Source: Methyloversatilis sp. (GTDB taxonomy: Bacteria > Pseudomonadota > Gammaproteobacteria > Burkholderiales > Rhodocyclaceae). Taken from it: DNA of 64,000 bases. The notes under the pieces were generated by a model that was given only the letters and a program-made list of their open reading frames with translations, was not told the DNA's origin and did not search any database. Below are positions 1-64,000 of this stretch, piece after piece (position 1 is the first letter of the stretch; every line of letters starts with the position of its first letter). Made by a program: the position numbers and the translations under genes. The stretch is taken from the NCBI RefSeq assembly GCF_030698125.1, contig NZ_JAUYNV010000005.1:62001-126000 (forward strand), in the 5' to 3' direction.

Positions 1-2133
1 GACAGTTTCACGCTGCAGTGCTGGATCTGGCCGACCACGCCCAAGACCGACAAGCGCTACTGGAAGCACGGTGCACAGGGGCTGGTGACCAAGTGGTCCG
101 GCGGCAAGGGCTACGGACTGTTCATCAACACCGACGGCTGCGTCGAACTGCGCATCAATGGCGAAACGTACTCGAACGGTGCGCCGCTGCGCGACCACGC
201 CTGGCACTTCATCGCCGCCAGTTTCGACGCGCTGACCGGCGAAGTGGTGCTGCATCACGAGCCGCAGGTGGTCTATGCGCTGGACCCGGAGATTCCGCCG
301 GTCAAGGCGACCTTCAAGGGCAAGGTGGAACACACCGACCAGCCGCTGGTGATCGCCGGCTACGTCGATCATGTCGAACCGGGCCCGCTGGGGCTGCCGT
401 CACTGCCTCAGGGCGTCATCGTCGGCGGTCACTACAACGGCAAGATCGACAGCCCGCGTCTGTGCAACCGCGCCCTGTCGCGCTTCGAGATCGAAATGAT
501 GAAGGGCGGCGCGCAGCCGGGCCTGACCGAACGCCGCAACGCCGGTCCGACCGGCGCGCTGTCTGAAGCCATCGTGGCCGCCTGGGATTTTTCCGATGGC
601 ATCGACACACTGATGGCGAAGGACGCCGGCCCGTACCGCTTCAACGCCACGCTCGTGAATTGCCCGACGCGCGCGCTGACCGGCTACAACTGGGCCGGCC
701 AGACCTTCGACTGGAAGGTGTCGCCGAAGGAATACGGGGCCATCCACTTCCACGACGACGATCTCGACAACGCACGCTGGGAGGTGAGTTTCGAGTGGAC
801 GGTGCCGACCGGCATCAAGAGCCGCTTCTACGCCGCCAAGCTGACCACGCCCGAGGGCGACGAGGACTACATCCCGTTCTGGATCGTGCCGAAGATCGGC
901 CAGGAACAGTCGAAGATCGCGGTCATGGTGCCCACGATCAGCTACATGGCCTACGCGAACGAACACGTGGCGTGCAACGCCGGTGGCGCGGAACTGTTCA
1001 TCTATCGCGTACCCATCATGCAGCAGCAGAACATGTTCCTCGCCGAGCACCGCGAGTACGGCGGTTCGATCTACGACACCCACACCGACGGCAGCGGCAT
1101 CTGCCTGTCGTCACGGCTGCGCCCCATCCTGAGCATCCGTCCAAAGTACGATCACTTTCTGGCCCAGGCGCCGTGGCAGTACCCGGCCGACCTGCACCTG
1201 ATCTGCTGGCTGGAACAGATGGGCTATGAGTACGACGTGTTCACCGACGAGGACGCGACCTACGACGGTCTGGCACGACTGGAGAACTACAACGTCATCA
1301 TCACCGGCTCGCACCCGGAGCACAACTCGGGTACCCAGCTCGACGCCCTGCACAATTACACGCAGCGCGGCGGTCGCCTGATGTACATGGGCGCCGACGC
1401 CTGGTACTGGGTGCATTCGTTCCACCCGGCCTACGACGGTCTGGGCCGCGGCGTGGTGACCGAAATGCGCCGCTGCGAATCCGGCATCCGCACCTGGCGC
1501 GCCGATCCGGGGGAGTACTACCACCAGGGCACCGGTGAGCTTGGCGGGATGTGGCGTTATCGCGGCCGCTATCTCCATTCGGTGGCCGGGACCGGCATGT
1601 CGTCCGAAGGTTTCGACATTTCGTCCTACTTCACGCGGACGCCGGAAAGTCTGGATCCGCGCGTGAGCTGGGCGTTCGACGGCATCACCTACGAAGAGAA
1701 CCTGGGCAACTTCGGTCTGGTCGGCGGTGGCGCGGCCGGTCTGGAACTGGACATCGTCGACACCATGCTGGGTTCGCCGCCGCACATCCTCACCGTCGCC
1801 ACGTCGGCCGGCCGTCATACCGAGGCCTACCTGCTGGTGATGGAGGATTTCGGCTTCAACCAGCAAGGTCTGGACGGCACCGTGCATCCGCGGGTGCGTG
1901 CCGACGTGACCTTCCACGAGACGCCGAACGGCGGCGGCTGCTTCGCGTTCAGCTCGATCGCCTACTGCGGTTCGCTGCCGTGGAACAACTGCGACAACAA
2001 CATTTCGCGCCTGACCAGGAACGTGCTCGACCGCTTCATGCAGGACGGCCCGCTGCCGGCAGCGCCGAAGGAAGCATTCAAGCACCGCGGTCGCGCGGAT
2101 TACGAGTCGCCGGCACTGGCGTCATCCACCTGA
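1..2133 (+). CDS. dmfA2: N,N-dimethylformamidase large subunit, 5' end outside window
   Basis: Hydrolyses N,N-dimethylformamide to dimethylamine and formate. The frame is open from base 1, so the gene starts upstream and only the last 710 residues are here. A LamG/concanavalin-like N-terminal part is followed by the DMFase beta C-terminal domain. Aligned to the Paracoccus enzyme as I remember it, the reported 2-Tyr-1-Glu iron site is intact: Tyr of AYANE (codon 952-954), Tyr of SIYDTH (1072-1074) and Glu of TGSHPE (1318-1320). The adjacent His (1312-1314) is kept too. The C-terminal NGGGCFAFSSI and DNNISRLTRNVL blocks also match. In Paracoccus the small-subunit gene lies directly upstream; if present here it is outside the window. 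It is followed after 75 bp by the dead Rieske homologue. The family is secure; the exact amide used is inferred. Confidence 0.9.
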   Translation, partial: DSFTLQCWIWPTTPKTDKRYWKHGAQGLVTKWSGGKGYGLFINTDGCVELRINGETYSNGAPLRDHAWHFIAASFDALTGEVVLHHEPQVVYALDPEIPPVKATFKGKVEHTDQPLVIAGYVDHVEPGPLGLPSLPQGVIVGGHYNGKIDSPRLCNRALSRFEIEMMKGGAQPGLTERRNAGPTGALSEAIVAAWDFSDGIDTLMAKDAGPYRFNATLVNCPTRALTGYNWAGQTFDWKVSPKEYGAIHFHDDDLDNARWEVSFEWTVPTGIKSRFYAAKLTTPEGDEDYIPFWIVPKIGQEQSKIAVMVPTISYMAYANEHVACNAGGAELFIYRVPIMQQQNMFLAEHREYGGSIYDTHTDGSGICLSSRLRPILSIRPKYDHFLAQAPWQYPADLHLICWLEQMGYEYDVFTDEDATYDGLARLENYNVIITGSHPEHNSGTQLDALHNYTQRGGRLMYMGADAWYWVHSFHPAYDGLGRGVVTEMRRCESGIRTWRADPGEYYHQGTGELGGMWRYRGRYLHSVAGTGMSSEGFDISSYFTRTPESLDPRVSWAFDGITYEENLGNFGLVGGGAAGLELDIVDTMLGSPPHILTVATSAGRHTEAYLLVMEDFGFNQQGLDGTVHPRVRADVTFHETPNGGGCFAFSSIAYCGSLPWNNCDNNISRLTRNVLDRFMQDGPLPAAPKEAFKHRGRADYESPALASST

Positions 2134-2208
2134 AACCCGTCTGCCCGTCCGCCGCATCGTCGGCGGATGGTGAGGCGGTATCCGACCCATGTCGATCACG
2201 GAGGCTGC

Positions 2209-3153
2209 ATGCTCGATGAAATGATCCGACCCACCGGTCTCGATGACTCGGCGTTCCGGTCTCTGCGCATGGCCCGGCGCGAAGACGAGACGATCTGGAC
2301 GCGCGACTGGGTGTGCGTCGGAACAATGCATGAACTGGCGGGCGTCGGTGACCTGTTGCCGTTCACTGCGGGCGATCACGCCATCCACATCCAGAGGATG
2401 GCGGGCGATGTCCTCGCAGGGCGATTCAACAAGGCGCAGCACGGCGGTTGCCGTGTGGTGCCGGTGCAATGCCAGCAGGGCACGAAGACGCCATGCTCGT
2501 TCACTTCGTGCGGACACAGCCGCGACCGGCCGGTCATCACGGCGTCGGAACCGGGCGATGCGACGCCTGAAATGCACCAGTATCTCGGTCTGCGACCGGA
2601 GCGCCTGCTGCCGGTCCGCGTCGGCCGCATCGGGCCGCTGCTGTGCGTCAATCTCGATCCGCACGGTGCGGCGATCACCGACACGGCCAGATCGCTGCAG
2701 GCCGCGGTTCCGGCGCTTTCGCGGCAGGACATGCCGCTGCAGGGCAGTCACTGGCAGGAGGTCGGCGGCAACTGGAAGCTTGTGGCTCAGCGCCTGCTCG
2801 CCGCGGAACAACTGCCGCGTGCCTTCGGTGCCTCGGTACTGATGGCTGATACCACCCTGGCCGGCCTGCCGGCCAGGGCGCTCTGGTTGTTTCCGAATCT
2901 TGTACTGCTGGCGCTGCAGCACGCCGTGTGTGCCGTCGTGCTGCAACCGGTGGCGCTGACGCGCACGCTGTGCCGCATTACCGTGCTGGGTGACGACACA
3001 CTGCCCGCGAGCGACTGGCGGGCGCTGATCGGCGAACGCCTGTCGGAGGCAAGGCCTGATGCGCCGACCCGGGCCGACGCTGCCGTCGCGTCCTGGCTGG
3101 CGCACGAAATGACCCATCGCCTCGACACCTTCGACCTTGCAACGCACCCATGA
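2209..3153 (+). CDS. degenerate Rieske oxygenase alpha-subunit homologue
   Basis: A 314-residue protein with the layout of aromatic ring-hydroxylating oxygenase alpha subunits. WTRDWVCVGTMHEL, the GDHAIHIQR strand, LLCVNLDP and GGNWKLV align with conserved blocks of that family. The metal sites are lost. The first Rieske pair C-x-H reads A-Q-H (codons 2434-2442), and C-x2-H reads C-S-F-T (2494-2505). The two-His facial triad expected after NWKL is absent. It therefore cannot carry a normal [2Fe-2S] cluster or mononuclear iron, and a structural or regulatory role is more likely. The ATG at 2209 is chosen because GGAGG lies at 2200-2204; an upstream start at 2167 has no such site. It sits between the DMFase gene and a Sel1 gene, probably in one operon. 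Confidence 0.72.
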   Translation: MLDEMIRPTGLDDSAFRSLRMARREDETIWTRDWVCVGTMHELAGVGDLLPFTAGDHAIHIQRMAGDVLAGRFNKAQHGGCRVVPVQCQQGTKTPCSFTSCGHSRDRPVITASEPGDATPEMHQYLGLRPERLLPVRVGRIGPLLCVNLDPHGAAITDTARSLQAAVPALSRQDMPLQGSHWQEVGGNWKLVAQRLLAAEQLPRAFGASVLMADTTLAGLPARALWLFPNLVLLALQHAVCAVVLQPVALTRTLCRITVLGDDTLPASDWRALIGERLSEARPDAPTRADAAVASWLAHEMTHRLDTFDLATHP

Positions 3154-3163
3154 AGGACATGCC

Positions 3164-3844
3164 ATGAATACGTCGTCACGACCCGTCGATGCAGCCGTCG
3201 CGGCCTATCGCGAAGGCCAGCTTGCCGATGCCCACGCACGCTTTTCGGTGCTGGCCCGGGCGGGAGATCCGGAGGCCCAGGCCTGGATCGGTTCGCTGCA
3301 TGCCAATGGCGAAGGGGTGCCGGCCGATCTCGAAGCGGCTTTCGCGTGGTATCTGCGCGCGGCCGAGCAGGATCACGTTCCGGCACAGACCAATGTCGGC
3401 GCCATGCTCGTCATGGGGCAGGGCACCGCAGCCGATCCGGTTGCCGGGCTGCACTGGCTGACCCGTGCCGCACAGGCCGGCGACGCGATGGCGCAGAGCA
3501 ATCTCGCCACGCTCCACTTCAAGGGTGACCGCGTACCGCACGATGAAGCGGCCGCCGCACACTGGTATCGGCGCGCGGCCGAACAGGGTCACTACCCGTC
3601 GCAGGCGCGACTGGGTTTCATGTACGCAAACGGACTCGGTGTGGAAAAGGACCGCGCACAGGCCTTCGCCTGGCTTTCGCTGGCCGCGCAGCATGGCGTC
3701 GGCACGGCGCTGAATGCGCTCGAAGGCATCGTCGGTCAGATGTCGGTGGAAGAGAAGCACCGGGGGGCGGCGCAGTTCGACCAATGGCGCACACGCACGG
3801 CCGCGGTGTCATCGCCTGCGCGACTGGTGCCGGTTCCGGGGTGA
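3164..3844 (+). CDS. Sel1-repeat (TPR-like) protein
   Basis: A 226-residue protein made of about four Sel1-like repeats. Examples are AQAWIGSLHANGEGVPAD, AQTNVGAMLVMGQGTAAD, AQSNLATLHFKG and SQARLGFMYANGLGVEKD, each followed by an A-x-x-WY-x-x-AAxQG helix. Such alpha-solenoids act as protein-binding scaffolds. No signal peptide is seen, so it is probably cytoplasmic. The ATG at 3164 follows AAGGA at 3153-3157 and starts 11 bp after the preceding stop, which suggests one operon with the DMFase and degenerate Rieske genes. The next gene starts 5 bp after its stop. A partner role for the amide enzyme is inference from position only. Confidence 0.8.
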   Translation: MNTSSRPVDAAVAAYREGQLADAHARFSVLARAGDPEAQAWIGSLHANGEGVPADLEAAFAWYLRAAEQDHVPAQTNVGAMLVMGQGTAADPVAGLHWLTRAAQAGDAMAQSNLATLHFKGDRVPHDEAAAAHWYRRAAEQGHYPSQARLGFMYANGLGVEKDRAQAFAWLSLAAQHGVGTALNALEGIVGQMSVEEKHRGAAQFDQWRTRTAAVSSPARLVPVPG

Positions 3845-3848
3845 GGCG

Positions 3849-4142
3849 ATGACCTTCAGCGTGCAGCAGATCAAGTTCGAGTGCCTCAGCTACATCAAGG
3901 AATTCGGCGCGAAGACGGAGGAATGGGCGATCGGCATGGCGGACGACGCCGAACAGGCGCTGTTCTCGGTCTGCGGTGTCGACAGCCGGGATGACATCTG
4001 GCTGTGGAAGCCGACGTTGTCGCCGGCCGCGGCCCGCACCGTCGTCGATTTCATGGTGGCCAGGCACCGGCTTCATCCGGTCGCCGGCTTCGAGGCCGGG
4101 CAGCAGGGGCGCTGCATCTTCATGTACCGGATGCGCCGCTGA
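3849..4142 (+). CDS. small conserved-looking hypothetical protein
   Basis: A 97-residue soluble protein beginning MTFSVQQIKFECLSYIKEFG. I do not recognise a named family with confidence. The middle has VCGVDSRDDIWLWKP followed by an alanine-rich helix, and the end is basic. It starts 5 bp after the Sel1 stop, so it is almost certainly cotranscribed. Its size is close to that of a DMFase small subunit, but its sequence does not resemble the Paracoccus small subunit as I remember it. It ends the DMFase-side operon, and a regulatory region of about 345 bp follows. A role in the amidase complex is possible but rests only on position. Confidence 0.6.
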   Translation: MTFSVQQIKFECLSYIKEFGAKTEEWAIGMADDAEQALFSVCGVDSRDDIWLWKPTLSPAAARTVVDFMVARHRLHPVAGFEAGQQGRCIFMYRMRR

Positions 4143-4487
4143 AGGCATGCCCGCAGCGCTGAGCCGGGGGGAGTCGGGACCCGGCGGACCACTCCTGCGC
4201 GGGTGATGCGTTGCAGCAAAAGTGATGCGAATTCGGCGCCGTCAATTTATTGAAATCAGTGCTTGACTCGCTGCAATCGGCTCACTAGTATCAATGTAAC
4301 TCTTCGCATCGCCAGCATTGCCGGTGCAAGGAAAGGCAAAAAGGCCTGTGCGGATCCCCGGATCCGCCAGGCCTTTTTTTCGTTCTTTTTTCGCAATCGG
4401 CGATGCTGCGTCGCAACAAATGTTGTCGTCTGCGCTGTGCTGTCTTGAGTCATCCAAACCTTAACCATCCATTCTTTCGAGGGAAAC
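4143..4487 (+). promoter_or_regulatory. urtA-urease operon control region
   Basis: A 345 bp gene-free stretch. It contains a good sigma-70-type promoter, TTGACT at 4263-4268 and TAGTAT at 4286-4291, with a 17 bp spacer. A strong intrinsic-terminator hairpin (listed separately) lies about 45 nt downstream of the expected start of transcription. A small dyad, CAACA-AA-TGTTG, lies at 4414-4425 between the hairpin and the gene. The urtA ribosome site GAGGG is at 4479-4483. The arrangement fits transcription attenuation of the urtA-ure operon, though the hairpin could also end transcripts coming from the DMFase side. Confidence 0.6.
4338..4380 (+). terminator. intrinsic terminator or attenuator in the urtA leader
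   Basis: AAAAAGGCCTG (4338-4348) pairs with CAGGCCTTTTT, and GCGGATCC pairs with GGATCCGC inside it, with one bulged T and a tiny loop. A run of eight T closes it (4373-4380), and further T-rich sequence follows. It lies downstream of the predicted promoter and about 107 bp ahead of urtA, so readthrough would be needed for expression from that promoter. Confidence 0.8.
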
Positions 4488-5666
4488 ATGAAAAGTAATC
4501 TGCGTCGTGATCTGGTCAAAGCACTCGCCCTGGCTTCCGTGGCGGGCCCGACGATGATGCGTGGTGCGTTTGCGCAGCAGGATGTGGTGAAGGTCGGCAT
4601 CCTGCATTCGCTGACCGGCACCATCGCACTGGCCGAAGCTTCTGTGGTCGACGCGGAAAAGCTCGCCATCGACGAAATCAATGCCGCCGGCGGCGTGCTC
4701 GGCAAGAAGATCGTGCCGGTGGTGGAGGATGGCGCGAGCGACTGGCCGACCTTCGCCGAAAAGGCCCGCAAGCTGCTCGGGCAGGACAAGGTGGCCGCGG
4801 TGTTCGGCTGCTACACGTCGGCGTCGCGCAAGGCGGTGCTGCCGGTATTCGAACAGGCCAAGGGACTGCTGTATTACCCGACCTACTACGAAGGACAGGA
4901 ACAGTCGCCGAACATTCTCTACACCGCGCACGAAGCGACCCAGCAGTGCGTGCAGGGCTGCAACTGGCTGCTCGAGAACCGCGGCAAGACCTTCTACCTG
5001 ATCGGTTCCGACTACATCTGGCCGCGCGTCACCAACAAGATTGCGCGCCCGACCATCGTCAAGGGCGGCGGATCGGTGCTCGGCGAGGAATACATGCCGC
5101 TGGGCAGTACCTCCTTCGGCTCGACCATCAACAAGATCAAGGCGGTCAAGCCCGACATCATCCTGAGCACCATCGTCGGCGGATCGAACGTGGCGTTCTA
5201 CAAGCAGCTGAAGGCGGCCGGCGTCAACATGAAGAAGACGACGGTGATGGCGTTCGCCGTATCGGAAGAAGAGGTGTCGGGCATCGGCAACGAGAACGTG
5301 CAGGACGTGCTGACCTGCATGAGCTACCTGCAGAGCCTCGACAACCCGGCGAACAAGAAATTCGTCGCTGCGTTCAAGGCGAAGTATGGCCAGAAGCGCG
5401 TCACCGGCGACACGCTGGCGTGCGCCTACACCGCGGTCTATCTGTGGAAGATGGCGGTCGAGAAGGCGAAGAGCTTCGATGTGGACAAGGTGATCGCCGC
5501 GTCGGCCAATCTCGAATTCACCGGACCGGAAGGCCTGGTGAGATTCCACGGCAGCAACCATCACCTGTGGAAACAGGCGCGCATCGGTGCGTTCGGCGCC
5601 GATGGCCAGGTCAACATGATTTACGAATCACCGCTGATCGAGCCCAACCCTTTCCCGACTATCTGA
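4488..5666 (+). CDS. urtA: UrtA/FmdD-type urea or short-chain amide binding protein
   Basis: A 392-residue periplasmic binding protein of the branched-chain amino-acid/urea/amide type (UrtA, FmdD, AmiC family). The N-terminus has a twin-arginine motif (NLRRDLVKAL) and a cleavable region ending near AFAQQ, so Tat export is likely. Typical UrtA blocks are VGILHSLTGT, EDGASDWPTFAEKA, VFGCYTSASRKAVLP, YEGQEQSPNILY and FYLIGSDYIWPR. The start follows GAGGG at 4479. It has no permease genes beside it and instead leads into the urease genes. A clear paralogue lies at 17902-19176. It may feed the UrtBCDE transporter or act as a sensor subunit; which of these is unknown. Confidence 0.9.
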   Translation: MKSNLRRDLVKALALASVAGPTMMRGAFAQQDVVKVGILHSLTGTIALAEASVVDAEKLAIDEINAAGGVLGKKIVPVVEDGASDWPTFAEKARKLLGQDKVAAVFGCYTSASRKAVLPVFEQAKGLLYYPTYYEGQEQSPNILYTAHEATQQCVQGCNWLLENRGKTFYLIGSDYIWPRVTNKIARPTIVKGGGSVLGEEYMPLGSTSFGSTINKIKAVKPDIILSTIVGGSNVAFYKQLKAAGVNMKKTTVMAFAVSEEEVSGIGNENVQDVLTCMSYLQSLDNPANKKFVAAFKAKYGQKRVTGDTLACAYTAVYLWKMAVEKAKSFDVDKVIAASANLEFTGPEGLVRFHGSNHHLWKQARIGAFGADGQVNMIYESPLIEPNPFPTI

Positions 5667-5682
5667 GCGGGTAGTTGCTGCG

Positions 5683-5719
5683 CCCGCCGTCGGACGGTGT
5701 GCGGCCGTCCGGCGGCGGG
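5683..5719 (+). terminator. GC-rich hairpin after urtA
   Basis: A 15 bp stem with one G-T pair: CCCGCCGTCGGACGG pairs with CCGTCCGGCGGCGGG around a 7-base loop. Only a weak TTGTTGG tail follows, so termination may be partial and could lower ureEF expression relative to urtA. Confidence 0.55.
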
Positions 5720-5748
5720 TTGTTGGCAAGCTCCGCTCCGGGCACATG

Positions 5749-5773
5749 CCGAAGGCACGTCATGTGCCTTCGG
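5749..5773 (+). repeat. perfect 10 bp inverted repeat upstream of ureE
   Basis: CCGAAGGCAC and GTGCCTTCGG flank a 5-base loop (GTCAT), 54 bp before the ureE start. There is no T-run. It could be an mRNA processing or stability hairpin, or an operator. Confidence 0.5.
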
Positions 5774-5827
5774 CACCGGCATGTATCGAACTGCATTGTT
5801 CAACCCGTTTTTCAACCGGACCCGTCC

Positions 5828-6355
5828 ATGCTTCGTGTGACCACCATTCTGGGCTGCGCCGCCGACACCGCGCTGGCCGACAGGCTGCATGACATCGAAC
5901 ATCGCGGCGGCCTCGAAACGGTGCGCCTGACGCGCAGCGACATGGCGCGCCGCCGGCAGCAGCTGCGGACCGACCGCGGCAGCACGGTGGCGCTGATGCT
6001 GGACCGCGACGCCACGCTGCAGAACGGCTCCGTGCTGTGGCTAGACGACGAGCGCGCCGTGGTCGTGCTGCTCGACGAACCGCAATGGCTTGTGCTGCAG
6101 GCGGCCAGCACGGCAGACGCACTCGAACTGGGCTATTTCGCGGGCAACATGCACTGGAAGGTGAAGTTCGACGGCGAACGGCTGTGCATTGCACTGGACG
6201 GCCCGCGCGACACCTATCTGCAGCGCCTTGCCCACCTGATCCAGCGAGGTCGCGTGAAGGTTCCGGACGAGGCCGGGCCGGGCGCCGGATCCGAATCCGC
6301 GCCGCCTGCGGCCCACAGCACCGTGCGTTACATCCCGGTGCCGCATGCACATTGA
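5828..6355 (+). CDS. ureE: urease accessory protein UreE
   Basis: A 175-residue nickel metallochaperone for urease. The N-terminal domain includes GGLETVRLTRSDMARRRQQLRTDRG and LMLDRDATLQNG; the C-terminal domain has ELGYFAGNMHWKVKFDGERL. The metal-binding face carries the Gly-Asn-x-His core, while the tail is poor in histidine and ends VPHAH, unlike the His-rich Klebsiella UreE. The ATG at 5828 is chosen because upstream codons in the frame encode no UreE sequence. It overlaps ureF by 11 bp, so translation is probably coupled. It begins the unusual order E-F-AB-C-G-D. Confidence 0.88.
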   Translation: MLRVTTILGCAADTALADRLHDIEHRGGLETVRLTRSDMARRRQQLRTDRGSTVALMLDRDATLQNGSVLWLDDERAVVVLLDEPQWLVLQAASTADALELGYFAGNMHWKVKFDGERLCIALDGPRDTYLQRLAHLIQRGRVKVPDEAGPGAGSESAPPAAHSTVRYIPVPHAH

Positions 6356-7055
6356 ATCAGGCATCGACCAGCAGCTGGCGATGCTGCAGTTTTCCGACAG
6401 CTTCTTCCCCGGCGGTGCCACCTCCTTTTCGTGGGGGCTGGAATCGCTGCGCCTGGACAGGCAGGTCAGCGATGTCGAACAGCTGTTCGGGCTGCTGCAG
6501 GCGCAGGTGACGCATCGCTGGGCCGGTGTGGACCGGCCGCTGATGCATCTGGCGCATCAGGCCTGCACGGACTACGGCGACAGCCCGGCGCTGATGGAGG
6601 CCCTGGCCGATCTCGATCGGCTGTGCGAGGCGATGTCGCTCACGCGCGCCTGGCGCGAAGCCAGTCGCCGACTGGGCTTCACGCAGCTTCGCATGCACGC
6701 CGAGCTGGGCGTCGCGTGCGCGCAACGCTATCTGGACACCGTACGCGGTGCACACGCGCCGGGTCACCTGCCGGTGGTGCAGGGCGCTCTGTGGGCGGCG
6801 TACCGCTTGCCGACGGGCAGTTGCGATGCGATGGCGGTGGGCGGTCTGTGCACGTCGATCATCGGTGCGGCGCTGCGCATGGGAATGATCGGGCACGTTG
6901 ATGGCCAGCGACTGCTGACCCGCATGCGGCCGGTCATCGCCGGCGTGCTGTCGCAGCCACCGCCGGCACGCGAGGACATGAGCAGCGGCACGCCCGCGCT
7001 CGATATCGCCGCCATGCGCCACGAAGCGCGCAGCGCGCGTCTGTTTGCCAATTGA
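6345..7055 (+). CDS. ureF: urease accessory protein UreF
   Basis: A 236-residue helical protein that joins UreD and UreG in nickel delivery to apo-urease. The start LAMLQFSDSFFPGGATSFSWGLE is the family hallmark (LLQLaDSafPvGgfshS.GLE). PVVQGAL and later helices also fit. It overlaps ureE by 11 bp, and the fused ureAB gene follows after 59 bp. Length is usual for the family and no defect is seen. Confidence 0.9.
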   Translation: MHIESGIDQQLAMLQFSDSFFPGGATSFSWGLESLRLDRQVSDVEQLFGLLQAQVTHRWAGVDRPLMHLAHQACTDYGDSPALMEALADLDRLCEAMSLTRAWREASRRLGFTQLRMHAELGVACAQRYLDTVRGAHAPGHLPVVQGALWAAYRLPTGSCDAMAVGGLCTSIIGAALRMGMIGHVDGQRLLTRMRPVIAGVLSQPPPAREDMSSGTPALDIAAMRHEARSARLFAN

Positions 7056-7114
7056 ACCGTGACGGCGCCATACACAGGGACCGACCGGATGAATGAACTT
7101 CGAAGGAGCACGAC

Positions 7115-7825
7115 ATGCTGCTGACCCCGACCGAACTGGAACGCCTGACCATCTTCAACGCGGCGGAGCTGTCGCGACGCCGGCGCGCGCGTGGGCTCAA
7201 GCTCAATTGCCCGGAGGCGATCGCTTTCATCGTCGACGAAATTCTCGAAGGTGCGCGCGATGGCCGCACCGTGGCGGACATGATCGCGTTCGGCTCGCAG
7301 ATCCTGAATTCCGACGACGTGCTGCCGGGCGTCGCGGCGCTGATGCCGATGATCCAGATCGAAGCCAGCTTTCCCGACGGCACCAAGCTGGTGACCGTGC
7401 ATGACCCGATCCGGCCCGGCCCCGGCGCGCAGATGTCGCCCGGCGGCAGCCGTGCCCGCATACCGGGCGAAATCATTCCGGCCGAAGGCAGCATCGAAGT
7501 GAACGCGGGGCGCCGCAGCACGACGCTGAAGGCGCTCAATACCGGAGATCGCCCGATACAGATCGGCAGTCACTTCCACTTCTTCGAGGTGAATCGCGCG
7601 CTCGACTTCGACCGTGCGCTGGCCTGGGGCATGCATCTGGATATCGCCGCCGGCACCGCCGTGCGCTTCGAGCCGGGCGAATCGAAGGAAGTCACGCTGG
7701 TGGCCTTCGGTGGCACGGGCGAGGTGTTCGGCCTGAACCGGCTGACCGAAGGCGCGAGCAACACCGAAGCCGGGCTGGCCGATGCGCTGGTGCGCGCGCG
7801 TCAGGCGGGCTTCAGGGGTGCGTGA
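7115..7825 (+). CDS. ureAB: urease gamma/beta fusion subunit
   Basis: A 236-residue fusion of urease gamma (about residues 1-105, [14 protein letters not shown] to [14 protein letters not shown]) and beta (about 110-236, [16 protein letters not shown] to [10 protein letters not shown]). [17 protein letters not shown] and the C-terminal [10 protein letters not shown] resemble the fused Helicobacter pylori UreA more than separate bacterial UreA and UreB. Most bacterial ureases, including Klebsiella's, have two separate genes. The start has AAGGAG about 8 bp upstream. ureC begins 33 bp downstream. The product should assemble with UreC. Confidence 0.93.
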
Positions 7826-7858
7826 CCGACATGAACAGGAATTGCCGGGAGGATTGAC

Positions 7859-9571
7859 ATGGCATGGCTGACCCGTCGCGACTATGCGGCGATGTACGGA
7901 CCGACCCGGGGCGACATGGTGCGTCTCGGCGATACCTCGCTGCTGGCCGAAATCGAACACGACTTCGCGGTACCGGGCGACGAATGCCTGCACGGCGGCG
8001 GCAAGACGCTGCGCGACGGACTGGGCATGATGGGCGGGCTGACGTCCGCGCAGGGCGCACTGGACATGCTCATCAGCAATGTCGTGGTGATCGACGCGGT
8101 GGTCGGCATCGTGAAGGGCGACATCGGCATCAAGGACGGGCGCATCGTCGCCATCGGCAAGGCGGGCAACCCGCATGTGATGGACGGCGTGCATCCGCAG
8201 CTGCTGGTCGGCAACGCGACGACGGTACGCGATGGCGAAGGACTGATCGCCACGGCGGGCGGGCTCGACGTGCATGTGCATTTCGACTCGGCGCAGCTGG
8301 TCGAACACGCGCTGGCGTCCGGCATCACGACGATGTTCGGCGGTTCGCTCGGCCCGATCACGGTCGGCATCGACTGCGGCGGCGCGTGGAACGTCGCGCG
8401 CATGCTGCAGGCGTCGGAGCAGTGGCCGATGAATTTCGGCTTTCTCGGCCGCGGCAATTCGTCGCGTCCCGAATCGCTGGTCGAACAGATGCAGGCCGGC
8501 TGCATCGGCCTGAAGATCCACGAGGACTGGGGCGCCACGCCGGCCACCATCGACACCTGCCTGTCGGTCGCCGATGACATGGATTTCCAGGTGCAGCTGC
8601 ACACGGACACGCTGAACGAATCCGGTTTTCTCGAAGACACGCTGGCGGCGACCAAAGGCCGCACCATCCACATGTATCACACCGAGGGGGCCGGCGGCGG
8701 TCATGCGCCGGACGTGATCAGCGTCGTCGGCCAGGCCAACTGCCTGCCGTCATCGACCAATCCGACCAACCCTTACACCGTCAATACTTTCGACGAACAC
8801 CTCGACATGATCATGGTGTGCCATCACCTGAACCCGGCGGTGCCGGAGGACGTGGCGTTCGCCGAAAGCCGCATCCGCGCGCAGACGATCGCCGCCGAAG
8901 ACGTGCTGCACGACATGGGCGCGATCTCGATGCTGGGTTCGGACAGCCAGGGCATGGGTCGCATCAATGAAGTCATCTGCCGCACCTGGCAGCTGGCCAG
9001 CAAGATGAAGGACCAGTTCGGCCGCCTGCCCGAGGAACGCACGCGCAGCGCCGACAACGAACGCATCCTGCGCTACATCGCGAAATACACGATCAATGCC
9101 GCGCGCTCCTTCGGCGTCGACCAGCACGTCGGTTCGCTGGAACCGGGCAAGCTGGCCGACATCGTGCTGTGGCGTCCGGCGTTCTTCGGCATCAAGCCGG
9201 AAATCGTCGTCAAGGGCGGCTTCATCGCCTATGGCGCGATGGGCGATTCGGCTGCGTCGCTGATGACCTGCGAGCCGCTCATCATGCGCCCGCAGTGGGG
9301 CGCCTTCGGCCGCGCACCGCAGGCGCTGTCGGCCAATTTCGTCTGCGCCGCTTCGCTTGGGCGCGACCTGGAAGGCCGGCTCGATCTGCGCAAGACGCTG
9401 CTGCCGGTGCACGGCACGCGCACGCTGACCAAGGCCGACATGGTGCGCAACGGCACCTTGCCGAACATCACGGTCAATCCGCAAACCTTCGAGGTCAGCG
9501 TGGACAACCACGTGATCGGCTGCGCGCCGGCCACGCATGTGCCGCTGAACCGCCTTTACATGATGAGGTAG
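7859..9571 (+). CDS. ureC: urease alpha (catalytic) subunit, divergent
   Basis: A 570-residue amidohydrolase with a dinuclear nickel site. All catalytic parts of Klebsiella UreC can be found: HVH in GLDVHVH, the carbamylated Lys and His in [30 protein letters not shown], the flap MVCHHLNP, the Arg of FAESRIR, and the Asp of GSDSQ. Two substrate-facing spots differ. The usual GTGPAxGTxATT loop is replaced by [13 protein letters not shown] and is three residues shorter. The Ala of SDSQAMGR is Gly (SDSQGMGR). These may change the pocket, although urea remains the default substrate. It lies 33 bp after ureAB, and ureG starts 6 bp after its stop. Confidence 0.92.
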
Positions 9572-9577
9572 CCCCGT

Positions 9578-10219
9578 ATGTCATCGGTCATGCCCCTGCA
9601 GTACGCCCGGCCGCGCGGTGCGGCGCGTGTCGGTGTCGGTGGCCCGGTCGGATCGGGCAAGACGGCGCTGCTCGAGCAGCTCATTCCACGCTTCATCGCG
9701 CGCGGCACCGACATCGCCGTCATCACCAACGATCTGGTCACCGCGGAAGACGCCGAACGCATCCGGCGCAGCGGCATCATCGCGCCGGAACGCGTGCTGG
9801 CGGTCGAAACCGGCGCCTGCCCGCACACCGCGATCCGCGAAGACCCGACGCTCAACCTTGCCGCGGCCGATGAACTTGACCGGACCTGGCCGGGCCTGGA
9901 ACTGATCCTGGTGGAAAGCGGCGGCGACAACCTCGCGTCGTCGTTTTCGCTTGATCTGGTCGATTACTGGCTGTTCGTCATCGACGTGGCCGGCGGCGAC
10001 GACATTCCGCGCAAGCGTGGCCTGGGCGTGCTGCAGTGCGACCTGCTGGTCATCAACAAGACCGACCTGGCGCCATTCGTGCGCGTGGATCTGGCGCGCA
10101 TGACGCGCGAAGCCGAAGAGGTGCGGGCCGGCAAGCCGACCCTGCTTACCAACTGCGCCAGTGGCGAAGGCGTCGATGCCGTGGTCGACGCCATTGTGCG
10201 CGGGGTTCTGTTTGACTGA
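9578..10219 (+). CDS. ureG: urease accessory GTPase UreG
   Basis: A 213-residue SIMIBI-class GTPase that drives nickel insertion into urease. The P-loop is GPVGSGKT, the nickel-binding Cys-Pro-His is present in [19 protein letters not shown] is the switch region and NKTDLAP is the guanine-specificity motif. No His-rich N-terminus is present. It starts 6 bp after ureC, and its stop overlaps the ureD start. No defects are visible. Confidence 0.95.
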
Positions 10220-11006
10220 ACGGCACAGCTTCGAGCTGGATTTCGGTTCGGCGGAAGGTCGCAGCTTCGTCGCCCGGCAGTATGTTCGTTACCCGGTGCA
10301 TGTCGGCCGCGCGCTGTACACGGATCCGCTCGATCGCGGTCGCTGCACGGTGTTCCTGCAGTCGGTGTCGGGCGGCTTGTTCGAACACGATACGGTGACC
10401 GGGCGCATTGCCGTGGCGCCGGAGGCACGTGCCCACGTGGCGACGCCTGCATCGACCATCGTGCACACCATGCGCGGCGGCTGCGCGACGCAGACCGTCG
10501 ACATCGACGCCGGTGACGGTGCGCAGCTTGAATACCTGCCGGCGCCGCAGATCCTCTTTCCGGGCAGTCACCTGCACGCCCGCATCTCGGTCACGCTGGG
10601 TGAGGGCGCCCTCGTACTGGTGTCGGAAACCTTTCTCGCGCACGACCCGACGGCCTGCGGTGCGCCGTTCGCGCTGATGGATTCGGCGATCGACATCACC
10701 GGCCGCGACGCTCGCCTGCTGGCCCGCGAACGGATGCGCATCCGCGGCGCTGACTGGCTCGGTGCGCAGCCCGGCGTGTCGGGCGACTTCAGCGTGCAGG
10801 CCAGCCTCTGGATACTGACGCAGACCGCATGCGCCGGCTTGCCGGAGGCGCTGCGCGCGATCTCCGGCGAAGGGTTGTACGCCGGGGCCTCGGCGCTGCC
10901 GGGCGAGGCCGGGTGGGTGTTCCGTGCGCTCGGTACCGACGCAATCGTGGTCGGCAAGGCGATGGCCGCAGCGCGCGTCGTCGCGCTCGGGGCATTGCAT
11001 CGGTGA
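10212..11006 (+). CDS. ureD: urease accessory protein UreD
   Basis: A 264-residue scaffold protein that binds apo-urease and the UreF-UreG complex. Family features are [32 protein letters not shown] and [14 protein letters not shown]. The TTG at 10212 overlaps the ureG stop (TTTGACTGA) and gives a typical N-terminus; an ATG at 10161 would overlap ureG by 59 bp and add unrelated residues. It is the last gene of the urtA-ureEF(AB)CGD run and ends just before a hairpin shared with the convergent porin gene. Confidence 0.87.
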
Positions 11007-11011
11007 ACGAA

Positions 11012-11037
11012 AAGGGGCACGCCCGAGCGTGCCCCTT
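11012..11037. terminator. bidirectional terminator between ureD and fmdC
   Basis: AAGGGGCACGC and GCGTGCCCCTT form a perfect 11 bp stem with a CCGA loop. On the minus strand it is followed by TTTTCGTTC, a usable T-tract for fmdC; on the plus strand the tail is weak. It separates two convergent operons. Confidence 0.75.
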
Positions 11038-11082
11038 GAGCCATTCAGACCCGGTCCGCTATGCGGCCGGGTCGTGAATGGA

Positions 11083-12249
11083 TCAATACATCAGCTGAAC
11101 GCCGACGATGAACTTGTCGATCGACTTGGCTGCACCGCCCGGATCCATGTCGGAATACACCGCGGTGATGCGCGCGTTGTGGCCGGCCATCACGTAAGTG
11201 ACACCGAAGTCCCACTGGTCAGACTTGGAACCCACCTGCGGATCGAATTCCTGATAGCGCGCGTACGGCTGGAACTGGCCGATGCCGAACTTGCCCGGAA
11301 TCAGGTAGGCCGCTGTCAGCAGGTAGGCTTCCCCTTCGGTTGCGCCACCGCAGTTGTTGACGTTGACCAGACCGCAGGCGGCTGCAACGGCCCCGCCGGT
11401 GTCAGCCACGCCATCGGTGTCGTAGTCGTAGTAGGCGCCTTCCAGCGTCAGTACGCCGCCATTCGACAGCTTGGTTTCCATCAGCGCATCGATGTTCCAC
11501 GCCGTGTAGTCACCCGAGGCGCCGGCGATGCCGACACCGTTCTTCTGCGTCTGGACAGCCGCGCCGATGGTCAGGACTTCCTTGCCGCCGAAGTAGCTGT
11601 TGGTACCGTAGTAGCCCAGTTCCGGATCCCAGAAGCTGTAGGCCAGACGACCGGCGTACAGCAGCTTGTCGGAGTCGTTCGACAGGCCGGCGCCGCGGTT
11701 CTTGCCCTGGTAGGCGCCGACTGCGTACAGCAGCTTGCCGCCGAGCACATTGCCCCACAGCAGCGCGCCGTCGTCACGACCGGTGAAGGCGTTCGGGTAC
11801 TGCGACACCATCGGGTATTCCCACACGTTGGCGAAGTAGGGGCCGGCGAGGTTGGCGCGGTCGGTCGGCGGCAACATGCGGCCGAACCACAGGTTGAGGC
11901 CGTCCATCAGTTCGAACTGGGCGACCACGTCGAGCAGGCGCATCGATTCATCCGACTGGCGCTCGAAATTCACCATGCCGCCGATCTGCTTGGTGATCTT
12001 GCCGCTGGTGATGATACGGATGGAATCGACCGCAAAATCCTTCGAGCGCGACGAGCCGTTCGGCGCACCGTCATCCGCGCTGGTGAAGGACGTACGCATC
12101 CACAGACCGAGTGTGAGATAGCTCTCGCCGGGGCCGGATACGGTGACGCCGGCATTTGCGGTGCCGGCAGTCGCCAGGGCGACAGCGAGCGCGCCGAGGC
12201 GCGGAAGGGACGACACGCTCCGCAGACGGGTTTTGAGGGTGCTTTTCAT
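11083..12249 (-). CDS. fmdC: FmdC-like outer-membrane porin
   Basis: A 388-residue outer-membrane protein. It has a signal peptide of about 33 residues (SVSSLPRLGALAVALATAGTANA) and then alternating beta-strand sequence ending in DKFIVGVQLMY. Glycine- and tyrosine-rich amphipathic strands (YFGGKEVLTIGAAVQTQ, FGVTYVMAGHNARITAVYSD) support a beta-barrel. In Methylophilus methylotrophus, FmdC is a porin for short-chain amides and urea encoded with fmdDEF, and the same company is seen here. It lies downstream of fmdB with a 68 bp gap and ends before a terminator. The family is clear; the substrate is inferred from position. Confidence 0.82.
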   Translation of the reverse strand: MKSTLKTRLRSVSSLPRLGALAVALATAGTANAGVTVSGPGESYLTLGLWMRTSFTSADDGAPNGSSRSKDFAVDSIRIITSGKITKQIGGMVNFERQSDESMRLLDVVAQFELMDGLNLWFGRMLPPTDRANLAGPYFANVWEYPMVSQYPNAFTGRDDGALLWGNVLGGKLLYAVGAYQGKNRGAGLSNDSDKLLYAGRLAYSFWDPELGYYGTNSYFGGKEVLTIGAAVQTQKNGVGIAGASGDYTAWNIDALMETKLSNGGVLTLEGAYYDYDTDGVADTGGAVAAACGLVNVNNCGGATEGEAYLLTAAYLIPGKFGIGQFQPYARYQEFDPQVGSKSDQWDFGVTYVMAGHNARITAVYSDMDPGGAAKSIDKFIVGVQLMY

Positions 12250-12317
12250 GGTGCAGGACTCCCGGTTGTTGAAGTGCAGGTTGAAGGTGGAGGGGGCTGG
12301 TTACGAAAACCCGGCAA

Positions 12318-12647
12318 TCAGTGACTGATCATCCAGGGACGTTTGGTGGGGAATGCCTTCGAACCGTCCTTGCCTACCGCGGTCGTTCGGCTGGGTTTGC
12401 TGCTGCAGCACGAACACCCGGGACCGTGCTTGCGGCTGGCAAGCACCGGCTCATGGCGGCTGCGTTCGTTGGTGGCATGCGCGAAGCGCGTCTCGTGCGG
12501 CATGTCGGCGAAGGACGGTGCCGTCACCAGCACCCGCTGCGCGGGCGAACCGCACTCCGGGCACAGGCAGGCGGCGTCGCGCTGGGCGATGCTGCGCAGG
12601 GCGGAAAATCCGCCATGCGCCTCGCACTGATAGTCGTAGGTCGGCAT
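12318..12647 (-). CDS. fmdB: FmdB zinc-ribbon protein
   Basis: A 109-residue protein of the FmdB family, described in Methylophilus as linked to formamidase expression. The N-terminus MPTYDYQCEAHGGF and the pair C-x2-C in CLCPECGSPAQRVL make the zinc ribbon. A second cysteine cluster, GPGCSCC, lies further on. It starts 10 bp after fmdA. It could be regulatory or a metal or assembly factor; family members have no firmly established mechanism. Confidence 0.85.
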   Translation of the reverse strand: MPTYDYQCEAHGGFSALRSIAQRDAACLCPECGSPAQRVLVTAPSFADMPHETRFAHATNERSRHEPVLASRKHGPGCSCCSSKPSRTTAVGKDGSKAFPTKRPWMISH

Positions 12648-12657
12648 GGCGGCGGCC

Positions 12658-13887
12658 TCAGAGATCCGGCGACAGCGGCATCTGGATGCTGCCGTCGATG
12701 AATTTCACCGGGCCGGCTTCGTTCGGCATGATGTCGAAGTCGAAAATGTCCGTCGGCAGCCACAGCGTGGCGCAGGCATTCGGAATGTCGACCACGCCGC
12801 TGATGTGGCCCTGCACCGGTGCCGTACCCAGGATCGAGTACGCCTGGGCGCCCGAGTAGCCGAACTTCTTCAGGTATTCGATGGCATTCAGGCAGGCCTG
12901 GCGATAGGCGACATGCACGTCGAGGTAGTGCTGCTTGCCCTGTTCGTCGACCGAAATGCCTTCGAAGATGAGGTAGTCGTCGTACTTCGGCGTGATCGGG
13001 CTGGGCTTGAAGATCGGGTTCTTGATGGCGTACTTCTTCATGCCGTCCTTGATGATGCTCACCCGCAGATGCAGCCAGCCGGCCATTTCAATGGCGCCGC
13101 AGAAGGTGATTTCACCGTCGCCCTGCGAGAAGTGCAGGTCGCCCATCGACAGGCCGCCACCCTTCACATAGACCGGGAAGTAGATGCGCGAGCCGCGCGA
13201 CAGATCCTTGATGTCGCAGTTGCCGCCGTGCTCGCGCGGCGGCACGGTGCGGGCGGCTTCGGCAGCCGCCTTGTCGCGCGCCTCGCCCTTCAGGCGGCCC
13301 ATGTGCGCGGTCGGTGCGCACGGCGGGCAGCCCAGCGGCGGCACACGGTCCGGCTCGGTGTTGATGAAGTCGATTTCGCGCTCGTTCCAGTCGGCCAGCA
13401 GCTTCGGGTCCGGCAGGCAGCCGATCAGGCCCGGGTGGATCAGGCCGGCGTACTTCACGCCCGGCACATGGCGCGATTCGGTGAACATGCCCTTGATGTC
13501 CCAGATCGACTTCTGGGCTTCCGGGAAGTGTTCGGTCAGGAAGCCGCCGCCGTTCTTCTTCGAGAAGAAGCCGTTGAAGCCCCACAGGCTGTCTTCCTTG
13601 GCACCGATGTCCAGGATGTCGACCACCAGCAGGTCGCCCGGCTCGCAGCCTTCGACACCGATCGGCCCGGACAGGAAGTGCACCGTCGTCAGGTCGATGT
13701 CGCGCACGTCGTCTGCGCTGTCGTTGTTCTGGATGAAGCCGCCGGTCCAGTCGTAGGTTTCGATCTTGAAATCGTCACCCGGCTTGACCCAGCAGACGAT
13801 GGGGATGTCCGGGTGCCAGCGGTTGTGCACCATGTCGTTCTCGTACGGCGACTGCTTCAGGTCAACCTTGATCAGGGTCTCGGCCAT
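12658..13887 (-). CDS. fmdA: formamidase FmdA
   Basis: A 409-residue formamidase of the acetamidase/formamidase (FmdA_AmdA) family, which hydrolyses formamide to formate and ammonia. Family blocks are NDMVHNRWHPDIP, FLSGPIGVEGCEPGDLL, HPGLIGCLPDP, LPxGxxSMGDLHFSQGDGEI-like (GGLSMGDLHFSQGDGE), the Cys in FCGAIEM, and YSGAQAYSILGTAPVQG. No signal peptide, so cytoplasmic. It follows urtE after 38 bp with AAGGAG before the start and precedes fmdB. Together with the DMFase gene it suggests use of simple amides as a nitrogen source. Confidence 0.95.
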   Translation of the reverse strand: MAETLIKVDLKQSPYENDMVHNRWHPDIPIVCWVKPGDDFKIETYDWTGGFIQNNDSADDVRDIDLTTVHFLSGPIGVEGCEPGDLLVVDILDIGAKEDSLWGFNGFFSKKNGGGFLTEHFPEAQKSIWDIKGMFTESRHVPGVKYAGLIHPGLIGCLPDPKLLADWNEREIDFINTEPDRVPPLGCPPCAPTAHMGRLKGEARDKAAAEAARTVPPREHGGNCDIKDLSRGSRIYFPVYVKGGGLSMGDLHFSQGDGEITFCGAIEMAGWLHLRVSIIKDGMKKYAIKNPIFKPSPITPKYDDYLIFEGISVDEQGKQHYLDVHVAYRQACLNAIEYLKKFGYSGAQAYSILGTAPVQGHISGVVDIPNACATLWLPTDIFDFDIMPNEAGPVKFIDGSIQMPLSPDL

Positions 13888-13925
13888 GTTGATCTCCTTT
13901 GGATGTGTGGGCGGATGGTGGGCAC

Positions 13926-14615
13926 TCAGACGGACAGGAACTGCTTGATGCGCGCGGTATCCGTGTCGGCGCGCGTGCTTTCATGGACAAGGCGTCCGCC
14001 TTCGATGACGAACAGGCGGTCGGCCACGTCCATTGCGAAACTGAGGACCTGCTCGGACACGACGATGGTGATTTCGCGCAGCTTGCGGATTTCGTTCAGC
14101 GCCTTCGCGATGTCCTTGATGATCGACGGCTGGATGCCTTCGGTCGGTTCGTCGAGCAGCAGCACCTTGGGGTCGGTGACCAGTGCGCGCGCGATGGCCA
14201 GCTGTTGCTGCTGGCCGCCGGACAGGTTGCCGCCCTTGCGGCTGCGCATTTCCCACAGCACCGGGAACAGGGCGTAGATCTCTTCCGGCACCTTCTTGAC
14301 CTTGGCGTTTTCCAGGCCGGTGTGGATGTTCTCCTCGACCGTCAGCGTCGGGAAAATCATGCGGCCCTGCGGCACGTAGGCGATGCCCTTGGCGACGCGC
14401 TTGTAGCTTTCGTCCTTCGATACTTCCTTGCCGGCGACTTCGATGTGGCCGCTCTTGATCGGCAGGATGCCGATCAGCGATTTGAACAGCGTGGTCTTGC
14501 CCATGCCGTTGCGGCCCATGATGGCAATCGTTTCGTTCCTGTTCGCTTCGAACGAAATGCCGTGCAGGGCCTCGCTCTGACCATAGGCGACGTGGAGGTC
14601 TTTGACGTTCAGCAT
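13926..14615 (-). CDS. urtE: urea/amide ABC transporter ATPase UrtE
   Basis: A 229-residue LivF/UrtE-type ATPase. Walker A is GRNGMGKTTLFKSL, the signature is LSGGQQQQLAIAR, Walker B is VLLLDEPTEGIQP, and the switch residue lies in VVSEQ. The start MLNVKDLHVAYGQ at 14615 is chosen because the frame upstream is repeat DNA, not protein. It is separated from urtD by a 222 bp repeat-containing gap, although both belong to the same transporter. Confidence 0.93.
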   Translation of the reverse strand: MLNVKDLHVAYGQSEALHGISFEANRNETIAIMGRNGMGKTTLFKSLIGILPIKSGHIEVAGKEVSKDESYKRVAKGIAYVPQGRMIFPTLTVEENIHTGLENAKVKKVPEEIYALFPVLWEMRSRKGGNLSGGQQQQLAIARALVTDPKVLLLDEPTEGIQPSIIKDIAKALNEIRKLREITIVVSEQVLSFAMDVADRLFVIEGGRLVHESTRADTDTARIKQFLSV

Positions 14616-14837
14616 GACGGAGTCCTTTGCTTGGGAAGGTTTGATGCAGCGGCCCTCACCCCGGCCCTCTCCCGCTGATGCGGGAGAGGGAGCAGGGCAG
14701 TCCGCGCCCGCATCGGCGCGCGGAGGCGGCAAGCAGGCGCCCTTACCCTCTCCCGCATCAGCGGGAGAGGGTGGCGCGAACGCGCCGGGTGAGGGCAGCG
14801 CGCCAGCGCCGGGTGAGGGCCGCTCTGTGCATACATT
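14616..14837. repeat. REP-like inverted repeat pair between urtD and urtE
   Basis: Two 26 bp palindromes of the CCCTCTCCCGC-GCGGGAGAGGG type lie at 14666-14691 and 14746-14771, with loops TGAT and ATCA, so they are inverted copies of each other. CCCTCACCCCGG precedes the first. Two copies of GCGCCGGGTGAGGGC follow the second (to 14820). This matches the interspersed palindromic repeats common in GC-rich Proteobacteria. Inside an operon it may set mRNA stability or limit downstream expression. Confidence 0.85.
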
Positions 14838-15581
14838 TCAGTGGCCCAGATAAACGTCGATGACCTTGGGATCGTTCTGCACCTTGTCCATCGATCCTTC
14901 GGCGAGGATCTTTCCCTGGTGCATGACGGTGACCTTGTGGGCGATGCGCTTGACGAAATCCATGTCGTGCTCGATCACGATCACCGAGCGTCCCTTGCAG
15001 ATGCGCTGCAGCAGCTCGCCAGTCAGTTCGCGCTCGCGCACGCTCATGCCGGCGATCGGCTCGTCGAGCATCAGCAGTTCGGGTTCCTGCATCAGCAACA
15101 TGCCGATCTCCAGCCACTGCTTCTGGCCATGGCTGAGCAGGCCCGCTTCGACGTCGAGCGAGTCGCCCAGGCTGATTTCGTCGGCCACCGACTGCACGCG
15201 TGCCTTGACCTCTTCGGTGCACCGGAAGCCCAGTGCGCCGAACACGCTGCGACCGCGCGGGAAGGACACCTCGAGGTTCTTGAAGACGGAGAGGTTTTCG
15301 TAGATCGACGGCGTCTGGAACTTGCGGCCGATGCCGGAGCGCACGATCTTGTGCTCGGCCATCTTGGTCATTTCGTGGTTCTTGAACTTGATGCTGCCGC
15401 CACTGGCGCGCGTCTTGCCGCAGATCAGGTCGAGCAGCGTGGTCTTGCCGGCACCGTTCGGGCCGATGATCACGCGCAGCTCGCCGCGATCGACGTACAG
15501 GGTCAGCGCGTCGATGGCCTTGAAACCATCGAAGGACACGGTGAGGTCTTCCACCGCAAGTACGAAGTCGGTATTGCTCAT
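14838..15581 (-). CDS. urtD: urea/amide ABC transporter ATPase UrtD
   Basis: A 247-residue LivG/UrtD-type ATPase. Walker A is GPNGAGKTTLLDLI, the signature is LSHGQKQWLEIG (His for the usual Gly, typical of UrtD), Walker B is LLMLDEPIAGM, and the switch His is in VIEHDMDFV. It follows urtC after 17 bp. It pairs with UrtE at the cytoplasmic face of the UrtB-UrtC channel. Confidence 0.94.
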   Translation of the reverse strand: MSNTDFVLAVEDLTVSFDGFKAIDALTLYVDRGELRVIIGPNGAGKTTLLDLICGKTRASGGSIKFKNHEMTKMAEHKIVRSGIGRKFQTPSIYENLSVFKNLEVSFPRGRSVFGALGFRCTEEVKARVQSVADEISLGDSLDVEAGLLSHGQKQWLEIGMLLMQEPELLMLDEPIAGMSVRERELTGELLQRICKGRSVIVIEHDMDFVKRIAHKVTVMHQGKILAEGSMDKVQNDPKVIDVYLGH

Positions 15582-15598
15582 GTCGGTCTCCGTTCGGA

Positions 15599-16816
15599 TC
15601 AGGCGGATGTGCCCTGCACGCCGTCAGGCAGTGCGGTGCGGGCCAGCGGCTTGCCGCCGTGCGGTGCGCCGCTGTGCAGCGGGGTGGCGGGCGGAACGTC
15701 GGACGACGGTGTGCTGTCGGTGCCGGCAGCGGGCTTGTCCTTGCGTTTGCCCAGGCGCGGCTTGACGTGGCTTTCGTACAGGCCGGCCAGTCCGTTCGGG
15801 AAGGCCAGCACGACGCCGATGAACAGCGCAGCCATCAGGAACAGCCACAGGTCGGGGAAGCTTTCGGAAAAGTAGGTCTTGCCGAAATTGACCAGCAGCG
15901 CGCCATACACCGCACCGACCAGCGACATGCGTCCGCCGACCGCGGCGAAGATGACCATTTCGATCGACGGCACGATGCCGACCAGCGACGGCGACATGAA
16001 GCCGACCTGCAGCACGAACATCGCGCCGCCGATCGCCGACAGCATCGCGGCGAGGCAGAAGGCGAACACCTTGAACATCGACACGTCATAGCCGGAGAAG
16101 CGCACGCGGTCTTCCTTGTCGCGCATCGCCAGCAGCAGCGTGCCGAGCTTGCTCAGCTGGATCCAGCGGCACAGCAGGATGGAGGCGATCAGCAGTCCGG
16201 CATTGAGGAAGTACAGGACGTACTTGGCTTCGTCGGTACGCGTGTCCCAGCCGAGGATGGTCTTCAGGTCGGTGATGCCGTTGACGCCGCCGGTGTAGCC
16301 CTGCTGACCGACGATGAGCACGGTCAGGATCAGGCAGACCGCCTGCGTGATGATGGCGAAATACACGCCGCCGACCCGGCGCCGGAACATTGCGAAGCTG
16401 ATGATGAAAGCGAGCAGCGTGGGCACCAGCAGGACAGCCAGCAGCGCCAGCGGCAGGTGGCGGAACGGCTCCCACCACAGCGGCAGCTCGGTGATCTGGT
16501 TCCAGTCCATGAAGTCCGGAATGCCCGGCGTGCTCTGGATCTTGGTGGTTTCCGGGTCGGACGCCTCCAGCTTCATGAACATCGCCATCATGTAGCCGCC
16601 GAGGCCGAAGAACACGCCCTGGCCGAGGCTGAGCACGCCGCCGTAGCCCCACAGCATGACCAGGCCGACGGCGACGAAGGCGTAGGTGAGGTATTTGCCG
16701 ACCAGGTTCAGGCGGAACAGGTCCATCGTCAGCGGGAACACGACGACGATGATCAGCGCGAGTATCAGCACGCTTCCCATTCCGCTACGTGCTAGCCAGC
16801 TCTTGATTGAGTCCAT
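15599..16816 (-). CDS. urtC: urea/amide ABC transporter permease UrtC (FmdF-like)
   Basis: A 405-residue LivM/UrtC-type inner-membrane permease with about 9-10 hydrophobic segments. Recognisable stretches are GGVLSLGQGVFFGLGGYMMAMF, YTGGVNGITDL, LAMRDKEDRVRFSGYD and FAAVGGRMSLVGAVYGALLVNF. The C-terminus carries a disordered tail of about 50 residues rich in Pro, Ser and Gly, longer than needed for transport. The start MDSIKSWL at 16816 follows GGAGAACCC; codons further upstream overlap the tail of urtB. The equivalent Methylophilus gene is fmdF. Confidence 0.92.
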   Translation of the reverse strand: MDSIKSWLARSGMGSVLILALIIVVVFPLTMDLFRLNLVGKYLTYAFVAVGLVMLWGYGGVLSLGQGVFFGLGGYMMAMFMKLEASDPETTKIQSTPGIPDFMDWNQITELPLWWEPFRHLPLALLAVLLVPTLLAFIISFAMFRRRVGGVYFAIITQAVCLILTVLIVGQQGYTGGVNGITDLKTILGWDTRTDEAKYVLYFLNAGLLIASILLCRWIQLSKLGTLLLAMRDKEDRVRFSGYDVSMFKVFAFCLAAMLSAIGGAMFVLQVGFMSPSLVGIVPSIEMVIFAAVGGRMSLVGAVYGALLVNFGKTYFSESFPDLWLFLMAALFIGVVLAFPNGLAGLYESHVKPRLGKRKDKPAAGTDSTPSSDVPPATPLHSGAPHGGKPLARTALPDGVQGTSA

Positions 16817-16865
16817 TGGGTTCTCCTTGGATCGTGGGTATTCGGGGGTCGGAGCGCAGCCGGAC

Positions 16866-17780
16866 TCAGCGGCGGATCTTCGAAGCAAAGAGGCCTTGCG
16901 GACGCAGCATCAGGATGGTCACGATCATCATCAGCGTGAGCACCTTGGCCATCGAACCGGTCATGAAGAACTCGGCGATCGATTGCGTCTGGGCGATGCC
17001 GAAAGCCGAAGCCACGGTGCCGAGCAGGCTGCCTGCGCCGCCGAAGGTCACCACCAGGAAGGCATCGACGATGTACAGCGAGCCGCTGGTCGGGCCGGTC
17101 GAGCCGATCGTCGTGAAGGCCGCACCGGCGACGCCGGCAATGCCGCACCCGATGGCGAAGGTCAGACGGTCGGTGCGGCTGGTGTTGATGCCGGTGGCGT
17201 TGGCCATCGGGCGATTGGCCACCGTGGCGCGCACACGCAAACCCCAGCGCGAGCGGTACAGGGCGAGCAGCACGCCGCCGGTGACCAGTGCGGTCAGCGC
17301 AAGCACGAACAGACCATTGATCGGGATGTCGAGGCCTTCTGCCGGTGCCCACGAGCCGAGCAGCCAGTCGGGCAGCGTCGGGCTCACTTCACGTGCGCCG
17401 AAGGTCGAACGGAAGGTCTGCTGCATGGCCAGCGACAGGCCCCAGGTGGCGAGCAGCGTGTCGAGCGGGCGCTTGTACAGGTGTCGTATCAGCGCCCACT
17501 CGATGAACCAGCCGAAGACGAAGGCGATGCAGAACGCCGCCACGATGGCAAACGGGAAGTACATCGACGCGAAACCGGGCAGGAAGGTTTCGGTCAGCGA
17601 CGAGAACATGTAGATCGTGTAGGCGCCGATGGTCATGAACTCGCCATGCGCCATGTTGATCACGCCCATCTGGCCGAAGATGATGGCCAGCCCGAGGCCC
17701 ATCAGCAGCAGCACCGAAAACAGGCTGAGGCCTGCGAAACCCTGCATCAGGGTGATGTTCATGATGTCGGTCAGTGACAT
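16866..17780 (-). CDS. urtB: urea/amide ABC transporter permease UrtB (FmdE-like)
   Basis: A 304-residue LivH/UrtB-type permease with about eight membrane segments. The hallmark is GLAIIFGQMGVINMAHGEFMTIGAY, followed by RPLDTLLATWGLSLAMQQ and a C-terminal PQGLFASK. GGAGATCAC precedes the start. It lies 121 bp after the binding-protein gene, and urtC starts 49 bp after its stop. The equivalent Methylophilus gene is fmdE. Confidence 0.93.
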   Translation of the reverse strand: MSLTDIMNITLMQGFAGLSLFSVLLLMGLGLAIIFGQMGVINMAHGEFMTIGAYTIYMFSSLTETFLPGFASMYFPFAIVAAFCIAFVFGWFIEWALIRHLYKRPLDTLLATWGLSLAMQQTFRSTFGAREVSPTLPDWLLGSWAPAEGLDIPINGLFVLALTALVTGGVLLALYRSRWGLRVRATVANRPMANATGINTSRTDRLTFAIGCGIAGVAGAAFTTIGSTGPTSGSLYIVDAFLVVTFGGAGSLLGTVASAFGIAQTQSIAEFFMTGSMAKVLTLMMIVTILMLRPQGLFASKIRR

Positions 17781-17901
17781 GGTGATCTCCGGCTAGGGGG
17801 TATTCACAAATGAAGGTCGTGGGCCGATGAACGCTTGTGGATACGTCCTGGGCGGGGCCGGAGCCCGTGCGAGGAGACGCACGGACCCCGGACCGTCCGG
17901 C

Positions 17902-19176
17902 TTACTGGTAACCCTTGGGGAACGGGTTCGGTTCGATCAGTTCGGGCGACTCGGCGACCACCTTGAACTGGCCGTCGAGTTGCGCCTGGCCGATGCGCGC
18001 CTTGCTCCACAGGTGATGGTTTTCATGCACCTTGACGTAGCCTTCGGGCGCGGTCTTCAACTCGATGCCACCGGAGGCGGCGGCGATCTTGTCGACATCG
18101 AAGCTGCCGGCCTTCTCGACCGTCGCCTTCCAGATCCACGGGCCGAGATAGCCGGCCTGCGTCACGTCGCCTATGACCGACTTCGGACCGTAGGCCTTCT
18201 TGAATGCCTCGACGAAAGCCTTGTTGTTGGCGTTGTCGAGTGACTGGAAGTACTTCATCGACGAGTAGAAGCCGGCGATGTTTTCACCGCCGATGCCCAG
18301 CACTTCGTCTTCGGTCACCGAAATGGTCAGCAGGAACTGCTTGTCCGCGGTGATGCCGGCCGCCTTCAGCTGCTTGTAGAAGGCGACGTTCGAGCCGCCG
18401 ACCACGGCTGCGAAGATGCAGTCCGGCTTGGCCAGCTTGATCTTGTTGATCAGCGAGTTGAAATTGGTGTGGCCGAGCGGGTAGTACTCCTCGCCGGCGA
18501 CCTTGCCGAGCTTGGCAACGGATTCGATGTGCTTGCGCGCGATCTTCATCGAGGTGCGCGGCCAGATGTAGTCGGAGCCGACCAGGAAGAAGGTTTTGGC
18601 CTTCTTCTCCTTGGCTGCCCAGTCCAGGCCGTACAGGATCTGCTGCGTGGCTTCCTGGCCGGTGTAGATCACGTTCTTCGACTGTTCCAGTCCTTCGTAG
18701 AACGTCGGGTAGTACAGCATGCCGTTTTCTTTTTCGAAGATCGGCAGCACTGCCTTGCGCGAAGCCGATGTCCAGCAGCCGAACACGCATGCGACCTTGT
18801 CCTGCACCAGCAGCTTCTTCGACTTTTCGGCAAAGGTCGGCCAGTCGGATGCGCCGTCTTCCTTGATCACGCGGATCTTGCGGCCGAGCACGCCGCCCAT
18901 CGCATTGATCTGGTCGATCGCCAGCTGTTCGGCCTGGATCGAGCCGGTTTCGGAAATGGCCATGGTGCCGGTCGCCGAATGCAGCTGCCCCACGACGACC
19001 TCGGTATCCGTCACCGCGAGCTTGGTGGTGTTCACCTTCGCCGTCGGGAACTGCGCAGCCTGGGCCAGCGCCATGCCGGGCATCATCATCGCAGGCATCG
19101 CGGCCATGCCCATCAGCACCTTGCGGCGCTGTTCGTCGGTAAGCGGCGTCTGGATCGGGTCTTTCTTGTCAGCCAT
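17902..19176 (-). CDS. fmdD: urea/short-chain amide binding protein FmdD/UrtA
   Basis: A 424-residue periplasmic binding protein that starts the minus-strand transporter operon. The N-terminus contains a twin-arginine stretch (EQRRKVLMGMAAMP) and a hydrophobic core ending near ALAQAAQF, so Tat export is probable. The blocks SATGTMAISE, EDGASDWPTFAEKS, VFGCWTSASRKAVLP, FYEGLEQSKNVIY and FFLVGSDYIWPR parallel the urtA product at 4488-5666. The start at 19176 is chosen because GGAGAACAG lies just upstream. The gene diverges from the hybrid kinase gene across a 333 bp control region. Urea or amide is the likely ligand; which one is not shown by sequence alone. Confidence 0.92.
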   Translation of the reverse strand: MADKKDPIQTPLTDEQRRKVLMGMAAMPAMMMPGMALAQAAQFPTAKVNTTKLAVTDTEVVVGQLHSATGTMAISETGSIQAEQLAIDQINAMGGVLGRKIRVIKEDGASDWPTFAEKSKKLLVQDKVACVFGCWTSASRKAVLPIFEKENGMLYYPTFYEGLEQSKNVIYTGQEATQQILYGLDWAAKEKKAKTFFLVGSDYIWPRTSMKIARKHIESVAKLGKVAGEEYYPLGHTNFNSLINKIKLAKPDCIFAAVVGGSNVAFYKQLKAAGITADKQFLLTISVTEDEVLGIGGENIAGFYSSMKYFQSLDNANNKAFVEAFKKAYGPKSVIGDVTQAGYLGPWIWKATVEKAGSFDVDKIAAASGGIELKTAPEGYVKVHENHHLWSKARIGQAQLDGQFKVVAESPELIEPNPFPKGYQ

Positions 19177-19509
19177 ATCTGTTCTCCTGAGCGGGGACGG
19201 GTTGGGGAGCTTCAGGCGATCCGGTATTGGCCGTTGATTCACTTTTGTGCGGTGCACCGCAACCGGTCGCTGCGGTCCGAAAAGTAGTTGCCGGGGGGGC
19301 GTAGCCGGAATACGTCAATCGACGTATGTGAGTACGCAGCGCAACACTCGGGATGCGCAGCGTTCGGTGCTAAGGTGAAGTCCTGCGCTGACGCACTGCA
19401 CCACCAAGTGGCTCATGCACTTTTCTGGTGCGCTTTCGGCGGCGTGGAGGGAAGCTGTACCTTGTTCTCCGGGCGGGTGCTCACGCACCTTGCCCGGAGC
19501 GTTTCTTGC
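19177..19509. promoter_or_regulatory. divergent control region fmdD / hybrid kinase
   Basis: A 333 bp gene-free region between two divergent start codons. A perfect dyad TACGTC-AATC-GACGTA lies at 19311-19326; its form suits a LuxR/FixJ-type response regulator such as the one encoded at 22982. A hairpin at 19467-19499 holds the ribosome site of the downstream kinase gene. I could not place a convincing sigma-70 or sigma-54 promoter. Confidence 0.5.
19467..19499 (+). promoter_or_regulatory. hairpin covering the ribosome site of the hybrid kinase gene
   Basis: CTCCGGGC (19467-19474) pairs with GCCCGGAG (19492-19499). Inside it, GTGC pairs with GCAC around TCAC. The GGAG at the 3' arm (19496-19499) is the only ribosome-site candidate near the ATG at 19510, so the fold would hide it. 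Confidence 0.5.
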
Positions 19510-22500
19510 ATGAGTCGGGCAGACCTCCAGCCGCCCGATCCGATGTCAGAAGCCACCCAGCAGATTTTCAAGATCCGTCGCGACTACAACACCTGGGTCG
19601 CGACCGAAACGCTCGAGGACTACGCGCTGCGCTACACGCCGCGCAGCTTCCGGAAGTGGTCGGAATGGCGGGTCGCCAACACCGCCTTCGGTGCCGTGTC
19701 CTTTCTCGCGCTGGAAGCCATCGGCGGCGCGATCGCCCTGAACTACGGCTTCACCAACGCGTTGTGGGCCATCCTGTTCGTCGGCCTGATCACCTTCCTG
19801 ACCGGTCTGCCCATCAGCTACTGCGCCGCCAAGTACGGCGTCGACATGGATCTGCTGACGCGCGGCGCCGGCTTCGGCTATCTGGGCTCGACCATCACCT
19901 CGCTGGTCTATGCCAGCTTCACCTTCATCTTTTTCGCCATTGAAGCGGCCATCATGGCGCTGGCATTCGAACTGTATTTCGGCATGCCGCTCGCGTGGGC
20001 CTATCTGCTGTGTGCGGTGGTGGTGATTCCGCTGGTGATCCACGGCGTCACCTTGATCAGCCGCATCCAGCTATGGACGCAGCCGGTCTGGATCGTGCTG
20101 CTGGTGTTGCCCTACATCGCGGTCTGGCTGCAGGCGCCGGAAATGTTCAGCGACTTCACCAGCATGAGTGGCCGTTCGTCGGGCACCAGCGACTTCGACT
20201 GGCTGATGTTCGGTGCCGCCTCCACCGTGGCCATTTCGCTCGTGGTGCAGATCGGCGAACAGGTCGATTACCTGCGCTTCCTGCCGGAGAAGAACCGGGA
20301 GAACCGCTACCGCTGGTGGGCCGCCGTGCTGATCGCCGGCCCGGGCTGGATCGTGCCCGGCATGGTCAAGATGCTCGGTGGCGCCTTTCTCGCCTTTCTC
20401 GCGCTGCAGGCGATGGTGCCGGTCGACCGCGCGCTCGAGCCGACGCAGATGTATCTGGCCGGCTACGGCTATGTGTTCGATTCACCCGCCGTCGTGCTGG
20501 CGGTAACCGTCGTCTTCGTCATCGTGTCGCAGCTCAAGATCAATGTGACCAACGCCTACGCCGGTTCGCTCGCCTGGTCGAATTTCTTCGCCCGGCTGAC
20601 GCACAGCCACCCGGGCCGTGTCGTGTGGCTGGTGTTCAATGTGGTGATCGCGCTGCTGCTGATGCTGCTCGGCGTGTTCGAGGCGCTGGAACACGTGCTC
20701 GGCCTGTACGCCAACCTCGCCATTGCATGGGTCGGCGCACTGGTGGCCGACCTGGTGGTGAACAAGCCGCTCGGCCTGTCGCCGTCGCACATCGAATTCA
20801 AGCGCGCCCACCTGTACGAAATCAATCCGGTCGGGTTGGGGTCGATGGCGATTGCCACCGTCGTGTCCGTACTGGCCTACACCGGCTGGATGGGTGATGT
20901 GGCGCAGGCATTTTCGCCGGTCATTTCGCTTGCCACCGCCTTCGTCATCGCGCCGCTTATTGCCTGGGGCACGCAGGGCCGCTACTACATCGCGCGGCGC
21001 AGCACGATGCAGTGGCGACCGGGCCAGACCGTCACCTGCCACGTCTGCGAGAACAGCTTCGAATCGGAAGACATGGCCTACTGTCCGGCCTATGGGCAAC
21101 CGATCTGCTCGCTGTGCTGCACGCTTGAATCGCGCTGCCACGACCGCTGCAAGACCGATGCGAGCGCAGCGGCCCAACTGCATGCCGTGCTCAACGCCAT
21201 CCTGCCGATGCGCCTGGCGCGTCGGATCAATTTCCGGGTCGGCCACTTCCTGGTCGTGTTCCTGTCGCTGACTTCGCTGCTGGCGGTCATCTTCGGCGTC
21301 GTGTACTACCAGGAAGCGGTGGTCGCCGATCTGTATGCGGCGACGCGTGAAACCCTGCTGCTGAGCTTGCTCAAGACCTTCACACTGCTGGTGCTGCTGT
21401 GCGCGGTGTGCGCCTGGTGGATCGTGCTCGGCTCGGAAAGCAGGCGTCTGGCGCAGGACGAGTCGAACCGTCAGAACCAGTTGCTGATGCGCGAGGTGGA
21501 GGCCCACCGCAAGACGGATCTCGCACTGCAGAAGGCGAAGGATTCCGCCGAATCGGCCAACCTTGCAAAGACGCGCTACGTGACCGGCATCAGCCACGAA
21601 CTGCGCACGCCGCTGAACAGCATTCTCGGCTACGCGCAGATCCTGCTGCGCGAGCTGGGGCAGGGCTCGCTGGCGCAGGCTGGCGCCGCCAAAGGCGCGC
21701 CAGCGTCAGGCGCGCTGACCCAGGTCGACACCCAGCGGCGCGCGCTCGGCACCATCCTGCGCAGCGGCGAACACCTGCTTGGGCTGATCGACGGCCTGCT
21801 TGATCTGGCGCGCATCGAGGCCGGCAAGCTGCGGCTCGATCCGTCACCGATGCCGATGCGCGAACTGCTCGATGACCTGGCCAAGATGTTCGAGCCGCAG
21901 GCGGTGCGCAAAGGCCTGCGCTTTCGTATCGAAACCACCGGCCGCATGCCCGACTACGTGCGGGTAGACGTGAAGCGGCTGCGCCAGGTGCTGATCAACC
22001 TGCTGGCCAATGCGGTGAAATTCACGTCGCGCGGCGAAGTGGTGCTGCGTATCGACTACCGCATGGAAGTGGCGCGCTTCGAAGTGGCCGACACCGGGCC
22101 GGGCATCGCGCCGGAAGACCATGCACGCATCTTCGTGCCATTTGAACGCAGCAGTTCGGGCCGTGGCCTGGCCGAACCCGGGGCCGGCCTCGGCCTGACC
22201 ATCAGCCGCATGCTCACCTCGCTGATGGGCGGCGAGCTGACGCTGGACAGCGAACCCGGTCGAGGCAGCACCTTCCGTCTGCGGCTCTACCTGCCCGAAT
22301 ACCTGTCGGTGCCGACCATGGTCAGACCGACGCGCCAGGTCATCGGTTACGACGGAGAGCGCCGGCGCGTGCTGCTGATTGACGATGACGCCACGCAGCG
22401 CCACATGCTGGCCGCCATGCTGATGCCGCTCGGTTTCGGCATCGATGAGGCGGCGAGTGGACGCGAAGGGCTCGAACGGGTCGCGCTGCAGCGCCCCGAC

Positions 22501-22992
22501 GTGGTGTTGCTCGACATCAACATGGACGGCATGGATGGCTGGGAAACCGCGCGCCACCTGCAGCACTCGGCCGGGGCGCCGATCCCGGTCATCATGGTGT
22601 CGGCCAATGTGTTCGACAACCGCAGCGAGCTGTTGCGCAACGCGGGTTGCGTCGGTTTCGTGCCCAAGCCGGTCATGGAATCGGAGCTGCTGGAACAATT
22701 GCGCGACGCGCTCGATCTGACCTGGCATGTCGATGTCGCTGAACCGTCGAATGTTGCATCCCGCAACGACGCGAGCGATGTACCCTTGCGGGCGCTGGAT
22801 GAAGAGGAACGCTCGGCGCTGCTCAGGCTGTCCCGTCTCGGCCACGTGAACGGTATCGCGACCCTGCTCGATGCCATCGCGGAACGGTCGGATGAGGCGC
22901 GCAAGGACTGCGGCAGGCTGCGCAAGCTCATCGATGGTTTTGACCTGATCCGTTTCACCGAATTGCTGCAACGTGATGCCCATGTCCAATGA
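19510..22992 (+). CDS. NCS1 transporter-like hybrid sensor histidine kinase
   Basis: A 1160-residue membrane sensor. Residues about 15-490 form an NCS1-type (cytosine/allantoin permease-like) region of about 12 membrane segments, starting YNTWVATETLEDYALRY. Residues 510-547 (bases 21037-21150) are cysteine-rich (TCHVCENSF, YCPAYGQPICSLCC, RCHDRC) and may bind metal. Two further membrane helices and a coiled coil lead to HisKA (His in SHELRTPLN, codon 21595), HATPase (NLLANAVKF, DTGPGIAP, GAGLGLTISR) and a receiver (Asp in LLDINMDGMDGW, codon 22513; Lys in PKPV). A helical tail ends the protein. The start at 19510 has GGAG upstream, though 19543 is possible. It overlaps the response-regulator gene and diverges from fmdD, so it probably senses an amide, urea or related compound. 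Confidence 0.88.
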   Translation: MSRADLQPPDPMSEATQQIFKIRRDYNTWVATETLEDYALRYTPRSFRKWSEWRVANTAFGAVSFLALEAIGGAIALNYGFTNALWAILFVGLITFLTGLPISYCAAKYGVDMDLLTRGAGFGYLGSTITSLVYASFTFIFFAIEAAIMALAFELYFGMPLAWAYLLCAVVVIPLVIHGVTLISRIQLWTQPVWIVLLVLPYIAVWLQAPEMFSDFTSMSGRSSGTSDFDWLMFGAASTVAISLVVQIGEQVDYLRFLPEKNRENRYRWWAAVLIAGPGWIVPGMVKMLGGAFLAFLALQAMVPVDRALEPTQMYLAGYGYVFDSPAVVLAVTVVFVIVSQLKINVTNAYAGSLAWSNFFARLTHSHPGRVVWLVFNVVIALLLMLLGVFEALEHVLGLYANLAIAWVGALVADLVVNKPLGLSPSHIEFKRAHLYEINPVGLGSMAIATVVSVLAYTGWMGDVAQAFSPVISLATAFVIAPLIAWGTQGRYYIARRSTMQWRPGQTVTCHVCENSFESEDMAYCPAYGQPICSLCCTLESRCHDRCKTDASAAAQLHAVLNAILPMRLARRINFRVGHFLVVFLSLTSLLAVIFGVVYYQEAVVADLYAATRETLLLSLLKTFTLLVLLCAVCAWWIVLGSESRRLAQDESNRQNQLLMREVEAHRKTDLALQKAKDSAESANLAKTRYVTGISHELRTPLNSILGYAQILLRELGQGSLAQAGAAKGAPASGALTQVDTQRRALGTILRSGEHLLGLIDGLLDLARIEAGKLRLDPSPMPMRELLDDLAKMFEPQAVRKGLRFRIETTGRMPDYVRVDVKRLRQVLINLLANAVKFTSRGEVVLRIDYRMEVARFEVADTGPGIAPEDHARIFVPFERSSSGRGLAEPGAGLGLTISRMLTSLMGGELTLDSEPGRGSTFRLRLYLPEYLSVPTMVRPTRQVIGYDGERRRVLLIDDDATQRHMLAAMLMPLGFGIDEAASGREGLERVALQRPDVVLLDINMDGMDGWETARHLQHSAGAPIPVIMVSANVFDNRSELLRNAGCVGFVPKPVMESELLEQLRDALDLTWHVDVAEPSNVASRNDASDVPLRALDEEERSALLRLSRLGHVNGIATLLDAIAERSDEARKDCGRLRKLIDGFDLIRFTELLQRDAHVQ

Positions 22993-23890
22993 TTCCCCGT
23001 TCCATCAGCCGGTCGTGCTGGTGGTGGACGACGCGCCTGATTCGCTCGGCTTCCTGTGCGAGGCGCTGTCCCAGGCCGGCTACCTCGTGCTGATCGCCAA
23101 CGACGGCGAGTCGGCGCTGGCCCGGCTCGAACTGGTCGTGCCCGACGCCATCCTTCTGGATGCGGTCATGCCCGGCCTGTCCGGTTTCGAAACCTGCCGC
23201 CTGATCCGGGAAGAGCCCGGGCTGTCGCATGTGCCGGTCATCTTCATGACCGGCCTGTCGGGTACCGCGGAAGTGGTCGAAGGCTTCACGGCCGGCGGCA
23301 CCGACTACGTGGTCAAGCCGCTGCGCGTAGAGGAAGTGCTGGCACGGCTGTCGGCCCACGTGCGCAATGCACGTGCGGTGCGCATCGCGCGCCAGGCGGT
23401 GGACGTGGCCGGGCTGGGCGTGCTGGTGATCGACGCGCTCGGCCGCATCGCCTGGCGCTCGCCGCGGGCCGCGGACAGCCTGGCGCAGTTCGGCATCGAC
23501 GCGTCCGATACCCCGCCTGGCGAGTCGCTGGCCCAGCTTGCGCGCATGGCGGACGAGCCGGGCACCGACGCAAAGCTGATCGGCGAAAGCGGCGAAAATT
23601 CCCTCTACGCACGCAGCCTGGGCGCGGTCGGGCTGGGCGAGCACATGCTGCTGCTCGATGTGCGCCGGCGCGGTGAGTCGAGCACCCGCATCGCCGGCGC
23701 CCAGCTGACGCCCCGTGAGGCCGAAGTGCTGTCCTGGCTGGCCAAGGGCAAGACCAACCGCGATATCGGTGACATTCTCGGCATGAGCCCGCGCACCGTG
23801 AACAAGCACCTCGAGCACGTGTACGAAAAGCTCGGGGTCGAAACGCGTGCCGCCGCAGCGGCGCTCGCGATGCGGGCCGAAAGCGACTGA
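22982..23890 (+). CDS. LuxR-family response regulator
   Basis: A 302-residue regulator: receiver (VVLVVDDAPDS, phospho-Asp in AILLDAVMPGLSGFE, Lys in VVKPLRVEE), a linker of about 100 residues with a possible PAS-like fold (GLGVLVIDALGRIAWRS), and a LuxR/FixJ DNA-binding domain (LTPREAEVLSWLAKGKTNRDIG and RTVNKHLEHVYEKLGV). It starts inside the end of the kinase gene (start 22982; 22973 is also possible), so the two are coupled and form a cognate pair. The dyad at 19311-19326 is a candidate target. Confidence 0.9.
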   Translation: MSNDSPFHQPVVLVVDDAPDSLGFLCEALSQAGYLVLIANDGESALARLELVVPDAILLDAVMPGLSGFETCRLIREEPGLSHVPVIFMTGLSGTAEVVEGFTAGGTDYVVKPLRVEEVLARLSAHVRNARAVRIARQAVDVAGLGVLVIDALGRIAWRSPRAADSLAQFGIDASDTPPGESLAQLARMADEPGTDAKLIGESGENSLYARSLGAVGLGEHMLLLDVRRRGESSTRIAGAQLTPREAEVLSWLAKGKTNRDIGDILGMSPRTVNKHLEHVYEKLGVETRAAAAALAMRAESD

Positions 23891-23896
23891 ACGGTC

Positions 23897-24463
23897 ATGG
23901 CCGGGACGGCAACCCCGCGTCTGTACACCTTTGCAGCCGGCGATGCCGGACCGTGGCACATCACCGGTGTGCGCGCCGTCATCGGCGCAGGCCTGGCGAT
24001 GGCGCCGCGGCTCGACGTCGTCGCCGGGGCGGCGGAAGGCGCCGGAACATGGCTGCTGCGCGGCATCGCCAGCAATGAACGTTACGTCACCCGGCCGGAG
24101 AAGCAGCAGCTGCTTGCGCTGCAGCCGCCGCTGGCCCGCCCCGGGGCGCGCAGCGCCGTGCTGATTCCGATCCGCAAGTCGGCCGCCTGGTGGGCGCTGA
24201 CGCAGGACGAACGGCGCGACATCCTGGAAGAGCAGTCGCACCACGTGGCGCTTGGCATGCGCGCGCTGCCGGCAGTGGCGCGCAAGCTGCACCACTGCCG
24301 CGACCTGTCGGAGACCGAACCGTTCGACTTCCTGACCTGGTTCGAATTCGCACCCGGGGATGCGGCCGTGTTCGACGAACTCACCGCCGCCCTGCGCGCC
24401 TCGCCCGAGTGGGCCTACGTTGAGCGCGAAGTCGAAGTGACGCTGGCGTTCGATCCGCACTGA
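23897..24463 (+). CDS. chlorite dismutase-like haem protein (short clade)
   Basis: A 188-residue protein of the chlorite dismutase family, short (clade 2) type as in Klebsiella and Nitrobacter. Recognisable blocks are WHITGVRAV, LRGIASNERYVTR, IPIRKSAAWWALTQDERR, the proximal haem His region RKLHHCRDL, and FDFLTWFEFAP. Such proteins turn chlorite into chloride and oxygen in vitro; their role in non-perchlorate bacteria is unsettled. It starts 6 bp after the response regulator, so it probably shares its transcript. A link with amide or urea metabolism is inferred only from position. Confidence 0.82.
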   Translation: MAGTATPRLYTFAAGDAGPWHITGVRAVIGAGLAMAPRLDVVAGAAEGAGTWLLRGIASNERYVTRPEKQQLLALQPPLARPGARSAVLIPIRKSAAWWALTQDERRDILEEQSHHVALGMRALPAVARKLHHCRDLSETEPFDFLTWFEFAPGDAAVFDELTAALRASPEWAYVEREVEVTLAFDPH

Positions 24464-24522
24464 CGACCCTGCAGGGCGAGTGGGACCCGGGTGTTCGAAG
24501 GTGGCTCGGGTAGTATCCGTCG

Positions 24523-25725
24523 ATGAATACCCTATCTGTGCCACCCGGCGCTCCGCCCACCGCGGAAGCTGCCCCTTCCGGCATCGAATCCGCCTCCACG
24601 GGGGCAGACAACGTGCTTCCACCCGCACGCTCCGAACCGGAATCGCTGCCCGGGATCGTGCAGGCCGTCGCCGCAGTGCCGCGTCTGCGCAATGGCTCGC
24701 GGGCGCTCATCGGACTGTTCTGGCTGGCCGCACTGGGTGCGGTGTACTTCGCCCGTGCCCTGCTGATGCCCATCGTGCTGGCGGTGCTGTTCGCCCTGCT
24801 GCTGGCGCCGCTGGTCACCCTGCTGAAGAAGTGGCGCATCCATGAATCGATTGCCGCCGGCGTGGTGGTCGTGATGATGGTCGGCGGCGTGGGGGCGGGG
24901 CTGTACTTTCTGACCAATCCGGCGCTCGACTGGCTGGAACGCTCGCCGCGCGCGCTGCGCGAGGTCGAGGTCAAGCTGCTCAAACTGCAGCGCCCGGTGG
25001 AAGAGGTGCGCGAAGCCACCGAGCGCCTCGAGGCGATGACGACCAGCAACAACAATCCCGGGGTAAGGTCGGTGGTGCTGAAGGAACCGGGCCTGGGCTC
25101 GGTGCTGTTTACCGGTACGCAGTACTTCCTGATCGGCGCCGCCTCGACCGTGGTGCTGCTGTATTTCCTGCTGGCCTCGGGCGACGGCTTCCTGCGCAAG
25201 GTGGTGCGGCTGATGCCGACCCTGCGCGACAAGATCCGCGCCATCGGCGTGGCGCGCCAGATACAGCAGGACATCGGCCGCTACTTCCTGACCCTCAGCA
25301 CCATCAACGCCGGTCTGGGCGTGGCGACCGCCGCCGCCATGTATCTGCTCGACATGCCCAACCCGGCGCTGTGGGGTGTCATGGCCGGCCTGCTCAATTT
25401 CATTCCCTATCTCGGGCCGACGCTGTGCCTGCTCGCGCTGTCGCTCGCCGCGCTGATCAACTTCGACAGCGTGGCCGAAGCGTGGGTGATTCCGGCCAGC
25501 TTCCTCGTCATCACCGTCATCGAAGGCCAGTTCATCCAGCCGATGTTCGCCGGGCGCATGCTGTCGCTCAATCCAGTGGCCGTGTTCATCAGCTTCCTGT
25601 TCTGGGGCTGGCTGTGGGGCATCGCCGGCATGCTGATCGCCGTGCCGATGCTCATCCTCATCAAGGTCGTGTGTTCGCACGTCGAACACTGGGAGCCGAT
25701 CGGCACCTTCCTCGACCGGTCGTGA
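24523..25725 (+). CDS. AI-2E/PerM-family membrane transporter
   Basis: A 400-residue inner-membrane protein of the AI-2E exporter/PerM family. After a hydrophilic N-terminal stretch of about 55 residues, helices appear at FWLAALGAVYFARALLMPIVLAVLF, VVVVMMVGGVGAGLYFL, FLIGAASTVVLLYFLLASGD and near the C-terminus (VMAGLLNFIPYLGPTLCLLAL, FLFWGWLWGIAGMLIAVPML). The segment NFIPYLGP is the usual signature. Substrate unknown. Its 3' end converges on the lipoprotein gene 30 bp away. Confidence 0.85.
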   Translation: MNTLSVPPGAPPTAEAAPSGIESASTGADNVLPPARSEPESLPGIVQAVAAVPRLRNGSRALIGLFWLAALGAVYFARALLMPIVLAVLFALLLAPLVTLLKKWRIHESIAAGVVVVMMVGGVGAGLYFLTNPALDWLERSPRALREVEVKLLKLQRPVEEVREATERLEAMTTSNNNPGVRSVVLKEPGLGSVLFTGTQYFLIGAASTVVLLYFLLASGDGFLRKVVRLMPTLRDKIRAIGVARQIQQDIGRYFLTLSTINAGLGVATAAAMYLLDMPNPALWGVMAGLLNFIPYLGPTLCLLALSLAALINFDSVAEAWVIPASFLVITVIEGQFIQPMFAGRMLSLNPVAVFISFLFWGWLWGIAGMLIAVPMLILIKVVCSHVEHWEPIGTFLDRS

Positions 25726-25755
25726 CCGGCCGCCGGAGGTCGTGCGGACCCTGTA

Positions 25756-26352
25756 TCAGGGGGCTCCGGGCGCTGCGTCGGTGAAACTGTAGCCGGCGCA
25801 CAACGCATCCTTGTTGCCCCAGGTGGCGCCGGAACTGACCCGTGCTTCGGCCTCGGCGCAGGTCATCCAGTCCGGTCGCACACCGAGCAGGTGGTCCATG
25901 CGCGCCCAGAACAGGTCGTAGAGTGCGGTGCCCTTGACCGGACCGCCGATGCGCGGCGTGGTCTGGGTGGTCGGCGTCATGCCGAAGGACGACACCGTCG
26001 TGCTGCGCTTGTAGGTGAGCAGCGAAAGCCGCGCTTTCGTGCCGCCACCGGTTTCGCTGACCGTCAGCGTCCAGCTGTCGTCGCCGACGATGCGCACCAT
26101 CTGCGAATAGAACACCCAGTCGCGTTCTGCGACCAGACTGCCGTCACCCGGCTTGATCCGGAAGTCGTCGCCGTCGGCCAGTCGCCACAGCCGGGTGGCG
26201 GCGGCCATTACGTCCTGCGCGGTGCGGCCCGGATAATCGCGCGTCAGCACCTGTTCGAGTTCGGCCTCGCTCATCGGCGGGCGCGGGGTGACACATCCGG
26301 TCAGGCAGGACGCACCGAGCAGCAGTGCGGCCAGGGGGAGAAATCGCTTCAT
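25756..26352 (-). CDS. predicted lipoprotein
   Basis: A 198-residue protein with a lipoprotein signal (LLLGASCLTGC, lipobox LTGC). The mature part holds a helix (SEAELEQVLTRDYPGRTAQDVMAAATRLWRL) and a beta-rich section with RDWVFYSQMVRIVGDDSWTLTV. I recognise no named family. It stands alone on the minus strand between two plus-strand genes. Confidence 0.8.
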   Translation of the reverse strand: MKRFLPLAALLLGASCLTGCVTPRPPMSEAELEQVLTRDYPGRTAQDVMAAATRLWRLADGDDFRIKPGDGSLVAERDWVFYSQMVRIVGDDSWTLTVSETGGGTKARLSLLTYKRSTTVSSFGMTPTTQTTPRIGGPVKGTALYDLFWARMDHLLGVRPDWMTCAEAEARVSSGATWGNKDALCAGYSFTDAAPGAP

Positions 26353-26524
26353 CGGTTCGGGGCTCGCTGGTGGGTGAATTCGTGCGCCCGGTCATTCGCT
26401 CGGGCCGCACCCGCAGGGCGGTGCGTCGACAATGATGCCGTCAATCGCGCCCGCGCGCGTCGGCACCGCGCCGGGCGCCTTCGGGGTAGCATCGCGACTT
26501 TCCGCAATATCGCCCCACGTCGGC

Positions 26525-27574
26525 ATGTCAGATTCCCGAACGGACGCCATCACGGTTGCCGTCTATTTCGTCGCCTCTCCCCTGCAGTACCTCGCGGCGC
26601 AGCGCATCGCGGGCGATATCGAGCCCGGCGCGCGTCAGGTGCTGGTCTGGTACAAGCCGGGCCTGAAGCCGGTGGTCGCCGCCTCGGAATGGGATGCGTG
26701 CAGCTACATGCCATGGCCGCGCTGGGAGCCGCTGCCCGGCTGGTTCGGGCGACACCGCCGACTGCGTGCGAACATCGATCTGGTGGCCGGGCTGGTCGGG
26801 CGATGCGACACCTTGCTGCTGCACAGCGCGGTGTTCGACACCGAAGCGATCAATTACTTCCTGCATGCGCTGCCGCGCCGCGCCGGCGCGCGCACGATGC
26901 ATGCGCGGATACTGCCCGACGGGCTGATCAGCATCCGCCGCTACCCGCTGTCGCTGCCGAAGCGGCTGATGCAGCGTGTCCGCCTGCTGCGTCGCCTGAC
27001 TGCGCCCGAACTGCGCTACCGCTGTTTCGAAGGCGACCGCATCGGTTCGGACGCGGACTTCTGCGACCGCATCTACGTGCTGCCCGGTCTGCCGCACGCC
27101 TATCCGGCCGACAAGGTGCGCGTGCTGCCGCCGCTGGTCGGCCGCGCTCAGGCGGTCGCCGATGATGCGGACGTGCCGCGCCGCGCACTGGTGATCGGCC
27201 AGCCGCTGGTCGGTGCCGGTCTGCTGCAGGCGTCCGCGCTGGCACCGCTGACCCAACGCATCCGCGGCTGGCTGACCGGGCAGGGCATTGCGCAGATCGA
27301 TTACAAGGCGCACCCGAAAGACCCCGGCCACGAACTGCGTCACCCCGACTACCAACTGATCGAGCCCGATTGCGCACTGGAAATGCATATGGCGCGAACC
27401 CGCTACGACGCCGTGGTGGGCGTGCGCTCGAGCGCGCTGCTGTTCGCGCGCCAGATCTATCCGCCGGCGGTGCAGGTGGTCGCCTTCGGCTGGGCTGACG
27501 CGCTGTTCAAGAGTGAGCAGGAAAAGACCGACATGAAGCACGCCTTCGAACAGTGCGGAGTGAGCTTCGCATGA
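26525..27574 (+). CDS. sialyltransferase-like glycosyltransferase (GT52/GT38-like)
   Basis: A 350-residue cytoplasmic protein. It begins with a Rossmann-like strand (AVYFVASPLQYLAAQRIA) and carries features of bacterial sialyl/polysialyltransferases: a P-D-G version of the D/E-D/E-G motif (ARILPDGLIS), the HP motif (DYKAHPKDPGHE) and a Ser-Ser motif (VGVRSSALLFARQ). The sugar donor need not be CMP-sialic acid. The start MSDSRTDA at 26525 is chosen because the upstream residues look random. Its stop overlaps the O-antigen ligase start, so it opens an envelope-polysaccharide operon. Confidence 0.65.
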   Translation: MSDSRTDAITVAVYFVASPLQYLAAQRIAGDIEPGARQVLVWYKPGLKPVVAASEWDACSYMPWPRWEPLPGWFGRHRRLRANIDLVAGLVGRCDTLLLHSAVFDTEAINYFLHALPRRAGARTMHARILPDGLISIRRYPLSLPKRLMQRVRLLRRLTAPELRYRCFEGDRIGSDADFCDRIYVLPGLPHAYPADKVRVLPPLVGRAQAVADDADVPRRALVIGQPLVGAGLLQASALAPLTQRIRGWLTGQGIAQIDYKAHPKDPGHELRHPDYQLIEPDCALEMHMARTRYDAVVGVRSSALLFARQIYPPAVQVVAFGWADALFKSEQEKTDMKHAFEQCGVSFA

Positions 27575-28791
27575 TCACCACGTTGCGCGAACGGATTCCG
27601 TTCATCAATTCCTGGCTGCTGGCCGGCGTGTTCTTCTCGATTCCACTGACCGTGGCGCCGGCCTACTGGCTGAGCGCGCTCATACTCGTCTTCTGGCTGG
27701 TCGAAGGACGCTACGCGGAAAAGTTGCGCGCACTGGCGGCCGAGCCGCTGGTGTGGCTGTTCGCCGCCTATTACGCGGTGTTCGCGGTCTCGCTGCTGTG
27801 GACCGAAGACCTCGACTGGGGCCGGCGCATGACCGGCCGACAGGGTTTCTTCCTGCTGTTTGCGCTGTATTTCAGCGTCGCGCGGCGCGAGCATTTCGGC
27901 CGCTACGTCAGCGCCTTCCTGCTGGCTATCGCCTGCTGCGAAGCGCTGGCCTTCTACAACTGGGCGCAACTGCACGTGTGGCCGGATCTGCCGGACGGCA
28001 TCCGGGTGGAGAAGGGGGCCGACGACACGGCGCCGTTCGTCGACCGCATGATGTACACGCCGGCGCTGGCGCTGGCCGGCTATCTGGCGGGGCATCGACT
28101 GTTGTTCGAGGCACGCACCGCCGGCGTGCGGGTGCTGTACGCCATCCTGCTGCTGACCACCACGCTCAATCTGCTGATCGCCGGTGGTCGCGCCGGCCTG
28201 CTTGGCTTTCTGGTTTTGCTGGCGCTGCTGGTGTTCCAGCGCTTCGCGCGCCGCCCGCTGCTCGCGGCAGTGCTGGCCGGCGTGCTGTCGCTCGGCATTG
28301 TGGCGGGTGGCTACGCCGGCAGCGACTACTTCCGCGAGCGGGTGGATGTCGGCATCGACGAACTGGTCAACTACCAGGACCGGCCCAATACGTCGATCGG
28401 CCTGCGCATCGTCTATGCCAGCAACGCATGGCGGATGTTTTCCGAATCGCCCTGGCTGGGTGTGGGCATCGGCGACTATCTGATCGAATACACGAAGGTG
28501 AATGCGATCCATACGCCGCAGTGGGAGCCGATGTACAACCCGCACAACCAGTATCTGTATGCGCTGACCAACGCCGGCATTCCGGCCGGCGTGCTGGTAC
28601 TGGCCGTACTGCTGTTCCCGCTCGTGCGACGCGGGCCGGAGGACGGCCGGCAACGCATCCGCAAGGCGCTGCCGGTGCTGTTCATTCCAATCTGCGTGTT
28701 CGAGTCGTATCTGATGCGTTCCAACCTCAGCATGATGTATGTGCTGTTCCTCGCTGCCCTGTGGTGTGGCGTGAAGGAGCGCCCGGCTTGA
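27571..28791 (+). CDS. O-antigen ligase-like membrane protein (WaaL/Wzy_C)
   Basis: A 406-residue inner-membrane protein with about 10-11 hydrophobic segments. The Wzy_C/WaaL signature is present: a segment with GGRAGLLGFLVLLALLVF, a long periplasmic loop (YFRERVDVGIDELVNYQDRPNTSIGLRI) and GVGIGDY followed by NPHNQYLYALTNAGIPAG. Such proteins join O-antigen or other sugars to lipid A core. ATGA overlaps the preceding stop, and the next gene starts at a TTG inside its stop region. The operon shows tight translational coupling. Confidence 0.85.
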   Translation: MITTLRERIPFINSWLLAGVFFSIPLTVAPAYWLSALILVFWLVEGRYAEKLRALAAEPLVWLFAAYYAVFAVSLLWTEDLDWGRRMTGRQGFFLLFALYFSVARREHFGRYVSAFLLAIACCEALAFYNWAQLHVWPDLPDGIRVEKGADDTAPFVDRMMYTPALALAGYLAGHRLLFEARTAGVRVLYAILLLTTTLNLLIAGGRAGLLGFLVLLALLVFQRFARRPLLAAVLAGVLSLGIVAGGYAGSDYFRERVDVGIDELVNYQDRPNTSIGLRIVYASNAWRMFSESPWLGVGIGDYLIEYTKVNAIHTPQWEPMYNPHNQYLYALTNAGIPAGVLVLAVLLFPLVRRGPEDGRQRIRKALPVLFIPICVFESYLMRSNLSMMYVLFLAALWCGVKERPA

Positions 28792-29822
28792 AGCGCATTC
28801 TCATCGTGCGTACTTCGGCCATCGGTGACGTGGTGTTCGCGTCACCGCTGGCGGCTGCGATCAAGCGCACCCATCCCGATGCTTTCGTCGCCTGGCTGGT
28901 CGAGCCGGGCATCGATGCGCTGATCGCGCACGACCCGGCCATTGATGCGCGCATCCTGTGGCCGAAGGCCGAGTGGGCGCAGCTGTGGCGCAGCGGTAGG
29001 CGCATCGAGTTGTGGCGCCGCGTGCGCACCTTGCGTGCGGAACTGCGCAGCCACCATTTCGATACCGTGCTCGATCTGCAGGGCCTGCTCAAAAGTGGCG
29101 TGCTCGCCTGGCTTTCGGGCGCGCCGACCCGTATCGGGCTGGGGTCGCGCGAAGGCAGCCAGTGGCTGATGACCCGCGTGGTGCCGCGCGGCGGCGACGT
29201 CGCCCGCATTTCGTCCGAATACCTGCACCTGGCCGAACAGCTCGAACTCGACACCGGCGATTTCATGCCGGCGCTGCATGTGGCACCCGAGGCCGACGCG
29301 CACGCGCAGGCGCTGCTGGCCGGATGCGGCCTGGCGCCCGGTCGTTACGCCGTATTCGCCGCCTTCACGACGCGGCCGCAGAAGCACTGGTTCGAAGACG
29401 CCTGGCAGGCGCTGGCGCCGCAACTGGCGGCGCGGACCGGTTTGACGCCGGTGCTGCTCGGTGGCCCGGGCGACGCGCAGGCGGCGGCCAGCATCGCAGC
29501 CGGTGCGCCCGGCCTGATCAATCTGGTCGGGCGGACGAAACTGCCGGAAGCGGCGGCACTGGTGCGCAGCGCCGGTCTGCTGGTCGGCGTCGATACCGGC
29601 CTCACGCACATGGGCATCGCGTTTTCGGTGCCGACCGTCGCCATTTTCGGGTCCACCTGCCCGTACACGAAGACCGGACGTGTCAACGCCCGCGTCATCT
29701 GGCTCGGCATGCACTGTTCGCCGTGCCGGCGCCGGCCGACCTGCGGTGGCGCCTGGACCTGCCTGCGCGACATCACGCCGGCGCGCGTGATGGAGGAGGT
29801 CGTCAAGGTGCGGTCGGCATGA
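28788..29822 (+). CDS. heptosyltransferase-like glycosyltransferase family 9
   Basis: A 344-residue ADP-heptose:LPS heptosyltransferase-type protein. N-terminal RILIVRTSAIGDVVFASPLAAAI and C-terminal LVGVDTGLTHMGIAFSVPTVAIFGST are hallmarks. It carries four cysteines near the end (HCSPCRRRPTCGGAWTC), often seen in this subgroup. The TTG at 28788 is used: it has AAGGAG at 28774-28779, overlaps the preceding stop, and gives the correct N-terminus. Likely acts on LPS inner core. Confidence 0.88.
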   Translation: MKRILIVRTSAIGDVVFASPLAAAIKRTHPDAFVAWLVEPGIDALIAHDPAIDARILWPKAEWAQLWRSGRRIELWRRVRTLRAELRSHHFDTVLDLQGLLKSGVLAWLSGAPTRIGLGSREGSQWLMTRVVPRGGDVARISSEYLHLAEQLELDTGDFMPALHVAPEADAHAQALLAGCGLAPGRYAVFAAFTTRPQKHWFEDAWQALAPQLAARTGLTPVLLGGPGDAQAAASIAAGAPGLINLVGRTKLPEAAALVRSAGLLVGVDTGLTHMGIAFSVPTVAIFGSTCPYTKTGRVNARVIWLGMHCSPCRRRPTCGGAWTCLRDITPARVMEEVVKVRSA

Positions 29823-30904
29823 AGGTGCTTCACGTCGAAGCCGGCAAGCATTATTACGGCGGCGCCCGTCAGGTGGCCTACATCGTCGAGGGCCTGGCGC
29901 GCCGTGGCGTGACCAACGTCCTCGCCTGCTCGCCCGGTGCAGGCATCGCCGGCGCGTGTGCCGGTCATGCGCAGGTGGTCGAGATGAAGATGGGCGGCGA
30001 TGCCGACGCCGCCATGGCGTTTCGACTGGCCGCACTGATCCGCAAGGCGCAGCCGGACATCGTGCATCTGCACAGTCGGCGCGGTGCCGACCTGTGGGGT
30101 GGCGTCGCCGCGCGGCTCACCGGCACGCGCTGCGTGCTGTCGCGTCGCGTGGACAACCCGGAAGCGCGCTGGCTGGTTGCGCTGAAGTACCGGTTGTTCG
30201 ACCACGTCATCACGATTTCCGAAGGGATCCGCCAGGTGCTGCTGTCGGAAGGGCTGGCGGCCGACCGGGTCAGCTGCGTGCGCAGCGCGGTCGACGCGAC
30301 GCCGTATCTCGCACCGGTCGACGCGGCCGCCTTCCGGCGCGAGTTCGATCTGCCGGCCGACGCGCGTGTGATCGGCGTCGTGGCGCAGCTCATCGCGCGC
30401 AAGGGCCATCGCTACGTGATCGATGCGGTCGATGCGCTGCGTGCGGCCTGTCCGGATGTGCGGGTGCTTTTTTTTGGCCAGGGACCGCTGCGCGAAGCGC
30501 TCGAAACCGAGGTACAGGCGCGCGGGCTGGACGGTGTCATCCGCTTCGCCGGCTTCCGCAGCGATCTGCCGCGCTGGCTCGGGGGGCTGGACATCCTCGC
30601 CCACCCGGCCGACATGGAGGGGCTGGGCGTATCGCTGCTGCAGGCTTCGGCTGCGGCGGTGCCCATCGTGACCTGCCGTGCCGGCGGTCTGCCCGAAGCA
30701 GTGGCCGACGGTGTCAGCGGCCTGCTGATCGAACCGGGCGATGTCGCCGCGCTCACTGCTGCACTGCGTCGCCTGCTGGACGACGCACCGCTGCGCCACC
30801 GCCTCGGCGCAGCCGGCCGGGCGCGCATACTGGCCGACTTTTCGGTCGACGCGATGGTGGACGGCAATCTTGCAATCTATCGTCGCCTGCTTGAACAGGA
30901 ATGA
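29819..30904 (+). CDS. glycosyltransferase family 4
   Basis: A 361-residue GT-B glycosyltransferase. It begins MKVLHVEAGKHYYGGARQVAYIVEGLARRG with the glycine-rich acceptor loop, then PDIVHLHSRRGADLWG, ITISEGIRQVL, VAQLIARKGHRYVIDAV, and the donor-site block HPADMEGLGVSLLQASAAAVPIV with the E-x7-E geometry. ATGA overlaps the GT9 stop. The specific sugar is not predictable. Confidence 0.88.
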   Translation: MKVLHVEAGKHYYGGARQVAYIVEGLARRGVTNVLACSPGAGIAGACAGHAQVVEMKMGGDADAAMAFRLAALIRKAQPDIVHLHSRRGADLWGGVAARLTGTRCVLSRRVDNPEARWLVALKYRLFDHVITISEGIRQVLLSEGLAADRVSCVRSAVDATPYLAPVDAAAFRREFDLPADARVIGVVAQLIARKGHRYVIDAVDALRAACPDVRVLFFGQGPLREALETEVQARGLDGVIRFAGFRSDLPRWLGGLDILAHPADMEGLGVSLLQASAAAVPIVTCRAGGLPEAVADGVSGLLIEPGDVAALTAALRRLLDDAPLRHRLGAAGRARILADFSVDAMVDGNLAIYRRLLEQE

Positions 30905-31551
30905 ACATGGTTCCCGCTGATCGTCGCATCGTTGTCGCCATTGCGCTGTTCACCGCGCTGCTGGCGCTGTTCCCGCTGTTGCTGAGCGAGGAATCCTTCG
31001 TCTGGGTGTTTTCGGAGGCAGGGCCGTTCGAGCGCCTGTCCGAACCTGCGTGGATTGTCACCGCGCTGATCGTGATCTTCCGCATCCGCCCGCTCGGTCC
31101 GCGTGCCTGGGCCTTCGCGCTGCTGTGCCTCGCGTTCGCTGCGCGCGAGGCGGACTGGCACAAGGCCTTCACCGGCGATAGCTTTCTGAAGAACAGTTTC
31201 TATCGCGACGCCGCGCGGCCGATCGAGGACAAGCTGATCTGCGGCGCCATCGCCCTCGTGCTGGTCGGGCTGTTGCTGTACGCCGGTTTCATCATCGCGC
31301 GCTTCCTGTTCTTGCGCGGTGGCTGGCGTTCCCGCTCGGGCGCATGGCTGCTGGCGGGGACCCTGCTGGTCGTCGCCGGCAAGGTGCTCGACCGCCTGCC
31401 GGCGACGCTGTCGGTCGATTACGGCATCGAGCTCGGACCGATGGTCAAGCTGTACGCCACGGCGTTCGAGGAAGGCATGGAAATGATCCATCCGATGATC
31501 CTCGGCTGGTCGGTCTGGATCAGCCAGTTCGAGCGGCGCTACCTGTCCTAG
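30901..31551 (+). CDS. hypothetical multi-pass membrane protein of the LPS operon
   Basis: A 216-residue inner-membrane protein with about five hydrophobic segments (IVVAIALFTALLALFPLLL, PAWIVTALIVIF, AFALLCLAFAAREADWH, ICGAIALVLVGLLLYAGFIIARFLF, SGAWLLAGTLLVVAGKVL). Charged motifs AREADWHKAF and FEEGMEMIHPMILGW flank the membrane parts. Not recognised. It overlaps the GT4 stop by 4 bp, so it belongs to the same operon. An alternative start lies at 30907. Confidence 0.75.
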   Translation: MNMVPADRRIVVAIALFTALLALFPLLLSEESFVWVFSEAGPFERLSEPAWIVTALIVIFRIRPLGPRAWAFALLCLAFAAREADWHKAFTGDSFLKNSFYRDAARPIEDKLICGAIALVLVGLLLYAGFIIARFLFLRGGWRSRSGAWLLAGTLLVVAGKVLDRLPATLSVDYGIELGPMVKLYATAFEEGMEMIHPMILGWSVWISQFERRYLS

Positions 31552-31579
31552 TCGAGGCCACGGAGTGGATGGTTCTCCC

Positions 31580-32248
31580 ATGGCGCCTTGCACCGGCAGG
31601 TCGCGCCTTCCCGACAGTGTCCAGACCGGCCCGCACGATCATCTTGCAGCGCTGATCGCGCGCCGCGCGCGCGGTGAATTCCGCAAGCCGGTGGCCGCCT
31701 TCAGTGCTGCGGCGTTCGCCAGTTTTACGCGCACCTGCGATCCAGCCCGTGCGCTGATCGTCGACAGTGGCTGCGGGGTCGGCGAAAGCACACGGCACCT
31801 GGCGGAGCGTTTTGCCGACCACTTCGTGCTCGGCGTTGACCAGTCGTCCGACCGCTTGTCGCGCGCCCCCGCGCTGCCCGGCAACGCTTTGCTTCTGCGT
31901 GCCGACATGACCGACATCTGGCTGCTGCTGCAGCGCCACGCCTGTCGTCCGGCGCGTCAGTACATGCTCTATCCGAACCCGTGGCCCAAGATCGGCCAGC
32001 TGGCGCGACGCTGGCCGGCGCATCCGGTTTTTCCGGTTGTGCTGGAGTTGGGCGGCATCATCGAGTGCCGCAGCAACTGGCGCATCTACGTCGAAGAGTT
32101 CGCGCTGGCCGCGCGGCTGATCGCAGGCCTCGAAGCGGGGGTCGAAAACTTCACGACCGACGCGCCGGAGACGCCGTTCGAGCGCAAATACCTGGCGAGC
32201 GGACATACGCTGTACCGCTGCGTGCTGAATGCGGGCGCCGCTTCATGA
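31580..32248 (+). CDS. TrmB-like SAM-dependent methyltransferase
   Basis: About 222 residues. It has the SAM motif VDSGCGVGESTRHLAERF and a TrmB-type segment, YPNPWPKIGQLARRWPAHPVF, near ELGGIIECRSNWRIYVEEF. This resembles tRNA (guanine-N7)-methyltransferase, but TrmB normally has FPDPWPKKRHNKRR and a TDxxxY block, so this looks like a divergent paralogue. The start is uncertain: ATG at 31580, or GTG at 31565 in the same frame. It follows the LPS operon after about 28 bp. Confidence 0.72.
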   Translation: MAPCTGRSRLPDSVQTGPHDHLAALIARRARGEFRKPVAAFSAAAFASFTRTCDPARALIVDSGCGVGESTRHLAERFADHFVLGVDQSSDRLSRAPALPGNALLLRADMTDIWLLLQRHACRPARQYMLYPNPWPKIGQLARRWPAHPVFPVVLELGGIIECRSNWRIYVEEFALAARLIAGLEAGVENFTTDAPETPFERKYLASGHTLYRCVLNAGAAS

Positions 32249-32313
32249 GTGGGCGGCGGACGTGTGATGCGGCCGGACGGGTAGCCCGGGCCACAATGAC
32301 GCGACGGTGATCT

Positions 32314-32507
32314 GTTGGGCATCGCTGCGCTCACCCCAACCTACGGGTCGTCCGGGTTTGTGGGGTAGGTTGGGGTGAGCGCAGCGATGCCCAACACACC
32401 ACACCGCACCCGCCCCAACCTGCGTCGCAGTAGCGCCCCATCGACATCTCCTCATCACCGCACCCGCGCCCGACCCGTAGGTTGGGGTGAGCGTAGCGAT
32501 GCCCAAC
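32314..32507. repeat. three copies of a 31 bp dispersed repeat
   Basis: The unit begins GTAGGTTGGGGTGAGCGCAG and ends CGATGCCCAAC. Copies lie at 32314-32344 (reverse orientation), 32365-32395 (forward, identical to the first) and 32477-32507 (forward, one change). The first two face each other and can form a long hairpin. This matches a class of intergenic repeats common in Beta- and Gammaproteobacteria. The 289 bp gap between the methyltransferase gene and murB holds nothing else that I recognise. Confidence 0.85.
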
Positions 32508-32537
32508 AGGCAACTGGCAGTCCACCCGACTGCGCGC

Positions 32538-33563
32538 TCAGCGCAGGATCAGTGGCTCGGGTTCGAGCGTCACGCCAAAGCGCGCGCGTACGCTGGCCTG
32601 GATGTCGGTGGCAAGGCCGAGCAGATCGGTGGCGGAGGCTTCTCCATGGTTAACCAGCACCAGTGCCTGCCTGTCATGTACGCCGGCATCGCCGCGGCGC
32701 ATGCCTTTCCAGCCGCACTGATCGATCAGCCAGGCAGCGGCGAATTTCATGGCGCCGCGCGCTGCGGCGTAGTGCGCTGCATCCGGGTGGGCGGCGAGCA
32801 GGCGGGCCGCGTCGGCAGCGGGCAGCACGGGGTTGCGGAAGAAGCTGCCGGCGTTGCCAAGCACGGCGGGGTCGGGCAGCTTGGCGCGGCGCACGGCGCA
32901 CACCGCGTCGAACACGTGCTGCGGTGTCACCTGCGTGACGCCGCGCGCGGCCAGTTCGCGTTTCAGGTCGGCGTAGTCGCAGCGCACACGCGCTTCGGTC
33001 GTCAGGCTGAAGGCCACGCGGGTGATGATGGCGCGCTGCGCCAGCTCGTGCTTGAACACGCTGTCGCGATAGCTGGCCCGGCATTCGGCGGCACTCAGGC
33101 GCAGCCAACGGCGGTCGGTCATGTCCCAGGCGTCGACGTGGTCGAGGCGATCGATCAGTTCTACGCCGTAGGCGCCGATGTTCTGGACGGGTGCGGCACC
33201 GACGGTGCCCGGTATCAGCGCGAGGTTTTCCAGTCCGTGCCAGCCGTGCGCCAGCGCGCAGGCGACCCAGTCATGCCAGTTTTCGCCCGCGGCGACCGAA
33301 ACCAGCACATCGGAGCCGGTGCGCGCCAGGACGTCGATGCCGCGCGTGCGCATGTGCAGCACCGTGCCGTCGACATCCCGTCCGAACACGATGTTGCTGC
33401 CTCCGCCGAGCACCAGCACCGGGCCGCCGGTGTCTTGGGCCGCTTCGGTCAGCGCCGGCAGGTCGGCAGCGTCATCCACCGGCTGCAGTCGCGCAGCGCG
33501 CGCCGGCAGGTGCAGGGTATTGAGATTACGCAGGTCGGCGTCGGTCTGGAGGGGCTGGATCAT
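32538..33563 (-). CDS. murB: UDP-N-acetylenolpyruvoylglucosamine reductase MurB
   Basis: A 341-residue FAD enzyme (type I, Escherichia-like) that makes UDP-N-acetylmuramate. FAD-binding segment VLVLGGGSNIVFG, then GWHGLENLALIPGTVGAAPVQNIGAYGVEL, catalytic Ser in LGNAGSFFRNPV and a final NHGEASATDLL. It is encoded alone on the minus strand, away from other cell-wall genes. No defect seen. Confidence 0.96.
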   Translation of the reverse strand: MIQPLQTDADLRNLNTLHLPARAARLQPVDDAADLPALTEAAQDTGGPVLVLGGGSNIVFGRDVDGTVLHMRTRGIDVLARTGSDVLVSVAAGENWHDWVACALAHGWHGLENLALIPGTVGAAPVQNIGAYGVELIDRLDHVDAWDMTDRRWLRLSAAECRASYRDSVFKHELAQRAIITRVAFSLTTEARVRCDYADLKRELAARGVTQVTPQHVFDAVCAVRRAKLPDPAVLGNAGSFFRNPVLPAADAARLLAAHPDAAHYAAARGAMKFAAAWLIDQCGWKGMRRGDAGVHDRQALVLVNHGEASATDLLGLATDIQASVRARFGVTLEPEPLILR

Positions 33564-33628
33564 GGTGCGCCGGGCAAAAAGGGCAGCGCGAGTATAGCCA
33601 AGCCCGTAGCCAAGCCCGCCGGACGGTC

Positions 33629-33657
33629 TTGGCGATGAATCGAATAAAAGATATCAT
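33629..33657 (+). promoter_or_regulatory. predicted acnB promoter
   Basis: TTGGCG (33629-33634) and TATCAT (33652-33657) are 17 bp apart in an AT-rich patch that stands out from the surroundings. The transcript would have a leader of about 200 nt before acnB. The rest of the 33564-33865 gap shows no gene that I can support. Confidence 0.5.
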
Positions 33658-33865
33658 ATATAAGACTTGAACCACCCGGCTGCGCGCCGCTATTGCAGTG
33701 CGCCATGCGGGTTTGCGAATGGCGGCAGCGCACGGGTATCGCTGTGTGGCAGCCGGTTCGCATCGGTACAGGCCGCGGATTTTCTGTCCGTGTCTTCGTG
33801 CGATGCACCATCGAGCCGGTGTGTCGTTCTATGATGCGAAATACCCGTCCACCGGAGGAACCACC

Positions 33866-36451
33866 GTGCTTGAAGCTTATCGTGCCCATGTTGCTGAACG
33901 CGCCGCGCTCGGCATCCCGCCGCTGCCGCTGACTGCGAAGCAGACTGCCGAACTGATCGAACTGCTGAAGGCGCCGCCCGCAGGCGAGGAAGCCACGCTG
34001 GTCGAACTGATCACCCACCGCGTGCCGGCCGGCGTGGACGACGCCGCCAAGGTGAAGGCGAGCTATCTGGCCGCCGTGGCGCACGGCACCGAAAAGTGCG
34101 CGCTCATTTCGCGTGCCAAGGCGACCGAACTGCTGGGCACGATGCTCGGCGGCTACAACATCAGCCCGATGATCGAATTGCTGGACGACGCCGAAGTGGG
34201 CGCCGTGGCCGCCGAAGGCCTGAAGAAGACGCTGCTGATGTTCGACCAGTTCCACGACGTGAAGGACAAGGCCGACGCCGGCAACGCCAATGCGATCGCC
34301 GTGATGAAGAGCTGGGCCGATGCCGAATGGTTCACCAGCCGTCCCGAAGTGCCCAAGTCGATCACGCTGACCATCCTGAAGGTGACCGGTGAAACCAATA
34401 CCGACGACCTGTCGCCGGCACCGGACGCCTGGAGCCGCCCGGACATTCCGCTGCATGCGCTGGCGATGCTGAAGAACACCCGCCCCGGCATCACGCCGGA
34501 AGAAGACGGCAAGCGCGGCCCGGTCAAGTTCATCGAATCGCTGCGCGCCCGCGGCAACGTCGTGGCCTATGTGGGCGACGTGGTGGGCACGGGCTCGAGC
34601 CGCAAGTCGGCCACCAACTCGGTGCTGTGGTTCACCGGCGAAGACATTCCCTTCGTGCCGAACAAGCGTTTCGGCGGCGTCTGCCTGGGCAGCAAGATCG
34701 CTCCGATCTTCTACAACACGATGGAAGATGCCGGCGCGCTGCCGATCGAACTCGATGTGAGCCAGATGGACATGGGCGACGTGATCGAACTGCGTCCGTA
34801 CGAAGGCAAGGCGCTGAAGGACGGCAAGGTGATCGCCGAATTCACCGTCAAGTCCGACGTGCTGTTCGATGAAGTGCGCGCCGGCGGCCGCATTCCGTTG
34901 ATCGTCGGACGTGGCCTGACGGCCAAGGCGCGCGAGGCGCTGGGCCTGGCACCGTCGACACTGTTCCGCCTGCCGCAGGTGCCGGCCGATACCGGCAAGG
35001 GCTACTCGCTGGCGCAGAAGATGGTCGGCCGCGCCTGTGGCCTGCCCGAAGGTAAAGGCATGCGTCCCGGCACTTATTGCGAACCGAAGATGACGACGGT
35101 CGGCAGCCAGGACACCACCGGCCCGATGACGCGCGACGAACTGAAGGATCTGGCCTGCCTCGGCTTCTCGGCCGATCTGGTGATGCAGTCCTTCTGCCAC
35201 ACCGCCGCCTATCCGAAGCCGGTCGACGTGAAGATGCACCGTGAATTGCCGGCCTTCATCAGCACGCGCGGCGGTGTTGCGCTGCGCCCGGGTGACGGCG
35301 TCATCCACTCGTGGCTGAACCGCCTGCTGCTGCCGGATACCGTCGGCACCGGCGGCGACTCGCACACCCGCTTCCCGATCGGCATCAGCTTCCCGGCCGG
35401 TTCCGGCCTGGTCGCCTTCGCCGCCGCCACCGGCGTGATGCCGCTGGACATGCCGGAATCGGTACTGGTGCGCTTCAAGGGCACGATGCAGCCCGGCATC
35501 ACGTTGCGTGATCTGGTGCATGCGATTCCGCTGTACGCCATCAAGGCCGGCCTGCTGACGGTCGAGAAGAAGGGCAAGAAGAACATCTTCTCCGGCCGCA
35601 TCCTGGAAATCGAAGGCCTGCCCGACCTGAAGGTAGAACAGGCGTTCGAACTGTCGGACGCCTCCGCCGAACGTTCGGCTGCCGGCTGCGCGGTCAAGCT
35701 GAACAAGGAGCCGATGATCGAATACATGAATTCGAACATCGTGCTGATGAAGAACATGATCGCCAACGGCTATCAGGACGCGCGCACGCTGGCCCGCCGC
35801 ATCAAGGCGATGGAAGCCTGGCTGGCCGATCCGAAGCTGCTGGAAAGCGACGCCGACGCCGAGTACGCCGCGGTGATCGAGATTGATCTGGCCGACATCA
35901 AGGAACCCATCGTGTGCTGCCCGAACGACCCGGACGACGCGAAGTTCCTGTCCGAAGTGCAGGGCCAGGCCATCGACGAAGTGTTCATCGGCTCGTGCAT
36001 GACCAATATCGGCCACTTCCGTGCGGCATCCAAGCTGCTCGAAGGCAAGCGCGACATTCCGGTCAAGCTGTGGATCGCGCCGCCGACCAAGATGGACGCC
36101 GCCGAACTGACCAAGGAAGGGCATTACGGCGTATTCGGCGCTGCCGGTGCGCGCACCGAAATGCCGGGCTGCTCGCTGTGCATGGGCAATCAGGCACAGG
36201 TGCGCGAAGGCGCGACCGTCATGTCGACCTCGACCCGCAACTTCCCGAACCGTCTGGGCAAGAACACCAATGTGTATCTGGGTTCCGCCGAACTGGCCGC
36301 GATCTGCTCCAAGCTGGGGCGCATTCCGACCGTGGCCGAGTATCACGCCGACATGGGTGCCATCAACAAGGACGGCGACAAGGTGTACCGCTACATGAAC
36401 TTCGACCAGATCGAGGAATACGCGGAAACCGCAAAGGAAGTCACAGCCTGA
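33866..36451 (+). CDS. acnB: aconitate hydratase B
   Basis: An 861-residue [4Fe-4S] enzyme converting citrate and isocitrate in the TCA cycle, close to the 865 residues of the Escherichia coli protein. The N-terminal HEAT-like domain ([16 protein letters not shown]) comes first. The cluster cysteines lie in [13 protein letters not shown] and [12 protein letters not shown], with GGDSHTRFP upstream. The GTG at 33866 is preceded by GGAGGA (33854-33859); no upstream start makes acnB sequence. It is followed by a strong terminator. Confidence 0.95.
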
Positions 36452-36480
36452 TCCCGCGCCCGGCGCAGTGACTGACCGAA

Positions 36481-36509
36481 GGCCCGCCGGACATCCGGCG
36501 GGCCTTTTT
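36481..36509 (+). terminator. acnB intrinsic terminator
   Basis: GGCCCGCCGGA pairs perfectly with TCCGGCGGGCC around a 2-base loop, then TTTTT. It lies 30 bp after the acnB stop. Confidence 0.88.
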
Positions 36510-36632
36510 CATGCTGCATGCGTGTGTGCAGACACGAAGCAGCGCATACCCAGTCGGCGTGCCGCTCATGTTGCGCTGCGACGGAGCCGCTAATGGGAGA
36601 TCGCATTCGTTACGGCTTCGGCCGGGCCCGCC

Positions 36633-37433
36633 ATGTCTCCCGATATCCTGCAACTCGATGTACTGCTGGTCGAGCCATCGCCGACGCAGATGAAAATCAT
36701 CCGTGAAGGTGCCCGCGCGCTGGGCATCGCGCAGATCCGCGAAGCCGACGGGCTGCAGTCGGCGCTCGTTGCCATGCAGCAGAAACTGCCGGATGTGGTG
36801 ATCAGCGCGCTCTACCTGCCCGATGGTGACGGCACCGACCTGGTACAGACGATGCGCGCGACCGAGGCGCTGCAACACGTCGCATTCGTGCTCGTGTCGA
36901 GCGAAACACGGCCGCAGGCGCTCGATCCGGTGCGTCAGTCCGGTGTCTGCGGCATCCTGCCCAAGCCGTTCTCGGGCGCCCAGTTGCGGCGCGTACTCGA
37001 AGCGACGGTCGATTTCCTGGCCGAGGGCGAAACGGACGATGCCGACATCGATTTCGAGTCGCTGCGCGTGCTGCTGGTCGACGACAGCGGGAACGCGCGT
37101 CGCTTCATGCGCCGGGTGCTCGAGAACATCGGCCTGCGCGACTTCGTCGAGGCCGAGAACGGGCTCGAGGCGGTCGCCCATCTCGACCAGACGATGTTCG
37201 ACCTGATCGTCACCGACTACAACATGCCGGAAATGGACGGTCGCGCGCTGGTCGAATACGTGCGACAGCAAAGCTGGCAGGCGTCCGTGCCCATCCTGAT
37301 GGTGACCAGCGAATCGGACGTGAGCCGGCTCGCTGCCGTCGAGCAGGCAGGCGTGTCGGGCATCTGCGACAAGCCTTTCGAAGCGTCGTCGATTCGCGCG
37401 CTGCTGCGGCGCGCGCTGTTGCAGCCAGCCTGA
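36633..37433 (+). CDS. twin-receiver protein, first receiver degenerate
   Basis: A 266-residue protein of two CheY-like receivers and no output domain. The first (about 1-125) lacks the acceptor Asp: the strand reads VVISALYLPDGDG, with Ala at the phosphorylation place, and its acidic pair is reduced to VEPS. The Lys in LPKPF remains. The second (about 145-266) is complete: VLLVDDSGNAR, LIVTDYNMPEMDG, VTSES and CDKPF. Such proteins often relay or buffer phosphate. It starts 123 bp after the acnB terminator, and the next gene begins 26 bp after its stop. Confidence 0.85.
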   Translation: MSPDILQLDVLLVEPSPTQMKIIREGARALGIAQIREADGLQSALVAMQQKLPDVVISALYLPDGDGTDLVQTMRATEALQHVAFVLVSSETRPQALDPVRQSGVCGILPKPFSGAQLRRVLEATVDFLAEGETDDADIDFESLRVLLVDDSGNARRFMRRVLENIGLRDFVEAENGLEAVAHLDQTMFDLIVTDYNMPEMDGRALVEYVRQQSWQASVPILMVTSESDVSRLAAVEQAGVSGICDKPFEASSIRALLRRALLQPA

Positions 37434-37459
37434 CGGTGTCCGTCTTACCGGAGAATGCG

Positions 37460-38947
37460 ATGGAAATCTTGATGTCGGTGTTCCAGGTCAGCCTGGGTGT
37501 TGCGCTGGTCGTCGGGCTGCTGCTGTTGCTGCTCTATCGCTACATCCAGGACAGCACGCAGACCCAGCACACCATCCTGCGCAACTACCCGGTTGTGGGG
37601 CACCTGCGCTACTTCTTCGAACAACTGGGCGAATACTTCCGGCAATACTTCTTTCTCGGCGACCGGGAAGAGATGCCGTTCAATCGCTCCACCCGCGGCT
37701 GGGTGTACCGGCTGGCGAAGAACGAAGGCGGCATCATCGGCTTCGGTTCGACCTATTCGCTGCACGAGCCCGGCGCGCTGATCTTCGTCAACGCGCCATT
37801 TCCGGTACTCGACGAGGATCGCGAAACCACGCCGCCGCTGATCCTGGGCAACGGTTTCTGCGACAAGCCCTTCACCGCGCGCTCCATCGTGAACGTCAGC
37901 GGCATGAGTTTCGGTGCGATTTCGGCACCTGCCGTGCAGGCGCTGTCGCGCGGCGCCGCGCATGCAGGATGCTGGATGAGTACCGGCGAAGGCGGGCTGT
38001 CGCCGTATCACCTGGAGGGCAACTGCGACGTCATCCTGCAGATCGGCACCGCCAAGTACGGCGTGCGCGATTCGCAGGGCCTGCTGTCCGAGGCGCGGCT
38101 GCGCGAGCTGGCGGCGATCGAATCGGTGCGTGCGTTCGAGATCAAGCTGTCGCAGGGTGCGAAACCGGGCAAGGGCGGCGTATTGCCGGCGGCCAAGGTG
38201 ACCGAAGAGATCGCGCGCATCCGCGGCATTCCAAAGGGCGTCGATTCGATCAGCCCGAACCGTCATCCGGAAGTGTCGAACGTCGAACAGCTGCTCGACC
38301 GCATCGCGCTGATCCGCGATGTCACCGGCAAGCCGGTCGGCATCAAGACTGCGCTCGGCGGCTGGCACTTCATGAACGATCTGTGCGAAGCCATCCTGCG
38401 CCGCGGCATCGCTGCCGCGCCGGATTTCATCGCGATCGATGGCGGCGAGGGCGGTTCGGGGGCGGCGCCGCAGGCGCTCGCCGATCACGTCGCGCTGTCG
38501 ATCGACGAGGCACTGCCGCGTGCGGTCGATTCACTGATCGAAGCAGGTCTGCGCGAGCGGGTGAAGGTGATTGCCGCCGGCAAACTGGTCACGTCGGCAC
38601 GCGCCGCGTGGGCGCTGTCGGCCGGGGCGGATTTCGTCAATACGGCGCGCGGCTTCATGTTTTCGCTTGGTTGCATCCAGGCCCTGCGCTGCCATTCGAA
38701 CAGTTGCCCGACCGGCATCACGACGCACAACCCCAAGCTGCACCGCGGGCTCGACGTCGCGGACAAGGCGGCCCGGGTGGCCAACTACTGCCTCAACATG
38801 AATCAGGAGATCGACATGATTGCCCACTCGTGCGGGCTGCGCCATGCGCGGGAATTCCGTCGCGAGCACACGCGCATCGTGCAGCCGAACGGACAGAGCA
38901 CGGCGCTGAACATGCTGTATCCCTATCCGGTGGCGCGTACCGCCTGA
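37460..38947 (+). CDS. membrane-anchored FMN-binding glutamate synthase-like protein
   Basis: A 495-residue protein with one N-terminal membrane helix (VSLGVALVVGLLLLLLYRYI). It then has the FMN/central domain of glutamate synthase: MSFGAISAPAVQALSRGA, GEGGLSPYH, KLSQGAKPGKGGVLP, IDGGEGGSGAAPQALADH and the Cys-bearing GCIQALRCHSNSCPTGIT. The glutaminase domain of GltB is missing, so it is not a full GOGAT. The physiological reaction of this stand-alone family is unclear. The ATG at 37460 has GGAG at 37450-37453; a GTG at 37436 is possible. Confidence 0.85.
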   Translation: MEILMSVFQVSLGVALVVGLLLLLLYRYIQDSTQTQHTILRNYPVVGHLRYFFEQLGEYFRQYFFLGDREEMPFNRSTRGWVYRLAKNEGGIIGFGSTYSLHEPGALIFVNAPFPVLDEDRETTPPLILGNGFCDKPFTARSIVNVSGMSFGAISAPAVQALSRGAAHAGCWMSTGEGGLSPYHLEGNCDVILQIGTAKYGVRDSQGLLSEARLRELAAIESVRAFEIKLSQGAKPGKGGVLPAAKVTEEIARIRGIPKGVDSISPNRHPEVSNVEQLLDRIALIRDVTGKPVGIKTALGGWHFMNDLCEAILRRGIAAAPDFIAIDGGEGGSGAAPQALADHVALSIDEALPRAVDSLIEAGLRERVKVIAAGKLVTSARAAWALSAGADFVNTARGFMFSLGCIQALRCHSNSCPTGITTHNPKLHRGLDVADKAARVANYCLNMNQEIDMIAHSCGLRHAREFRREHTRIVQPNGQSTALNMLYPYPVARTA

Positions 38948-39031
38948 GCGCGCGGCAGGCGCATCGGCCCGCCGCAGGGCGCTGCCGCGGATTATCGGCT
39001 GCATCCGTGGCAACACGCCGAACGGGTCCGG

Positions 39032-40114
39032 TCAGGCGGTGATCCGGCGTCGCTGCAGCGCGTCGGCCGTCGTCGCCGCCAGCTCGCGCAGCATCCGTTC
39101 GGTGGTCGCCCAGTCCACGCAGGCGTCGGTGACCGAGCAGCCGTAGCGCAGTCGCGAAAGATCGGCCGGAATCGGCTGGTTGCCGGCTTCGAGATGGCTT
39201 TCGATCATGACGCCGACAATGGAGCGATTGCCATCGCGGATCTGTGCGGCCACGTCGGCCAGCACGAGCGGTTGCATTTCGGGCTTCTTGAACGAGTTCG
39301 CGTGCGAACAATCGACGACGATGTTGGGCGGCAGCTCCGCCCGGATCAGCGACTGTTCGGCCAGCTTGACGCTGACCGAGTCGTAATTCGGCCGCCCGGC
39401 GCCACCGCGCAGCACCAGGTGACCGTGCGGATTGCCGCGTGTGCGGATGATGCTGGAGCGGCCATATCGGCTGATGCCGAGGAAGCTGTGCGGCCGCGAC
39501 GCCGAAATGATGGCGTTGATCGCCGCATCCACATCGCCGTCGGTTGCGTTCTTGAAGCCGACCGGTGTGGACAGGCCGCTGGCCATTTCGCGGTGTGTCT
39601 GCGATTCGGAGGTGCGCGCCCCGATCGCCGTCCACGACACCAGATCGCCCAGGTACTGCGGCGAAATCGGATCGAGCGCTTCGGTAGCGGCCGGAAGGCC
39701 CAGTTCGGCGACATCGAGCAGGAAGCGGCGTGCCCGGCGCATGCCCTCCTCGATGTGGAAGCTGTCGTCCATGAAGGGGTCGTTGATATAGCCCTTCCAG
39801 CCGGTCGTGGTGCGCGGCTTTTCGAAATAGACGCGCATCACCAGCAGCAGGCTGCCGGCCAGTTCCGCAGCCAGGACATGCAGCCGCCGCGCGTACTCCA
39901 TGCAGGCGACCGGATCGTGCATCGAACACGGACCGACCACCACCAGCAGCCGCGGATCGTCGCGTTCGAGCACGCCGCGCACGGCGGCGCGTCCGTCATT
40001 GACACTGTGCGCAGCCGCGGCGCTCAGCGGCAGGTCGTTCTTGATATCGACCGGTGCCGCCATCACGCCGAAACTTTCGATGCGCCCGTCTTCCAGTGAG
40101 CTGTCGCTGTCCAT
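39032..40114 (-). CDS. DAHP synthase, class I alpha (aroF/G/H type)
   Basis: A 360-residue 3-deoxy-D-arabino-heptulosonate-7-phosphate synthase, first step of the shikimate pathway. Key blocks are LLVVVGPCSMHDP, RVYFEKPRTTTGWKGYINDP, GFKNATDGD, RGNPHGHLVLRGG, VDCSHANSFK and GVMIESHLEAGNQ. Which aromatic amino acid inhibits it cannot be told here. The start MDSDSSLED at 40114 follows GGAGAACGG. Monocistronic, convergent with the glutamate synthase-like gene. Confidence 0.93.
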   Translation of the reverse strand: MDSDSSLEDGRIESFGVMAAPVDIKNDLPLSAAAAHSVNDGRAAVRGVLERDDPRLLVVVGPCSMHDPVACMEYARRLHVLAAELAGSLLLVMRVYFEKPRTTTGWKGYINDPFMDDSFHIEEGMRRARRFLLDVAELGLPAATEALDPISPQYLGDLVSWTAIGARTSESQTHREMASGLSTPVGFKNATDGDVDAAINAIISASRPHSFLGISRYGRSSIIRTRGNPHGHLVLRGGAGRPNYDSVSVKLAEQSLIRAELPPNIVVDCSHANSFKKPEMQPLVLADVAAQIRDGNRSIVGVMIESHLEAGNQPIPADLSRLRYGCSVTDACVDWATTERMLRELAATTADALQRRRITA

Positions 40115-40186
40115 GTCCGTTCTCCTCGGTGGCACCGGACAGTGAACGCCCGCGCGGGCATCAAGTCAATCAGCCATGTCGCGCCA

Positions 40187-41314
40187 TCAGTGCAGTGCAG
40201 CGTCGCCGGCCGCGGTGCGGGTGCCGTTCCAGCGTACGCGGTAGATCGCGTTCGCATGGTCGTCGGACACCAGCAGGCTGCCGTCGGGCAGCTCCAGCAC
40301 ATCGGCCGGGCGGCCGAACACGGCATCGTTGCGGCCGAGGAAACCTTCGATGAAGGGTGTGTAGCTCACCACCTTGTTGCCATCGAGGCGCGCCAGCATC
40401 ACCCGGTAGCCATCCGGCTTGCTGCGGTTCCACGAGCCGTGTTCGGCGATGAACAGCGCGCTCCGGTACTCGTCCGGAAACTGCTGGCCGCCGTAGAAAC
40501 GCATGCCGAGCGGTGCCACGTGGGCACCCAGGTTCAGCGCGGGCGCCGTGTAGTCGGCGCAGGATTTCCCCTGTCCGAACTCCGGATCGGCAACGCTGCC
40601 GCCGTGGCAGTACGGATAGCCGAAATGCTGGCCCGCCTTCGCGACGCGGTTCAGTTCGCACGGCGGCGTGTCGTCACCCATCCAGTCGCGGCCGTTGTCG
40701 GTGAACCACAGTTCGCCGCTTTTCGGGTGCCAGTCGAAGCCGACGGTGTTGCGCACGCCACGTGCGAACACTTCGAGCGCGCTGCCATCCGGATTCATGC
40801 GCATGATGTTCGCGTAGCCGTCCTTGTCGCGATCGCAGATGTTGCAGGGCGCGCCGACTGGTACATACAGCTTGTCGTCCGGCCCGAAGGCGATGAATTT
40901 CCAGCCATGCGCCTTGTCCGACGGAAAGCGGTCGCTCACCAGTACCGGTGCCGGCGGCGCGTCGAGCCGTTTGTCGATGCCTGGCAGTTTGACGATGCGG
41001 TCGACGGCGGACACGTACAGGTCGCCCTTGCGCCAGGCCACGCCGACCGGCATGTTCAGGCCGCTGGCCACCTTGACTGCAGTGCCGGCTGCCATTGTCG
41101 TACTGTCGTAAGTTATTGCGCTGACGTGACCCTTGCGCGACCCGACATAAAGCCGGCCCGCCTCGCCCAGCGTCATTGCACGCGGGTTGTCCACCTTGGC
41201 CCACAGCTCGATGCCGAAGCCGGGTGGCACGCTGAGATGCTGCGGAACTTGCTGCGCGTGGGCGGCGACCGGACTCAACGCAAGGGCGCAGGCGGTCAGC
41301 AGGGTTCGTATCAT
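40187..41314 (-). CDS. periplasmic PQQ-type sugar dehydrogenase-like beta-propeller
   Basis: A 375-residue secreted protein of the soluble glucose/sorbosone dehydrogenase (GSDH/L-sorbosone) family. The signal peptide ends near PVAAHAQQ. Propeller blades show LYVGSRKGHVSAI, VGVAWRKGDLYVSAVDRI, HGWKFIAFGPDDKLYVPVG, PCNICDRDK, GVRNTVGFDWHPKSGELWFTDNGRDWMGDD and FIAEHGSWNRSKPDGYRV. PQQ use is the family expectation and would suit a methylotroph; the substrate is unknown. The start at 41314 follows GGAGAACCCG. Confidence 0.85.
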   Translation of the reverse strand: MIRTLLTACALALSPVAAHAQQVPQHLSVPPGFGIELWAKVDNPRAMTLGEAGRLYVGSRKGHVSAITYDSTTMAAGTAVKVASGLNMPVGVAWRKGDLYVSAVDRIVKLPGIDKRLDAPPAPVLVSDRFPSDKAHGWKFIAFGPDDKLYVPVGAPCNICDRDKDGYANIMRMNPDGSALEVFARGVRNTVGFDWHPKSGELWFTDNGRDWMGDDTPPCELNRVAKAGQHFGYPYCHGGSVADPEFGQGKSCADYTAPALNLGAHVAPLGMRFYGGQQFPDEYRSALFIAEHGSWNRSKPDGYRVMLARLDGNKVVSYTPFIEGFLGRNDAVFGRPADVLELPDGSLLVSDDHANAIYRVRWNGTRTAAGDAALH

Positions 41315-41421
41315 CGGGTTCTCCTGGAGCACAATCGGCATGGTTGTTCCGGATCGACCGATGCGGTCGTCCGGCGTTCCTCACAATGATGCTTCCGGAC
41401 ACGGAAGCCGGAAGGCACGCA

Positions 41422-42273
41422 ATGAAGCTGGTGAGCTGGAACATCCAGTGGGCGCGCGGTTGCGACGGTCACGTCAGCGCGGGTCGCATCGCGCGCGCGT
41501 TGAACGATTTCGGCGACGCCGACGTGATCTGCCTGCAGGAAGTCGCGCGCGGCTACGACGATCTGCCCGGTCTTCAGGGTGAAGACCAAGTCGCGCAGTT
41601 CGCCACGCTGTTTCCAGATCATGCGCCGATCTTCGCACCCGGTGCCGACAGCCTGCGCCGGGATGGCACGCGCCGGCAGTTCGGCAACCTCACGCTCAGT
41701 CGGCTGCCGGTGCTTGCTGCCTGGCGGCATCTGCTGCCCTGGCCGGCGGACAGCACCGCCCCGAGCATGCAGCGCGCCTGCGTCGAAGTCGTGCTGGACG
41801 GCCTGGCCGGCGGTTTGCGGGTGCTCAACACCCACCTCGAGTACTACTCGCGCGTGCAGCGCATGGCGCAGATCGAGGCGTTGCGCGCGCTCAATGCAGA
41901 GGCGCAGGCCCACGCGGTCGCGCCGCCGGCTGCGAAGGCGTCGGGCGGTGCGTTCGCTGCCGTGCTGCGGCCGGCCGCCGCGCTGCTGTGCGGCGACTTC
42001 AACTGCGAGCCGGGCAGCGAGGAATTCGTGCGTCTGGTTGCGCCAGGTGCGTCGCTCCAGGCGCGCTGGCACGACTTGTGGGCGCACTGTCACGGCGCGG
42101 TGGCGCATGCCGACACGGTCGGGCTGCATGGCTGTGACTGGCCCGGGCGTCGCTTCTGCTGTGATTTTGCGTTGGCCACCGCGCCGCTGCTGTCGCGGGT
42201 GCAAGCGGTCGAGGTCGATCAATCCACCGCGGCATCGGACCACCAGCCGGTCTGGATCACCCTCGCCGACTGA
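41422..42273 (+). CDS. endonuclease/exonuclease/phosphatase-family hydrolase
   Basis: A 284-residue EEP-fold enzyme. It begins MKLVSWNIQWARG, then DVICLQEVARG (metal-binding Glu), LRVLNTHLEYYS, LLCGDFNCEPGS (Asn/Asp pair) and ASDHQPVWITL (catalytic Asp-His). All core residues are present. Members act on DNA, phosphoinositides or other phosphodiesters, and the target is not predictable. The start follows GGAAG at 41410 and diverges from the dehydrogenase gene. Confidence 0.87.
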   Translation: MKLVSWNIQWARGCDGHVSAGRIARALNDFGDADVICLQEVARGYDDLPGLQGEDQVAQFATLFPDHAPIFAPGADSLRRDGTRRQFGNLTLSRLPVLAAWRHLLPWPADSTAPSMQRACVEVVLDGLAGGLRVLNTHLEYYSRVQRMAQIEALRALNAEAQAHAVAPPAAKASGGAFAAVLRPAAALLCGDFNCEPGSEEFVRLVAPGASLQARWHDLWAHCHGAVAHADTVGLHGCDWPGRRFCCDFALATAPLLSRVQAVEVDQSTAASDHQPVWITLAD

Positions 42274-42288
42274 TTCGCTGAGCCGCGC

Positions 42289-42486
42289 TCAGGCCAGATC
42301 GTCCGGTTCCAGCATCCGCTCGATCTGGTCGATGCGGTCGCGCAACATGAGTTTGCGTTTCTTCAGGCGGCGCAGCAGCAACTCGTCGCCGGCCGGCGCG
42401 GCGTGAAGATCGGCGATCGCCTGATCGAGGTCGCGGTGCTCGATGCGCAGCAGCTCTAGCGATGCGCGCAGTTCGTCATCTTCCAT
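42289..42486 (-). CDS. DUF465 (YdcH-like) small protein
   Basis: A 65-residue acidic, fully helical protein ending RLKKRKLMLRDRIDQIERMLEPDD, the LKKxKLxLKDxI core of the DUF465 family. Function unknown. It converges on the EEP hydrolase gene with a 15 bp gap. Confidence 0.85.
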   Translation of the reverse strand: MEDDELRASLELLRIEHRDLDQAIADLHAAPAGDELLLRRLKKRKLMLRDRIDQIERMLEPDDLA

Positions 42487-42726
42487 GTGCGGGACCGAAT
42501 CGTGACAACCGGCGCGCGGCCTGCGCCGTTAAGGGATGGTGGATGTTAGGAGTGTGTTGCAACCGGTGCAAGCTCCCTTCAGCGCCGGGCCAGGCGGCCG
42601 TTAAATCACTTGAAAGACGGCAGGATTGCCCCACCTGCAATACAGGTGTCTTGCAGTGCCGTATCGAACAGCCGGACAACCGTCAGGCTGCAAGCTGGTG
42701 AGCCGCACAAGCCAAGGAGATACATC

Positions 42727-42972
42727 ATGCACATCATGTTCAACAATCCGCTGGTTTACGTGGTCGAATATGCGGGGCTGGAAGCCGTTGAAGTCATCGA
42801 CAAGCGGGTCGGGCGCGGCGCGCTGATCCGTGACGATGCAGCGAAGCGCTTCCGCGAGGAACTGAAGGCGCTGGTCGACCACGAGGTCGATCATGAAGTC
42901 GGCGCGGAAGCGTTCGACGCTTTCATGGTGCCGTGGGAGGCATTGCTGACCCAACCGGCGATCTATCACTGA
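42727..42972 (+). CDS. DUF3567 family protein
   Basis: An 81-residue protein (MHIMFNNPLVYVVEYAG, VEVIDKRVGRGALIRD, EVDEEVxxF-like C-terminal region, final QPAIYH). This family is, to my knowledge, almost confined to Betaproteobacteria, which helps place the organism. Function unknown. AAGGAGATACATC is a strong ribosome site before the ATG. The 240 bp upstream (42487-42726) holds no gene that I can support. Confidence 0.82.
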   Translation: MHIMFNNPLVYVVEYAGLEAVEVIDKRVGRGALIRDDAAKRFREELKALVDHEVDHEVGAEAFDAFMVPWEALLTQPAIYH

Positions 42973-42982
42973 TTCGGTAAGA

Positions 42983-43007
42983 TGCGTGCTCGTCCAACGA
43001 GCACGCA
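42983..43007 (+). terminator. hairpin between the DUF3567 gene and greB
   Basis: TGCGTGCTCG and CGAGCACGCA form a perfect 10 bp stem with loop TCCAA, 10 bp after a stop and 15 bp before the greB start. It has no T-run, so it may be a weak terminator or a leader hairpin of greB. Confidence 0.45.
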
Positions 43008-43022
43008 ATCACTGACATCCGG

Positions 43023-43568
43023 ATGAACAAGGCCTTCACGAAGGAAACCGACACCGAGGAAGAAGACCCCGAAGTCGTCACTGCGCTGCCGCCCGGCAGC
43101 AAGAACTACATGACGCTCGCCGGCTACGGCCGACTGCGGGCCGAGCTTGACCAGCTGGTGCGCGACGAGCGCCCGCGCATCGTGGAAACAGTCGCCTGGG
43201 CCGCCTCGAATGGCGACCGCTCGGAAAATGGCGACTATATCTATGGCAAGAAGCGCTTGCGCGAGATCGATCGCCGCATCCGTTTCCTGATCAAGCGCCT
43301 CGAATCCGCCACCGTTGTCGATCCGCAGGACCAGCAGAATGCCGACCAGGTGTTCTTCGGCGCCACCGTGCGCTACGAGGACGAAGATGGCAGCGAACAG
43401 ACGGTGCAGATCGTCGGTGTCGACGAAGCCAATGCGTCGGAAGGACGCATTTCGTGGATATCGCCGCTGGCCCGCGCCTTGCTGAAGGCGCGTGAAGGTG
43501 ACACGGTCCGCGTGCAGAGCCCGGCCGGGTTGCGCGAGATCGAAGTCACCGCGATTTCCTACCGCTAA
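43023..43568 (+). CDS. greB: transcript cleavage factor GreB
   Basis: A 181-residue elongation factor that rescues backtracked RNA polymerase. N-terminal coiled coil with NGDRSENGDYIYGKKRLREIDRRIRFL, whose acidic tip (D, E, N, D) is required for cleavage, and a C-terminal FKBP-like domain (GRISWISPLARALLKAREGDTVRVQSP). An extra acidic N-terminal stretch of about 25 residues (KETDTEEEDPE) precedes the coiled coil. Confidence 0.93.
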   Translation: MNKAFTKETDTEEEDPEVVTALPPGSKNYMTLAGYGRLRAELDQLVRDERPRIVETVAWAASNGDRSENGDYIYGKKRLREIDRRIRFLIKRLESATVVDPQDQQNADQVFFGATVRYEDEDGSEQTVQIVGVDEANASEGRISWISPLARALLKAREGDTVRVQSPAGLREIEVTAISYR

Positions 43569-43642
43569 GCGCCTCCACGAACGTTGCCGCACCGATCACT
43601 GCACAACCGACCCCCCCCTTTTTTCAAACACAGGAAACCACC

Positions 43643-44095
43643 ATGCGTCGCTTGATGACTGCTGCACTGCTTGCCTTGATCACCGCACCGGCCATGGCCC
43701 AACTCACCGTCAAGGACGCCTGGGTCCGCGCCACCGTGCCGCAGCAGAAGGCCACCGGCGCCTTCATGCAGATCACCGCGCCAAAAGCTGCCCGACTGGT
43801 CGAAGCCAGTTCACCGGTGGCCGGCGTGACCGAAATCCACGAAATGACGATGGACAAGGACATCATGCGCATGCGCGCCATCCCGGGTATCGACCTGCCG
43901 GCCGGCAAGGCGGTGGAGCTCAAGCCGGGTGGCTATCACGTCATGCTGATGGACTTGAAGGCACCGATCACCGAAGGGCAGGACGTACCGGTGACGCTGG
44001 TCATCGAAGGTGCGGGCAAGAAGCGTGAAACCATCGTCATCAAGGCAACCGCGCGCGCGCTCGGTGCCAGCGGTGCGATGGATCACAAGCACTGA
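43643..44095 (+). CDS. periplasmic copper chaperone PCu(A)C
   Basis: A 150-residue secreted copper(I) chaperone. Signal peptide ends PAMAQ. The metal motif H-M-x10-M-x21-H-x-M is visible as EIHEMTMDKDIMRMR to GGYHVMLMDL. A His-containing tail (MDHKH) may add a site. It probably supplies copper to cytochrome oxidase. AGGAAACC lies before the start. Confidence 0.9.
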   Translation: MRRLMTAALLALITAPAMAQLTVKDAWVRATVPQQKATGAFMQITAPKAARLVEASSPVAGVTEIHEMTMDKDIMRMRAIPGIDLPAGKAVELKPGGYHVMLMDLKAPITEGQDVPVTLVIEGAGKKRETIVIKATARALGASGAMDHKH

Positions 44096-44171
44096 GCGAG
44101 GCGCTGCAGATCGTGCGGCGGGCGAGCAGGGCCGGCTATAGTCGGGCTTTCCGAACCGCATCCCGCATCGC

Positions 44172-45659
44172 ATGCCCGTCAGCCTGACCGACTCCGCCAT
44201 CCTGATCGCCCTTCTGGGGGCTGCGCTGCTGGGCGGAGCGCTGAGCGCCATCTGGCTGCGCAGCCGCACGGCGCTGGAGATCGAACGCGCGCAGGCCGAG
44301 CGCGTGGCGCAGCTGCTGACGGCGCAGGAACGGCTGCGCGCCGCATCGCTCGACATCGATCGCCTGCGCGCCGAATTGAAGGTGAGCGGCGCCGTCCGGG
44401 CCACGCTCGACCTTCAGCTGCAGCAGGAGAAAGCGGCGCGCGTGCGTGCTGAAACGCAGGCACAGCGTATTCCTGCGCTCGAACAGGCGCTGGCCGAAGG
44501 CGCGGCGCAACGTCAGGCGCTGGCCGAGGCCGTGGCCGGATTGCGCATCCAGCTCGACGCCGAACGCAGTCAGACGACCGAAAAGCTCGCGCTGCTCGAC
44601 GCGGCGCGCGAACAGATGGGGCTGCAGTTCCAGGAGGTGGCGAACCGCATCCTGGAAGAGAAGAGCCAGCGCTTCACGCAGCAGAACCATGACAACCTCG
44701 GTCTGTTGCTCAATCCGCTGAACGAGAAGATCAAGGCCTTCCAGGACCAGGTGGCGCAGACCTACGACCGGGAATCGAAGGAGCGGCTGACGCTGAAGAA
44801 CGAGATCGAGCGGCTCGCGCTGCTCAACACCCGGATCAGCGAAGACGCGGTCAATCTCACCCAGGCGCTCAAGGGCAGCAACAAGTCGCAGGGCATCTGG
44901 GGCGAAATGGTGCTGGAAAAAGTGCTTGAATCGTCCGGTCTGCGGCGCGGGCACGAATACGTCGCCGAGGAGAGCTATGCCGCCGACGACGGCAACCGGC
45001 GCCGGCCGGACGTGGTCGTCCAGCTGCCCGAAGGCCGTCACATGATCATCGACGCCAAGATGTCGCTGCTCGGCTACGAGCGCTACTGCAGCGCCGACAA
45101 CGACGCCGCGCGCGCCTTGGCGCAGCGTGAGCACGTGCAGTCGATCCGCGCCCACATCAAGGGGCTGTCGGACAAGAACTATCCGATGCTCGACGGACTG
45201 AAAGCGCCCGATTTCGTGCTGATGTTCGTGCCGGTCGAACCGGCGTTCATGCTGGCTGCCACCAGCGACAACACACTGTTCGAGGACGCCTTCTCGCGCA
45301 ACGTGCTGCTGGTCAGTCCGAGCACGCTGCTGGCGGTATTGCGCATGGTGGCCAACGTCTGGCGACAGGAAAGCCAGGGCCGCAACGCCCAGCTGATTGC
45401 CGAACAGGGGGCACGGTTGTACGACAAGTTCGTCGGCTTCGTCGAAGACCTCGAAGAGATCGGCAAGCGCATCGATCAGACGCAGAAGGCCTATCAGGAC
45501 GCACACGGCAAACTGTCGTCGGGTCGCGGCAATCTGGTGCGACAGGTCGAGAACCTGCGCCGGCTGGGCGTCAAGCCGGCCAGGCAACTGCGCGCCGGCC
45601 TGTTGCCCGACGAGGCGGCCCTCGAAGGGCCGCCGCCGGATCCCGAACATCCGGGCTGA
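44172..45659 (+). CDS. rmuC: DNA recombination protein RmuC
   Basis: A 495-residue protein: an N-terminal membrane helix (ILIALLGAALLGGALSAIWL), a coiled coil of about 130 residues, and the RmuC nuclease-like domain with LKGSNKSQGIWGEMVLEKVLESSGL, RRPDVVVQLPEGRHMIIDAKMSLLGYERY, and FMFVPVEPAF-like LMFVPVEPAFMLA. DxK is the likely metal site. It is thought to limit rearrangements at inverted repeats. Confidence 0.92.
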   Translation: MPVSLTDSAILIALLGAALLGGALSAIWLRSRTALEIERAQAERVAQLLTAQERLRAASLDIDRLRAELKVSGAVRATLDLQLQQEKAARVRAETQAQRIPALEQALAEGAAQRQALAEAVAGLRIQLDAERSQTTEKLALLDAAREQMGLQFQEVANRILEEKSQRFTQQNHDNLGLLLNPLNEKIKAFQDQVAQTYDRESKERLTLKNEIERLALLNTRISEDAVNLTQALKGSNKSQGIWGEMVLEKVLESSGLRRGHEYVAEESYAADDGNRRRPDVVVQLPEGRHMIIDAKMSLLGYERYCSADNDAARALAQREHVQSIRAHIKGLSDKNYPMLDGLKAPDFVLMFVPVEPAFMLAATSDNTLFEDAFSRNVLLVSPSTLLAVLRMVANVWRQESQGRNAQLIAEQGARLYDKFVGFVEDLEEIGKRIDQTQKAYQDAHGKLSSGRGNLVRQVENLRRLGVKPARQLRAGLLPDEAALEGPPPDPEHPG

Positions 45660-45858
45660 CGCGCGCGGGCGCATCAGTTATCTGGGCACGCGCGAAACCT
45701 GAGTCGCCATTCGCGGCCAAAGCAGCAGCGGCATGCCGTCAGTGGTTTGTGCGGACAGCGTCTGCAGACCGGCACGGCCGAGGTCTGCCGCATGGCGGGC
45801 AGGCCGCAGGACGCCCCTTCGACGCGTTCGCCATGCGCGACAGATCAGGAGATCCCCG

Positions 45859-46296
45859 ATGAAATACCGGACGTTTGCCGTCATCGCCGCGACCGCTGTG
45901 CTCGCCGGTTGCGCTGCCGTCCCGCAGCATCGAACCGACGCCGGCACGCCGCCCGGCGTGGCCGAAATCAGCCCGGGCAAGGCGGGCGTCTATGTGTTCC
46001 GTACCGGCTACAGCGCTCCTGCGCTGCCGATCGCCGTGCTGCTCGATGGTGAGCCGATCGGCTCGACCGTGTCGCAAACCCATCTGTTCAAGGAAATCGA
46101 ACCTGGCCGGCACACATTGGGCTCGCAGCTTCAATTCACGTCGAAGCTCGAGTTCGATGCCAAGCCGGGCCAGATCGTGTACGTGCGGCAGGACCTGTGG
46201 CTGGGTTACCTGCAGGTGCACACCCGGCTGCGCAAGGTGCATCCGGACGACGGCGCGCGTGCGGTGCGCACCACGAAGCTCGCTGTCTCACGCTGA
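45859..46296 (+). CDS. DUF2846-like lipoprotein
   Basis: A 145-residue lipoprotein (lipobox LAGC in TAVLAGCAAVPQ). The mature part, KAGVYVFRTGYSAPALPIAVLLDGEPIGS to KPGQIVYVRQDLW, resembles DUF2846, a beta-rich surface or periplasmic family of unknown role. The start is set at 45859 by CAGGAGATC just upstream. The 199 bp before it (45660-45858) holds no supported gene. Confidence 0.8.
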   Translation: MKYRTFAVIAATAVLAGCAAVPQHRTDAGTPPGVAEISPGKAGVYVFRTGYSAPALPIAVLLDGEPIGSTVSQTHLFKEIEPGRHTLGSQLQFTSKLEFDAKPGQIVYVRQDLWLGYLQVHTRLRKVHPDDGARAVRTTKLAVSR

Positions 46297-46538
46297 GGGG
46301 GGCGCGCGGCGCGGAACGTCGCTGCGGTCTTACAGCATCGTGCCCGGACGGCATGGACAGGATTTGCCTTGACGCGCGCCGGAATTGCCGATGCGGGCAC
46401 CCTGGCGGATCAGCCCGGGCGTTCTCCGTCGCGGGTCCTACAGGCTGTGGGAGCCCGACTACATCGAACTTCTCCGCAAGAACTAGGCTGCAGTCATGGG
46501 CATCCATTTGATGCCTGCCACCCATATGGAGGTCCACA

Positions 46539-46835
46539 ATGACTTTAGCCCGAACAGCCGTTGCACTTGCGATAGCCGCATTTTCCGTGTCGGTCAGCGC
46601 TCAGCCGTCGTATCCGGGCAAGCACCAGAAGGAGGTGATGCCGGCGGCGCAGCAATCCGAAAGTCAGAAGAAGTACCAGCCGGAACAGGATCAGGCTCGT
46701 CAATCAGGGGAATACCCGAGCGAGCATGCCAACGATGTGATACGCGACCGGGACACCAAGCAGAAGGCGTCCGAGCGTGCGGACGAACGCGAACGCCGCC
46801 CGGAAGGTCAGACCACCCCCGAGCCCCGCAACTGA
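46539..46835 (+). CDS. small secreted charged protein
   Basis: A 98-residue protein. A signal peptide (ALAIAAFSVSVSAQ) is followed by a low-complexity, Gln-, Glu-, Arg- and Lys-rich mature part (SESQKKYQPEQDQARQ, ASERADERERRPEG), probably disordered. GGAGG lies at 46528-46532. Not recognised. The 46297-46538 gap before it holds only a doubtful 31-codon frame (46391-46486). Confidence 0.65.
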   Translation: MTLARTAVALAIAAFSVSVSAQPSYPGKHQKEVMPAAQQSESQKKYQPEQDQARQSGEYPSEHANDVIRDRDTKQKASERADERERRPEGQTTPEPRN

Positions 46836-46889
46836 CGGTTGAGGGTCCACGCGGGCCGCCCGCCGCCACCGGCGGTTGGGCGGCCCGTC

Positions 46890-47187
46890 GCCGTCTATTC
46901 GCCCGATGAACATCAGCGAACCATCGACGCGGGACGCCTTCTTGCCACAACAGGCTTACGCGCGCCAGCGTCGATGGCGGAGAGCATGTCGCCACGTCCC
47001 GCAAGGCCTCGAGCGTGCAGACGATCCGCCTCGGCCCGTGCGCGTGCAGATGGTCGAAGTCGATCAGCCGCTCCAGCGTTGCGACGATGGGGCGGGGGTC
47101 GAACAGCGGCACGTTTCGTGGCGCGCCGGGCAGCGTCGACAGGAAACCGCTCGGACGCGGGCTGAAGATACCCGAGCGGCCAGCCAT
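46890..47187 (-). pseudogene. decayed patatin-like phospholipase fragment
   Basis: The minus-strand frame reads FSPRPSGFLSTLPGAPRNVP then LFDPRPIVATLERLIDFDHL. This resembles the stretch of bacterial patatins just after the nucleophile domain (xYDxxPLxxTLERLVDFDxxN). The lipase motif G-x-S-x-G and the rest of the protein are absent, and the frame becomes low-complexity after LEALRDVATCSP. It is best read as a remnant. The 46836-47219 gap contains nothing else that I can support. Confidence 0.4.
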
Positions 47188-47219
47188 CGAAGCGGATCGA
47201 AGGGCTGCTCAGAACGCCA

Positions 47220-47480
47220 TCACTGGCAGTGTCCACAACAGGATCCGCGCTCCGGCACGGCAACTTCGCTGTGCTCCGTCCCAACCGGCACGGGGGTGTA
47301 GCCAGCATCCGCGATGGCTTCCGCAATTTCCTCCGCGTCCGCCGACACAGGCTCCACGTGCACGCGCTTCGTGGCCAGGTCGATCCGGATCCCGGCGTCT
47401 TTGTCAGTGGCCCTCAGCGCCTTCGTGATGGTGCTGACGCAGTGACCGCAGGTCATGTCCTTGACTTCGAAAGCAATCAT
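47220..47480 (-). CDS. copZ: CopZ-like copper chaperone
   Basis: An 86-residue protein with one heavy-metal-associated domain: MIAFEVKDMTCGHCVSTITKAL, with metal site MTCGHC, and IAEAIADAGYTPVPV. The C-terminus adds a second cysteine cluster (GSCCGHCQ), uncommon for CopZ. It diverges from copA across about 170 bp and should pass Cu(I) to CopA. Confidence 0.9.
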   Translation of the reverse strand: MIAFEVKDMTCGHCVSTITKALRATDKDAGIRIDLATKRVHVEPVSADAEEIAEAIADAGYTPVPVGTEHSEVAVPERGSCCGHCQ

Positions 47481-47510
47481 TTTCTACTCCATCGGGTTGT
47501 TGGTGAGTCG

Positions 47511-47541
47511 ACTGTCCACCCTCCCACTGTTGCAAGGTCAA
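47511..47541 (-). promoter_or_regulatory. CueR-type promoter/operator of copZ
   Basis: On the minus strand, TTGACC (47541-47536) and GACAGT (47516-47511) are 19 bp apart, the long spacer typical of MerR-family control. Within it lies an imperfect dyad ACCTTGC...GGAGGGT. The regulator would be CueR at 50101. Confidence 0.6.
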
Positions 47542-47588
47542 GCGATCCTTGCAGAAATCCACGATGCCTCCAGGCGCAATCGCCGGTG

Positions 47589-47619
47589 TTGACATTGCCA
47601 TCGTCGGAACCTTGACGAT
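47589..47619 (+). promoter_or_regulatory. CueR-type promoter of copA
   Basis: TTGACA (47589-47594) and GACGAT (47614-47619) are again 19 bp apart. The dyad is weaker (TTGCC...GGAACC). It lies 31 bp before the copA start. Confidence 0.5.
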
Positions 47620-47650
47620 GTGCAACTTCGAACAACGCTCCGAGGCATCC

Positions 47651-50104
47651 ATGAACACCATCGCACTGTCCGGTATCACGCTGCAGGTCACAGGCATGAC
47701 CTGTGCCTCGTGTGCCATGCGCGTCGAGAAGTCACTCCAGTCGGTACCCGGAGTCAGGCAAGCCAGTGTCAACCTGGCGACCGAACGGGTTACGGTCAAT
47801 GCCGAGCCCGCAGTGACTGCAGCCACGCTGGCCGCCGCCGTGCGCAAGGCGGGCTACGACGTCGCGACGACCGACACCACGCTGCGGGTCGAAGGCATGA
47901 CCTGCGCCTCGTGCGTGGCGCGCGTCGAGAAGGCGCTGCTCAAGGTGCCCGGCGTTTCCGGGGCCACGGTCAATCTTGCGACCGAGAAGGCGAGCATCCA
48001 GGCGCTGTCGACAGTGCCGGTCTCAGCGCTCAAGGCAGCCATCGAGAAGGCCGGCTACGCCGCGAAGGAGCTTCAGGATGCGAGGCCGCAGCCGGCGCCT
48101 CGTCTTCCGGCCTGGTGGCCCGTTGCCGTGGGCGGCGCACTGACGCTGCCCCTGGTCATGCCGATGCTGCTGCAGCTTTTCGGCATCGGCTGGATGCCGG
48201 ACGGCTGGACGCAACTCGCCCTGGCGACTCCGGTGCAGTTCTGGCTCGGCTGGCGCTTCTACCGTGCCGGCTGGAATGCGGTTCTCGCCAGGACCGGCAA
48301 CATGGACCTGCTGGTGGCCCTGGGCACCTCGGCCGCCTACGGGCTGTCGGTCTACCTTCTGTTCAAGCATGCCGACCATGGCATGCCGCATCTCTACTTC
48401 GAGGCCTCCGCTGCGGTCATTACCCTGGTGCTGCTCGGCAAGTGGCTCGAGCAACGTGCGAAGCGGCAGACGGCCGACGCCATCCGGGCACTGAATGCGC
48501 TGCGCCCGACCACCGCCCGAGTGCGTCGAGATGACGTCGAGGCGGACGTTCCGGTGGATCAGGTGTTGGTGGGCGACTTCGTCATCGTGCGCCCCGGCGA
48601 CCGCATCGCCGTCGACGGCGATATCGTCGAGGGCCGCAGCCACGTTGACGAATCGCTCATCACGGGCGAAAGCCTGCCGGTGGCCAAGGGCGTCGGCGAC
48701 CAGGTGACGGGTGGCGCCATCAATGCCGAAGGTGCGCTGACGGTGCGCACGACGGCCATCGGCGCAGAGACGACACTGGCCCGCATCATCCGCATGGTCG
48801 AGTCGGCGCAGGTCGCGAAGGCGCCCATCCAGCGCATCGTGGACCGCGTGAGCGCGGTGTTCGTGCCGGTGGTGCTGGTCATCGCGCTGGCCACCTTCCT
48901 GGGATGGTTCGGCTTCTCGGGTGACTGGGAACGGGCGCTCATCAACGCCGTGGCCGTGCTGGTCATCGCCTGCCCCTGTGCGCTCGGGCTGGCCACGCCG
49001 ACGGCCATCATGGCCGGCACGGGTGTCGCGGCGCGCCACGGCATCCTCATCAAGGACGCCGAAGCGCTGGAGGTCGCGCACGCGGTCACCGTGGTCGCGT
49101 TTGACAAGACCGGCACGCTCACGGAAGGCAAGCCTTCGCTCGCGGCCGTGGTGGCAGCGGAAGGTGCCACGCGGAACGAGGTGCTGCGCCTGGCCGGGGC
49201 GCTTCAGAAGTCGAGCAGCCATCCATTGGCCGTGGCCGTGATGGACCAGGTGCGGCACGAACGTCTGCCGGTGCCCGAGGCACACGATGCGCAGGCCCTG
49301 CCGGGGCGTGGCGTGCAGGCTGTCGTGCGTGGTCAGACGCTGGCCCTGGGCAGCACGCGCCTGCTGCGCGAACTGGGTCTCGTCGAAGGCGGTTTGCACG
49401 CTGAAGCGCAACGGCTGGAGCGGCAGGGCAGGACCGTGTCATGGCTGGTCCGGACCGATATGGACCAGCGGCGTCTGCTGGGACTGCTGGCGTTCGGCGA
49501 CACGGTCAAACCCGCCGCGGCTGAGGCCGTGTCGCGGCTGCATCAACTCGGCATCCGGACGGTGATGCTGACCGGTGACAATCGTGGTGCCGCCGAGGCG
49601 GTCGCAAAGGAACTGGGCATCACCGAGGTGCGTGCCGAGGTGCTGCCCGGTGACAAGGCGGCCATCGTCAAGGAACTGCGTGACGCCGGCGAGGTGGTCG
49701 CCTTCGTCGGCGACGGCCTGAACGATGGGCCTGCGCTGGCCGCCGCTTCGGTGTCCTATGCAATGGCGGGCGGCTCCGACGTGGCCACCGAGACCGCCGG
49801 CATCACGCTGATGCGCGGCGATCCGCGCCTGGTGGCCGACTCGCTTGACGTGTCCCGCCGCACGTACTCCAAAATCAAGCAGGGCCTTTTCTGGGCCTTC
49901 GGCTATAACGTGCTGGGCATCCCGCTGGCGGCGCTCGGTCTGCTGAACCCGATCATTGCCGGTGCCGCGATGGCCTTCAGCAGCGTCAGCGTGGTGCTGA
50001 ACGCCTTGACGCTGCGCCGGTGGCAGGGTGTTGCCGACGGACGCGCGGTGAAGTCTGCAAACCGGCAGGTCCGGAGCGGGGCCGTCATGGGAGAGCAGCG
50101 ATGA
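47651..50104 (+). CDS. copA: Cu(I)-exporting P1B-type ATPase CopA
   Basis: An 817-residue copper pump. There are two N-terminal metal domains, each with GMTCASC, then eight expected membrane helices. TGES is in the actuator, the transport site CPC in [17 protein letters not shown], the phospho-Asp in [14 protein letters not shown] in [10 protein letters not shown], and the hinge [11 protein letters not shown]. The ATG at 47651 follows CGAGG; upstream residues have no CopA similarity. Its stop overlaps the cueR start (ATGA). Confidence 0.97.
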
Positions 50105-50580
50105 GCATGAACATCGGTGAAGCCGCTAAGGCCTCCGGGGTGTCGACGAAGATGATCCGCCACTACGAGAGCGTCGGACTTTTCCCGAAGGCGGCGCGCA
50201 CGGCGTCCGGCTACCGGCAGTACACCGTCAGGGAAGTCAGCACGCTACGCTTCATCCGTCAGTCGCGCGACCTGGGCTTTTCCATCGAACAGATTCGTGC
50301 GTTGCTCGGCCTGTGGCAGGACCGCAAGCGGCCGAGCCGGACGGTGCGCGCGCTGGCGCAGGCGCATATCGCGGAACTCGAAGAAAAATTGAAGGAACTG
50401 CACGCGATGAAGGCCACGCTGGAGCATCTCGTTCACTGCTGTCACGGTGACGACCGTCCCGACTGCCCCATCATCGACACGCTCGCCCACGAAGGAGCCG
50501 CACCGGCGGATGCGGAACATCCTTCGCGCGGCAGGACGGCCGGACTGCAGCCTGGCCGGACGCGTCGCCGGCTTGGCTGA
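50101..50580 (+). CDS. cueR: copper-responsive MerR-family regulator CueR
   Basis: A 159-residue regulator. The winged helix [24 protein letters not shown] is followed by a dimerisation helix. The Cu(I)-binding loop has the two CueR cysteines in [15 protein letters not shown]. The C-terminal tail of about 28 residues is longer than usual and basic. It is cotranscribed with copA and is expected to act on both 19 bp-spaced promoters upstream. Confidence 0.92.
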
Positions 50581-50593
50581 CAGGGACGGGTGA

Positions 50594-50992
50594 TCACTGC
50601 CGGCGGCACGCCCCAGGGCGGACAGGGTCAGCGCTCCATGTCCTTGTCGAAGGGATAGGGAAGCGCTTCCCGCGCTTCGCATCAAGAAAAATCGGCCTGC
50701 CGCGCCGGATGTAGCGCTCCGCCCCATGAGCGGTCTTGACCTGGCGATCGATGACGTTGCGCTTCCAGCGGTTCCACAGGACCGGCGGGTCCTTGTCGGG
50801 GATATCGGGCAGCGTGTTTTCGCGGTCGAAAAAGATGAACACGGTGTCGCCGAACACTGCGAGCAGGTCGCACAGCTCGTGCCCGCCATCCTTGTGCCGG
50901 TTCGGATAGCTCCAGAGCTTCAGGAACGACTGCTCGCAGAACTTCGCGAGCAGCCGCTCCGTCGCCGTAACGCCACGGGCCTTCTCGCTCAC
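50594..50992 (-). pseudogene. 3'-truncated hypothetical gene
   Basis: A GTG start gives MSEKARGVTATERLLAKFCE, then LKLWSYPNRHKDGGHELCDLLAVFG, FIFFDRENTLPDIPDKDP, LWNRWKRNVIDRQVKTAHGAERYI and IFLDAKRGKRFPI. It reads as a well-kept N-terminal part of a family that is usually several hundred residues long, as I remember it. After about residue 110 the sequence becomes unrelated (STRTWSADPVRPG) and stops. Function unknown; truncation is inferred. Confidence 0.5.
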
Positions 50993-51162
50993 AAGAGTCT
51001 TTCTCCGACCGCCACGGCGACCTCGCGCTTCGCTTCCGCGACCTCCTGCTGGAAAGCATTGCGGTCCGGCGATGGGGTCGCCTCCAGGAATGGACTGATC
51101 ACTGCACGTGTCACCCGAATACTCGTTCCTGCTGCAATGCGGGTAGGGAAATCCCTAATCAC
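50989..51162 (-). pseudogene. C-terminal remnant of a minus-strand gene
   Basis: The frame ending at the GTGA overlap with the next gene reads VTRAVISPFLEATPSPDRNA then FQQEVAEAKREVAVAVGERLL. It looks like a coding tail with coiled-coil character. No proper start is found, and the upstream part runs into the conserved regulatory element at 51144-51247. It appears to have lost its 5' end. The overlap suggests an original two-gene operon. Confidence 0.35.
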
Positions 51163-51413
51163 GTCAGGATAAACGGGGTGTTCCCCGCGGCATCTCCTGA
51201 TACGGAGTGCATGTCGTCACGGCGTTAACTGAATTCATGAGTGGTTGCAAGTCTGTGGTTCCCAGCGCAGCAGCAATTGGATCAGCGGCCTCTCGGGCGT
51301 TTCGTCAGAAAGATGAAGGGGGCGTGTAGAGGGTGGGCTGCAACGCAAAGACAAGCGTTACAGGTGATCTCCGATCAGATCGTGGCAAGCATGCATTTGA
51401 AAGGTATTGATCC
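51144..51413 (+). promoter_or_regulatory. regulatory module A upstream of the GGDEF-EAL gene
   Basis: The palindrome AGGGA-AA-TCCCT (51145-51156) is followed, counting from its TCCCT arm, 43 bp later by TCCTGATACGGAGTG (51195-51209), and then by a segment (51225-51247) containing ATTCATGAGTGGTTG. The same three blocks occur upstream of the receiver gene at 63462. Nothing else is recognised before the GGDEF-EAL start. Confidence 0.6.
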
Positions 51414-53570
51414 ATGACAGACTTCGCGCGGTTTGCTTCCGTAGGGCACCAAGCGCCCTGCGCACTTGATGATGGGCTGGAGAGCCACACGGCAGTCAGC
51501 GTCGGCAGTTTTCTGCTCCCCCAGCCGAAAGCGGCCACTTTTCTTCTGGTCTCCACCTCCGGCGTCGTATTGCGCCACGCCCAGGCGCTGAATGGTGTGC
51601 CTGACCTGACGGGGCTGCCCGTCGCCGCAATATTCGAGGCCTTGTCAGACCAGGGCACGACAAGCTGGTCGCAGGTGACGGCCGACTGTCGTCGCGAATC
51701 TCATCGATATGTCTGGCGGTTGCAGGTAACGGGTGCCGAACTGCCGGTAAACGTCGAATGCACATGCTTTCACAGGGAGCCGGGCGCCGAAGAGTGGCTG
51801 CTCCGGCTGAGTGAAGTAGCAGTGGGTACCAGCATCGCACGCAAGCTTGAAATCCTCGCTCAGGCGGCCCACCAGACGCATGATTCGGTGCTTATCACTT
51901 GCGCCGCTGGCTTCATCGAGTACGTCAATCCCGCGTTCGAACGTACCACTGGTTACCTCGCCAAAGAAGTGCTGGGCCATACGCCCCGCATCCTCAAGTC
52001 AGATCAGCACAGTCGCAAGTTCTACGATTGCATGTGGAGCACGATCAAACGGGGCGAGGTTTTCCGCTCGGTATTCACTAATCGGCGCAAAAGCGGCGAA
52101 CTGTATTTCGAAGAGAAAACCATTAGCCCCATCTTCGACAGCCAGCACAGGATCAGCCATTACGTGGCGACGTCCAAGGACGTGAGCGAACGCATACGCG
52201 TCCAGGAACAACTGGAATCCCTCGCCAACACCGACACACTAACCAAACTACCGAATCGTCGTCTGTTCATGGAACGGCTGGAACAGGTGATGAGCAGCGC
52301 CGTGAGGCAAGGGCAGCAACTCGCCGTGTTGTTCATCGATCTCGACCGATTCAAGGTGATCAACGACACGCTGGGCCACAACGTCGGCGACGGTCTGTTG
52401 ATAGAGATTGCGCGGCGCCTGCGTGGCGGCGTCCGTGCGACCGACATGGTGGCGCGGCTCGGTGGCGACGAATTCTTGATCCTGCTCGAAGAGGTGAAGT
52501 GCCGTGAGGACGTGAGCCAGGTCGTCGCGAATATATTGAAGGGTCTGGGGCAGGTCATCCAGCTTGAGGGGCGCGAATTTTTCGTCAGCGCCAGCGTGGG
52601 CATCGCTTTGTACCCAGACGATGCGGCGTCAAAAGACGAACTGCTCAGTCGGGCCGATGTGTCGATGTACCAGGCGAAATCAGCAGGGCGCAATACCTCC
52701 TGCTTCTATGAACAGCACATGGACGTGCATGCGCATAGCGATCTGGCGCTCGAAATCGAACTGCATGGCGCGCTGGCTCGGCAAGAGCTTTTCCTCGTCT
52801 ATCAGCCCATCGTCGACGCGCACTCGGGACGGATGATGGCGGTTGAAGCTCTGTTGCGATGGAACAGCCCGAAAATGGGCTCGGTACCGCCCGACCGCTT
52901 CATTCCCATCATGGAAGAAACCGGACTGATTGTTCCGGTGAGCCGCTGGTCGCTGCGTCAAGCGCTGCATGACGTACGGAATGTGCAGCGCTTGCGCCCG
53001 GATATCGGGCTTTGCTTCAACCTTTCGGGTAGGCAAATGATCGATGCGGAACTGGTTGCCGACATTTCCGCTGCCCTGCTCGAGGCCAATTTCGATCCGC
53101 ACCTGCTGGAACTCGAAATCACCGAGAGCACGCTGATGAAAGATCTTCACCACACCGGCGCTGTGCTCGCCGCTCTTGATGCGCTCGGCATCACCATGGC
53201 GATTGACGACTTCGGTACAGGTTATTCATCGCTCTCCTACTTGATGCGACTGCGCGTGCGCACTCTGAAGATCGATCGCAGTTTCGTTCGGGAACTGGCT
53301 ACGGATCCTGAAGCGATGACTATTGTCCGCGCGATTATTTCGCTGGCGGGCAACCTGAATCTGGAGGTCGTTGGGGAGGGGGTTGAAACTGCCGAACAGT
53401 TCGCCCACCTTGCTGCGCTCGGATGTGATCGGTTGCAAGGATATCTTTTCGGCATGCCTTCGCTGCCTGCTGATCTGGAAGGGTTGGCGTGCTTTCATGC
53501 ACCGGGAATGGAGACCGAAAGGTTGGTTCAGGAAATTTCGTATGAGATGAATGAATTTGAAGAAACTTGA
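51414..53570 (+). CDS. PAS-GGDEF-EAL cyclic-di-GMP enzyme
   Basis: A 718-residue cytoplasmic protein. Two PAS-like regions (about 40-150, less clear; and 155-265 with DSVLITCAAGFIEYVNPAFERTTGY) precede GGDEF and EAL domains. GGDEF is intact (VARLGGDEFLIL) with an inhibitory-site RATD just before it. EAL is intact too: MAVEALLRW, ITESTLM, AIDDFGTGYSSLSYL, LKIDRSF and LQGYLFGMP. It could therefore make or break c-di-GMP. AAAGG lies before the ATG. It precedes the chemosensory operon by about 110 bp. Confidence 0.92.
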   Translation: MTDFARFASVGHQAPCALDDGLESHTAVSVGSFLLPQPKAATFLLVSTSGVVLRHAQALNGVPDLTGLPVAAIFEALSDQGTTSWSQVTADCRRESHRYVWRLQVTGAELPVNVECTCFHREPGAEEWLLRLSEVAVGTSIARKLEILAQAAHQTHDSVLITCAAGFIEYVNPAFERTTGYLAKEVLGHTPRILKSDQHSRKFYDCMWSTIKRGEVFRSVFTNRRKSGELYFEEKTISPIFDSQHRISHYVATSKDVSERIRVQEQLESLANTDTLTKLPNRRLFMERLEQVMSSAVRQGQQLAVLFIDLDRFKVINDTLGHNVGDGLLIEIARRLRGGVRATDMVARLGGDEFLILLEEVKCREDVSQVVANILKGLGQVIQLEGREFFVSASVGIALYPDDAASKDELLSRADVSMYQAKSAGRNTSCFYEQHMDVHAHSDLALEIELHGALARQELFLVYQPIVDAHSGRMMAVEALLRWNSPKMGSVPPDRFIPIMEETGLIVPVSRWSLRQALHDVRNVQRLRPDIGLCFNLSGRQMIDAELVADISAALLEANFDPHLLELEITESTLMKDLHHTGAVLAALDALGITMAIDDFGTGYSSLSYLMRLRVRTLKIDRSFVRELATDPEAMTIVRAIISLAGNLNLEVVGEGVETAEQFAHLAALGCDRLQGYLFGMPSLPADLEGLACFHAPGMETERLVQEISYEMNEFEET

Positions 53571-53681
53571 TTCGTCTTGAAAGTTTTATCCACTTTCCGA
53601 AGTTTGCTCATCAAAAAATGATGGGTGAATTCCTCCAGGTTTCTTGTCTGCATCTGCAGACAGAAGAAGAGGAATCAAAGT

Positions 53682-54851
53682 ATGGAGACAATCGTGTTCC
53701 GAAAGCTCTGTCATGCAGGCTATACCGTAGGCGCCGTAATCGCAGGTGTATGGATGATCTGGCCCGTCGACGTTCCGCCTTGGGTGCGTATGGCATCTGG
53801 TGTCGGGATCTCCGCACTGCTGCTTGCTTCCGGATGGTGCATGTCTCCCATGCGCATGTCTGGCGCGGCCATGAATAAACCTGCGGAGCCGGTCGGGCCC
53901 GATCCGCTGATACGAGACATGCGCGACAGCCTGTTGCTGGTTTCAGAAACCGCCGCACCGATCTGGTCGCGCCAGATTGGCGTCGTGCGCAAGCAGGCGG
54001 AGGGCGCGATTGGCGAGTTGATCGAGCACTTCTCGGGTTTGGTCACAAGACTCGAGGCAGCCGTCGCTGCTTCATCGAGCACCGGCTTGTCGGGTGACCA
54101 TGTCGGTGTTGACGTCGTGATCAAGACGTCACAGCGCGAACTGTCCGCCGTGCTCGACGGCATTTCCGGTGCGCTTGGAGAGAAAACCGTTGTTCTGACC
54201 CAGATACGCGAGCTGGCGAGTTACGCCGATGATCTTCTTGGCATGGCTGCGTCAGTCCAGAAACTGGCGGACCAGACCAACCTGCTTGCGCTGAATGCGG
54301 CGATAGAAGCTGCGCGCGCAGGCGAAGCCGGACGGGGCTTTGCAGTGGTAGCCGACGAGGTGCGGAAGTTGTCGACCGCTTCGGGTACCACCGGCAAGCA
54401 GATCGCCGATAAGGCAAGGCTGGTGAGCGAAGCCATCGTCGCTTCGGCCCGGCTGGTCGAAAGCTCAACCAGTCGCGACTTTGCTTCGTTTCAGTCATCC
54501 GAGGCCAGCATCAAGACGGTACTCGGTGAGTTCTCAGGCGTGCTCGATTCGCTGGCGCGGACCAACGCTGTGTTGTGTGAGCAGGCGGAAGGCATTCGGC
54601 AGGAAATTGAAGCCACGCTCCCAGCGCTGCAGTTTCAGGACCGGATTGATCAGGTATTGGCGCACGTCTGCGAAAGCATGAGCGAGCTGGGCGAGTTGGT
54701 TGGTGCGACGCCCGACGGACACGCTCCCGACCTGCGACCGCTGATCGACCATCTTGAAAGCAGCTACACCACAGCCGAAGAACGCGTCAATCACACAGGT
54801 GGTGGCGCTGCCCACGCAGGCGCATCGGCGCAAGCGCTTGTCTTCTTCTGA
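53682..54851 (+). CDS. MCP-like chemotaxis transducer with short membrane anchor
   Basis: A 389-residue protein. Two closely spaced N-terminal helices ([28 protein letters not shown]) leave almost no periplasmic sensor. The signalling tip is recognisable: [40 protein letters not shown]. The cytoplasmic bundle is shorter than in normal receptors. A final segment ([20 protein letters not shown]) resembles the CheZ-like/DUF tail of similar betaproteobacterial proteins. The ATG at 53682 has GAGG at 53670. First gene of the chemosensory operon. Confidence 0.85.
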
Positions 54852-54969
54852 CCTTGCGGCGCCCGTGCGCCGCAAAAGGGAAGATTGCCGGAGTGAGTGC
54901 ACGGCGGGTAGCCAGGATTCTTGTCCGGACTACGCAGCAACAACACTGTCGCAGAAGAGGGAGAAACGA

Positions 54970-55338
54970 ATGGGCAAGAACATTCTGATTGTCGATGACT
55001 CGTCATCGTTGCGCCAGGTGGTGAGCTTGGCGCTAACGAGGGCCGGCTATGAAGTGATGGAAGCGGGCGACGGCCAGGACGCGCTGGACAAGTTGGACGG
55101 ACGCAAGATCAACTTGATCATCAGTGACGTGAACATGCCCCGCATGGATGGCATCACTTTCGTCACGCAACTGAAGCAGAACCAGCGCTACAAATTTACG
55201 CCGGTGATCATGCTCACGACCGAAGGACAGGATGCCAAGAAGGAACAGGGGCGAGCGGCCGGTGCCAAGGCCTGGATCATGAAACCTTTCAGCCCGCCCA
55301 TCCTGCTCGATGCGGTGGCGAAGCTGATCCTTCCCTGA
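54970..55338 (+). CDS. cheY: CheY-like single-domain response regulator
   Basis: A 122-residue receiver: ILIVDDSSSLRQVV (acidic pair), LIISDVNMPRMDGITFV (acceptor Asp), MLTTEG (Thr switch) and KAWIMKPFSP (Lys). It has no output domain. AGAGGGAGAAACGA precedes the ATG. Most likely phosphorylated by the CheA encoded just downstream. Confidence 0.93.
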   Translation: MGKNILIVDDSSSLRQVVSLALTRAGYEVMEAGDGQDALDKLDGRKINLIISDVNMPRMDGITFVTQLKQNQRYKFTPVIMLTTEGQDAKKEQGRAAGAKAWIMKPFSPPILLDAVAKLILP

Positions 55339-55346
55339 GGTGTGCC

Positions 55347-55661
55347 ATGAATCAGATCTTTGAGCTTCCCGCAGAACTCAGCATCTACACGGTTGCAGAC
55401 ACGCACCGACGACTGCAGGTTTGGCTTGGACAGCAGATAGACAGCGCGGCAGCCCAGTTGCAGCTTCTGGCACACGGCGTCGAAGAGATCGACGGTGCCG
55501 GCTTTCAGTTGCTTGGCGCGCTGGCCAATAGTGTTGCCGCGCTCGGCGTTCCGTTGCGCGTGGTGGCGCCGAGCCGGACCTTCGTCGAAACGAGTGCCAC
55601 GCTCGGCTGCATCGACTGGTTCGATGTCACCGAACAGGCTGCGGCCAGGGAGGTTGCATGA
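55347..55661 (+). CDS. STAS-domain protein
   Basis: A 104-residue STAS (anti-sigma antagonist-like) protein: FELPAELSIYTVADTHRRL, LLAHGVEEIDGAGFQLLGALANSV and LRVVAPSRTFVE. The Ser or Thr of the usual D-S/T-x-G motif appears as IDGAG, so phosphorylation at that point is doubtful. It lies between cheY and cheA with tight spacing and overlaps the cheA start, as in some beta- and gammaproteobacterial chemosensory clusters. Confidence 0.82.
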   Translation: MNQIFELPAELSIYTVADTHRRLQVWLGQQIDSAAAQLQLLAHGVEEIDGAGFQLLGALANSVAALGVPLRVVAPSRTFVETSATLGCIDWFDVTEQAAAREVA

Positions 55662-57913
55662 AGCGCACCCAGCAAGAAAGCGACCAGAGCTTCATCGCCG
55701 AAGCGATGCCGGCATTCATCAGCGAGGCGCGCGAACAGCTGGAAAACATCGAGCAACTGTTGCTGCAGCTCGAAGAGAACCCGCAGGATCGCGATTTGCT
55801 GGACGCATTGTTCCGCTGCGCGCATACGGTGAAGGGTTCGGCCGGCATTTTCGGGCTGATGCAACTTGTCGAATTCGCGCATCACGTGGAAACGCTGCTC
55901 GATCGCATGCGTGAAGGCCACATCAGGCTCGACCCGTCGCTCAGCACGCTGCTTCTGCAGTGCAACGATCAGATCCTGCATCTGGTGGATATTGCAAGCA
56001 ATCCTTCTCTTGAAAGCGACGAGTACATTGCCGAACGCGCCGACCTGGTGTGCCGCTTGCTGGCGGCCGTCGGCAACAGTCAGCCGGTCCCGGCAAGTGC
56101 CGGTCAGGAGACATGCGTGTCGGGCGCTGCAGTGCCGGCGGGAGGCCGCTGGCATGTGTCGGCCGAATTCGGCACCGAGTGCATGCGTAACGGCATGGAT
56201 CCGCTCGGCATCGTGCGCTACCTGGGCACGCTGGGCGAAGTGGTCGCGATTACATGCGATCGCTCAAGTATTCCTTCGCTGGCTGAGCTCGACCCCGAAT
56301 CATGTCATCTGGTCGTGGGGGTCGGGCTGGTCACAGAGGCTACGAAGGAAGAAATCGAAGGTGCATTCAGTTTCGTGAAGGACGACTGTCGGCTGCGACT
56401 GATTGCGCCTTCGGCTTCCCTCGAACACTTCGTAACGCTGCTCGACGAGATGCCCGATCACCCCCAACTCGGTCAGTTGCTGGTGAACATCGGCGCTGTC
56501 ACGCAGGCGCAGCTCGACGCCGGCCTGCGGCAGCAATCCGCACTGCGGGCCGGTGGTGACGACGCTCCCCGGCTGGGCGATGTGCTGCAGGTGAGCGCCG
56601 GCGTGGCGCCGGAGATCGTGGCGGCGGCGGTCAGCAAGCAGCAGCGCCAGCGCGAAGCGGGGCCAGACGACAACCGCTGTATCCGGGTGCAGGCTGATCG
56701 CCTCGATGTCGTGATCAACCTGCTGGGCGAACTCGTGATTGCAGGCGCCGGTGCATCGCTGCTGGCGCGTCAGACACGCCACAGCGGGCTGACTGAAGCC
56801 AGTCAGCACATGAGTCGGCTGATCGAGGAAATCCGCAACGGCACCTTGCAGTTGCGCATGGTGCCAATCGGCGAAACCTTCAGTCGTTTCCGCCGCGTGG
56901 TGCGCGATACAGCCTCGCAGCTGGGCAAGGACGTGATACTGGAAATAGAGGGCGCGGATACCGAACTCGACAAGTCCGTGGTCGAAAAGATCGCGGATCC
57001 GCTCATGCATCTGGTGCGCAACGGGCTCGATCACGGGCTTGAAACCCCCGAGCAACGGGAATTGGCTGGCAAGCCTCGACAGGGCAGGCTTGTGCTCAGC
57101 GCGCGGCACGAATCCGGCAGTATCCTGATCCGCATCCGCGATGATGGCCGCGGCATCGACCGCAGTCGGGTGCTCAAGCGTGCGTGGGAGCGCGGCCTCG
57201 TCGACGTCGATGTGACACCGTCAGATGCCGACATTCTCAAACTCATTTTTGCGCCGGGTTTCTCGACCGCCGAGCAGGTGACCAACCTGTCCGGCCGCGG
57301 CGTCGGCATGGACGTGGTGCGCAAGAACATCGAGGCGCTGCGCGGCACCGTGGACGTGAGCAGCCAGTTAGGCCACGGCACGGTGATCGACATCCGGTTG
57401 CCGCTCACACTGGCCATTATCGACGGCTTTCTTGTGGCTGTCGGTAGTTCCAAATTCGTGCTGCCGCTGGAAGCAGTGGTCGAAGTGATCGAAGGCCGAG
57501 ACCCGAACGAACTGCTGACGATGCCCGACAAACGAGGCGGCTTCTGCGTGCCCCTGCGCGGAGAACTGCTGCCGGTTGTCAGCTTGCGCCAGCTCTACGC
57601 GCTGCAGGGCGAAGCCCCTGAACGCGTAAGCATCGTCGTAGTGCGTGCCGGCGATCGAAGCTATGGCATCGAGGTCGACATGCTGCTCGGGCAGCACCAG
57701 ACGGTCATCAAACCGCTGGGCCGGATGTTCCGCACGCTTCGTGGCATCTCGGGCTCGTCGATTCTCGGCAACGGCGAAGTCGCCCTGATCTTCGACGTGC
57801 CTTCCCTGGGTCTACTGGCGGCCGAGCCGCCACGGATAAACACGCGCGGTGCGCGCGAAACAGCCTTTCCGGGCCGTTCAATCCATTCATCTACAGAAGG
57901 ACAATCATCATGA
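55658..57913 (+). CDS. cheA: chemotaxis histidine kinase CheA
   Basis: A 751-residue kinase. Hpt P1 with the phospho-His in AHTVKGSAG, a long variable region (about 130-340) in place of a clear P2, a dimerisation helix pair ([33 protein letters not shown]), HATPase ([34 protein letters not shown]) and a CheW-like C-terminal domain ([20 protein letters not shown]). The middle segment [20 protein letters not shown] looks like an inserted small domain. ATGA overlaps at both ends. Confidence 0.94.
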
Positions 57914-59931
57914 CCGAGAACAGCACTTCATGGATCGCGCGCATGGTCGCGGGTACGGAGCTGAAGCAGGCTTCCCGACAACTGCTGCAGGAACAGGATG
58001 CGCGCCAGAAGGCGGAGGCGGCGCTCGCAGAACTGCGAAGCCGACTGGCTTCCGTAGAGTCGGAGCTGCGCGTGCGCACCGATATCATGAATGTCACCAG
58101 CATTGTGTCCGAGTCGGACAAAAAGGGCGACATCGTGAGCATCAATGAGAAGTTCTGCGAAGTGTCGAAGTACAGCAAAGAAGAACTGCTGGGCAAGCCG
58201 CACAACACGACGCGGCACCCCGACATGCCAAAGGAGACGTTCAAGCAGCTTTGGTCCACCATCGGTCACGGTGAAATGTTCCGCGGCATCATCAAGAACC
58301 GCGCCAAGGACGGTACGCCCTATTACGTCGATGCCGTGATCGCCCCCATCATGGGCGACAACGGAAAGCCCGTGAAATATCTCGGTGTGCGCTACGACAT
58401 CACCGAAGCCGAACTGGAACGTCAGAACGCGCGCGGCGTGCTGGGCGCCATCGATGAGTCGTACGCCTACATCGAATTCGATCTCGGCGGACATGTGCTG
58501 CATGCCAACAGGAATTTCCTGCAGGTGCTCGGCTACCAGCTCGACGAGGTGGTCGGCAGGCATCACCGCATGTTTGTCGAGTCGGCGTTCGCCGCCTCGC
58601 CCGCCTACAGTCAGTTCTGGCGTGACTTGAACGACGGCAAGCCGCAGAGCGACGTGTTCAAGCGCATTACCAAAGCCGGTCAGGAAGTATGGATCCAGGC
58701 GGTGTACGCGTCGGTGAAGGACGAAATGGGGCGAGTCAAGAAAGTCGTGAAGATCGCGACTGACGTGACCGCGCAGGTCAATGCCGCCAACATGCTTGCC
58801 AGCGCGGTGGAACAGGCGCAGCAGGTGACTTCGGCGGCGCAGACCGGTGACCTTTCGAAGCGCATTCCGATCGAAGGGAAGAGCGGACCGACCCGTGAAC
58901 TGTGCGAAGGGGTCAACGCGCTGATGGAAACCATGTCGGTGATCTTTGCCGATATCGGACGCGTGTTCGGGGCGTTGTCGGCGGGTGACTTGAGCCAGCG
59001 TATCACGCGCGATTCGCAAGGCATTTTCGAACAGGTGAAGAACGACGCCAACAGCACAAGCGAGAAGTTGGCCGGCATCATTGAGGAAGTGCGCGCCGCA
59101 TCCGATGCACTGACCGGTGCCGCCGGGCAGGTCAGCGCTACCGCGCAATCGCTGTCGCAGGCGGCCAGCGAACAGGCCGCCTCGGTGGAAGAGACCACGG
59201 CCTCGATAGAACAGATGTCGGCGTCGATCTCGCAGAACAGCGACAATGCCAAGGTGACCGACGGCATGGCAACCAAGGCTGCAAACGAAGCGGGCGAGGG
59301 CGGTGAGGCCGTCACGCTCACAGTCAAGGCGATGAAGCAGATTGCTTCAAAGATCAGCATCGTTGATGACATTGCCTACCAGACCAACCTGCTGGCGCTC
59401 AATGCCGCCATCGAGGCGGCGCGCGCTGGCGAGCACGGCAAGGGCTTCGCGGTCGTGGCAGCCGAAGTGCGAAAACTGGCCGAACGCAGTCAGGAGGCCG
59501 CCAAGGAAATCGGCGATCTTGCGGGTGACAGCGTGTCGACTGCGGAACGCGCGGGCAAGCTGCTCGACGAGATCGTGCCTTCCATCCGGCGCACATCGGA
59601 TCTTGTACAGGAGATTTCTGCCGCGTCCGGCGAACAGAGTTCCGCCGTCACGCAGATCGGCGGCGCCATGGGTCAGCTCAGCAAGGCGACCCAGCAGAAT
59701 GCTTCGGCTTCCGAAGAACTGGCCGCTACATCGGAAGAACTTTCCGGGCAGGCCGAACAGCTGCAGCAGGCCATCAGCTTCTTCAATCTGGGTGAGACCG
59801 CTAGAGCCCCCTCACGCACGCTTCGCGGCGAGCCGGAAGCAACGCGCCAGCGCGCGCGCGAATTACCCGCGCTCGGCATGGTGGCCGCGAACTCGCTGCG
59901 CAGCGGTGGCAAGAATTTCCATCCCTTCTGA
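57910..59931 (+). CDS. soluble PAS-PAS methyl-accepting chemotaxis protein
   Basis: A 673-residue transducer with no membrane segment. An N-terminal coiled coil ([20 protein letters not shown]) leads to two Aer-like PAS domains ([20 protein letters not shown] with TTRHPDMP; and [20 protein letters not shown]), a HAMP-like linker ([12 protein letters not shown] and [12 protein letters not shown]), and the signalling domain with [21 protein letters not shown] and [18 protein letters not shown]. Aer-type PAS domains usually sense redox or ligand state in the cytoplasm. It overlaps cheA by 4 bp. Confidence 0.92.
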
Positions 59932-59958
59932 GCGTCGCCCGAAACCGAGGACATCATC

Positions 59959-60480
59959 ATGAATTCCGACAAGCCAATCGATGCGTCCGCCCAGACGCAG
60001 GCTTCAGCTCAGTTCCTTACCTTTCTGCTGGCCGATGGCGTTTATGGCATGGACATCGCAACGGTGCGCGAAATCATCCAGCACGGCCAGATGACCTCGG
60101 TGCCGCTGATGCCCGACTTTGTGCGCGGCGTCATAAACCTGCGCGGTGCTGTGGTGCCAGTCATCGACCTGCAGGCGCGGCTGGGCAAGGCTCCAGCCGT
60201 GGTGGGCAAGAAGACCTGTATCGTCATTTTCGATGCTCAGCGGGATGGTGAACGCGTCGAGCTGGGCCTGATGGTCGACGCGGTCAGCGAGGTCATTGAA
60301 ATCCCGTTCAGCCAGATCGAGCCGGGCCCGTCCTTCGGCAGCGCGGTGCGGCGCGAATTCATCAAGGGCATGGGCAAGCTTGGCGGACGTTTCGTCATCC
60401 TTCTCGACCCCGAGCGCGCCCTGGATGTCGAAGAAATGGCCGATCTGGTCGAACGTTCGCAGGATGAAGCCGTTGTCTGA
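59959..60480 (+). CDS. cheW: chemotaxis coupling protein CheW
   Basis: A 173-residue coupling protein linking transducer and CheA: FLTFLLADGVYGMDIATVREII, MPDFVRGVINLRGAVVPVIDL, LGLMVDAVSEVIEI and FVILLDPERAL. Complete. It overlaps cheR by 17 bp. Confidence 0.94.
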   Translation: MNSDKPIDASAQTQASAQFLTFLLADGVYGMDIATVREIIQHGQMTSVPLMPDFVRGVINLRGAVVPVIDLQARLGKAPAVVGKKTCIVIFDAQRDGERVELGLMVDAVSEVIEIPFSQIEPGPSFGSAVRREFIKGMGKLGGRFVILLDPERALDVEEMADLVERSQDEAVV

Positions 60481-61285
60481 GCTCAGCGATGCAACTTTCC
60501 AGCGGATCAGCGCGATCATGTACGACGCCGTTGGCCTGTCGTTCGCGGACAACAAGCGCTCGCTGATTTCGTCGCGACTGGCCGGGCGCATTCAGCGCCT
60601 CGGCCTGCCGGGTTTCGAAGCCTACGCGGAGTTGCTTGCTCAGCCGGACGAGGTCATCGAATTCCAGATGGCGGTCGATCTGCTCACCACGAACGAAACC
60701 TATTTCTTCCGCGAGCCGAAGCATTTCGAACTGCTGGCGAACGAGGTTTCAGCCGCACGCTCGCGAACGCCGCTTGCAGTGTGGAGCGCTGCGTCATCCT
60801 TTGGTGACGAGGCATACAGCATTGCCATGCTGTTTTCCGATCTGCAGCAGATCGGCAAGGTGGCCCCCAATTGGGCGGTGTTGGGAACAGACATCAGCCA
60901 TCGTGTGCTGCAGGCTGCCAGCGAAGCGGTCTATCCGGAAGATCGCTTGCGCTATGTCGAGCCAGCGCGCCTGAAGCGATACTGTCTCAGGGGGGATGGG
61001 GCTAATGAGGGTCTGGTGATGGTAAACGACGCGGTACGCAAGCACGTGACGTTCGGTCAGCTGAACCTCACACGCGATTTCGAAGGCATCGGACCCTTCG
61101 ATGTGGTGTTCCTGCGCAACGTTCTCATCTATTTCGACGGTCCCACCAAGATCGAGGTGGTGGACCGCGTGCTGCGCACGCTCAAGCCGGGCGGCCTGTT
61201 CTTCATGGGCACGGCCGAAGGCCGCGTCAATTGCGCGACGCCGCTCAAGTCACTGGCACCGGGTGCGTTCCGGAAGCTGCCATGA
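60464..61285 (+). CDS. cheR: chemotaxis receptor methyltransferase CheR
   Basis: A 273-residue SAM-dependent methyltransferase acting on MCP glutamates. The N-terminal helical domain (FQRISAIMYDAVGLSFADNKRSLISSRL) and motif LTTNETYFFRE are typical, then WSAASSFGDEAYSIAM, LGTDISHRVL and VVFLRNVLIYFD. The usual CSSGEEPYS is here AASSFGDEAYS, losing the Cys and a Gly-Glu pair order, which is unusual but seen in paralogues. Start ATG 60464, or TTG 60473. Confidence 0.9.
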   Translation: MKPLSELSDATFQRISAIMYDAVGLSFADNKRSLISSRLAGRIQRLGLPGFEAYAELLAQPDEVIEFQMAVDLLTTNETYFFREPKHFELLANEVSAARSRTPLAVWSAASSFGDEAYSIAMLFSDLQQIGKVAPNWAVLGTDISHRVLQAASEAVYPEDRLRYVEPARLKRYCLRGDGANEGLVMVNDAVRKHVTFGQLNLTRDFEGIGPFDVVFLRNVLIYFDGPTKIEVVDRVLRTLKPGGLFFMGTAEGRVNCATPLKSLAPGAFRKLP

Positions 61286-61833
61286 ATGCCTTGCCAACCG
61301 CCCTGAACGCGGCGACTCACACCTTCGCGCTCAGCGCGCCGGATGTCCTGGTTCTGCATCCGGGAGACGTCGCACTGGTTTTTGCCGGCGATCGTGTCGA
61401 GACCCTTCTCGGGTCATGCGTCGCGGTGATCCTTACCGACCCGCGGCGGACGGTGGCGGTCATGTGCCACATCGTGCATTCAATGAATCCGCCACCCGGA
61501 AGGGGCTGTGACGCACGTTTCGCCAGCCCGGCGATAGATGCCGCCTGTGCCCTGCTGCACAGTGTCGGCATCGTGCCCGCGCGATGCGAAGCCTACCTCT
61601 ACGGCGGTGGCAACATGTTTCCAGCGCACCCAACAGCGCGCCAGGTGGGCGCTGAGAATGTTCGCTGGGCAGAGGCCTTTCTTTCCCGGCACGAGGTGCG
61701 CGTATGCGCCAAGTCCGTCGGCGGTGCGGCATACCGAAGGATTGGCTGGACGGTCGGCGCAGGCGAACCCGCAGTGATATCGGTGGCCGTGGCGCATGGT
61801 GCCGATGCTGCGCTGCCCACCTTCTCGGGATAG
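61282..61833 (+). CDS. cheD: chemoreceptor glutamine deamidase CheD
   Basis: A 183-residue CheD. The catalytic Cys is in ETLLGSCVAVIL, the His in VMCHIVHSM, and GGGNMF follows in the third motif. It deamidates receptor glutamines and often balances CheC-type phosphatases, but no cheC is seen here. ATGA overlaps the cheR stop; cheB starts 6 bp after its stop. Confidence 0.92.
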   Translation: MNALPTALNAATHTFALSAPDVLVLHPGDVALVFAGDRVETLLGSCVAVILTDPRRTVAVMCHIVHSMNPPPGRGCDARFASPAIDAACALLHSVGIVPARCEAYLYGGGNMFPAHPTARQVGAENVRWAEAFLSRHEVRVCAKSVGGAAYRRIGWTVGAGEPAVISVAVAHGADAALPTFSG

Positions 61834-61839
61834 ACATCA

Positions 61840-62922
61840 ATGGAATCCATAAAGGTATTCGTCGTGGACGATTCGGCCGTAGTGCGTCAGACCATTACGC
61901 ACATGTTGAGCGGGAGCAGCGAGATCGAAGTCATCGCCACTGCGCCCAATCCGCTCATTGCATTGCAGACGCTCAAGAAGATCCGTCCCGACGTGATGTT
62001 GCTCGACATCGAAATGCCGGGTATGGACGGACTGACCTTCCTGCGCCAGATCATGAGCAGTGACCCGATTCCGACCGTCATCTGCTCGACGCTGGGCACC
62101 GACGGCAGCAAGGTGGCGCTCGAAGCCCTCGCAGCGGGTGCCGTTGCAGTCGTCCCCAAGCCCAAGCTCGGACTCAAGCAGTTTCTTGAGGACTCGCGGC
62201 GTGAAATGATCCAGACGCTAAAGGCGGCGGCGCGATCGCGCCCACGTTCCCGCGTTGCGCAGGCGACCACTGCTTCCGCAATTCCGGATTACGGCACGCG
62301 GGCGGTGCCGCAGCGCGCGGTTCCGGCGCCGTCGGTGCATGCACTGGCTGTCAACAAGCCTGTTGTAATTGGCAGCTCGACCGGCGGCACACAGGCGCTC
62401 GAAGAGGTGCTCACGGCCCTTCCTCCCCATGCACCGGGCATTGCGATTGCGCAGCACATGCCCGAGAAATTCACGGCGATGTACGCCGAACGGTTGAACG
62501 GACTCTGCGCCATCCATGTGCGTGAGGCGCGGGACGGTGATCGGCTCGAGCGCGGCCTCGCCCTGATTGCGCCCGGTGGCCGCCATATGCAACTGCGCAA
62601 GGCGGGCGGGCAGTATTTTGTGGTGGTGGCGGACGGCCCGCCCGTAAACCGCCATAAGCCGTCAGTCGATGTACTGTTCCGCTCGGCGGCAGACTGTGCC
62701 GGTCGAGACGTGCTGGGGATGATCCTCACCGGCATGGGCGACGATGGCGCCCGTGGCATGAAACAGTTGCATGACGGCGGCGCGCGCACGATCGCTCAGA
62801 ACGAAGAAACCTGCGTCGTTTTCGGCATGCCGAAAGAAGCGATCATGCTGCGGGCAGTCGACGAAGTTTTACCGTTGAATCAGATGGCGCGGGCCATCCT
62901 GCAGTTCGACGCACGCGCCTGA
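61840..62922 (+). CDS. cheB: chemotaxis methylesterase CheB
   Basis: A 360-residue response-regulator methylesterase. Receiver: VFVVDDSAVVRQ, VMLLDIEMPGMDGLTFL, VPKPK. Esterase: catalytic Ser in IGSSTGGTQALEEVL, His in IAIAQHMPEKFTAMY, and Asp in GMGDDGARGMKQLH. Closes the chemosensory operon. Confidence 0.95.
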   Translation: MESIKVFVVDDSAVVRQTITHMLSGSSEIEVIATAPNPLIALQTLKKIRPDVMLLDIEMPGMDGLTFLRQIMSSDPIPTVICSTLGTDGSKVALEALAAGAVAVVPKPKLGLKQFLEDSRREMIQTLKAAARSRPRSRVAQATTASAIPDYGTRAVPQRAVPAPSVHALAVNKPVVIGSSTGGTQALEEVLTALPPHAPGIAIAQHMPEKFTAMYAERLNGLCAIHVREARDGDRLERGLALIAPGGRHMQLRKAGGQYFVVVADGPPVNRHKPSVDVLFRSAADCAGRDVLGMILTGMGDDGARGMKQLHDGGARTIAQNEETCVVFGMPKEAIMLRAVDEVLPLNQMARAILQFDARA

Positions 62923-63461
62923 GACGCTGTCAGCACCCTGCTGTAACTGGATGGCCTCGCCCGGTGTCCTGTTGCAGCGCACAGCCGGAACTCGCGCGGG
63001 CGCGTTTTTCCGAAACGGATGACGAAATGTGAGATCGCGGCCGACAAGAGCGGGGATTCCAGTGGCCCCGGTACCCGGTTTCGATAAAACCGGTGTAAGG
63101 GAATCCCTAGTCGCTTGCGGATTTACTGATTACTCCCGACGGACTTTCCTGATATAGAGTGGCTCGAACGCATTAATTATATTCATGAATGGTTGAGATA
63201 TTGCGATCGCATACAAATCCTGAATCGACGTACTCCGTGCGCAACGAACCAGGCGACATCATTGCTGCATGCGCGGCGAAAGTGCTTTCTTCTGAAGAAA
63301 AGGCGTCGAGTTTGAGCATGGACGATTCGCTATTTTGAGACAGGTTATGTTGGATTCGGAGCCTGGACGAGGCAGGCAGGTCGGCGCCTCGTCGATATGG
63401 CTATGCGGTCAGGAAGCGCACGCAATCTCCACTTGAAGAACCGCAGTAAAGGAATCGAATC
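62923..63461. promoter_or_regulatory. gene-free region with regulatory module B
   Basis: A 539 bp stretch with no supported gene. A short hairpin CGCG-CGGG-CGCG with TTTTT (62993-63009) may end the che operon. A 7 bp hairpin (63075-63093) precedes the palindrome AGGGA-A-TCCCT (63098-63108). From its TCCCT arm, TCCTGATATAGAGTG follows after 43 bp (63147-63161), and then a segment (63173-63195) with ATTCATGAATGGTTG. These blocks repeat module A at 51144-51247. AAAGGA at 63448-63453 serves the next gene. Confidence 0.6.
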
Positions 63462-64000
63462 ATGATCGCTTCAAAAGCGGCAATTGACGTTCATGTTCCA
63501 GCTTGCCGGCTGGATGATGGTTTCGGCTTTGAAGCATCCGGTGTCCAGGACTCGAAAATTCTTCTGGTGGACGATGAAACAGTCAATCTGAAGCTGCTGC
63601 AGCGTTCTCTTGAAGCATTGGGCTATTCCAGGCTTACACCACTTTCCGACCCCTACGCGGTTGTACCGAATTACGAGAAAAATCGACATGATCTTGTGGT
63701 TCTTGATCTGAATATGCCAGGCATGAATGGCTTCGAGATCCTGAAGAAGTTTCATTCGCTCGGGAATGACGACATGCCTTCCGTATTGGTTCTGACCGCC
63801 CAGCACGCGCAGGAGGACAGAATCAGAGCTCTGCGCAGCGGCGCGCAGGACTATATTACCAAACCTTTTTCAATCGAAGAATTGGCGGCCCGCGTACGTA
63901 ACCTGTTGCATGCCCAGCTTGACCGCAAGCTCATTCGTGGGCGGAATCTTCAGCTGGAACAGCGGGTGTTTGAAAGAACGCAAGAGTTGTATGACACCCG
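63462..64000 (+). CDS. receiver-domain protein, 3' end outside window
   Basis: The first 179 residues of a response regulator. The receiver is complete: KILLVDDETVNLKLLQ, LVVLDLNMPGMNGFEIL, LVLTAQ and DYITKPFSIEELAARV. A helical linker (LLHAQLDRKLIRGRNLQLEQRVFERTQELYDT) follows, of the type that leads into HD-GYP or GGDEF output domains in related proteins; the output is not visible here. The N-terminal 30 residues before the receiver are an extra segment. Confidence 0.88.
   Translation, partial: MIASKAAIDVHVPACRLDDGFGFEASGVQDSKILLVDDETVNLKLLQRSLEALGYSRLTPLSDPYAVVPNYEKNRHDLVVLDLNMPGMNGFEILKKFHSLGNDDMPSVLVLTAQHAQEDRIRALRSGAQDYITKPFSIEELAARVRNLLHAQLDRKLIRGRNLQLEQRVFERTQELYDT

Follow-up and report, generated by a model that had tools for sequence, protein, structure and literature searches.

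A hybrid histidine kinase with an NCS1-type permease domain and a probable role in sensing short-chain amides or urea

Few sensor kinases with a transporter fold are known. In the SLC5-STAC kinases (CbrA, CrbS, RpuS), a transporter-fold receptor is fused to a histidine kinase and tied to nutrient uptake or use, and in the ammonium sensor kinase Ks-Amt5 a transporter of a nitrogen compound became the sensor of a HisKA kinase. The kinase described here, encoded in a 64,000-nucleotide stretch of Methyloversatilis DNA (the window; Table 1), resembles both but is built from other parts. SLC5-STAC kinases combine an SLC5 fold with a four-helix STAC linker, whereas our analysis indicates an NCS1 fold, a cysteine cluster and a predicted transmembrane hairpin; a STAC match was absent from the Pfam results at E<=10, although the presence of a STAC model in Pfam is unconfirmed. 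Ks-Amt5 has an Amt fold, is described from one anammox bacterium and has a domain list without a hybrid receiver (PMC5764959), whereas the present kinase family, which would add an NCS1-type class to such sensors, was found in 53/398 sampled Pseudomonadota genomes.

The genes adjoining the kinase are of the type found in the fmdCABDEF cluster of Methylophilus methylotrophus and the amiE-fmdA-fmdB-urtABCDE clusters of Pseudomonas. Formamide and urea are the inducers in Methylophilus (PMC10781810, PMC13209695), and neither paper names an amide/urea sensor kinase, with "histidine kinase" occurring 0 times in the main texts. A hybrid kinase and a LuxR gene have been reported at such an operon (PMC13296017), without a description of the N-terminal domain in the relevant sections. 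We consider the kinase a strong and widespread candidate for the missing bacterial sensor of short-chain amides and urea.

Domain layout and identity of the N-terminal half

A single open frame spans positions 19288-22992 (+) and yields 1160 residues when translated from 19510, the start used for residue numbering throughout. The start is more likely to be 19543 (ATG, MSEATQQIF), since many relatives have M or V at or beside that column and similarity is lacking upstream. V was read as a possible GTG start; codons were not displayed, and some relatives do not fit. The original prediction of a full HisKA-HATPase-receiver chain held, with Pfam matches far over the cut-offs for HisKA (687-772), HATPase_c (820-928) and Response_reg (954-1064). 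These domains and their intact catalytic residues (Table 1) are directly shown and meet the criteria for a hybrid histidine kinase. No HPt domain was identified, and the phosphate route via the hybrid receiver is therefore undetermined.

Table 1 Features of the kinase locus and the divergent operon in the window.
Feature	Coordinates	Strand	Remarks
Porin-like protein	11083..12249	-	NCBIfam ExtI porin 118 bits, under cut-off 150; possible amide porin
fmdB-type zinc-ribbon protein	12318..12647	-	
fmdA formamidase	12658..13887	-	NF045496 773 bits, cut-off 500
urtE-like ATPase	13926..14732	-	ABC_tran; name from operon place; true start maybe later
urtD-like ATPase	14838..15581	-	ABC_tran; name from operon place
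urtC-like permease	15599..16888	-	BPD_transp_2; name from operon place
urtB	16866..17780	-	TIGR03409 403 bits, cut-off 250
urtA, urea-type ABC transporter binding protein	17902..19176	-	TIGR03407 527 bits, cut-off 493
Palindrome TACGTCAATCGACGTA (7-2-7)	19311..19326	.	Predicted regulator-binding site, no binding data
NCS1-type hybrid histidine kinase	19543..22992	+	Originally predicted start 19510; longest ORF start 19288
NCS1-permease-like domain	19546..20988	+	About residues 13-493; from profile comparison and predicted fold
Eight-cysteine cluster	21037..21150	+	Residues 510-547; weak support for zinc binding and a RING/FYVE-like fold
Two long helices	21232..21501	+	AlphaFold2 prediction; transmembrane hairpin and coiled coil ahead of HisKA
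HisKA	21568..21825	+	Phospho-acceptor His696, 124/124 long rows
HATPase_c	21967..22293	+	N, G1 and G2 boxes present
Receiver domain	22369..22701	+	Asp1002, Ser1031 and Lys1053 invariant, 124 long rows
LuxR/NarL-type response regulator	22973..23890	+	Receiver and GerE helix-turn-helix

The N-terminal region, which had been predicted to be an NCS1 permease rather than an SLC5 transporter, matched no Pfam family in a domain search of the full protein. NCS1 models gave 0 matches at E<=10 against 38 family members (PF02133 criterion not met), a null limited by the HMMER filters, which discard most matches above 0.1. Searches with Pfam and NCBIfam, of PF02133 against the kinase's own genome, and of PDB sequences with phmmer and a profile likewise gave no direct NCS1 match for this half, all hits being weak and to unrelated families, Prok-RING_1, DUF2304 and TIGR03943 among them.

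More sensitive comparisons support the NCS1 assignment. A stand-alone relative with 28% identity to this domain (L116:5949-7439) scores 36.4 bits against the Pfam NCS1 model (cut-off 23.5). In hhalign, this N-terminal domain aligned with NCS1 profiles at 97.1% (four permeases), 99.1% (seven, those four included) and 99.9% (a three-member bridge group) over 383-411 columns, and comparison with a CodB-led profile gave 99.8% over 399 columns. The AlphaFold2 model (pLDDT 83.8, pTM 0.84) retrieved only CodB/Mhp1 structures at ranks 1-5 of a Foldseek search of the PDB (E 2.6e-10 to 3.1e-7). An SLC5/SSF identity, which would have refuted the original prediction, was rejected (hhalign 4.6% to 17 SSF proteins; no SSF Pfam match). 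We conclude that the N-terminal half is an NCS1-type permease domain that is hard to detect directly. Because Pfam misses this domain, such proteins are probably annotated merely as hybrid kinases.

The predicted compact cysteine cluster between permease and kinase was confirmed at its exact positions (residues 510, 513, 525, 533, 536, 537, 543 and 547). All eight cysteines are invariant across the family alignment (131/131 rows, counting near-duplicates); the stand-alone permease L116 has no such cluster. A Foldseek search with the cluster gave FYVE, RING and PHD domains as best matches, none at E<=0.001, and Prok-RING_1 was weakly matched in 10/38 family members (best E 0.38). Zinc binding is possible, as an inference made without zinc data.

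Operon linkage, palindrome and regulator

The kinase gene diverges from an amide/urea transporter operon, as originally predicted, with urtABCDE-fmdA-fmdB-porin on the opposite strand (Table 1). The regulator ORF overlaps the kinase gene's end, and an aliphatic amidase gene (amiE) sits in trans in the source genome, not at the kinase locus. A pattern scan gave 395 matches, 378 of which encode relatives (best 80 kept), showing that the kinase architecture is far beyond chance. Membership of this family and its operon linkage are directly shown: a divergent urtA lies within 1 kb (<=1 kb) in 102/105 amide-class loci with room, fmdA is present in 71/79 amide-class loci with 8 kb upstream, and a LuxR gene follows the kinase in 117/119 loci with room. 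The underlying set of 130 loci contains near-duplicates and at least two contigs that, judged by their length, are present twice (L047/L198, L064/L200); counts at 90% non-redundancy are safer, with the window and L007 remaining as near-identical rows among the 53 non-redundant ones. On a quick tree the amide/urea label requires 4 changes, implying some four switches of the partner operon to one for urease or urea transport.

The intergenic region between urtA and the kinase gave no hit in a sigma-70 promoter scan. Sigma-54-like sites face the kinase in 6/53 rows (letter-shuffled mean 0.35) and urtA in 0/53 (letter-shuffled mean 0.2), and for the latter reason do not explain urtA control. The palindrome TACGTCA-N2-TGACGTA occurs in this gap in 46/53 non-redundant intergenic rows, compared with 11/53 for the best word pair in one block-shuffle. 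Across 110 amide-type loci we found 155 sites in the gap, 23 before fmdA and 5 elsewhere (3 of these before amiE), against 6 in a reversed-letter control. In genomes encoding the amide-type kinase, the gap site was present in 13/13, and 6/7 other matches precede amiE or fmdA; most copies outside the gap precede fmdA, amiE or a urea-type urtA. Since bare genome counts hardly exceed the controls (3 places vs 3 in one genome-wide scan; 14/22 vs 11/22 genomes with reversed letters), the argument rests on these positions, which are directly shown. At C17:317988, the third palindrome-like site of the genome-wide scan lacks symmetry. No match to the palindrome was found in 9/10 urease-class loci, 2/7 loci with a urea-type urtA and 7/53 amide rows, and several palindrome-less loci keep an unchanged recognition helix.

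The half-sites covary with the recognition helix of the co-encoded regulator, as directly observed: helices with N/H pair with TACGT on both sides in 32/33 loci, and other recognition helices with TACGC on both sides in 9/14. The regulator meets the criteria for a NarL/LuxR-type protein, having a receiver and a GerE helix-turn-helix, and the 7-2-7 arrangement is the form used by NarL (PMC7419079). Binding of the palindrome by this regulator is thus inferred as likely, in the absence of binding data.

Pocket residues, proposed signal path and alternatives

Like CodB, Mhp1 and MetT, the permease domain has the NCS1 fold and the hallmark Arg/Tyr pair, Arg216/Tyr285 of CodB corresponding to invariant Arg256/Tyr350. 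It differs from these transporters in being fused to a kinase and in several mapped residues. The CodB Na2 site Thr278/Thr279 is replaced by Lys343/Ile344, with Lys343 invariant (55/55 and 14/14 rows), and the feature of sodium-coupled members is therefore not met. The position of CodB Trp108, which stacks on the base, holds Phe (Leu in 4/14 urea-linked rows), and that of Mhp1 Gln121 an invariant Glu. Confidence is low around an alignment breakpoint in TM6, and loss of sodium coupling is an inference.

We looked for amide versus urea specificity in the mapped pocket and found none: its residues are nearly the same whether members are amide-linked or urea-linked, and so do not reveal the ligand class. 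Positions 310 (Glu to Asp) and 409 (Gly to other residues) track operon type in 13/14 urea-linked rows, a hint of tuned specificity. Under a stricter four-clade test 310 alone passed, and three control groupings gave no column.

We propose that the protein is likely a transceptor, a presumably sodium-uncoupled NCS1-type receptor kinase for short-chain amides or urea that drives uptake and hydrolysis genes; its ligand, the direction of regulation and the signal path are inferred. The ligand of the permease domain would be urea or a short-chain amide such as formamide or acetamide, and binding would shift the bundle and hash helices. The cysteine (perhaps zinc) hub and the transmembrane hairpin/coiled coil would relay this movement to the HisKA dimer, from which phosphate would reach the co-encoded LuxR/NarL-type regulator, with or without the fused receiver. 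On TACGTCA-N2-TGACGTA, the regulator is predicted to activate urtABCDE-fmdA-fmdB-porin, the distant amiE and perhaps its own operon, and in some lineages the module would have been connected to urease or urea-transport genes instead.

This reading is limited by the lack of ligand, transport or phosphotransfer data. The original guess of amide or urea sensing is nonetheless well supported by context, because the divergent urtABCDE-fmdA is conserved, switching to urease or urea transport recurs, and the palindrome is common to fmdA and amiE. MetT illustrates that an NCS1 substrate can be a non-cyclic nitrogen compound (PMC13390362). The alternative guess of a purine- or allantoin-derived source gained no support (neighbourhoods were not searched for purine/allantoin genes), and the replacement of CodB Trp108 hints against it. 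As the partner regulator, DNA site and targets are all predicted, amide/urea sensing is directly testable. The family is also a natural test case for how transporters may give up ion coupling to become receptors. A bolder version would make this protein the first transceptor of the NCS1 type. It would be an amide/urea receptor that neither couples to sodium nor transports, its Na2 site plugged by the invariant lysine and its coupling to the kinase provided by a RING-like zinc hub; the module would have passed from amide to urea operons about four times, with palindrome and recognition helix co-evolving. Taken jointly, we would not quite expect all of this to hold.

Two rival explanations remain possible. 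The NCS1 domain may still be a working proton- or sodium-coupled transporter whose flux the kinase reads, as suggested for CbrA, in which the recognition of histidine, its transport and signalling have been described as linked (PMC13022988, PMC7096432). The retained fold and hallmark Arg256 and Tyr350 favour this, and in related folds a lysine placed at the ion site can support proton coupling. However, Lys343 is invariant at the Na2 position, a dedicated ABC importer adjoins the kinase gene, and the kinase fusion of Ks-Amt5 was accompanied by transport loss (PMC5764959). Alternatively, the domain may sense urea alone, with the fmdA neighbourhood reflecting import of both urea and amides by UrtABCDE. 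The near-identical pockets and the match of UrtA to a urea-binding-protein model favour this view, whereas the palindrome before fmdA and amiE, amide-acting by family name, and the tracking of operon type by positions 310 and 409 argue against it.

It is unlikely that another regulator binds the palindrome while the kinase/LuxR pair controls something else. This view could draw on the missing binding data and on six urea-linked loci (L120, L122, L127, L128, L189, L206) and four amide loci with a near-common helix that have no TACG-N8-CGTA in the available DNA. Against it stand the helix/half-site covariation and the NarL-like form of the site; five urease loci whose helix has changed (SPAT[VA]KKHLE) are likewise without the palindrome, although absence alone is weak evidence. 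Equally doubtful is a role of the permease as a scaffold, with the cysteine cluster as the actual redox, zinc or iron-sulphur sensor: the cluster's invariance and its absence from L116 would fit, but many polar residues at the substrate positions of the permease domain are invariant, and the linked operons concern amides and urea, neither redox nor metal.

NCS1 character of the kinase front half

Searches of Pfam, NCBIfam and PDB sequences gave no NCS1 match for the front half of the hybrid histidine kinase that diverges from the urtABCDE-fmdA-fmdB-porin operon, and Pfam gave none for any of 38 relatives. The original prediction of an NCS1 domain nevertheless held, through a stand-alone relative, hhalign and fold, though it is invisible to a simple family search. 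A search with the family profile (A1) turned up a weaker relative in a single genome: a 497-aa stand-alone permease (locus L116), which matches Pfam Transp_cyt_pur at 36.4 bits (cut-off 23.5) and also TIGR00800, with a score far under that model's cut-off. The reverse search from this permease returned the kinases at E-values of 5e-27 to 7e-38, plus two further stand-alone permeases. Using alignments made in this analysis, hhalign paired the kinase domain with four classical NCS1 permeases at 97.1%, with seven (the same four included) at 99.1% and with a three-member bridge group at 99.9%; every E-value refers to a single comparison. An AlphaFold2 model of residues 13-665 (79-row alignment) reached a pLDDT of 83.8 and a pTM of 0.84, and Foldseek against the PDB placed CodB and Mhp1 at ranks 1-5, followed by an SLC5-type sialic-acid symporter and other wider-fold proteins. 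An SLC5/SSF identity was rejected, with hhalign giving only 4.6% against 17 such proteins.

The L116 permease, of the same lineage, has a carbon-nitrogen hydrolase next to it, along with a distant UrtA-like protein, and may be a genuine amide/urea-type NCS1 transporter.

Transporter-fold sensor kinases are already known with SLC5-STAC or Amt domains (PMC13022988, PMC5764959, PMC9100948). We recognised no account of either an amide/urea transceptor or a fusion of NCS1 with a kinase in the open-licence PMC literature searched; one study (PMC13296017) mentions a like locus, a second urtABCDE accompanied by genes for a hybrid kinase and a LuxR protein, without mention of an NCS1 domain in the passages on it. 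Within that literature, the NCS1-type sensor kinase adds a variant to these transporter-fold kinases.

Coordinates of the features discussed
Feature	Sequence	Coordinates	Strand	Remark
Hybrid histidine kinase open frame	window	19288-22992	+	
Receiver-GerE regulator ORF (LuxR/NarL-type)	window	22973-23890		start overlaps kinase stop
Palindrome copy	window	19311-19326		
Palindrome copy	own genome (G000), contig C23 (L220)	53456-53471		ends 26 bases before aliphatic amidase ORF
Chlorite-dismutase-like gene	window	23897-24463	+	directly after LuxR regulator
Urease cluster	window	6345-10219		UreF, fused gamma-beta, alpha, UreG-like GTPase
FmdB-type zinc-ribbon protein	window	12318-12647	-	RPWMISH domain; 3' of fmdA
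Stand-alone NCS1 permease	L116	5949-7439		
Permease and adjoining genes	L116	5949-9168		
Short receiver-less kinase locus	L118	5401-9347		

Pocket, cysteine cluster and catalytic chain

Residues are counted from 19510 (1160 aa), the start originally predicted, and with this numbering the predicted cysteine positions (510-547) were reproduced. The start itself is more likely 19543, because many relatives have M or V at or adjoining the column of residue 12 and the family alignment shows nothing similar upstream.

Known site residues, with roles taken from PMC9379551 and PMC4195764, were mapped by hhalign against an E. coli CodB-led profile (99.8%, 399 columns), with confidence 9 at the mapped TM1, TM3 and TM8 residues and only 2 at the TM6 break. 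The kinase keeps the NCS1-wide constants Arg216 and Tyr285 of CodB (as Arg256 and Tyr350), but the sodium ligands Thr278/Thr279 correspond to Lys343/Ile344. Asn280 (Mhp1 Asn318) maps to Asn345, Gln105 to Thr138 and Trp108 to Phe141, while Glu145 occupies the position four past Trp108 (Mhp1 Gln121). Lys343, Glu145, Asn345 and Thr138 do not vary across the non-redundant rows, of which 55 are amide-linked and 14 urea-linked, and Phe141 is replaced by Leu in four of the urea-linked ones. Since the Na2 position is an invariant lysine, we infer that function may be independent of sodium. Being less aromatic, the pocket is better suited to a small, non-cyclic ligand than to a purine, an inference made without ligand-binding data. 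Position 310 is Glu in 47/55 amide rows and Asp in 13/14 urea rows, and position 409 is Gly in 53/55 and other than Gly in 13/14, respectively; 310 alone held up under a stricter four-clade test, while no column emerged from any of three control groupings. Judged by eye, the L116 permease has Arg at the position of Lys343.

The eight cysteines, spaced C-x2-C-x11-C-x7-C-x2-CC-x5-C-x3-C in this protein, are invariant in 131/131 rows, near-duplicates included, and absent as a cluster from the L116 permease. In the AlphaFold2 model they lie between the last NCS1 helix and an extra helical hairpin leading into HisKA, where CbrA instead has its STAC domain (PMC13022988). A separate model of the cluster (pLDDT 75.5) resembles FYVE, RING and PHD fingers with no match at E 0.001, and Pfam Prok-RING_1 matches 10 of 38 family members weakly (best E 0.38). 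Zinc binding is plausible but not shown.

The Pfam matches to HisKA, HATPase_c and receiver all have E-values of 1.1e-16 or lower. The kinase is likely to be catalytically active, an inference drawn because His696, the glycines and asparagines of the N, G1 and G2 boxes, and Asp1002, Ser1031 and Lys1053 of the receiver are invariant across 124 long rows. No HPt domain was identified, and the C-terminal tail lacks a conserved histidine in the family alignment.

Distribution and gene neighbourhood

A single scan returned 378 relatives; the best 80 were kept, and the records that carry a name come from beta- and gammaproteobacteria. Of 398 Pseudomonadota genomes sampled, 53 carry the family: our own, 12 others in its order, 14 further ones in its class and 26 belonging to other classes within the phylum. 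Defining amide type by fmdA and/or an amide-type urtA in the neighbourhood, we classified 130 loci, near-duplicates among them, as 106 amide type, four amide type with urease in range, 10 urease and seven urea-type urtA; three had neither amide-type nor urea-type genes within the available DNA. A divergent urtA lies <1 kb from the kinase in 102/105 amide-type loci with enough upstream DNA, and fmdA is found in 71/79 with 8 kb upstream. Where enough DNA follows the kinase, a LuxR gene comes next in 117 of 119 loci; L118 and L119, the exceptions, have a shorter kinase that lacks the receiver. The amide/urea label requires four changes on a quick IQ-TREE (74 rows; SH-aLRT support only, very long outgroup branches), and four genomes (G246, G379, G225, G158) each carry one amide-type and one urea-type member.

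In L118 and L119 the NCS1-Cys domain sits on the short kinase adjoining fmdA, and L118 has a separate receiver-kinase and OmpR-type regulator nearby. The window's urease cluster lies close to the amide operon; a window scan found zero palindrome matches in it. The window also encodes an FmdB-type protein downstream of fmdA. The chlorite-dismutase-like gene (PF06778, 24.9 bits, cut-off 25) occurs in 5/8 Methyloversatilis-group loci (L006-L013; displaced in L011) and is absent from the other loci compared.

A shared palindrome and the proposed pathway

A word-pair search found TACG-N8-CGTA in the urtA/kinase gap of 46/53 non-redundant rows (101/108 overall), whereas in one block-shuffle no word pair exceeded 11. 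The full form, TACGTCA-N2-TGACGTA, is a 7-2-7 inverted repeat, the form bound by NarL (PMC7419079). The weight of this evidence rests on site positions, not counts. A window scan with <=2 mismatches found one further match, which says little alone because 28/100 shuffles do as well, and TACGT-N6-ACGTA occurs at three places in our own genome, the same number as its reversed-letter control. These are the window site, one far from the window on contig C23 that matches it exactly, and a third that is asymmetric. The C23 copy precedes an aliphatic amidase gene (NF009802, 717 bits, cut-off 427), a predicted regulon member in trans; an AAA-ATPase-like ORF (GvpN/CobS-like, under cut-offs) follows it.

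Across 110 amide-type loci (2.07 Mb), a related pattern gave 183 matches against six for its reversed-letter control: 155 in the gap, 23 at 69-116 bases before fmdA and five elsewhere, three of these just upstream of amiE and two, unassigned, in L024 and L081. A stricter pattern occurred in 14 of 22 genomes and its control in 11. The gap site was found in 13/13 genomes of this set with an amide-type kinase, which held seven further matches (three before amiE, three before fmdA, one unassigned); among the nine remaining genomes only G360 matched, at a single asymmetric site. Eight of 11 amide-kinase genomes with an amiE match had no site within 1.5 kb upstream of amiE, three of them (G146, G356, G387) having one upstream of fmdA instead. 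The palindrome also lies just upstream of urea-type urtA in 5/7 such loci (L123, L124, L191, L192, L193), and in one of 10 urease-class loci (L132), being absent from the upstream stretches examined in the other nine. Sigma-54-like -24/-12 sites towards the kinase gene occur in 6/53 gap rows (0.35 expected from letter shuffles), with none towards urtA.

Among 33 non-redundant loci with a site whose regulator has Asn at position 6 and His at position 11 of the recognition helix (as in SPRTVNKHLEH), 32 have TACGT on both sides, whereas 14 loci with other residues at these positions have TACGC on both sides (nine), mixed (three) or TACGT (two). These counts are inflated by relatedness, and much of the contrast traces to L132 and to a single group belonging to other classes within the phylum. 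TACG-N8-CGTA was not found in the available DNA of five urease loci with helix SPAT[VA]KKHLE, nor in that of ten loci whose helix is near the common one, six of them urea-linked (L120, L122, L127, L128, L189, L206) and four of amide type. Because loci with a near-common helix lack the site too, it is covariation, not site absence, that implicates the co-encoded LuxR/NarL-type regulator, which we infer, without binding data, to be the likely binder.

In the model we propose, a short-chain amide and/or urea would bind the NCS1 domain, and the resulting helix movement would be relayed to HisKA by the cysteine hub and the hairpin. The regulator would then receive the phosphate and, bound to the palindrome, control genes for import (urtABCDE, porin) and for hydrolysis (fmdA, amiE); the direction is inferred to be activation. 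For the Methylophilus fmd cluster, formamide and urea are reported as inducers (PMC10781810). A study of an amide locus in Pseudomonas veronii reported that amiC and amiR are missing there (PMC13209695); a different strain of this species (L049) has the kinase/regulator pair.
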